Part shown: positions 1-46,698 of the stretch, piece after piece
Layout of the letters: every line of letters starts with the position of its first letter
How positions within the stretch are numbered: the first letter of the stretch is position 1
Source of the DNA: Saccoglossus kowalevskii
Taxonomy: Eukaryota; Hemichordata; Enteropneusta; Harrimaniidae
Reading direction: 5' to 3'
DNA: 46,698 nt
NCBI RefSeq assembly: GCF_000003605.2
Contig: NW_003141315.1
Location: 1-46,698, forward strand
The notes under the pieces: model-generated
Seen by the model: only the letters and a program-made list of their open reading frames with translations
Told to the model about the DNA's origin: nothing
The model's database searches: none
Program-made: the position numbers and the translations under genes

Positions 1-3000
1 CTCCGCAATTAGTTTCTGTATTTTTTTTAGTTTACTTAGGTGGTTTTATTAGTTCTGTATTGCATAAAATGCCATGTGTACTACGTTCTTACACTGCAAT
101 GTGTTGTCTATTTTTATTCCATTCTTACGTCTTAAGCCGTATACCCTGGGAGTATCAATGTCATCATTTTCTGCAGCTTGGAATTGATATGAATTATTAT
201 AAGATTTCATCTTGTCCACAATGTTGATGTACTGACCCCAGTATGCATCGATGTTAACATTAGCGCATAATTGAGACGAATTGCCGTCAGTTGTTGTTTT
301 GCATGCGATGTTGATGTACTGTCTCGCGTAAGCATTAATGTTCCATCAGTTCCAAATTTATATTGCTAACTATCAATTTATATCTTGTACATATTGTTTA
401 TGTGCATTAATGTCAATATTTCCATAAGCTCAAAATTGAGATGGTTACTATCTGTTTTGTATGCAATGTTGTAAAAAACAAACAATCCTTTCATAAATGT
501 ATCCAATAAGTGAAATACAATTATGGTATTTGTGCGTTCTAAATGTTTAAACGTAAATGTTGAGGTTCTTACAAAACGACACGGATCGATTGTGAAAGTT
601 ATAGGGAAACATTCAAATATAAATTAATAACATTGTTTCCCGCCATTGTTACGTCTTTAACAGATCACTAATTACACTATTAACGTTTGGAAAACTGAAT
701 GTCCTTGAAATATCATGTCTGTATTTAATTAAAATTACTAACATCAAATAATTGCTAATCTATGTATTCGATATTTAATGGAGAAAGGTCATTGAAAATT
801 TGTTAATCTACTGATGATGCATTGTATTGGCAGGTTCATAAATTTTTCCTTGTTCAAAATTGACAATATGAAGTGTAAGTGCAATTGCTGTAGGGTAGTA
901 CATTTCGTTCTTATTGTGAAGTGCTACAAGATTATTACCCCGACCAAAATTTCGGTAGTATACTGTTTCAATCAGATTCGTTAAGTATTCAACTTCATGT
1001 TTATGTTATCATTTTTGGTATGGCATTTTCAATTAAACATGTGCAGCTTTGGTCGTCGATTAATACCTGTTTTAAAATATGGGTAATTCAAAATAGTTTC
1101 AAACATTACATGAGCAATTTTAGACAGATAGATATTGAAAATGATCTAATAGATCTAAAAATGACATGCATGTAGATGAAATGAATAATTCCTCCTCTCT
1201 ACTCTAATTGTGACAATGGTGATTCCTAACAACCTCTAATGATTGTCAAAGTATGGGACACCAAGATAGTCTTTCATTACGGTTTCAAAATCCGAAAAAG
1301 TGAAATGTGTGCCCTATAGTAAAATATTACTAGCTGCAATGATACGTGAACATATGATAGTGGATTACAATCAGTATCCTACGTTTTCCCGTGTAAACTT
1401 TCTCAGAAGCTCAAAAACGACACGTATATTTACGATGGTTCTGTTCATAATGCTATATTTCGATCTTATATTCATCCCATACATTTACAGTAACATTAGC
1501 TATAATAACGTTGCTCATATGCAAGCATTGTATTATTCCTAGTACAGTTTTGAAAACCCTGATTACCCGGATAAATGATTGATATATGTTAACACCATTA
1601 ATTCACGTCTGCTCTCAAATCGAACCAATCGATTTGGTGACACATAGTCATACAACAATAACACAAATTCATGGGAATAGAGAAAGGTTGAGAGCGCAAA
1701 AAACTCAACTTCTTCAATATGACTGTTTCCAATATATTTGCTATGATTATTTGCTATAATGGGAAATATCATATCTCTCCTCCCCGTGTACAATCGTTGC
1801 AATAATACTGGTGTAGTTTGATTCCCGTGTTTACAAACTAGGTATATTAAATTATGTTAAGGTTTGTTTTTACTATAAGACATAAACAATAATGAGCAGT
1901 AGGGATTGGGTTGAGCTACTTATAGAAATTCCAGTCTGTTCTTACAGACGCGTCATTGGAATTGACAACATCCAGACAGACAGCAGAGGGTAACCCAACT
2001 TTAGAAGCAACATTTATAATGTTTAGTGGGTATGCGACCATCAGCGTCATGACGGCTACAGTGATAGAGCATACGCCTACTACTGGTATGTATACACATA
2101 TCATGAATATGTTTGGGTAATATATAAACTTAATATTAACACATATATGCGGTGAGTCCCTCCTTGATTCAGTTTTTTTTTAAAGTTAGTACACAGACAT
2201 ACAGTATACATGTATTATTGATAAGTTCACCAATTTCAAAATTGTTGATTGGTATAAGATTCAAGACTTTCTCTTCTCAGTTATACGACACTTTAGCGTA
2301 ACTTTTAATTTTGTAGCTAACAATGTGCTAAGACAAAGCATAAACGCATAAGCCACAAACTCAGGAACAGCTTTCAGTGCACTCCCTGGGACCATTCGAC
2401 GAGTTATTATTAATTATTCAGAAGCATTATTCTGTGACTTTCGATTAATACTAAATTGCACACCTTCATTAAAGCTGAACATATGAACATATCAGCAATG
2501 TTTTTTTTAACATTGCTGTTGACTATATTAATAATTATATACAAACATTGCTTATATCTTATTTTAATATAACAGAATGCTATAAGAAAATTCATGCGAC
2601 GCCTGGAGCATATTAATAAAGAATCATCGATACCAAATTGCGACAGTGTATGTGTATCTTGCAGACGAGTGTATTAATCTCGCAAGGTTATACAGTGGAG
2701 TAACTATTTTGACAAAGCGTGGTGCTTGGGTAATATTCAAGCTCCTTTCATGCTGAGAAAAACATCGGGCAGTTCACATGAAGTCTTTTTCACCAAAGAA
2801 GACATTGATGATACCATCACATTAGTAATGTTCTAAGTAAATTAATGTTCAGTTAACATTTGAGCAGTCGTTTCGAATTGCCCGCCATAATTTTTCTTCA
2901 AAAAATGGCTAAAAACAATGATAATCTAGCATTGAAAGGAAATTTGAACACTCATGTCTAGACTTTCTAATGTGTTGTTATAGCATTATTGGTATATGGA

Positions 3001-6000
3001 TTACTCATTTCACAAATAAAAACGCCAACGTGTCATTTTCTACCATATTGGATTTTAAAAATAAAACAATTTTAATCAGTTTAGGGCCCTATTAAGATCA
3101 AAACTGCCGTCTGTATTGTGGATTGCCTGTAACCCGCAATAACTCGCATTAACCTGCATTAGTATTTGATGAACATTGTATCCGAACAAATATAGAAAAA
3201 TCGACAATCTTCTTGCTTAAATTATGATTGATTCAAATATCGTAAGACACATGTTTAAGTGGCCAAGTTTATGATCAAGCGTGATCATGAATAACACCAG
3301 CTTATATCGAAGCAAGGCATTATTTACATGTGTTTTAATGTAGTTGCAGCTCGGAGCAAAGTATATTGATATTTAATGAAGTAATAATGAAGATCACCTT
3401 AATGTTAATATTTATAAAAGCAGTTGAAGATTATTTTCTAGTTTTATATCTGTTTCTTTGATATGGGAGTTGTATTGATTGGTGCAAATGCAAATCTAGC
3501 GTCATTCCGTTCCCTGGTTTAGGGAAACAACACCCCTATAGACTTATGTGTTTAAAAGGTGGACGGCTGCATTCTAAGTCAATGCGAGGCTAATGACAAG
3601 ATTATGCAAAATGTGCTACCCATCTTTAACAGTCAGAACATTCAGAGAGATTTTCGATGCATCAAATTCTACCTTGTATACATTCTTTGATCCAACTGCA
3701 ATCTGTTTTTTTCTTCTGATCATTGGTTTTCAAGACCGTCAATTCACATCTAATTTGGCTCAACAAAACAGACCTTTCCTACGGAGGAGGCAGCTAATTT
3801 GAGGGTATTTTGTTAAATTTTGCTTGTCATAGTACATACCTAGCATTCCCACGAATATCGAGTTTCATCGTATGCAATTTAATTATATTTGTAAGTTTGT
3901 TGCAATTATTTGAGTTATTCTTTTATTTTCTCATGTTATTGGCTTTAACAAGATATTTTGAATATTTGGCCATTTTTACAAAGGGAGGTGATGTGCTAAA
4001 TTTTATTTTATCGAATTGATGCTCGTTCTCTGGTAAAAATCACAGATAAAAGTGTCGAGACACAAGACAAAACACGTTTACACAATGAGCATTCATTTTT
4101 ACCAACACTGGGTCACCTGGGATGTTAAACCTTGGTATCAACGCGATGTAATGCTGTCTTACTATATTTATAGAGCATACGAATATGGTCAGCATTTTCC
4201 TGCCAATACTAATAAAATAACAGGCGTATGGTCTCAGTACCCAACATAGCTGAACCGTAAACACACTTCACATGCGCTCAACATCACGCTTCAAATGCTC
4301 TTTATATATAATACATAGAGTTTCAGGTTTCAAAGCAACTGAGGTTGGTTAACAAGCAGATGCTTACGACGTTGGTTTAGGTCAGTCCATTCTCTAATGA
4401 AAAGTAAAAGAGTTATTTTTAATCGCACGTAATCGTATACAGTAAGTATAATTATCCACGTGTTAATGTCCTGGTGTATGTACGATGTGTGACTGAAATG
4501 TCAAATCATGGTAATGTCATGAATAATGTCAGAATCGCATGTAATACGATATGTTACAAGTAGTTACTGTAACCATGGTAATCAATGCAGCTTGTCACAT
4601 ATATTGTTATGTGTATAACCGTTGTATATAAATTCAGAAATGATATATTCGTTGTGAAAGCACGAAACATTATACATTATCGAGTGCATGACATTCACCA
4701 TTGTAAGGTGCAGTTGTTATCATGCATTCTGTTTCGATAATTGTCTGAAATTACCAAAAAAATACTGATTTCCTGAAAACAGAATTTAAGAGATTTTAAG
4801 ATTTCCTCAATACTCCGAGATAATATTCAAATAGTTCTAATCAATGACGTTGGTCGCACTGTTCGCTTATTTCCTGCAATTTTGAGCAGTCAATGACATA
4901 GACGTGTTTCATTCACAGTGAACCATAGAAATATAATTAGTAAGCACGGATGCAAATGTATTGTGCAGAGTGAATTATATAAAATTTATTTGAAGTTTAT
5001 TATCGACAATCACACATGTTATAAGCTCTCACCAATTCTAATTTGCTATTGTCAAAATTCTTAAATTTTAGGTCTTTGCAACATTACATATGGATGATCT
5101 ACCTTTGTATCCAGCGATGTTATAAATCTGTTACACATATGATGGTTCAATATACTCTTGTAGTTACACTTTGTTCATAGACTTGTATTTTTTTATTTGT
5201 GACCCTTAATCAATACTTATACTATTTTTGCTATACGATATGGTTATATAAATGACTGCTTAAAACCTACTGTAATCAATCATTCCTAGCAATTCATATA
5301 CAAGATTCTGTGGTTAACTTAGTGAGATTATTAGACTACCCAACTACTTCGACAGATTACAACACACATAATTACTGCACATGACGAGGAGGCGAAATAA
5401 TGATTAAAGTGACACTATACAAAGACGACTTGTTGCATTCGTCCACATGCTCATCTACACAATACGACGAACAAGGAGACAACACCTGCTATTTGAATCT
5501 CAATTTATATATATTGCTAGAACAGAATAGCCCTTGATTTATTCATCATGGGTATCATTAACTTTGTGGACTTGATGTTCGAATTATCATATGTTAACCC
5601 TCCGTACATTGTACTTGTCAATGACACACTTATTTTCTGGTCAAATATTGTCCTATTTATTTGAGTTACCTAATTTTCTTCGTTGAGTTTAGCTAACAAA
5701 TGCGGCCATCTGATTTGCTTATTTCATTATATGTGATGTCGCCTGTAATAAAAAATAATCCAATAAAATATTCGTGTGAGTAAATAAATGCAATTATGTT
5801 CAGTACATCAACAACAATAATTACACGTCACATCATGTTTGCATTTCCTGTTTTGTGATATAGACACTTGAGTGGTTATAGTAATGCTATAGTAATATCA
5901 ACGCAATGTTCCATGAGTGTGTTATGGTAAGTGCAATTCAACCGTTTCACGTCGTATGTCGTTTAATTAGAGGCTTTTTTATAAAAATGAAAAAAATTAC

Positions 6001-8880
6001 TAAAGCGTTATTATACAGTAATGTTCAAATTAAACGGTTATCGTTTGTGTACTGTTTAAAAGGAATGTCTACGTTTTTCTAGTGTCGCTAATATTTATTT
6101 TTTTATTATGTTTTAGCTCATCAGAAATATAACAATTTGAAAAAAACATTTTAGCATAATTATAAAAATATATAAAATACCATTACTACGACAAGCTGCG
6201 ATTGTACAGGTTGTAACTCATTTACATTACCTTAATAGTAAAATAATGCACATGCAGTTTTGCGATTCAAAACCAACGTCATTCACATAAAATATCTTGA
6301 ACTAAATCTGTATTGCGAGCGTTCGTGTGTGAGGCCTTAACAAGACATTTTGGAAATTTGTTTTCGAGCTTGCTAAATCTGAATAGGAGAGACAGTGACT
6401 ACTCCATACATATAATGTTTTCAGTCGTACATGTAGTGCCGTTCTATAACAACATCAGTGTTATTCCCACAAAGTCATAATTCATTTTCAGTTGATAAGA
6501 TGTCAATAATATTATGCTAATAGACCAAGATGTTTGTATAAATACTGGAGAATTGACATATTCTGAAACGAAGGAATTTATTTTAGGTTATTTTGTTTTG
6601 TTTTAACTTCTTAAATACTTTGTTATCTATAAATACGTATTTTCATTCAATAGTTATTATAAACTAGGCAACATTATACAGGTTCAGGATCACATACATT
6701 CGGACAATGGCATATTATGTGCAAAAGGTCAATCGTGAGAGTACAATGAACATTTTAAACCTGCACACGGTTTAGCATAGATGCAGGCTAAGTATATTGT
6801 ATAGTGTATCACTTAAAGATTGCAATACCCATCAATCAAATAAAGGCAATCGCTCGAGTTTCTTTACGTGTCGAGTGTCGAGGTTGTACTAATTTACCAT
6901 ATTTATTTATAGGTCCTTGGTTACTGAAAAGATGAGAGCTTTGCGTGTAACTGCAGTGATATCTCTCAGATTGACACTTGAGAATATGAGGCCCCATACG
7001 TGCGTAGTAACTTTACTAGTTCTTCGAGGAATTTGTAATTTCACCCATTCTAATCATGATCATCATAATAACGTCTATGACGTTGTGATTTAAATTTACA
7101 AATTAACTGTTATGTGTAAGTGAACACAACCAGAATGTCGGCCAGTTACTGTATTTATTGGTGTTGTATATAGATTTGAAACGTAGATCAAAATCACAGA
7201 CAAAATCCGATTTATATGTCTGTTATGTGCTTATTCGTGATATGCATGTTTTAATCGAATTATACTTAAGCTTTATTGAAACTCGTTTAAATTATTAACA
7301 ACATAACTCAGCATTGCTTATGTACATCACACGTGACGACATAGAATTTGCGTACGCTGTGCAATAATTCACTAATTAATTCCCTAAACGTTGTATTTGA
7401 AATCCAATAAAAAAAGTATCACGTTATCTGTTTATCGCGGTGGCATCTAAAGCACTATAGCGAGAATACTCAATCTATTTTCCATAGATCTTTGCTAGAT
7501 TATATGATTGCAATTTAAATCTGTGAACAAACCTGAATGTGGTTGATTTTAGAGATTGATACTCTTTTGTCATAGTCATGAAACATTCAGAGCAATATGG
7601 CCACCATTTGACACAATATCGTTGAGAAGAATAAAGAAACGATATTTCCCGCTAAAATAGTGATCCAATTTATCTCAAAGTGACGTCGGATGAAACAGTG
7701 GATGCAATGACGGAAGAGAATGAAACAGGTTTGGGTGAAAAAACAGGTTTCGTTGCTGTCTTGCTCTCAACGAGATTTCGGCAGCCATTTGTGGCAAAGG
7801 TTTATTACTGCCTTAATAAGACACTACATGTGTTAATAGAACAATATTAATTATGTATTTATCAAAATCTCGAACGTGTTTTATCCGTTGTGGGCATTGT
7901 TTGATCAGGGAAGATTTACAGAAAACAGTAGAAACAAAAGTTCAAAATGTATATTACCATATTTCCCGACGTAAACAGTACAAAGAATTGCAGATATACG
8001 TAGCATTATGACCAAGTTATATTCCCTGTGTAGGGTACACAGTTGAGGAAATATATTAAACTTATGAACTAGTTATGAAAACAACTGCTTTATCGCATAG
8101 TCTTGATTGTGCATGCTCAGTAGTGTAACGACCAGGAAACTAGAAACTTGCATATCACTATAGCGATTTGTATTATTTCTATTTTTCGACTGCATTTATA
8201 TAATTAAAACAGTATTCAGCACAATATATCTGCTAACAATGACAAAGTCATGTATGTTGATGTCGTAGAGGACGCCAGATATAAATGCCTTGCAGTCTGC
8301 TACGCACCAGTCATTTTGAACCTGTCCAGTCGAGAAAACGATCACTTATTTAGAGAATGTGTAATATTTTTGAAGCTATATTCTGGATGAATGACATTCT
8401 GATAAAAATAACTCATACGATATGAACATCATAATACACTATTCGAAAATATGCACTTTTAATAGTAGATTCTGGATTCTAAAAAGCAGAAGAAATGTTG
8501 AAAAAAATTATTTAAATCATTGAAAAAAATATATGTTCTGATCAACTTTCTTTTTTTTTTTATTTACAATTCAAACAAAACCAAATTAATTGAACTAATG
8601 AAAATGATAAATAAGTATTTTTTATCTAAAGGCATCAACATAGAACCGCTAGTGCAGTAGAATTATCTACAACTAAATTTGACCTATGACCCCATGTAAA
8701 TGATCAAGCGTTTGTGCACAAGGTATCACGTGGCGAGACTGTTTCATAAATTTGTTTGTGTCCAGGAGCATCAGCTTGTTGGAACTGAAAATGCCGCGAG
8801 TCAAAACTAACCCGGTTAAGATTGTCAAAAGAAATAACGCAATGTTACAAGGAACACTAATAAGAATGGCTACAATTAAA
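1..8880 (+). repeat. Segmental duplication unit 1 (5' truncated by window edge)
   Basis: This is the oldest-looking or most eroded copy of a large tandem segment. Matching blocks occur in the same order in units 2 and 3. Examples are position 3 against 13,862 and 33,206, the exon relic at 1,948 against 15,314 and 35,418, the block at 4,321 against 18,357 and 38,720, and the block at 8,680 against 23,710. Copies differ by many substitutions and indels, so the duplication is not recent. The PAN exon that should start this unit lies left of the window. Borders are estimated by eye and may be off by 100 bp or more. Confidence 0.85.
1948..2836 (+). pseudogene. Expansin-like gene relic, unit 1
   Basis: Three pieces remain. 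The Thr-rich linker exon 1,948-2,085 is 138 nt, still open, flanked by CAG and GTATGT, and equals the unit 3 linker exon at 35,418. The first barrel exon relic 2,281-2,400 has indels and a TAA stop, and its end is joined directly to intron sequence by a deletion that removed the rest of the barrel core (present in unit 3 at 36,344-36,556). The last exon 2,576-2,836 carries a 1-bp insertion near its start and a 2-bp insertion near 2,686. The stretch between them is therefore out of frame and no full translation is possible. The ancestral product would be a secreted expansin-like protein. I am confident it is broken. Confidence 0.85.
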
Positions 8881-9292
8881 TTTTGAAAAATCATAAGCCA
8901 TGTGGCTTGGCGAACTGAAAAAGAGTAATCAAAAAATCATGGAAGGTGAAATGGCCTAAAGAACCAATACAAATAGCTGGAACATATGTCTCTTATGACT
9001 ATGTAAATGCAAACAAAATGTTGAAACCATTGGGAGGCATACATTTGTTATTGAAATGTAATTTTAATATAGATAATTACAACATAAAATAACTGGATTT
9101 CTTCATACAATGTTGAAAGCTTGGACAGACATTCCGATAGAGATACCACCAAAAAAAAAACAATTAAACTATATGGAACAGAAGAAATATAAATGTAGCA
9201 GGAAAATCCGTATATTACCCAGAATTTGTAAATGCGGGTTTGATGTATGTCAAACAGATGTATAAATATAAGGCGTTCCCTATTCAACAATT
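2837..9292. other. Unit 1 downstream spacer, no gene recognised
   Basis: This AT-rich sequence is shared with the matching parts of units 2 (16,208-24,230) and 3 (37,506-42,160). It contains no recognisable protein domain, tRNA or rRNA. An exon-sized block near 4,327-4,379 is bounded by CAG and GT in all copies but has a stop here. A 53-codon open frame at 6,932-7,093 has a counterpart in unit 2, but the differences are mostly amino-acid changing and the unit 3 copy has lost the ATG. Confidence 0.6.
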
Positions 9293-9910
9293 TTGAGATG
9301 GTTTTGTTTGGTGAATGCCACTCCAAAGGTGCAGTTGAATAACACACAGGTAAATAATGCTGGTGATATTAATTTAATGTTTGGAGACGAATCATTAAAA
9401 TTAAAAGACTGTACAACAAAGAATCTTTATCACAAAATGATTAATAGTATCTTTGTCCGATCAAGGACTGAAATTTATTTTATTCATCTTTTCGAAATTT
9501 ACATTGATTGTTGGGAAAAATGTTATCAGTTACCAGTTAAATGTACTATTTACAATAAGCTAAGCGATTTCAATTCAAAATATTGCATAAAATATTGGTT
9601 ACCAATGTAAACCTAGTGAAAATGAAGCCACCCAGAGTAGAAAACGCTCTTTGTACTCTCTGTCAAAAAGAAGATTAAACATTAGTCTGTGAATGCTCAT
9701 ATGTGAAATTCTTTTGGGAATGTTTTTTCATGTTTTGAGAAAATAAACTAAAAATCAAGTATAGACCAAAACAGTGGCAAATTATTTCAGGAGACCCTGG
9801 TACTTTTTGTGCTGATAGTGTATTCTTTGAGTTATTAATATATTCACGGTTACGGGAACGCATTGCCAACACCACTACTAATTCTGGAGTGCATAAAATC
9901 AGCACATTGT
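9293..9910 (+). mobile_element. Decayed non-LTR retrotransposon (L1/Tx1-like) ORF2 3' end
   Basis: This is the C-terminal region of a reverse-transcriptase polyprotein that would have copied LINE RNA into DNA. In one frame, 9,300-9,570 reads NLYHKMI and WEKCYQLPVKCTIYNKL, typical of the linker after the RT domain. After a frameshift, 9,568 onward reads FQFKILHKILVTN then LVKMK. It continues with the zinc-knuckle-like motif CTLCQKED, an in-frame stop, then CECSYVKFFWE. This matches the C-x2-C...EC..V..FW pattern of the zf-RVT tail. Beyond it, a diverged tail to about 9,910 is shared with 26,445-26,570. It is inactive, with frameshifts and stops and no catalytic domain left. Confidence 0.75.
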
Positions 9911-10005
9911 AGGAGTTGTAGGAGAAATTCTTTAATTTATGAGAATTATTGGAATTACTACATTTCCTAACTTTATGATAAATAATCGATTTCGACTAAA
10001 CGATT

Positions 10006-10062
10006 AATTAAATTTTGTTTAAAACAGCATCAGAAATTAAATTTTGTTTAAAACAGCATCAG
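10006..10062. repeat. 29-bp perfect tandem duplication
   Basis: A 28-29 bp AT-rich stretch ending in AAAACAGCATCAG is present twice in a row. The matching place in unit 3 (about 26,655-26,690) has it once, so this is a local slip event in unit 2 after the segment duplicated. Confidence 0.85.
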
Positions 10063-10432
10063 AATTTGAAAAAAAACACGCACATTAAATTGATGTTTTT
10101 ATCAAATTCGGAAACGTGAATCCAATTAAATCAGGACATGTGGAAATGTGTATTGATCTTTATATTAGAACATTGCATGTGTATTTTAACTGTGATATTT
10201 ACAGTGTTGTCTTAAGTCAATACTAGGTTTCAAAAAACCGGCAATATATTCTTATTGGATTACATATAAAAATGGCTCTCGTCAATTGATGTGAGCCTTA
10301 CAATTACAAATCACATGTACGCTATATTGAGTATGCGCATATAAATGTAAATGCAGTTAATTTAACCTAACTTGTTTGTCTCATTGTTTTCCGAACCCTG
10401 CAATTGTGATTCTCTGAAATTAAATCTGAGCA

Positions 10433-10776
10433 ATGTTGAAAATCGATCAGTACTTTGTTGCGTTTGTGATGCTATGGATTGGAATTTTAGCATTGACGTC
10501 TCATGGACAGACATGTAATAATACAGTGAGCGAGCAGTTGAACAACGTAGTATATATTCACGTCGCTAATCGTGGGGCACACATTCGAAGTACTAAAAGT
10601 GTTCAGCATCTTTGAGTGCAGTAAAATGTGTCAAGAACTCTCTAGATGTACAGAGAAGGACAAACCGATGTGAACTGAATTCTAAAGCAGCGTCCAGAAT
10701 CAACCAATTGATATACGATCCTGATATTAGCTATTTTGTGCGCCGCTGTGGGAACAGTTCAAAATCATTGATGTCA
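10433..10776 (+). pseudogene. PAN/apple-domain first exon relic, unit 2
   Basis: This starts like the intact unit 3 exon (MLKIDQYFVAF, a hydrophobic signal peptide, then TSHGQTCNN). Relative to that exon, an 8-bp deletion after VYIHVAN shifts the frame and brings a stop. A 14-bp deletion further on removes residues next to the central cysteines. The C-terminal part (RCELNSKAAS, NQLIYDPDISYFV) is recognisable in another frame. The splice donor GTAAGT of unit 3 has become GTTTGT. It once encoded a secreted PAN-domain module. It is now broken and belongs with the relic at 15,314-16,207. Confidence 0.85.
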
Positions 10777-13700
10777 GTTTGTATAATGAAGTTTTTTAAT
10801 TCATCATTATTAATAACATATCGTTTTACTGCACACACAAAATAATCGAAGTAGCATGTGGATATAAGTGCCTAAACTCATTTGGTGAGGCTTTAATTTT
10901 ATAAACATAATTTATATACAGTGACAAGAACATGTCAGTTGAATTTGTATATGTACTCTGAATTCTAAACTTTTTTCAAGATCTTTACTTTTTTCGGCTC
11001 AGGTCGGTGTAGGTAGCCCCCGGGCATGCGAGAGTGAGTACAATAGAGCAGCAAAAGTCTTACCCAGCTCATAACAGTTTTAACATATACTTTATACGTC
11101 CCAGTACAAATGAAAAAAAATGTTTTGAGCTCCAGGTGTTTTATTTATTTAAATAACTAATATTATTTATTCAAACATTCTCAGTTCAGATTATTTTTTG
11201 TACATGGCAATACAACAGATCCCAGTAATGCAGGCGCCCATAACTTCTCATTTACATTTCATAAACATCTCACTTTTATAATTGAAGCCACATATAAATT
11301 AGAAAGTATCTTAAATGTTCAATGTTCGTCTTTATTATCAATAACCTGAATATATATGCCAAATCTCTTTAGTATGTGTGTGTATAGTTGTATTCAATCT
11401 AAGTTTACAGAGTTTCGATTTGCAATCCTTTAATTAGAGAGAATTATGTATCATGAAATCTGCCATGAATGTACATTCATAGAGACATTTTATATTACAT
11501 ATTTTTGATATCCGAAATGACCAGCATATCCTATAATATACATAATATTATAATATAATATATATCTTTAGATTTCATGCTACATGTTACTGTGGCATAT
11601 AACTTCCAATTACAGCCCTGTAAATTGATGGGTATTAGGAGACATGTGTGAAGCTGTCGTTAACTCGTCGTTACTAGTGTCCTTATTGAAGGATATTAAC
11701 GTACATGTTATGACAATCCAGCGGCTAATCCAATCTCATTCGATTTAATATAATTGGTCCCTTTTAGTATGTGCATTTCGCGATATTTTGTATAAAACTA
11801 CTGGATGTGTTCATTTTATTTTGATTTATAAGAAATGTGGTGGTAGCGCATTTACTAGTCAGTACAGTACAGTACAGTACAATTAAATGTATTGTTTTTC
11901 TTTCAATAATTATTAACAAAATATTTGAATGCCTAAGATTTAAAGCGAACACGTTCTTTTGTTTACTCCAGCTGTTATACTTCCGTGTTGTGTGAAAGAT
12001 CGAGATATGATCGAATATTTTCTGAAATGGTTACAACATTCCCGAATTATTTATAGCATCCCTTCATACACATTGATTGGGTTTGAAAGCCAGTACTCAC
12101 CTGAATCATGACTGGGCTACTAATTGTTGATACAAGCTAAACAGGTCCATGTGAATTCTGAGTATTCTGCACACACTATATATTGAATACAAAATGTGTC
12201 GTGAATGCAGTTGGCATATTTTACACGTAGAATGTGTTTCAAAGTAGCTTTATTGAACTAATTTTAGTCCTCACAAATCATGTAACTAGTTTCGGTATTT
12301 TGCTGAAAGCATTATTCATATTGAACAATCCATAAGAAATTCTATTTTCACAGACATTTTTTACTGATGACAGTGCAAATGTGAAAACAGTCCTTTAGAT
12401 ACGAGCCAGCTGAGTCATTGGAAACAAGATAAAACCAGTAGTAAATGTACTAACGAGTAACATGAATCGGGTAATAAAAACACTTTTGATTATCATTATT
12501 TTGTATCTTAATGACACAAAACGTCGGTAAATTAGGACTTTTTTATAGAGTGACAATGGCGAGCATTTAATATTCACGAACGATTCATACATTTTTTTCA
12601 CAGCCACTAAATAGGTTTTAGTGATATTTTAGTGAAACTCGGAATCTTCGACTTTTGCTTTCTGTTCCACGATCATTATTCAAACTGAATATATTGATTT
12701 ACCAAGACAAGACATTACATCCGAGTGTTGTTTTCATTCAACTGCAGGTAATCAGTTTAAACTATATTATATAATTTGAGATGAACACATCACGGGAAGT
12801 TGCAGTTATGCAACCTTAATAGGAAAATAACAAGAGAAGCAGAGTTCTGTTTGACTGTAATCCTTGTTATTGATTTTTACTGTAAGCTCAAATCATTACA
12901 ATATTGTTTCTCACTGATAGCCTAACTTAATGTATTTCTCCATAGCAACAAGATCCAGATATCCCCTATTCTTTAATCGCGTTGATTTATGTGTGAAAAA
13001 CAACCCCTCATTAACAAATCAAGAAAATGCGTGTCTCAAAATGTGTTAGTTCGGCAACGATAAGTCATTTAAGTATGAGACTTCTGCTCGTTGACACTTC
13101 AAACTCTTCAAACTCATGTTTTGAATTGAAAATCAAATTTTACCACCCACGTTGTTATATATTTTGGTGAGCATTAAAAGTAATGTTTCTGAATAGCTTA
13201 TATTTTGTACATAGGACCACGTTTTTGTTTGGATTGCTTTAAAACAATTATAGATTTTTAGAATTGTTGTTATTTAGTGCGCATTCATTTAATATCTGAG
13301 ATAATAATAATATATAGTATGTGGGAAATATTCAGACAAATCAGTTAAATCAATGCCAACTAAACTGTGATTATGAGGGCACTAAGTTAAATAACACATC
13401 GGATAAAATTCTTAGGTTTTTACATGATTAGGAATGCGTATTATACAATAGATTGTTTGGTTATTTTTTGTCACTCAGATGCTTACGTTCGACAACGTAT
13501 GTGAGTATGTGTGGGATTTAACAATCAAATAGATAAGATGTAATGCACGTAATACATTTTTATTATTTAGTAATGTAAATACCAACTGCTTTGGCTACAA
13601 TGCAATTTTTTTCATGTTACGTGTGCATATAAATTATAGATAACATACAATGACTGTCAGTAATCTAATCACATACTACCGCTTGCAATAGCACTAATGT

Positions 13701-14117
13701 TGATTGGGTTTTGCTCAAAGGTATAATCTACTGTAAGACGAATTATAAAACTTGATTGCTAGGGGCATTGTTTGTGACTATTTGTGTTATAATCTCTTGT
13801 TTTGATAATAGGTCAAACTATGTTCAAAAGGATACATATTTATTTATTGTACGTTCTTTAATCTCCGTAATTTGTTTCTGTATTGTTTTTAATGTTACTT
13901 AGGTGGTTTTATTAGTTCCATATTGCATAAAATGCCATGCGTACTACGGAAGAATGTATTCACTGCAATGTGCTGTCTATTCCATTCTTACTTCTTAAGT
14001 CGTATACCCTGGGAGTATCAATGTCAACATTTTCTTCATTTTGGAATTGATATGAATTATTATAAGATTTCTAATTGTCCACAATGTTGATGTACTGACC
14101 CCAGTATGCACCAATGA
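10777..14117. other. Former intron of unit 2, no gene recognised
   Basis: This AT-rich sequence lies between the PAN exon relic and the expansin relic. It aligns in blocks with the unit 3 intron (for example 11,605 against 28,225 and 12,840 against 30,070). Around 12,200-12,830 the two units do not match, showing insertion or deletion in one of them. A short AGTAC pentamer run lies at 11,860-11,880. No domain-bearing exon was found. Confidence 0.55.
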
Positions 14118-14119
14118 TA

Positions 14120-14866
14120 CAGCGAGCGCAGGATATTTACATACACCTAATTCCAGCACCCGGTAGGTAATTGCCGAGAAACTTTGCCACATCTCCAAAC
14201 ACTTTCTTAGACGCTCCAACGACCGTTGTAGACGAAATAAAATTACATACACACTTACATGACAGTTAATCAAAACAACTGACTAGGGTTTCGATGGGTT
14301 AAACTATTACAACGAATTTTGTCTGAGATCTGAAGGATGTTTGAAACTGACGGTGTGAAGGTGAAACTAAGTAAAAGATTCCAGAGAAAGATTGACTTGG
14401 CGATGAATGTTCTGGCAAACTGGCAATGGGACCAGCCATTGTGCGAAAAAATTAACGGGACACCCACAACTGTATAATTATTAATATTGAAAACATCATA
14501 AGAAACTTCCAATCGAAAAATTGAGATTTACCATTTCTTATTAATTTCCAGTTTAATGTTAGTATTATATTTCTCTCAAGTTTTACACAGCAATGATTTT
14601 TGTATCTACAAAGCAATAGGTTTTCGTGATATTTTAATAATTTATACGTTTGAGCGAAATCGCATAATTTATGCTCACGATGTCTTGTTCAAAGGCATTC
14701 CGCGTCCGGTGTTTGATTAACTGTCACTCAGGCGTGTTTGTAACTTTATTGCGTCTACAACGGTCGTTGGAGTGTCTAGGGAAATGCCTGGGGATGTTGC
14801 AAAGTCCATCGGTAAGTGTCTAACGGGTGCGGGAGTTAGGTTTATGTACATATCTTGCGCCCGCTG
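14120..14866. mobile_element. TA-flanked inverted-repeat transposon/MITE, 152-bp TIRs
   Basis: The left arm 14,120-14,271 begins CAGCGAGCGCAGGATATT. The right arm 14,715-14,866 ends in TTGCGCCCGCTG. Read in reverse complement, the right arm aligns with the left over its whole 152 bp, including the shared core CTCCAACGACCGTTGTAGAC. Both ends are flanked by TA. Unit 1 keeps the empty site (GATGTTAACATTA at about 251-263), so the insertion at a TA is directly visible. A TA target and long inverted repeats fit a Tc1/mariner-type non-autonomous element. The 443-bp middle holds no transposase; its longest frames are about 80 codons and unrecognised. Confidence 0.88.
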
Positions 14867-15313
14867 TAACATTATCACATAATTGAGATAAATTGCTAAC
14901 ACTTGTTGTTTTGTACACAATGTTAATGTACTATGTCCTGTATGCATTAATATCCCATCAGTTCAAAGTTTATGTCGCTAACTATCAATTTTTATCTTGT
15001 ACATACTGTTGATGTACATTAATGTCAATATTTCTATAAGCTAAGAATTTATATGGTTAATATCTGTTTTTTATGCAATGTTGTAATTGTAAGCTTGATA
15101 TTTGCTATAATTATTTGCTATAATTGAAAATATCATGTCCTCCCTCCCCATATACAATCGTTGCAATAATACTGTGGTGTAGTTTGATTCCCGTGTTTAC
15201 AAACTTGGTATATTAAATTATTTTCCAGTTTGTTTTTATTATAAGGCATAAGCAATAATAAGCAGTGGGGATTGGGTTGAGCTACTGATAGAAATTCCAT
15301 TCTGTACTTGCAG

Positions 15314-16207
15314 ACGGGTCATTGAAATTGACAACATACAGACAGACAATAGAAGGTAACCCAACTTCAAAGGCAGCACTATAACATTTAGTGGGTATAC
15401 GAGCATCAGCGTCATGGCGGCTACAGTGATAGAGCATAAGCCGACTATTGGTAAGTATACACATATCATGGATATGGTTGGGTAATATATTAACATAATA
15501 TTAACACATAAATGCGATGAGTCCCTCCTTGATTCAGTTTGTTTAAAGTTAGTACATAGATATATTGTATACATGTATTTTTGATAAGTTCGTCAATTTC
15601 AAAATTGGTGATTGGTATAAGATTCAATCAAGGTGTTATATGTATTGACTTTCTCCTTTCAGTTATACGACACATTAGCGTGACTTTTAACTTTGTAGCT
15701 AGCGATGTGTTAACACAATGCATCAACCGGAAGCCACAAACTCAGGAACAGCTTTCAGTGCACTCCCTGGGACCATTCGACGAGTTATTATAAATTATTC
15801 AGAAGCATTATTTTGTGACTTTCAATTAATACTAAATTGCAAAACTTCACTAAAGTTGAACAATATTGTTGTTGACTATATTAATAATTATATACAATAT
15901 ATTAATAATTATATACAAACATTGGTTATATCTTATTTTAATATAACAGATTGCTATAGGAAGTACAAGCGACGCCTGGAGCATATTGATAAAAAATCAT
16001 CGATACCCAATTGCGACAGTGTGTGTGTTACTTGCAAAAGATTGTATTAACCTCCCAAGGTTGCAGTGGAGTAACTATTTTGACAAAGCCTGGGGCTTGG
16101 GTAATATTCCCGCTCCTTTCATGCTAAGAATAACATCGGAAAGTTCACACGATGTCTACTTCCCCATAGAAGACATTGATGATACCATCACATTAGTAAT
16201 GTTCTGA
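15314..16207 (+). pseudogene. Expansin-like gene relic, unit 2
   Basis: The linker exon relic 15,314-15,450 is 137 nt, one base shorter than in units 1 and 3, which shifts the frame. The first barrel exon relic 15,663-15,781 has a 1-bp deletion, loses about 17 bp covering the conserved FDACS segment, and stops at the deletion junction shared with unit 1. The barrel core exon is absent. The last exon 15,950-16,207 is fully open (86 codons). It reads IAIGSTSDAWSILI, HRYPIATV, LPRLQWSNYFDKAWG and APFMLRITS, the C-terminal domain of expansins, and ends DDTITLVMF. A short product from the last exon alone cannot be excluded, but an expansin cannot be made. Confidence 0.85.
15876..15920. repeat. 22-bp tandem duplication
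   Basis: The stretch TATATTAATAATTATATACA occurs twice in a row just before the last expansin exon of unit 2, and once in unit 1 (about 2,523-2,543). Confidence 0.8.
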
Positions 16208-19200
16208 GTAAAGTAATGTTCAGTTCCCAGTGTGATGTATCTGTCATTTAAGTTAATCTTTCTGGGGTTTACATGGCTGGATCTCTGACATAAACTATTT
16301 TGTTTGTGCTACAACAATAAAACAATTTGTAACATCTGAGCTATCGTGTCACATTGGCCGTTATAATTTGTTTCTTCAAAAAACGCTTGAAAATATAATT
16401 TGTTATAGCTACTGAACACATGAATCTGAAATTTTGATTTTAGCATCTATATGTACATGTTTAACATAGATCTACGTTTGAGAATTTTTTATGATTGGTC
16501 GCATGATTCGGTTAAGACCCTTCTCAACAGAAAGGAATTTCTTTCTGATGAGACATTTGTCTTATTGATTTCAAATTTGACATGCTGCCTACTTTAACCA
16601 TATTCCTTGAGAATGCCAAAAATGTATAATTTAATAATAATTTATAATATAACTTTATAGTTTTGTAGTTTATATCGGATCACGTATCATTCATGGCAAA
16701 TTGAAAGAACACGCACTAGTCTAGAATCAAAATAGAACATGTCACCACGAAGTAAAGAAAATTTATGCCGAGAAGATTTACAAATCAACATTTTAATTTT
16801 AATTACATGATTGGAATTACTTATACTGGTACATTTCTCTGAGATGATACTATAATTAATAGGAGTTTATATATTAGTTGTAGTATATTTATAGTTAAGG
16901 TTGTGTTTACAAACCCGCAATAACTTGCAATAGTATTTGATGAACATTATAATCGAATAAGTATAAGAAAATGGACAATCTTGTTGCCCAAATTCCATTT
17001 GATTCAAATATCGTAAGACACATGTTTAAGAGAGCAAAGGTTATTATCAAGCGTGATCATGAATAACACCAGCTTATATCGAAATAAGGTATTATATACA
17101 TGTGTTTTAATGTAGTTGCAGCTCGAAGCAAGGTATATTGATATTTAATGAAGTAATAATGAAGATCACCTTAATGTTAATGTTTACTAAAGCAGTTGAA
17201 GATTATTTCCTAGTTTTATATCTGTTTCATTAATGTGGGAGTTGCCATTGATTGCTGCAAATACAAATCTAGCGTCATTCCGTTCCCTGGTTCAGGGAAA
17301 CAACACCCATATAGACTTATGCGAGGCTAATTACCAGATTATGCCGAATGTGCTACCCATCTTTAACACCTAACTGTCACAACATTCAGAAAGATTTTCG
17401 ATGCATCACATTCCACCTTGTATTTATTATTTGTTTGACTGCATTCTGTTTTTTTTTCTGGTCATTGGTTTTCAAGACGGCCCATTCACACCTAATTTGG
17501 CTCAACAGAACAGACCTTTCCTACAGAGAAGGCGGCTAATTTGAGGGACTTTTGTTAAATTTCGCATGTCATTGTAAATACCTAGCATTCCCACGAATAG
17601 CGAGTTTCATCATGGGCAATTTAATAATATTAATGTTTGTTGCATTTATTTAAGTTATTCTTTTAATTCCTCTTGTTATTGGCTTTAACTTATTTTGACT
17701 ATTTTTGACGAAAGGATATGATGTGCAAAATTGTATTTTATCGAATTGTCATGATAAATGTGTCGACATACAAGACAAAACATGTTGACACAATGAGCGT
17801 TCATTTTTACCAACACTGGGTCACACTACGCGATGTAATGCCGTCTTACTATATTTACAGAGCATACGAACATGGTCAGCAATTTGTTCGCCAATTCTAA
17901 TAAAATAACAGGCGTCTAAATTGCAGTTTGTGACAAGAACATTGTCAGTTTCTGATTCGAAATGCACAGGATCTGTGTTCAATAAAAGAACGGAAATGCG
18001 TAATTACAAGTACACTTTGCAGTAAAAAGTGTCATTTTAATGTATTCATGTGAAAATAAATATCTTATATATATTCCCGTGAAAAAAACAATGAAAAAAA
18101 ATATTTTCAATGGCTCCTCAATCCATTATTTGGCACTTTCATCTATGTTATTATTTCTCTCATAGTTTATTATTATGTATGCATTCGAACATCCATAGAA
18201 ATATTGGAAAACCAACAGAGTACAATCGTTAAAGCAATATATCTTGATGTCAATAGATTTAATATCCACTCAGTGCCCAACGTAGCCGAACCGTAAACAC
18301 ACTTCACATGCGCTCAACACCACGCTTCAAATGCTCTTTATATATAATACATAGAGTTTCAGGTTTCAAAGCAACTGAGGTTGGTTAACGAGCAGCTGCT
18401 TATGACGTTGGTTTAGGTCAGTCCATTCTCTAATGAAAAGTAAAAATATAATTATCTACGTGTTACCGTCCTGGTGTAGTAAGATGTGTGACTGGAATGT
18501 CAAATTATGGTATTGACATGCATAATTTCAGAATCGCATGTAATACGATATGTTGCAGGTCGTGACTGTAACCATGGTAATCAATGCAGCGTGTCACATA
18601 TATTGTTAGTATGCGAAAAACCTTTGTATATAAATTCAGAAATGATACATTCGTTTTGAAACCACGAAATATTATACATTATCGAGTGCACGACATTCAA
18701 TATTGTAAGATACAGTTGTTATCATGAATTCCGTTTTCAAATTGTCTGAAATTATAACAAAAATACTGATTTCCTGAAAACAGAATTTAAGAGATTTCAA
18801 TACTCTTTCGAGATGCATCGCCATTAGTATCCAAATAGTCCTAATAAATGACGTTGGTCGCATTGTTTGCTTGTTTCCTGTAATTTTAAGCAGTCAATGA
18901 CACCGACGTTTTTCATTCACAGTGAACCATAGAAATATAATCAGTAAGCACGGATGCAAATGTATTGCGCAGAGTGAATTATCTGAAATTTATAATCTAA
19001 CCCAATACACAGATCGATCAAAGTGTGATGTAATAATTCTTTTTCTATAAAACATAATGTCAAAGTAGAAGTAGTAATAGTAACACCTACCAGACTATGC
19101 AGCGAAGTCTCTCTCACGGAAGAATCAGGAGTATTTACTCTCTTATTTCTAATAAATATTTAAAGTTTATTGTCACAGATCAATCAAAGTGTGATGTAAT

Positions 19201-22200
19201 AATTCTTTTTCTATTACATATAATATCAAAGTAGAAGTAGTAGTAGTAACACTTACCAGATTATGCAGCGATGTTTCTCATATGGTAGAATCGGGAGTTT
19301 TTTCTCTGTTATTTCTAATAAATATTTGAAGTTTATTGTCGACAATCACACATGTTATAAGAAATCACCAATGCTAATTTGATGTTGTTCAAATTATTAA
19401 ATTTTAAGTCTTTGCCACAATACATATGGTTTATCAAACTTTATATCCAGTGATGTTATAAATCTGCTACACGGATGAAGGCTTCAATATGCACTTGTAC
19501 TTATATTATGTTCACGGACTTGTATTTTTTTATTTGTGACCTTTAATCAATAATTTACGGCTGAAGGTTTATTTTTGCTACACAATATGTCTATATACAA
19601 TATGCCGTAGCAGTTCATATACGAGATTCTAGGGTTGAGTTAGTGAGATTACCAGAATTGCAAACTACTTTGACAGAATACATCACATATACATACTGCA
19701 CATGACGACGAGGCAAAATAATGATTAAAGTGACACATATACAAAGATGACTTGTTGCATCCGCCCACATGCTCATCTATACAACACGGCGAACAAGGTG
19801 ACAACATCTGCTATTTTAATCTCAATTTATATATTGCTAAAACAGATTATGCCTCGATTTATTCATCATTGGTATCATTAACTGTGTAGACTTGATGTTC
19901 GAATTATAATATGTTAACCCGACGTTCATTGTACATTGTCACACTTTTTTTTGCAATTTCCTGGCCGAATATTTTCCATTTATTTTGATTAACCTTTTGA
20001 GTTTTGTCCTTTGAGTTTAGCTAACAATTACGGCCATCTGATTTGTTTATTTCATTATCATTGGTGGTGTCTGTAATATAATCGTGTGAGTGGAGAATTG
20101 AAATTATGTGCAGTACATCGTCAACAATAATAACATGTCACATCATGTTTGCATTCCCTGTTTTGTGATATAGTCACTTGGGAGAATATAGTAATGTTAT
20201 AGTAATATCGAAATCCAATGTTCCCTCAGTGGGAGTGTTTTAAGGTAAGTGCAATTCAAACGTTTCACGTCGTATGTCGGTTTAATTAGAGGCCTTTTAT
20301 AAAAATGTACTAAAGCATTATTATACAGCAATGTTCAAACTCGTGCCTTTCTCAATACGTCACATTAAACGGTTATCGTACGTCCACTGTTTTGATGAAA
20401 TATCTATGTTTTACTAGCGTCGCTGGTATGTTATTTTTTTTTATTTTAGCTGATATAAATATTCAATTCTGAATGACAAGTATTTTAGCGTAATTATAAA
20501 AAATATATATAAACATAAAATACCAATAATAAGACAAGTCGCTCCTGCACAAGTTGTAACTCTTATACATCGCCCGAAATGTACAATAATGCACACACTG
20601 TTTCGCAATTCTAAACCAACGTCATTCACATAAAATATCTTAAACTAAATCCGTATTTTGCCGTACTATAACAACATTATCGAATTTTCCACGAAGTAAT
20701 AATGCATTTTCGGTTGATAATATGGCAATAATAATATGCTATTACACCAAGATGTTTGTATAAATACTGGAAAGTTGACAAATTCTGAGCAGGAAGAAAT
20801 TTATTTTAGGTTATTCTGTTTTGTTTTAACTCCCTAAATAATGTATCATCTATAAATACGTATGTTAGTTATTTTAAACGAGGTAACATTATACAGGTTC
20901 AGGATCAAAGAAATTTGGACAATGGCATATTATAAGCTAAAGGCAAATCGTGAGTGTACAATGAACACGGGTTAGCATCGTTGCAGGCTAAGGAAATTGA
21001 ACAGTATATGACTAGATGATTGCAATATCCATCAATCAAATAGACGCAATCGCTCGAGTTTTTTACCTGTCGAGTGTCGATGTTCTACTAATATACCATA
21101 TTTATTTATAGGTCCTTGGTTACTGAAAAGATGAGAGCAGTGCGTATAACTGCAGTGACATCTCTCAGATTGACACTTGAGAATATGAGGCCTCATACGT
21201 GCGTAGTACTAGTTTCTTGCGGAATTTGTAATTTCACCTATTCCCATCAACATCATAATAATAACGTCTATGGCGTTGTGATTTAAATTTACAAATTAAA
21301 TGTTATGTGTTAATGTACACAACCACAATGTCTGTCAGTTTCTGTATTAATCGGTGTTATATATAGATTTGAAACGTAAATCAAAATCACGGACAAAATC
21401 CGATGTTATGTGCTTATTCGCGATATGTATGTTTTTAACCAGTAGTTCCACAATTAGAATTATACATAAGCTTTATTGAAACTCTTTTAAATAATCAACA
21501 ACAGCGTAACTCAGCATTACTTTTCTACATCATACGTGACGACATAGAATCCGCGTACGCTGTGCAATAATTAACTAATTAATGTATTTGAAATCCAATC
21601 AAAAAAGTATCACGTTATCTGTTTATCGCGATGGCATCTAAAACACTAAAGCTAGAATACTAAATCTTTCTTCCATAAATATTTGCTAGATTATATGGTT
21701 GCAATTTCAGTCTGTGTGAACCAACTTGAATGTGGTTAATTTTAGAGAATTATATTATTTGTTCATAATCATGAGACCCTTCAGATTTTGTTGAGAAGAA
21801 TACAGACACAATACTGCATTGCCCGCTTAAATACAGATCCAATTTTTCTCATAGTCGCTTCGGATGTACAAAATACCAATGGTTCATTTATCAGTGAAAC
21901 GGTGGACGCAATGACGGGAGAAAATGAAACTGTTATGGTAAAAAACAGGTTTTGTTGATGTCTCGCTCTGTCTCACTGTCTCGCTCTAAGCGAGATTTCG
22001 GCAGCCATTTGTATCTAAGGTTTATTAATGCCTTAATAAAACACTATATGTGTTAACAGAACAATACTGAATATTTATCAATATCTAGAACGTGTTCTGT
22101 CAGTTTCAGGCATTTTTTGATCGGGAATGATTGACAGAGTACAGCAGAAACAAGGGTTCAAAATGCAATTCACAACAAAGAATTGCTGACATAAGTAGTA

Positions 22201-24230
22201 TTATGACCAAGTTATATTCTCTGTGTAGAATACACAGTTGAAGAAATATATTTTACTCGTGAACTAGTTATGAAAAAAACTGTCTATCGCAGAATCCTGA
22301 TCTTGCATGCTCAGTAGTGTAACGACCAGAGAACTAGAAACTTGTATATAACTATAGCAATTTGTATTATTTTTTTTCGATTGCATTTATACATTTGGCT
22401 CATGGCTCTTGTTTCTATGTTTTGGTTTGCTGTTTAGGACGTTGTTAAATTGAGAATAACCGACGATGATCGTGTGAATGGAAAGTTAACTAGTACTTAT
22501 TTTAGCATTTTGATATTCATGATCTTAATTTTGCGTTAGCGACATAAAACAATTATAGCGTCACTAGCAAATGAAACTTACATGGATAGTAAAACCTACT
22601 TTATACTGTACAATCATGTATCTCATGCCTAATTGATATTTTCACAAACGTGGTTTAAACCCAAAATATCCCGACATACAACGCAGAATATCGAATAAAA
22701 CAGTATTCAGCACAATATTTCTGCTAACAATAACACAGTCCTGTACGTTGATGTCGTAGAAGGCGCCAGATATATCTACCTTTGCAGTCAGCTAAGTTCC
22801 AGTCATTTTCGGACTTGTAGAAGTTGAGAAAACGATCACTTCATGTACAGAATGTGTTTTAGTAGCTATATTCCGGTCAGGATGCATGACAATAATAACA
22901 GATACGATAATTATATAAAAGCGGCGAGGTGTTTGATATCGTACCTGTGCGGGGCAGACAACACATGTAAACATACATTGTTTAAAAAGTCTAACGCGTT
23001 TTGTGTGATCAACATGGTGGGGTAAAAAGAGGTGGAAGACCAGCGGTGTTACACCCCCAGTGAGTCTAGGAGAACAATATTTCAAAAACTGAACAGTGAA
23101 TTAGCTCGAGAAGTCTTTAGGAAAATATCACAAAATCACTAATGCTACGATGTTGAAGTTTGCTCAATACATTTTTAACTACCCGTCGGTAATGTACAGG
23201 TAAACTGTATGCTTAAGATTGTAAACATATGATTTTTAGAACAGTAATAGCCAAACCGGTGAATCCGGGTCTTTGCATGTGACTCAGGACACATGTATGC
23301 AAGATAGTACATTGGTACTGATATCTGGTTGCCATTGTGCAAGATAACAATATCCACAAATATTGTGTATCGTGTATAGTGGTATTGAATGTAATATCTA
23401 TGTTTTTAATAGAGATTGGCGTTCTAAAAACCGGTTACGGTATTCTCGTTTGTAACACCTCTTTTAACACATATAATTGTATAATTATCAGTTCCCAATA
23501 AATGTATTATGAACATAATTTATAACTATACACTAATCAAAAAATGCACTTTTAGCAGTGGATTCTGAATTCTAAAAAAACAGAAGAAATGTTGAAAAAA
23601 ATTAAATCATTGAAAAAATATCTGTTCTAATCAACTTTATGTTTTTGTATTTACAATCCAAACAAAACCAAATTAATTGGACTAATACAAATGACAAATA
23701 AGTATTTTTATCTAACTAAATTTGACCTACGACCCTATGTAAATGTCAAGCGTTTGTACACAAAGCATCACGTGACGGGACTGTCAGGTAATGTACCAGA
23801 CGACTTGTGTGGCGCGGAAATAATGGGACTTCGTCCGCGTGTTACTGCAAATAACTTGCAAGAAAGGCTACATGGAACATTGTTTCGAATTATGCTTCAA
23901 ACGGTAAAATACTCATTTGAAATGTTTTTATCACTCACTGTGTTTTGAGCAGAGTGTTTTTTACTGAGCAAGTTACACAAATTAGGTACAGTTGTAAACT
24001 TGAAAAGTCCGGATGAAGTGGTTCCATGGGTCTATAGATCAGACAAAATAAAATACCGATAATTGAATTTCTGTTATCAACACTTAATACTATTTTTTAT
24101 GTTGGTTTTACCATGTTGCTACTCTCATACAACTGTTTGTATCCAGGAGCATCTCAGCTTGCTGGAACAGAAAATGCTGTGAATCCCCGTTAAGAATGTT
24201 GAAAGAGATGATGCAATGATAATGAACATT
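16208..24230. other. Unit 2 downstream spacer, no gene recognised
   Basis: This is the counterpart of the unit 1 and unit 3 spacers. AATAAA motifs lie at about 16,316 and 17,981; the latter (CAATAAAAGAACGGAAAT) is conserved in unit 3 at about 38,317 and could be an old polyadenylation signal. The exon-like block at about 18,363-18,416 has a stop. Two stretches with no match in unit 1 (about 22,397-22,695 and 22,912-23,509) lack clear inverted repeats or coding domains. Otherwise I see only AT-rich noncoding DNA. Confidence 0.5.
19008..19339. repeat. 166-bp tandem duplication inside unit 2
   Basis: The block starting CACAGATCGATCAAAGTG at 19,008 is repeated from 19,174 (CACAGATCAATCAAAGTG) with scattered substitutions. 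Both copies contain AAAGTAGAAGTAGTA and end ATTTCTAATAAATATTT. Unit 3 has one diverged copy at about 39,340-39,450 and unit 1 lacks most of it. Confidence 0.85.
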
Positions 24231-26440
24231 GATAGCAATGTATCAGTTTATGCCAGCATCCAGTGTAATGAAACTAGTAAACAGTACTAATCTTGTAAAA
24301 CATAAACAGTTTTTGGTTTGGCTGTACTTAAACTGTACACCCGGTTTGTTTAGCAATTGTATTGTCTATAAACTTTTAAATTAAACGATAATTTGTAATA
24401 AAGCGGAAATTTAACAATTCCTTTTGCAATTTATATTCGTTATTCACAGAAACGTTTTATTCTATAAAGAATATTTATACACTCAACCCGTTCAAAATGA
24501 TTTGTGCATTCCACACGGTGACATACATTTTAAACGTGTTTATTTAAAATCATTTCATACTCAAGCAAGAAAAGAGACACGTGAAACATGTTGAAGAACT
24601 AGCTTTGCACTCTCAGACTGGGTATTTTTTCTATGCAAAAATGAAAAAAGAGAAACTTTAGATTTCGCATCATTATATTTTGTTAATATCTCAGCTTCCA
24701 CATACAAATATACACTTACTATCTCTATGTAAATTATTTTATTGCATAATAATTTTTAATATATAATTTGTACTGTATTTCACCTGATTTCATTGCTTTT
24801 TGTTTTTACTTTCACTCTCACGTGCATACTGAAACTCATAGAAGTGTAACATAGTAACAATCAATTACAGATGTAATTAGTTTATAAAATTCACAAATGT
24901 GGACCAGTAACAATATTAGTTGTGAAAAAGAGAGAAGGAGAAGGGAAATTCACTTAAGCCGTTGTAACAATACGCTCTGCTTCTAAAAATTGAAAATGAA
25001 CAAATGACCACAAAATATAATTGAAATATTGACAGAAATAATAAATACATATTATTCATCATACATTATTCAATGGTTATAGTTCTCACAATCTGCAAAA
25101 GTAATAAATACACAGAAATAATTTTGATGTCATATTTTCAGAAGACGCCGCCATATAATTTTTTTTTATTTAGACGATACTATTTCAAGCTGCAGACTGT
25201 CTAAAATATTGATCCAACATCCAATCAACACATCTACTATTCACCACAAAAATGGTATACATAATTGAACAACCAAGAAAGCAACAAACACCAGGCTGCA
25301 TCCTGAGGGTAATAAAACAGCGTCTTACAACCAAGCATTACAAACATGACTTGCAACACCCGTCTCAATATAACCTTTAGCATCAGTGGGTCCTATACTC
25401 ATTTGAATGTATGTAAAACAAGCTTAGCCAATCGATGCACGCGACTCAGCAAATTTTTGACCAACCACTGATTTAATTTATTGTTCCGTGAGGGCGCCAT
25501 TACTATCTATAAAGAAAATAAACATATATAAAATCACAAGCAGTGAATATAAAGTAGACACACGAGACTAGCCCAAACAAAATCTTCTTGAAATACAATT
25601 ATGCAGCTAGTAAATCAGATCTAGTGTTTAAATAAATATTATAGATTGAAATGAATTTTCTGAAACATTATATTGCGGTGATACCAGTTATAAATAGGTA
25701 TTCACGGTATCACACTACACTACACTACACTACCCTACCCTACACTACACTACACTACACTACACTACACTACACTACCTCAAAATTGAATAATACCAGT
25801 TTGAATTTTAGGTGTTTTTGCACGCTCATACTCTCGGCATACTGACCAGTCTTTTGCCGCCTTTGCTAGTACAGTGCTTAATTTTTAACGCTTTATATTT
25901 AAGTATATTTTGTCACTGTTGTTTTTATGCTTATCCTTATTTTGGAAAACATGCAAAATTATCTGTTGAAACATAGATATTGTAGGTTTGGTTGCCATAC
26001 ACAATTGGCGATAAGCTGTTGATGTTTGTGTTTTTTAGATTTACATGGACCTGCCTACGAAAAGATTGCATATGTTTTAACGTACGTCTTTTGAAACCAA
26101 GATATAATACCGGCCATTTCTCGTTCACATAGAACTAGAGCACGAGTAATATTGTCATTTCGTAGAAACGGTGGCACATTTATAACACACTCTAGTGGGT
26201 GGACGAACAAGTAGCACTATAGAAAAAAACATATTGCTATTGTCTTTGAAGCGACAATAATGTTGTTACAACCGAAATGTGTATTATATAATCGTAATCG
26301 GCATTCGTTTCATCAACAAATGAATACAACTGTTATTTCATTCGTTTCTCGACTCGGCTTTATATTGTCTGAACTAACATCGGAATCTTAATTTGTAAGT
26401 GCGGATAAGAGGCCAGCAAAGCGTTATGACATTGCATAAA
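24231..26440. other. Spacer between units 2 and 3, no gene recognised
   Basis: This is about 2.2 kb of AT-rich sequence with no match in the much shorter unit 1/unit 2 junction. It contains a CACTA pentamer repeat at 25,711-25,778. No splice-bounded exon, RNA gene or inverted-repeat element could be supported. Confidence 0.5.
25711..25778. repeat. (CACTA)n microsatellite
   Basis: About 13 head-to-tail CACTA units, with two TACCC variants near the middle. The open frame across it (YTTLHYTT repeated) is an artefact of the repeat. Confidence 0.95.
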
Positions 26441-26444
26441 GAAC

Positions 26445-26575
26445 AACGAATCCCTATGTTTTGATAGTGTATTCTTGGAGTCAATAATGTATGCACGGTT
26501 CCGGGAACGCTTTGCCAACACGACTACTAATTTTGGAGTGCATCCAATCAGCACATTGCGTCAGAAATAGGAAAA
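26445..26575 (+). mobile_element. Trace of the same LINE 3' tail as at 9,793-9,910
   Basis: GATAGTGTATTCTTGGAGT at 26,464 and the following GGGAACGCTTTGCCAACAC match 9,816-9,880 closely. The zinc-knuckle part is missing here. Because it sits at the same distance upstream of the PAN exon in both units, the LINE relic was there before the duplication. Confidence 0.55.
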
Positions 26576-26879
26576 AATCTTTTATCTACGAGAATTATTG
26601 GAATTACTATATTTCCCAGCTTTATGATAAATAATCAATATTGACTAAACGATGAATTGAATTTTGTTATAAACAGCATCATAATTTGAAAAACACAACA
26701 TTATAAATTGATGTTTCTAGTCATATTAGGAAATGTGAATCCAAGTAAATCTGAAAATGTGTATTGATCTTTATATTGGAGCATTGCATGTGTATGTTAA
26801 CTGTGATATTTACTGTGTGGTGTCAAGTCAATACTAGGTTTCAAAAAAGCGGAATAATGTTCTTATTAGATTACATATA

Positions 26880-27042
26880 AAAATGTCGCTCTCAACTGAT
26901 GTGAGCATTACAATCACAAATCTCGTGTACGCTATATTGAGTATGCGCACATACATTTAAGTGCAGTTAATTTTACCTAACGTGTTTGTCGCATTGTTTT
27001 CTGAACCTTGTCATTGTGATTCCCTAAGATGAAATCTGAGCA
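26880..27042 (+). promoter_or_regulatory. Conserved block upstream of PAN exon, candidate promoter/5' UTR
   Basis: About 160 bp before the ATG are well kept between unit 3 and unit 2 (10,265-10,432), including CGCTATATTGAGTATGCGCA and GCAGTTAATTT. TATATT within this block could be a TATA-like element. Conservation may only reflect shared ancestry, because the unit 2 gene is dead. No transcription start can be fixed from sequence. Confidence 0.3.
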
Positions 27043-27405
27043 ATGTTGAAAATCGATCAATTCTTTGTTGCGTTTGTGATGCTACGGATTGTAATTATAA
27101 CATCGACGTCACACGGACAAACATGTCACAACACAGTGAGCGAGCAGTTAAACAACGCAGTATATATCCACGTCGCTAATCACCATTTCATCGGACACAC
27201 ATTCAATGTGGTAAAAGTGTTCAGTATCTTTGAGTGCAGTAGCATGTGTCAAGAATCGTCTAGATGTACATCGTACAATTTCCAGAGAAGGACAAGTCGA
27301 TGTGAACTGAATTCTAAAGCGGCATCCACTATCAACCAATTGATATATAATCCTGATATTAGCTATTTTGTGCTCTGTGCGAACAGTTCAAACTCATTGA
27401 TGTCG
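27043..27405 (+). CDS. First exon: signal peptide plus PAN/apple domain (unit 3)
   Basis: This is the 121-codon start of a secreted protein. Residues 1-26 form a signal peptide with hydrophobic core FFVAFVMLRIVII and likely cleavage near SHGQ. The rest fits a PAN/apple module: VYIHVAN, FECSSMCQESSRCTSYNF, SRCELN, then NPDISYFVLC, with the usual pattern of paired cysteines. PAN domains bind proteins or sugars outside the cell. The ATG is the first in frame after the conserved upstream block. The exon ends at TCG before GTAAGT, phase 0. Unit 2 has a broken copy at 10,433. It probably belongs to the expansin-like gene downstream, but the phases (0 here, 1 at 33,873) require at least one unseen exon between them. 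It could instead be a small separate gene. Confidence 0.82.
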
Positions 27406-30400
27406 GTAAGTATAATGAGTTTTGTTTTGCAGTTATCATTATTGATTGATAACTAACTAAGCTAAGTAATATGTTGATGGAAAATGGTAGTGACTAAATT
27501 CTGGCAAAATATTTGGTTTTAGACGCTTGTATGATTTAAGAGATATACATAATGTTTTCTCACTGACATCAATATTAGTTATCATTTGTATCTTTGTTGT
27601 GTTCTCTGAATTCATTCATTTTTTCAACATCTTTACCTTTGTCTATCATTTGACATGAGCTAACCATTTATAAAGATATGACACATATCAAATTTCACAA
27701 CGAGTGTATTGATCGTTAGGTACTGGATACACATTTTCCGGCCAAGGTCGACATCGAAAGAAAAGCAAAAGCTGTATCCAGCCCGAGAAGGTTTTATGAT
27801 ATACTTTCCACGCCCAAATTCAAATGAATATAATCGTTTCAAGCTCCATGTGTTTTATTTTTTTTAAATTAATAATATTATTTATTCAAACTGAAACTGA
27901 AAGTGCGAATTGATAATTTTGTGCATAGCACTATAACAAGACGCGTGAGAGTTTAAACATTCAGTCTCAATCATTGCAAATGTTTTCTATGCTTTTAATG
28001 CGGTTACATTAATGCTATAAATATAAACCTCTACATTCTAAAGAAAGGTTTGGGTAATGTGCAATCCTTCAATTAGAGAGAATTATGTATCATGAAATAT
28101 GCGATGATTGTATATTTAGAGAGAAATGTTATACTACAAATTGTTGCCCTAGGAAGAACAGCATATCCATATATAATATACATAATATGATAATATAATC
28201 TTTAGAATCCATACTACAGGTAACTGCGGCATATAACTTCCAATTACAACTCTGTAAATTGATGGATATTAGGAGACATTTGTGAAGCCGTCGTTAATTC
28301 GTCGTTACTAGTGTCTTTATTATTGGGATAAGAATCCAGCGGCTCACCCAGTCTCGTTTAATTTAATATAATTGGTTCACCTTATTATGTGCTTATGTAT
28401 ACAACTACTGTATTAGTTCATTTCATTTTGTGTATCATGATAAATTTATATGAAATGTTCTGGTTGCGCATTTACTGTTTTTTTTTTCACAGTAAATGTG
28501 TTGTTTTTCAATAGTAAATAATAAAATATTTTAATATCTAAGATTTAAAACCGACACATTCGTTTATTTACTCGATCTGTTTAATGTGCGAAGATTCATT
28601 TTCTGCAATCGCTACAACATTCCCGAATTATTCATAGCATTATTTCAAGGGTTTAAAGGGGGTAACTACCTAAATTTGGATATTAACAGGTCAATGTGTA
28701 TTATGTGCAAACTATATTGAAAACAAATGTGTGTTGCCACTATCACTGATAACATTTACAATAATAAAATTTCACGTTCATGCAATCAATCCGGCTTCTG
28801 CTCTAATCGTATTGCGGGACAGTAATCTGTAAAACAAAGATATACTTGATGTATAGCTTCCTGTATGTATCATATTCCTTGATGCAGTTGACGTATTTAT
28901 AGCGTGTATAGACGGTAATCATAATATCCATCCATGTTACAAGACACGCCTACATGTAGCATGTGTTTCAACGATCTGAAACACGAGGTCAATAAATTGG
29001 ATATCATGGATTTAAACAAACGTCAGAAAAGTTATTTGTGTGAGCGTTCTACAAGCTTCCTCCGACGGAGTTTAATCTCATTAGCAGCATTCGATGCCGT
29101 ATGTGCGTCACAATATGTTGTGTTCTTTATCAAACCTGAATGAGAAATTATTTTCTTTCAATGTGAGGTTGTTCAAGCTAAATACTGAATTCAATCACAA
29201 GGATTTGCTTAATAAGAATATTTAGATACAATAAGTATGAGTGCGACCGCCGTTTCTCATAAATTCGCTCTGGCATTACCGTGTGTAATACATACGCGTC
29301 ACATATTCAGTCATTCAATATTTGTTTTGTCTTATTAACTGGCACAGTACTGTAAATTGATCGTAGGCATCAATTGATTCTAAAGTGTCAATCTAATAGT
29401 TATTGTTATATTATAAGAAAGAAGAACATGTATTTGGTAATTGACTATGCAACGCAAAGCTGTTGCTGTCATGAAACATTTATCGCATTGCTAAACTAAA
29501 AAAAGTAGGAAATGTATGCCTTAATTCACACTGGAAGTTTATTACTATTATGTGCGTTCGATGTAGTTATCAACAGATGTATGCCGATTATTTGCAGTAC
29601 CATGTTAAACGTTTATAATACAACAATGCCCATGACAACAATATCTGCATATCGACGAATTTCATTAGATGGCGGTGGTGGTTACGTAGCGCATGCTCGA
29701 ATGTGGTGTAAAGAAACATTGTAATGTACAAGCGTTGTATAAACTGTCGCACTGTGACGTCATATGTTTACATTTTGACAACAATCATTGCAATGTCAAT
29801 AGCAAATGTCTGTCACCAGACACAAACACGTATATTTAATACCAAGTTCAACGAACAGCTGCACGTCGACCACTGTCTATTAAAAATAACAAAATAACTG
29901 ATTTCATCTTTATACCAATATCATGATACTTAAAAAAATGTATAAAATGTTTATCAAATGATGGCTCTAATATTGACTAAAAAATACAGTTTGGTGCTGC
30001 CATGTTTGATTACAAGTATGCTCTCCACGTATTTGTATGACAGTTTTATTAGACCCCCTAACAAAAAAGCTGTTTGGCTGTAATCTTGCTATCGATTTTT
30101 ACTGTAAACAGTGATTAACTAGAAAGTACTCTGGGAGTCGAAACCTTGAACACAGATTCAAAACAGTGAATTTCACTAATAGCCGAACTTATTAAATGTC
30201 TCCATAGCAACTCGATCTAGGTGTCCAATAAATGTAATCTCTTGATTTATGTGTGAAAGAAAATCCCTCCTCTAAACATCAAAAAAATGCGCCAAAAACT
30301 GTATTAGTCCGGCAGTGATTAGTCATTTAAGGATGAGACTCATGCTCGTTGACACTTTGTTTCAAACCTAGGTTTTTTTCAACTGAAAATCAAGTTTTAC

Positions 30401-30929
30401 CTACATGTTATTTATTGTTGTGGGCTCTGTGATTACAGTTTCTGAATAACAAATATGTTTTGAATAACACCATGTTTTTGTTTGGTTTGTTTCCAAAAAA
30501 ATATAGACTTTCAGGATTGTTGATATTTTTGTGCGATATCATGTAATATCTCAGATTAAATGAATTTGTTCTGTATAGATGCATGTGGGAAATTTTTAGG
30601 GAAATCAGTTTTTATAATTAGTACTGATCAGAAAAGACCCTTTTACATCACCTATATGTGTGTCCAAATAAATATGATATACAAAACCTAGTACTGACTC
30701 AAGGGAACCACCAACTCTGCCAATGTGTATCTGGCTGGCCTTTTTTTATAAATGACAATTCCTGCTGCAAATTTCACGACCTATAGCTTTTTGAGTTATA
30801 GATGGAAACTCATTTTTAAAAATGCCATTTTCATGGAAACCAGACCACCAACTCAACTAAAATGTAAAGGAATAGCCTTTTCACCACGGCCAACTTTTTT
30901 TTGCAAAATTGTATGAGTATCTATTCAAA

Positions 30930-31420
30930 ACTTGTTTGATTACGAGCTATACATGACAAATAATTCCTGGATAGATGCTATCTTTAAAACCGTACCCACA
31001 TTTCTACCAGCACCGAGTTTAAACTGCGAAAACTGCTTTGCCAAAAGTTCGCCATGTTCGAGTCGGACTAAACAAACATGTTTTATCGTTACCGAGGGGC
31101 CATCGCCGCACGAACGAGAATCGTGGTCGTTGCTGACAGTGGCGGCGGCATAGGGGGGGGGGCACTCTCGAAATGTCTGCGTGTGATTTGAATACGCCCA
31201 TCCACTGCGTTGAAGAGTCAATCTAAAGGTATTGTGATGCCAGAGTTTACAACAGCCCACGAAGAACAGACATTGACCCCCTGTGTTCATGTGGCTGCTG
31301 TTGAAACCGAAATCGTATCCTGTTATCGAGAAGAACAGAATTGAGCTCTCTTTCTGTGTTTTTTTCTTGTGCGACTCTTTTACTGTTGTGAATTTAGAAT
31401 CGGACACTCGTAGCACGTTA
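30930..31420. other. CpG- and GC-richer island, unidentified
   Basis: About 490 bp stand out from the AT-rich surroundings by many CG dinucleotides (for example CCATCGCCGCACGAACGAGAA) and a run of G at 31,155. Both strands stay open for long: + 30,932-31,153 (73 codons) and - 30,940-31,416 (158 codons). Neither translation matches a family I know. The minus strand contains GAACATGGCGAACTTTTGGC, which looks like a start context but is closed after 23 codons. It lies in an insert absent from unit 2. It could be a captured 5' gene end, a short interspersed element or a promoter-like island. Confidence 0.4.
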
Positions 31421-32456
31421 ATATTGTGATATTTTATTGTGTTATGATAGGTTAATTATCGTGTAATTAAACCAATTCTCATGTACCAGGGATCGTAACG
31501 TTCGCAACCTTTTACCGAACAAAGATACACACAGATCTAGAATTGTGTCAACCTCTTGTCTCGGTGCTTTCTGTGGGAACTACCTGACATTCCTTTATTT
31601 CCTTTCTCAAATCATCGCACCTCACATGGAAGTTCAAGGGTTCGAGGCGTGGCCTCCACACATTCTATTCATATAGCCAATCACATAAAGTATTTAACAC
31701 GCCATAATATATTTGAATAATTGTCCCCTATATTGGGAAATAACTGCTACATTTAAACCGTTAATTTATACTCATGGGCGCCACAACATTCCATAGTTGA
31801 CATTTATATCCGCTATTTGTTCCACTCACTGATCCCACCAACCCCCAATACGCGGTATGAACCTGATCATGACAGACTATGAGAAGGTGTGGATTTATAT
31901 CGTCCAGATCTTCCATCCGGTACCAATTATCCAGATGTAATCAGTGAATGTCGTTATAATTGCGGGCTCATATAAATACATGGAAATATAAATCATGACA
32001 GTGTTCTGGGGCTCTAGTTTTATTATAATTTGGCAGTTTGTGACGGAATACACCGAAATACACTATGACGATATATTGTATCAAGTATATTAATAACACC
32101 AAAGCTCACATGAAAGTTCAGTGTTTCGCATGATGTATCATTCTCGTTTTCTATGCATTTAATGCCACATATTCGACTAAATATCAGCTAATATAAATCC
32201 TTTCATTTATTTATATATCTTATATATTTTTTTTTTCTATTTGACAAGTCCCCCCCCCTCCGTGGTATAAATGCCTGTATGCTCCTCACCACACCAGATT
32301 AGCTAGTCCGAAATTTGAATAAGATTTCTCTGGACGGAAGATTTGCACCAGAGCTCAAATTCGGTTACCATGTCCTCCATTGTGCGTAAGACGAATTATC
32401 TTGCGGTGGACTTGGTTTCACATATATAAGCTCGTGACAAACATAAAGTTATTTTA

Positions 32457-32642
32457 AGGGCGGTAGTCATCGCGCATTGCATGTGCGACATTTGTGTTGA
32501 TAAACATTGATTTTCCACAATTCAGTGCGCGTTTCTAATGGGCTTCACTTGTACAAATTGGTGTGCACAACGGTTAAAATCACCATCTTTGTTGATATGA
32601 GACCCACATCTCGCGCATGCGCAACGCGAGGACTACCGCCCT
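32457..32642. mobile_element. PIF/Harbinger-like MITE, 186 bp
   Basis: The left end is AGGGCGGTAGTCATCGCG and the right end is CGCGAGGACTACCGCCCT. Allowing a few mismatches, they are reverse complements over about 35 bp, including the CGCATGCGC-like inner part. The element is flanked on both sides by TTA (32,454-32,456 and 32,643-32,645), the 3-bp target duplication typical of PIF/Harbinger elements. It is too short to code for anything and sits in the unit 3-specific part of the intron. Confidence 0.82.
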
Positions 32643-33872
32643 TTAGGTTGTTAAAAAGAATCATTCAATTGACTGACATATAGGATTGAGTGCCTGATAA
32701 CATCGTTTGATTTTTTCCCGCTCGATGATACTCAAAAACTACCACAAGGTACTCATATTTTACAACTCGTTTATTAAGTTAAATAAAACATCGGGTAAAA
32801 TTCTAAGGTATATAACAGATTATTTTGTTACCTCTTTTAGATACTTATGTTGGACAACTTATGTGATAAACTAGAATATGTATGCGATATACAAGAGGAA
32901 ATAGGTAAGACACAATGCACGTAATATTGTATTATAATTTAGTAATGGAAATACCAACTAATTTGTTTACAATGTATATATATATTAAATACAGATAAAA
33001 TAAAATAACTGTCAGCAATGTAATCAGATAGTTGCGCCCTCAATGGCAGCGGTGGTGATTTGGTTTTGCTCGGAGGTAATCACCCAAATTATAAGATTTA
33101 ATTGTTAGAGGCATGATTTGTGATTATTTAGGTTATAATCTCTTGTTTAGTTAGTAGGTCAAACTATGTTGAATTGGACATCAATATATTATTGTTAGTT
33201 TATCGGCAATTTTGTTTCTGTATTATTTTTTTCAGTTATTATAGATGATGTTCATTATGCAGTGTATAAAATGTCGCGTGTAATACGGTTTAAATATTCA
33301 CTGCAAGGTCTTGTCTATTCCAAGTATGCATCAATGTTAACATTTCCATTAGCCAAGGATGAACTACTACAACCTTTGTATTGCGAATAATGTTCCTCGC
33401 AGCCATAAATATCATTATTCTCATCAGTTCAACATTCGTAGTGCTATAATAAACATTCATTAATATTGTGACGTACTTTAATATCATGTTAATATTAACC
33501 TCTGAATTGAGATGGCATACTATCTGCTTTCATCTTGTATGCAATGTCTTAATTGTTCTTCAAATTGTTTTCTCAATGTTGATGTTTTGTCTCTAGTTCT
33601 TATCAGTGTCAATATTTCAATAAGCTCAGAAATACATACAAATACAATCTTCTTCAAAACAGAAAATTCTTTCACAAACGTATCAAATAGTTGCAATACA
33701 AATCTTCATAAACCTTTGAACATAAATATTGAGGTTCTTTGGTAATGAAACCAATCGATTATGAAAGTATTCGAAACATCTATTTATGTACAGTAGTGAC
33801 ACGATAAGGCTGCTGTGTTATTACATTCTTATATTTAGACATGAACTTCACCTTGTTGTTCTGTTCTTATAG

Positions 33873-33938
33873 ACCAGACGCCAGAAATTACTACGGAAAA
33901 AATAGCTAGTGAATATGCAATCGATGGCACTACGACGG
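33873..33938 (+). CDS. Thr-rich linker exon 1
   Basis: 66 nt, phase 1-1, between TTCTTATAG and GTAAAA. It reads QTPEITTEKIA then DGTTTG. Such small symmetric exons usually code O-glycosylated spacers between extracellular domains. It is absent from units 1 and 2. Confidence 0.6.
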
Positions 33939-36900
33939 GTAAAAGTGTTACTGAATCAGAGCTTGTGACAACTGCAGATGTGTATATGCATGGACAGATT
34001 TCGTTTTACTAACTGGTTCAACATTAATCCCAAAATTCAATAAGCTGTCAAGGAGTGAATTATAAATGCGTTAATAGTTTCCTAAAAATGGAGCAAGTGT
34101 TGGATGTCCAGTTGGGTCGAGGTTATATGACGGAGCTTCCCCCTCAATGTTACAAACGCTGACGTTCACAAAAACAAACTTTAAAGATGCAAAGGACGAA
34201 TGCTAATGAATGCAAAACAGAAACTCTTGAAATTTCATGTCTGAGTTTAATTCAATTACTAATATAGTAGTAATATTACTTTTTGTCAATGTATTTAAAA
34301 TAAACGCCAAGCGAGGGTATTTTGTGGCAAGTATAAAAGTTCTGTGTGAACTGTGTGCCCTGTAGTGACATATTATTGACTTCAAGGATATGATTGTACA
34401 CACACATAATGGATTACAGTCAGTATCCTAGTTTTCCATCTTCTCTCAAATCAAATCGAACCGAAGCGATTTCGTTGCATATAATCATACAACAATAACA
34501 ATAGACGCATTCATTCTTTTGTTTACAATACACATATTGTTGCTGTTCTTTGTAAAGGTTTTTCTCACAAAGCCGGTCGAATTTGAAAGTACTAAATTAA
34601 AACATACAATTATACGTTAACATCAATGATCAGTTATGAAAAGGTTGCGTTAATGAGATGAATTCAATTTTGTTTTTCCAGAGCAGTCACCGGGTATGAC
34701 AACAGAGACGACATCAACGGAAAACCCAACTGCAGACGCATCAACGTTAAATGAATATTCGACATTTGACGTTACTACAGGTAACTACGTTTGTACATAT
34801 AATTGACAGATTCGAATGCATTGCCAAAATGACAATGCTAAATTATTGCATTTTTATGTAATATAATGAGGAGAATTTTGATTCCTTGTTATAAACTTAG
34901 GCTCATCAATGTTTGATAGATCAAATTGTGAGTAGGCAAGTTAACTTTAGGGTAGTATTTACATACTATTGTATACACTAGTATTTACATACATAATGTG
35001 ACTTAAAACAGAATAAAAACAAGCGGATAACACTTTTTCAGTAGCATTTGGCCTTGCGTGGATTTTGTCATGTGGACAATGCTCACAATTTCTGCTGTTC
35101 GAAAATTTGTAGATGAAACAAATGTAAGAACATATTTGCTTACAACTCTTGCAAGGAGGATTTGGGTTATTTTTAACACGATCTAATTACTACTTTAAGT
35201 CAATAAACTTTTCTTTTCTAAGCCCAACAGCAAATAGTGTGTTGGTGCCATGCAGATACTTTTCAAAACTCCAAATACAGTGTAGTTTGATTCCCGTGTT
35301 TACAAACATTGGAATAAAAAACTATTTTCCGGTTTCTGTTTACTATAAGACATAAACAATAATGAGCATTCGGGATTTAGTCGAGCTGCTGATCGAAATT
35401 CCATTCTGTTCTTACAGACGGGTCATTGGAATTGACAACATACAGCGAGACAATAGAAGGTAACCCAACTTCAGACGCAACATTTATAACGTTTAGTGGG
35501 TATGTAACCATCGGCGTTATGACGGCTACAGTAATAGAGCATACGCCGACTACTAGTATGTATACATATATTATTAATAGGTTTTATTTTAACAAGTTTG
35601 GGTAATATATATACTTAATACTAACACGTAATTGCGGTGAGTTCCTCCGTGATATACAGGCAATACAAACATATTGTATTCATGTATTTTTAGTTTTACG
35701 CAATGATATTCCAAAAATACAAATTCGTGCATTATACATAAATTTGATAATGCTTTGATAGGTTTATCAATTTCAAAATTGTTGATTGGTAGAAGATTCG
35801 ATTATTGATTTTCGCCTCTCAGTTATACGACACTTTAGCGTAATTTTTAACTTTGTAGCTAACGATGTGTTAACACAATGCATGAAAACAGAAGCGACAA
35901 TCTCAGGAACAGCTTCCAGGGCACTGGCGTTCGATGCCTGTTCCTTGGGGCCATTCGACTCGCTTGCCAACGTGACAGGAATTGGGGATTACACAGCAGA
36001 CGTAAGTTTCTACGATATTTTTCTTCGCACATTGCACAATACGCGCATGCGACTTGTAGTAGTATACGTAATTACAATATCTCTTATTTGTATAAATCAT
36101 CAAATGTATGGATACATTCAAATATAAGCAGTTGATTATATTGAACATGAACTTATTAACCTAATAGTTTTCGTGATTTAACTACTAGTGTTATACTGTA
36201 AATCTGGTCATGGGTCATTTATATTATCAATGAAATGATTGTTTCTGTGTTTTAGACTGTAGCATTTCAGAGAAAATGTTTATAATCGAGTTGCGTTTGG
36301 GTAAATAATAACCGCTATTTAAAAAATTATATACGATTTCCAGATGTGTGGAGCATGTTTGGAAGTCACTGGAACAAATGGAGTTTGTCTGAATGTTATG
36401 GTAGCTGACAGCTGTGGTAATTGTGGTTCCACTGATCTGCTTTTGAGTGAAACAGCTTACAACGCTCTACTCGGGACTGTGCTTGATATTAATGGTTATA
36501 TTGATGTATTCTGGCGCCCTGTACCGTGTGTAGTCACAGGCTACATGATGTTTCAGGTATTGTATTTCGTGCACTCATTGCAACATTTTAACTATCTAAA
36601 TGTACCACTGGAAGATTACGTTTGTTCTCACAGAACTCGAACTGTGGCACTTCAATCTGACTATTTCGGCAAGAAGGTTCATGCTGGTTCGTCTGAAACA
36701 TCATTTCGACCATGCCTACCAAAATTAGTCGGTAATACATAAACGTGAGATAAGGTAATCCCATCGTACTAGAATGCTCCTTAGACGCAAACAGTTGTTG
36801 AGATATCGGTTGGAGCAAGAGAGCCTAACCAACATTGAATAGATATGTGAAACACAGATGATCCGATCGGAGAGAAAGAGACCGCCAGTTGAGAAGAAAA

Positions 36901-37505
36901 AATCAAAACGCAAGGCTCTCGCGCTTTCAATGGAATCTCATCGGCCATTTTCTATCTACGGGTTATCAGCATTGTATTGTTAGATGGTTAGATGATTCAT
37001 GAATAAATTTTCCGAAGAACGGTTTACGCACTCTCGTACGTTTTTACAAAGCCATCACAAAAACACATGAACGAAGTCCATCGAGTTTATTATTAATTAT
37101 TCTGTGACTTTCAATTAAAACTAAATTGCCAAAATTCACTAAATTTGAACATAACAGCATTGTTTCGTGTAATTATTTTGTCGGCTATCGATAATTAATA
37201 ATATATACAAACATATTTTTTTTATATTATAGTTTTCTATAGGAAGTACAAGCGACGCCTGGAGCCTATTGATAAAATATCATCGATACCCAATTGCGGC
37301 AGTGTGTGTGTATCTTGCAAAAGATTGTATTAACCTCCCAAGGTTACAGTGGAGTAACTATTTCGACAAAGCTTGGGGCTTGGGTAATATTCCAGCTCCT
37401 TTCATGCTAAGAATAACATCGGACAGTTCACACGATGTCTACTTCACCATAGAAGACATTGATGATTCTGTCATAATAGAAAGTGATGTTCAGTTCCCTG
37501 TGTGA
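33873..37505 (+). CDS. Expansin-like protein gene, intact copy (linkers + DPBB + C-terminal domain)
   Basis: Six consecutive exons in matching phase: 33,873-33,938 (1-1), 34,682-34,780 (1-1), 35,418-35,555 (1-1), 35,859-36,001 (1-0, or from 35,823), 36,344-36,556 (0-0) and 37,233-37,505 (0-stop). All borders are AG/GT. The first three code Thr/Ser-rich spacers, the next two the double-psi beta-barrel, and the last the expansin carbohydrate-binding domain. Expansins loosen cellulose or other wall polysaccharides without hydrolysis. A secreted animal version could act on algal or microbial cell walls, which is inference. With the PAN exon at 27,043 the whole protein would be signal peptide, PAN, linkers, expansin. 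The usual barrel motif LDLS reads LLLS here, so the key acid may be missing. Confidence 0.75.
34682..34780 (+). CDS. Thr-rich linker exon 2
   Basis: 99 nt, phase 1-1, between TTTTTCCAG and GTAACT. It reads QSPGMTTETTSTENPTADAS and ends FDVTTG, very rich in Thr and Ser. It is absent from units 1 and 2, whose sequence skips this part. Confidence 0.7.
35418..35555 (+). CDS. Thr-rich linker exon 3
   Basis: 138 nt, phase 1-1, between TTCTTACAG and GTATGT. It reads GSLELTTYSETIEGNPTSDA, then TFSGYVTIGVMTATVIEHTP. It shares the ENPT/GNPTSDA pattern with linker exon 2, suggesting the linker exons arose from each other. Open copy in unit 1 (1,948), frameshifted copy in unit 2 (15,314). Confidence 0.7.
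35859..36001 (+). CDS. Expansin DPBB exon, N-terminal part
   Basis: It reads TEATISGTASRALAFDACS, then LGPFDSLANVTGIGDYTAD, ending before GTAAGT at phase 0. The ISGTA start and ACS..P......DYT order fit the first strands of the expansin barrel. Two in-phase acceptors are possible, CTCTCAG before 35,823 or TTTGTAG before 35,859. I prefer the second because the extra 12 residues of the first are hydrophobic and unlike a linker. Confidence 0.72.
36344..36556 (+). CDS. Expansin DPBB core exon
   Basis: 71 codons, phase 0-0, after ATTTCCAG and before GTATTG. It reads MCGACLEVTGTNGVCLNVMV, ADSCGNCGSTDLLLSETAYN, and FWRPVPCVVTGYM near the end. CGACLEV(T), VMVADSC..C, the LS..A(Y/F) helix and WRPVPC are the hallmark order of microbial and animal expansin-like barrels. 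In the family the LDLS aspartate is essential for wall loosening; here that position is Leu (TDLLLS), with an Asp two residues earlier. Units 1 and 2 have lost this exon completely. Confidence 0.9.
37233..37505 (+). CDS. Expansin C-terminal (carbohydrate-binding) domain exon
   Basis: 91 codons with stop. The acceptor TTATATTATAG gives phase 0 and reads FSIGSTSDAWSLLI, YHRYPIAAVCVYL, INLPRLQWSNYFDKAWG, APFMLRITSDSSHDVYFTI. This follows the CBM63-like domain of expansins: GS..W..I...HRYPI, then L.R..W.NYF, then P..LRITS. The Trp after the SD loop and the W/Y of WSNYF are likely sugar-stacking residues. A deletion relative to units 1 and 2 replaced their ending TITLVMF by SVIIESDVQFPV. Confidence 0.88.
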   Translation, partial: FSIGSTSDAWSLLIKYHRYPIAAVCVYLAKDCINLPRLQWSNYFDKAWGLGNIPAPFMLRITSDSSHDVYFTIEDIDDSVIIESDVQFPV

Positions 37506-38724
37506 TGTATCCGTAATTTAAGTAACCTTACATTAATTTGTTATTTGCATTCAAACAGACAACAAAATCAATTCGTGTATCATATTGAGTGAGTTTGTTA
37601 ATTTGTGTACTTTAGTGAAAAAAATATAGAGCGAAAAGTGGCTAGGGTCTCTTGTTATTATTCAGCTAGTTCTTTCTTACTACCTTTTTTCTTTCTTTTT
37701 CCACGACTTTTTTCGTCAATGCATTTATGAATATGGTTACAAGCCTTAAACTTTATGTGCTGGTACACAATGATATCAGGTACGCCTAACCTGATTGGTT
37801 TTCAAGCTACACCTAATTCGGCTCAACAGAACAGACATTTCTCACAGAGGCGCCCATTAATGTAACGGACGTTTGTTAAATTTCGTATCTTATGGTAAGA
37901 ATGTATCCTGTTCCCATATATATTTGTAAGTTTGTTGCATTTATTCGAGTCATTTGTTTAATTTATCTTGTTATTGATTCTATTTTGGTCTAGGCTATTT
38001 TGACAATGGGATGTGATATACTACATTATATCGAATTGCTATGATGTTCGTTCTCTGGTAGCAATCACAGATAAATGTGTAGACACTCCGGATAAAACAT
38101 GTTGACAATATGAGCGTTAATTTTTACGAACACCGGGTCACCTGGGATGTACGACCTTGATAACTACGCGATATAATGCCGTCTTACTATCTTTACAGAG
38201 CATACGAAAATGTTCAGCAATTTGTCCGCCAATTATAATATCATAACAGGCACCTAAATTGCAGTCTGTGACTATAACGCTATCGGTTTTCGAGTGGAAT
38301 TACACTGGACCTGTGTCCAATAAAAGAACGGAAATTACAAATACAAACGTAATTACAAATACATTTTGCAGTAAAAAGTGTCATTTTTAAGTTATTTGTG
38401 TAAAAATAAACATATATCTCCCCCTGAAAAAACAAGCAAAGCAAAATATTTTCAATGGCTCCTCAATCAATTATGTAGCACGATTATCTATGTTGTCATA
38501 GCTCTTAGAGATTATTATGTATGCGGTCGAATATCCACACACATATTTAAAAAGGAACACTGTACAACTGATGAAGAAGATTGTACCGGAGGGTCCATGC
38601 AGTATATCAAAACGTCAAGAATTATATACACTAAGTGCCCAACGTAGCCGAACCGCAAACACACTTCGAATGCGTTCAACTCCACGATTCAAGTGTTCTT
38701 TATATATAATACATATAGTTTCAG

Positions 38725-38778
38725 GTTTTAAAGCAACTGACGGCTGGGAACGAGCAGATGCTTACGACGTTGATTTAG
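38725..38778 (+). other. Exon-like block, unassigned
   Basis: 54 nt, phase 1-1, between TAGTTTCAG and GTCAGT, reading FKATDGWERADAYDVDLG. The splice-like borders are conserved in units 1 and 2, but both have a TAA inside. It has the same symmetric phase as the linker exons yet lies 1.2 kb after the expansin stop. It could be an exon of an unrecognised transcript or chance. Confidence 0.25.
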
Positions 38779-41079
38779 GTCAGTTCATTCTCTAATGGAA
38801 AGTGTTGTTTAAATCGTACGTAATTATACAGTAAATATACTTATTAACGTGTTATCGTCTTGCTGTATGTACGATGTGTCACTGAAATGTAAACTTATTT
38901 TACTCATTCTAGTATTGACGTCTGAATCGCATGTAATACGATTTGTTGCAGGTCGTTAAGTGTGACCTTGGTATGATAATCGCTGTAGCAAGGCACATAT
39001 TTTGTTAGTATGTGTAAAACCGCTGTATATAAATTCAGAAATGATACGTTCGTTGTGAAATCACGGAACAGTATTCGTTGTGACATGCATGGCATACATC
39101 ATTGTATTATAAGGTACATTTGTAATCATATATTTAGCTTTGATAATTCAAATTGCCGATTACCTGAAAATAGAATTTACATTTCAAGATATTCTCAATA
39201 CTCTTTCGAGAAGCAACAACATCAGTATACACCTAACCCTATTACATTACGTTCGTCGCGTTGTTCGCTTGTTTCCTGTAATTTTGAAATGTCAAAGATG
39301 CACAGGTCAATAGAAGTTGTATTTTTGAAGTTTGTATTAAATATAATGTCAAAGTGGTAGTAGTTGTATTAGTATCTTCTACTAGATTCAACATTTCGAT
39401 TGAATCTTGATTATTCCCCTGTTATTTCTGTTAAATATTTCGAATTGATTGTCGACAGTGACATAAATTTAAAAAATCACCAATTTTGATTTGCTGTTAT
39501 CCAATTTCTTAACTTGGAAAAAGATTTTGCAACATTAAACATGGCTGATCGGTAAATAGAACAATTCTTCTCCAAAGATGCTGGCTCCAATAACACTATA
39601 TTTTCAATCAATAATCTTCGGCTGAGGATATAATTTCGCGGTACAACGTGTCTACACAAAAGCCTGTTTAGAAAAGACTGAAATCAATCTTCGATAACTG
39701 TACGAGATTCTAGTCACATTACATAGACAGGGTACAAGCACAAATACTCACTGCACATGAGATAATAATGTAAAATAATAAAATTGAAACATGCACAAAT
39801 ATCACTTGTTGCATTCACCATGCTTACGTGTACAATACGACGAACAAGGAGACAACATCTGCTATTTGAATCTCAATTTATTGATTGCTAAATTAAGATT
39901 ATCCTTTTACTTGTTCCTCACGGGTAATATTAACTGTGAAGACTTGATGTTCGAATTATCATATGTTAACCCACTTCTGTACATGTCACAATGATTCACT
40001 GTTTGTTTACAATTTCCTGGCCATGTATATTGTTCCATTTCGTTGATTTCATCAATTATTCAATTCCTATGTGTTTAGATAACAATTGCGGCCATCTGAC
40101 TTGCTTATCAATTATTTCTTAGGTAGTCTGTAACTTAGTATTGATCAATCAAATATTCGAGTGAGCTAATAAATACAAAATAATATACGTACGTCACCAC
40201 TAATAATAACACGTAATCGGATGTTTGCATTTCCTGGTGTGTTTTACGCTGTAGTCACTTGAGAGGTATAGTAATGGTATAGTAATATTATATGATGCAA
40301 TATTTTCCCGTGAGCTGGAGTGTTTTAAGTTAATAATGAATTAAGTGTAACTCAACTATACAATAACAGCAATATCATTAGATTCCTTTTTAAAGAAACG
40401 TAACAAAAATGTAGAACGCTATTAACTATAATCCTTGAATTCACACCGTTCTTAATATGTCACATTAAACGGTTATTGTCCGTTCACTGTTTTGACGGAG
40501 TGTCTACGTTTTTCTAGTGTCGTTATTTGTTCACGTTTTAGCTCATCAGAAATATTCAATTTGTAATGACATGTATTATAATGTTTAATTAAATGCATAT
40601 TAAACTGTAACAGCATTAACGGATTTCACACGAAGTTATAATGTAATTTCACTTTGATTATATGGCAATATTACTATGCTGATACACCGTAATGTTTGTA
40701 CAAATACTGGAAAGTTGACATATTCTGAACACGTATAGATTTATTTCAGGTTATTGTGTTCTGTTTTAATTTCTTAAATACTTTATTTCTATAAATACGT
40801 ATGTCATTCGATGCGTATTTCATATCAAATAAATTCTAATAATGGCATATTATAAGCTAAAGGTCAATCGTAAGTCTATAATGTAGATGCGTCAGCGTCA
40901 GGATAAGTATATTGTACAGTGTATGAATTGATGGTTGCAATATTCATCAATCAAATAAAGGCAATCGCTCGAGTCTCGTTATCAGTCGAGTGTCGAGGCT
41001 GTACTAATATATCATAGGTCATTGGCTGGTGAAAAGAAGGAGAGCAGGGCGTATAATTTTTTTATTGTAGTGATATCTC

Positions 41080-41418
41080 TCAGATTGACACATGAGAATA
41101 TGAGACTGCATACGAATATGAGGATTCATCAAAGTATGCACGAGGACAGTACATCGAGGTCGATGCGCGGCGTACTTTCTGAGTGCATTCTTTGAGGTAT
41201 CCCTTTATCAGCTTATTATGATACATCTTTTCCTTCCAAGGATAAACCATGGGAATGTCTAAATCCAGACTGTTTAGAACAGAGTCAGCGTATTTCTTTA
41301 TTTGGAGTGCGGTCAATCTCTGGTGGCAGCCATGTTTGTTTTTTATTTTATTATTTATGTTTGTTTTTGTTTTAGAGGACGCTAATGTGCGTAATCGTTC
41401 CATACTTTGAATTCGCAT
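41080..41418 (-). other. Unidentified 112-codon minus-strand open frame
   Basis: This is open through a unit 3-specific insert. The translation looks protein-like in the middle (LTALQIKKYADSVLNSLDL, IPMVYPWKEKMYHN, LIKGYLKECTQKVRRAS) and less so at both ends. Base composition is closer to coding than its neighbours. I do not recognise a family. It could be an exon captured from another gene or a transposon gene remnant. There is no partner exon that I could identify. Confidence 0.3.
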
Positions 41419-42159
41419 TTCCTAATATGATAGGATGAAAATACCCGTACAATACTGCGAAATTACGGCACGCTGTAAGTCATGACGTAACGGTTACAGA
41501 TGTACAATAATGACTTATATGGCGTTGTAATTTAAATTTACATATTAACTGATATGTGTTATTGAACACAACCACACTGTCAGTCGGTTTCTGAATCAAT
41601 CCGTCTTACGTATCGATTTGAAACGTAAATCAAAATCACGTACTAATCCGATTTGTATGTCTGTTATGTGCTTATTCGCGATATGTTCGAATTATACATA
41701 AGCTTAACCTTCTTTTTTAAATTCTCATAACTCAGCATTGCTTATGTACATCACACGTGACGTCATAGAATCCGCGTACGCTGTGCAATAACTCACTTAT
41801 TAATCCTCAAAACATTGTATTTGAAATCCAATCAAATAAGTATCTCACGTTATCGGTTTATTGCGGTGGCATCTAAAGCACTTCCGTAGAATACTAAATC
41901 TTTTTTAAAAAAAATGTGTGCTACATTATATGTTTACAATTTAAGTCTATGTGAACAAATTTGAATGTATTTAATTACAGGGAATTATTTTGTCATAGTC
42001 AGCCAATCAGTGTCTTCCAAGGTGGATTTTAACAAACCGTGAATTGAGAGCAATATGGCCGCCTTGGACACACATGGCCGCCCAGATCTCGTTGAGACAA
42101 ATTACAGACACGATACCGTATTAGCTCTCAAATAGTACTCCATTGTCTCTCATTTAGTT

Positions 42160-44742
42160 AATAAACTTGAATGAAGAATGCCAATTTCGTGAGATTTAAG
42201 TGTTTTGCAGTCATATCGCCTATTGTGTGTTGTCATGGTCTATATTGTTATGTAATGTAAGGACAATGGACTAACGAACCTGATTTATGTACATATCACA
42301 GTGGAGTACATAACATGGTCAATTAATAACATAATATTGATGAAAGAGAAAAAGAACTACTAAATAATGATAAAATGATATTGTGATAATAAAATAAAAG
42401 TATACATAAATATGTATAATAATAATACCCATATACTCACATGATGTAATAATTCAATAAAATATGAATATGATCAATGTTTGATTATACGTATGTATGA
42501 ACTGGTCTATGTAATAATCTATCGTAACACTTATTTATATATTGTTATACTCAGTCAGAGGATACGTTTAGGTATCTTTATATGTTCACATTTATTGACA
42601 ATTTGAAACCAATATATTTTATTATAACATCGATAAATCCCGAATTAAACTTTACAGGAATGAGTATTGTTCGTATATGGAGAAAAAAAATAATTATGCA
42701 AATAAGTTTGAATATTCATACTTCTTATAGATGTTACCATGACGTCAAAGTCAAAATGTGAACGAAAACAGTGTTATTGCACATTGATACCACCTGCTCT
42801 TTTGTGTGTCTTTTAATGTATTCACCTTACGTGTGCTCAACATATACAGATTAATTGTGCATACATAGTGGTAGAGTATTATTGGAAAATGTTGACAAAA
42901 TTCACAACGAACAGAACTAAAGTATTTGTTGTTACTATTGTATTATCTACCATCAGTCAAAAAGTGTTCGATAGTAATATCATATAATATAAACTGTTGT
43001 TTAATAGGAAATGCGTTTAAGCAACTTGAAGGAAATGCATACTATGCTTAATATTATGATATTACATGATGATACTGATATCAAAGCATATTTGATTCCA
43101 ATATATCTAATATAATGTAATTCATCTATCCATTAAGTGCGTTGAGCATCTATTGAATAAATAGTATGATATGTATTAAACATAATTGTTATCCATCGTT
43201 AAATATTTTATGTGGAAAAACTTTTACGCGCTTCATGGCTTATATGCCATTCAAATTATAATTATGTATTTTTTTATATTTTCACCCACAACAAATGGAT
43301 ATAAAAAACTTTTACTTTGATAATTATCAATTAATAAATTAATGAATTCGTCGGACCAATAAAGCCACGATATATGATAATATAGATGTCACGTAAGAAC
43401 TTAAGCGCGTACGCTTCGAACTCATACTCATTCGTGTTAAGACCAGACTTGTATTATTACTTGTTTCGCGAACCCGCCGAAAGAACAGAAGCCGAACATT
43501 AAAAAAAATTAAATTTTATTTCAGCGTAATTTCTCGCGCTCGCCGACTTGTAAGCGAAAAAATGCTAAAAAATATTATTTTTATCTTTAATCCAAGTTTC
43601 ATTTTTGTGGGAGTATCATGATCAAAGTACCGAAGTCTTGCGCAGATGAGAAACAAGGTTATACATAGAATAACATTTTATTTAATTTCTTCTCTCCGAC
43701 CAATAATCTCACCAATTTTTTTGAGAATCACACAAATTTAATGCGAAAAAAGAATTAATTTAATTTGTTCCGCTCTCCTCAAAAAAAATGCCTTGTAAAA
43801 ACTCGTGAAACAATTAATAAAACAGTCTGGCCTAACTATATTGAAAATCTCTGAACTTGTTTTACCCGATCTTAGTAAACAAAAGGTAAGTTTTTAAAAA
43901 TATTGACACTCGAATAAAATAGTGGCATTTTCCTCCCGTTCTCACCCCTTCTCCCTCTTCTCCCACTAGAAACACACTATGCGTTAGTGAGATATTCCTA
44001 GCTCAGAATACCGCTGGCTTAGTTTATTGGTGCGTTTTAAATTAACGAGATGTTCAATATTTGTACATAACGAGACAACAAGCCAATGCTGAAGCATTGT
44101 TATCACCCGGAAACTATATATAGATAGCATTTACATTGTTAATATTTCTCATTATAGTTGTTGAATTATTAATCGCCACTTAACAGCTAATCATTAATGT
44201 TCTAAGTGTTATCATATCTCAAGTTCAACTTTATGCGACATTGACCAGCGATATCGTCACTTCCACTGCCCCTTTAGAACTATGTATAACGTTTTAATTG
44301 GCGCATCCATGTTAATTTCCAGTAAACATATACTGTAGTTTTTATATGTAGTAAACTACTCCGCAGAGTCATCATTTAAGAAGTGTGCCTTTGTTGAAGA
44401 ATGCTATTGTTCGTATATTTATAAACGTTTCTGTTTGTTAAGCTACGCTCGACAAGCTAAATAAAACATATATCGTTAAACACAGAAATTAATGATTTAT
44501 ATATGTGGCTGTAAACTTGTTTTATTTTATATTTGTAAGAAAAAAAGTATGTTTCACATCGTTAAATATTTCATTTGGAAAAGCATTTACGCGCTGTAGG
44601 CTTTAGAAGTCATTCGATTTATGATCTATTATAATGTTATTATTTATTATCTGAAAAGAATGGACACACTAACATCGATAGTTTTTATAGTATTAACAAT
44701 TGACACTTCTTTGCTTGCCGCGGCATTACACGTTACGGTGCA
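42160..44742. other. AT-rich spacer between unit 3 and the DEG/ENaC gene
   Basis: No homology to the units and no gene seen. Two related stretches, 43,196-43,265 and 44,559-44,625, share TCGTTAAATATTT and TTTACGCGCT and mark an old short duplication. A pyrimidine-rich tract ending in CCCACTAG (43,928-43,970) looks like a splice acceptor and could belong to a 5' untranslated exon of the downstream gene. The promoter is not identifiable. Confidence 0.5.
43196..44625. repeat. Pair of short direct repeats about 1.36 kb apart
   Basis: The copies span 43,196-43,265 and 44,559-44,625. Shared words are TCGTTAAATATTT, TGGAAAA, TTTACGCGCT and GGCTT, with differences between. Only the two ends of this interval are the repeat; the middle is unrelated. 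Confidence 0.6.
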
Positions 44743-44973
44743 ATGTCGGAACCGAATAGTTACGTTGAAAGATCTGAAGTGAAAACCTTAAATGATATAA
44801 CCAAAGACTTTGGCAATTCCACATCGGCTCACGGAATTTCTAAAATTGTCGATGCAACAAATGTTCGTTCAAGAGTCTGTTGGCTGGCAATTGTATTAGC
44901 GTCAACGCTGGTATTCACTGTACAAGGGAGTCTTCTTTTGATGCAGTATTTCGAGTTCAATGTTAATTTCAAG
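44743..44973 (+). CDS. DEG/ENaC exon 1: N-terminus, HG motif and TM1
   Basis: 77 codons from ATGTCGGAACC to AAG before GTAGGT. Residues about 24-34 hold [11 protein letters not shown], the conserved motif before TM1. The Arg-rich SRVCW segment and hydrophobic helix of about 20 residues follow, then [11 protein letters not shown] leads outside. Further upstream exons could exist, but the N-terminal length is normal for the family. Confidence 0.9.
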
Positions 44974-46504
44974 GTAGGTTTGTTTTTGTTTTTGTCTTGA
45001 AATTATTGGCAACCGTAAAATTGACAAATGGATTAGATAACAATTGAATTTAGATATTAATTGTAGTTTTTGCATGGGGTTAAAATAGATTCTGATTAAA
45101 TGATCCATGTAAACACTGTTATTTACAAATTGCTATTTACAAATTCATATGTTTATAGATGGAAATTGTGTCTGTGAATGAACTTGATTTCCCCAGTGTG
45201 ACTGTTTGCAATACCAATAAACTTCGCAGATCGGCAATACTACAATCTGTACACCGTGAATTACTGGTTATGGATTCTGATCTAGTCTTACCATATTATG
45301 GTACGTACTACATTACAGTGACATGTCAGTAACATTCCTATACAAAAAAACTGAGATGACACTTCACTATATCGGGCTTGGCAGAAGAGGTTAAAGTATA
45401 TCGCAGATATTTCATTGTGAATGCTCGCAAAATATGGAAAGCTGTAATATTCCACGAAACTAAATCATGTACCAATCTGTAGGTGGTAAAAACTCGACAA
45501 CTTGCACTCTGATGCATCTGCAACGTTTAAAAACATCGAAAATGCGTTACATTATGTATGTTTTCCCTGACATGTCAATAAAAACACCACCATCATTTTA
45601 AATAAAATTCATTTTAAAACCTAATAAACCCTCGGTCACAGTAACAAAATTGGTGTCTCCGATGCAGCCGTGTAAAATGCCGTGAAAACCATTTACCATG
45701 CTTCCACGACTTACAGAAAACACGGAAATTCTAATCATTTTACCGATACTGCAATAGAATATATCCCACTTTTATTAAGCTGCCGCGACTATGTATTAAG
45801 TTTCCTAATGGCATCAACCCAGAATTACGTGCTGTATTCACCACAACATTTAGTTTCGCAGTCGCATTAACTGAGGATTAAGTGTAGTAACCACAGTAAG
45901 CTTATTCGCTAATACATATCTATTCCTCTAGATTAATTTGAAACTATATATGATAAGATTATCGACTTTAGCTCAAAATGAGCTTTTCGCGCTGAACGAA
46001 AGTAAAAGTTGTTTTTGAGTATTCAGACTACTCTAACCAATCATAGTAATATATTTATATATTTATATTACGTTCTCAAAGCACCATGTATTAATGGCGA
46101 TTTCGTGTGTGGCAATGGCGAGTTTTGTATCAAGAACTATCTGGTGTGCGACGGTATAAACCACTGCAGAGATATGAGCGATGAACGCAATTGTACATAC
46201 GGTGAGTCTTAAAAGCAGTGCAGTAATGTGAGATGTGAACGTTATTGTACATACGGTGAGTTTTAAATATGAGCGATGAATGCCATACATTTACGCCACT
46301 TCAACCTGTTTAGTACTGCTAATATATTTAAACGTTTTAGGTTCCAAAGTTTATAATTGTTTTTACCTTTATACATACCAGGTAATTGTGGTAATATACT
46401 GTTCCAATGCAATTCTGGTAGCGAATTTGGGTTTTGCATTGACCCAAGCATGAGATGCAACACAATATCTGATTGCTACGACGAAGAAGATGAAATTAAC
46501 TGTG
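44743..46504 (+). CDS. DEG/ENaC sodium channel with LDLa repeats, 5' part (gene runs off the window)
   Basis: Amiloride-sensitive sodium channel family: trimeric, two membrane helices and a large extracellular domain, gated by ligand, acid or force. Exons: 44,743-44,973 (phase 0), 45,159-45,300 (0-1), 46,082-46,201 (1-1) and 46,382-46,504 (1-1). All have AG/GT borders and the phases fit. The cytoplasmic N-terminus carries [10 protein letters not shown] with the His-Gly gating motif. TM1 is [30 protein letters not shown], the family signature after TM1, is in exon 2. Two LDL-receptor class A repeats follow in the early extracellular region, an unusual addition. The cysteine-rich domain, TM2 and pore lie beyond the right edge. 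Confidence 0.88.
45159..45300 (+). CDS. DEG/ENaC exon 2: FPSVTVCN motif
   Basis: Follows GTTTATAG and ends G before GTACGT (phase 1). It reads [19 protein letters not shown], the post-TM1 palm segment found in nearly all family members, then [14 protein letters not shown]. Confidence 0.92.
45301..46081. other. Intron between DEG/ENaC exons 2 and 3
   Basis: 780 bp with GTACGT donor and CTCAAAG acceptor. A 62-codon open frame at 45,682-45,870 contains LLLSC, faintly like a family segment, but its borders do not give a phase-compatible exon. I treat the stretch as intron. Confidence 0.6.
46082..46201 (+). CDS. DEG/ENaC exon 3: first LDL-receptor class A repeat
   Basis: 120 nt, phase 1-1. It reads [38 protein letters not shown]. 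All six cysteines and the calcium-binding acidic ending C.D.SDE..C are present (D in VCDG, then D-SDE). LDLa repeats bind proteins and need calcium. The small symmetric exon is the usual way such repeats are shuffled between genes. Confidence 0.93.
46159..46266. repeat. 54-bp tandem duplication of the exon 3 end and donor
   Basis: The end of the LDLa exon with its donor (GATGAACGCAATTGTACATACGGTGAGT) is repeated with period 54 as GATGTGAACGTTATTGTACATACGGTGAGT at 46,233-46,262. A further short piece, ATATGAGCGATGAATGCCAT, follows at 46,267. Use of the second donor would add an in-frame TAA, so the first donor is the functional one. Confidence 0.8.
46382..46504 (+). CDS. DEG/ENaC exon 4: second LDL-receptor class A repeat
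   Basis: 123 nt, phase 1-1, after ACATACCAG and before GTAAGG. It reads [19 protein letters not shown], then [19 protein letters not shown]. It has six cysteines and the acidic DCYDEEDE calcium site. Relative to exon 3 it has a short insertion in the second loop (SGSEFG). The reading frame continues in phase 1 into exons outside the window. Confidence 0.92.
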
Positions 46505-46698
46505 GTAAGGCGTGGCGTGGCTTGAATGCAATGACTATATCAATTTGCACATATTAGGACGTGACGAAACGGGAATCTTGCTTTCTATCAATTGCGACGA
46601 GATGGGATATAAAATAAACATGTTAGGTGTAAGTTGAGAAATAAAAAAAAACTAAAATCTAATAATAGAATGCAATTGCTAGCAAAGGTAAGTGCCAT
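46505..46698. other. Start of DEG/ENaC intron 4, to window edge
   Basis: No further exon can be supported in the last 194 bp. Confidence 0.6.

Follow-up and report, generated by a model that had tools for sequence, protein, structure and literature searches.

A predicted acorn worm gene joining a PAN domain and Thr-rich linkers to an expansin with a substituted key aspartate

Expansins are wall-loosening proteins known chiefly from plants and microbes, and the PAN domain is a sugar- or protein-binding module. A 46,698-nucleotide stretch of DNA from the hemichordate Saccoglossus kowalevskii (contig NW_003141315.1; hereafter the window) carries exons of both kinds, which raises the question of whether they form a single intact animal gene and what its product might do. 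The original prediction placed a signal peptide and PAN exon, three symmetric Thr-rich exons, two DPBB exons and an expansin C-terminal exon in one orientation, and each of these exons is present where it was placed, within the third of three tandem units.

All of the exons lie on the forward strand. Exon 1 (27043..27405) supplies the start codon, a signal peptide and a PAN/apple domain with six cysteines, and ends in phase 0 at a GTAAGT donor. The three Thr-rich linker exons, each of phase 1-1, are T1 (exon 3, 33873..33938), T2 (exon 4, 34682..34780) and T3 (exon 5, 35418..35555), with combined Thr, Ser and Pro contents of 36%, 48% and 39%, respectively. The first part of the expansin DPBB is encoded by D1 (exon 6, 35859..36001, phase 1 to 0) and the remainder, CGAC...VPC, by D2 (exon 7, 36344..36556, phase 0-0). 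Exon C (exon 8, 37233..37505) encodes the CBM63-like expansin C-terminal domain and ends with the stop codon. T2 matches T3 at 72% identity over 86 columns that include the acceptor (E 8.8e-6), and thus looks like a diverged exon duplicate of T3 in which the acceptor site was duplicated along with the coding sequence.

Because the PAN exon ends in phase 0 and T1 begins in phase 1, a further exon is needed between them, as the original prediction had reasoned from the same mismatch. Without it, the summed exon length leaves a remainder of 2 modulo 3 and the frame stays open. A newly predicted exon 2, here called X (32841..32904; ILMLDNLCDKLEYVCDIQEEI), runs from phase 0 to phase 1, encodes two cysteines and gives the lacking frame step. 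With X added, the eight exons yield a single frame of 452 amino acids with zero internal stops and GT-AG borders at all seven introns. Of the 153 open candidates between PAN and T1 that would lead from phase 0 to phase 1, X ranks first, with a score of 8.1 against 1.2 for the runner-up, and 0 of 266 candidates in a reverse-complement control score as high. Unit 2 retains a relic of X (13477-13504) in which the first 28 bases match at 86% and the acceptor is kept; beyond these bases the alignment is gapped and the donor is gone. Splice sites were scored with generic weights that rate several other sites of this gene low (among them the T3 donor, -0.2, and the D2 acceptor, -3.3), so a weaker genuine exon in the gap might be missed. 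We regard X as a strong prediction, short of proof. Intron 1 of the model spans 5.4 kb, the remaining six 0.3-1 kb, and additional exons may lie inside this first intron. An extra exon considered at 36634, between D2 and C, was rejected because, on reading by eye, the frame it would have to use is interrupted by a stop. The first A[AT]TAAA motif downstream of the stop codon lies at 38319, and the 800 bases that follow the stop codon contain none. Taken together, the eight exons look like one intact animal gene, predicted from DNA, with a secreted product.

Does the PAN exon in fact belong to the exons that follow it? Each half lacks an end that the other supplies, which favours a joined gene: a start codon and a signal peptide are found in the PAN exon, which closes with a strong donor, and the expansin exons have a stop and no start. 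The alternative is a PAN-only secreted protein beside a separate expansin gene that begins at a first exon of its own, and several features of the gap would suit it. The PAN and expansin exons stand 5.4 kb apart, 13 A[AT]TAAA motifs fall between the PAN exon and T1, read-through of the PAN donor yields a frame of ~137 amino acids, and an alternative signal-peptide exon occurs at 29512, although its donor is weak (0.8). This value is the highest for any signal-peptide exon in the gap that could act as an alternative first exon; five such exons with a donor of at least 0 are in phase 1 and none in phase 0, and among ATG-started candidates of 40-300 bases none in phase 1 reaches a donor of 4 or more; with weak donors only, these first exons were rejected as the beginning of a separate gene. 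By comparison, the PAN donor scores 5.0 and that of X 4.6, and X leads its ranking by a wide margin. Identity between units 3 and 2 falls directly past the PAN donor, to 22/35, from 300/341 in the PAN exon and 499/580 upstream of it; the exon itself is hardly more conserved than its upstream sequence (0.88 versus 0.86). We accordingly consider two separate genes distinctly unlikely. The link between PAN and expansin had been drawn from repeated synteny, which in tandem units cannot by itself assign a PAN exon to the following rather than the preceding expansin; frame closure and the complementary halves instead support the predicted joined PAN, Thr-rich and expansin gene.

Profile searches of the spliced protein, suggested as a check by the original prediction, recover both ends of this arrangement, with a qualification on the expansin side. 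Pfam PAN_1 matches residues 41-109 (E 9.1e-11; 41.9 bits against a gathering cut-off of 21.4). In the same scan, run at E up to 10 with filters that drop most matches above ~0.1, PAN_1 and PAN_4 are the only families returned, with no expansin family and no CBM1. The NCBIfam profile NF041144 (expansin_EXLX1) aligns to the spliced expansin part over profile positions 14-194 of 194 (E 1.1e-21), and since its scores of 74.2 and 77 bits lie under the curated cut-off of 100, we file the protein as expansin-derived and not as an EXLX1 member. Expansins in the PDB are matched at E 6e-12 to 6e-7, namely 7wvr (6.1e-12), 9ms5, 9ms4 and 2bh0, and the expansin alignments cross the D1/D2 and D2/C junctions with no gaps at the joins.

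Six microbial expansin sequences, of which three are partial, were also combined into a profile and searched against the 1,564 window ORFs of at least 20 amino acids. The profile ranks D2 first (E 6.6e-14), then the C copy of unit 2 (7e-6) and, third, exon C itself (8e-4), with the fourth ORF at 0.45; a reversed control gives a best E of 0.42. At 76.6 bits, the score of the spliced product is higher than those of D2 (48.2) and C (15.4) summed, which supports the exon junctions. The order of DPBB followed by CBM63 is present, both domains being recognised by sequence and the CBM63 exon also by predicted fold (exon C alone, CBM63-type, in a model built on 5 sequences).

The relatives of solved structure that the sequence search recovers come from microbes, as would be expected if the expansin had entered the assembly by contamination or misassembly. 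We consider that explanation extremely unlikely. Three introns interrupt or flank the expansin exons, these exons continue the reading phase of the PAN and Thr-rich exons before them and recur across three units, and identity to microbial expansins is only 26-33%. Pattern stretches in viral contigs (1 and 37) include no relative, and 3 of the 49 in bacterial genomes are relatives (L001-L003), too few for a phylogeny.

The wider window is likewise an animal setting, as the PAN-expansin gene shares it with exons for ASC and LDLa domains, and ASC channels are animal genes. An ASC N-terminal exon (44704-44973, forward strand; E 1.3e-7, phase 0 at its end) is followed, at most 1.6 kb on, by two phase 1-1 LDLa exons (46082-46504, forward strand; E 1.1e-11 and 1e-7). 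These exons may belong to a single channel that carries inserted LDLa domains or to two genes, cut off at the end of the window. Among ten other ORFs chosen by eye from lists of 70 and 51, Pfam places only the ASC and two LDLa domains above cut-off, and Rfam returns no match.

The original prediction further held that the exon order is repeated as relics in unit 2, and this stands in part. Unit 2 carries, on the forward strand, a PAN exon relic with a broken frame and an altered donor (10433..10776) and relics of T3, a truncated D1 and C (15314..16235); the D2 exon is missing. Unit 1 shows the same T3, truncated D1 and C relics (1948..2828, forward strand), again with D2 missing. T1 and T2 have no match longer than 17 bases in either unit. 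The PAN relic is found in unit 2 only; since the first bases of the window match unit 2 downstream of this relic, a unit 1 counterpart would fall outside the window. Units 1 and 2 have D1 deletions in common, both are without D2, and they are closer to each other than to unit 3 in upstream, intron and D1 segments. T3 and C break that pattern: T3 is matched at 118/137 between units 2 and 1 and at 121/138 between units 3 and 1, and C at 253/273 between units 3 and 2 and at 246/286 between units 2 and 1. The simplest reading of these comparisons would be one decay event followed by duplication to give units 1 and 2, which leaves C unexplained; for the close likeness of the unit 2 C relic to that of unit 3 we propose gene conversion or late decay. 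Against microbial expansins, the unit 2 relic of C (15950-16235) outscores the intact exon C (37233-37505), with 22.1 versus 15.4 bits. Unit 2 also contains a 162-bp inverted repeat (81%; 14113-14274 and 14712-14873), and 19008-19348 comprises two tandem copies of a 166-bp unit; both are possibly mobile-element remains.

With relics as its neighbours, unit 3 might itself be a decaying copy. Its eight exons are free of stops, frameshifts and splice-site losses, in contrast to the several lesions borne by units 1 and 2, and in the PAN exon units 3 and 2 differ at 9 first, 10 second and 22 third codon positions, a third-position excess. There, 18 of 41 differences are synonymous (p 0.005; 0.016 under strong transition bias). 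Across all compared exons the count for units 3 and 2 is 35 of 103 (p 0.02; 0.08 under strong transition bias), and for units 3 and 1 it is 24 of 89, with no selection signal. The signal overall is thus modest, which leaves some room for decay, yet with intact exons beside broken neighbours we judge a decaying unit 3 to be very unlikely.

Closer examination of individual residues highlights what sets this intact expansin apart from its microbial relatives. In microbial expansin-related proteins Asp82 is described as strictly conserved, and the D82A substitution abolishes the activity of BsEXLX1 (PMC9888185). By alignment, the equivalent position in exon 7 is Leu (codon CTT, 36440-36442), and Asp occupies this site in 6/6 microbial comparators; PDB 4js7, which has Asn there and is titled a D78N mutant, was left out of this count. 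Other elements are retained. The Thr of EATISG in D1 aligns with ATFY/GTFY of L001-L003 and preserves the Thr12-equivalent, at a site covered in 3/6 comparators, and the VxD motif ahead of the Cys pair retains its Asp, as it does in 6/6 comparators. W125/W126 are replaced by Asp/Ala with a Trp one place on, and Y157 by Trp given one placed gap; with its aromatic platform altered in this way, polysaccharide binding by the expansin part itself is uncertain. The protein thus resembles the microbial EXLX expansins (BsEXLX1/YoaJ, 2bh0; Talaromyces, 7wvr; Streptomyces, 9ms5) in its DPBB and CBM63 order and its Thr12-equivalent, and has the CGAC Cys pattern in common with 7wvr and L001. It differs from them in its 26-33% identity, the Asp82 to Leu change, the altered aromatic platform, its introns and the attached PAN and Thr-rich linkers.

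As a possible role, the original prediction suggested the handling of algal or microbial cell walls. Loss of an Asp that is essential in BsEXLX1 disfavours plain wall loosening and favours binding. A working expansin that loosens algal or microbial walls, or chitin, for the animal would need the neighbouring Asp (D322) or another residue in place of Asp82, and an Asp two places ahead of the lost position could serve as a stand-in. DPBB and CBM63 are both matched, the Thr12-equivalent and VxD Asp are retained, and a fungal expansin is described as acting on cellulose and also on chitin (PMC4372547). Against these points stand the inactivity of BsEXLX1 without Asp82 and the Leu at a site where every comparator has Asp, and we consider an active loosener unlikely.

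On balance, we lean towards one intact gene whose secreted product, with PAN, a Thr-rich spacer and an expansin module, acts as a polysaccharide docker or cross-linker, a lectin or adhesin, and not as a loosener. Spliced into a single mRNA, the exons would encode, in order, a signal peptide, the PAN/apple domain, a short two-Cys segment, a Thr-rich spacer of ~100 amino acids and a microbial-type two-domain expansin. The spacer, probably O-glycosylated, would keep the two heads apart. The PAN domain would bind a glycoprotein or glycan, and the expansin module would lie along a beta-glucan-type chain such as cellulose, chitin or another wall polysaccharide, where Leu at the Asp82 site would turn it to docking on, or cross-linking of, wall or matrix polysaccharide. 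Its targets may be food particles or microbes, or else matrix of the animal itself.

A protein comparable in working is the oomycete CBEL, which joins PAN/apple to a polysaccharide-binding module across a Pro/Thr-rich hinge, is non-catalytic, and is described as binding cellulose and Gal/GalNAc glycoproteins (PMC3532174). CBEL has CBM1 in place of an expansin, and its CBM1-PAN units are repeated (PMC3532174). The Thr-rich hinge is thus a point of likeness and the binding module a point of difference. To our knowledge, there is no reason to expect shared ancestry of the two proteins outside PAN.

Animal expansins are already in print. 'Expansin-YoaJ' of Exaiptasia pallida (Aipgene19685; log2 fold change of 2.12 in the pedal disc) is described with a classical signal peptide, barwin-like and pollen-allergen domains and, as a further extracellular domain, an invertebrate chitin-binding domain rather than PAN (PMC6626399); our comparison is with that description. 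Expansins of plant-parasitic nematodes are reported to be parasitism effectors that probably came from bacteria, and a DPBB-only protein of the whitefly Bemisia to be plant-derived and without CBM63; the passages on these expansin-related animal proteins make no mention of PAN (PMC11800479). In the open-access literature searched we found no animal PAN-expansin, and the joining predicted here from DNA would be a variant not met there. In the egg fluid of Kellet's whelk, an Expansin-YoaJ transcript is listed as bacterial, with host or microbe assigned through the best Swiss-Prot match (PMC10913743), an assignment by which a host expansin could likewise be labelled bacterial.

We tentatively suggest, as an idea that may well prove wrong, that an animal lineage recast an acquired or inherited expansin as a two-headed extracellular lectin or adhesin, with PAN as one head and an expansin deprived of its essential Asp as the other, a 'pseudo-expansin' class with a mucin-like spacer lengthened through exon duplication. 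If true, binding by the expansin fold would be separable from its mechanical activity, animals would make extracellular binders from a wall protein, and transcripts labelled 'bacterial expansin' in animal-associated samples may in fact represent host genes.
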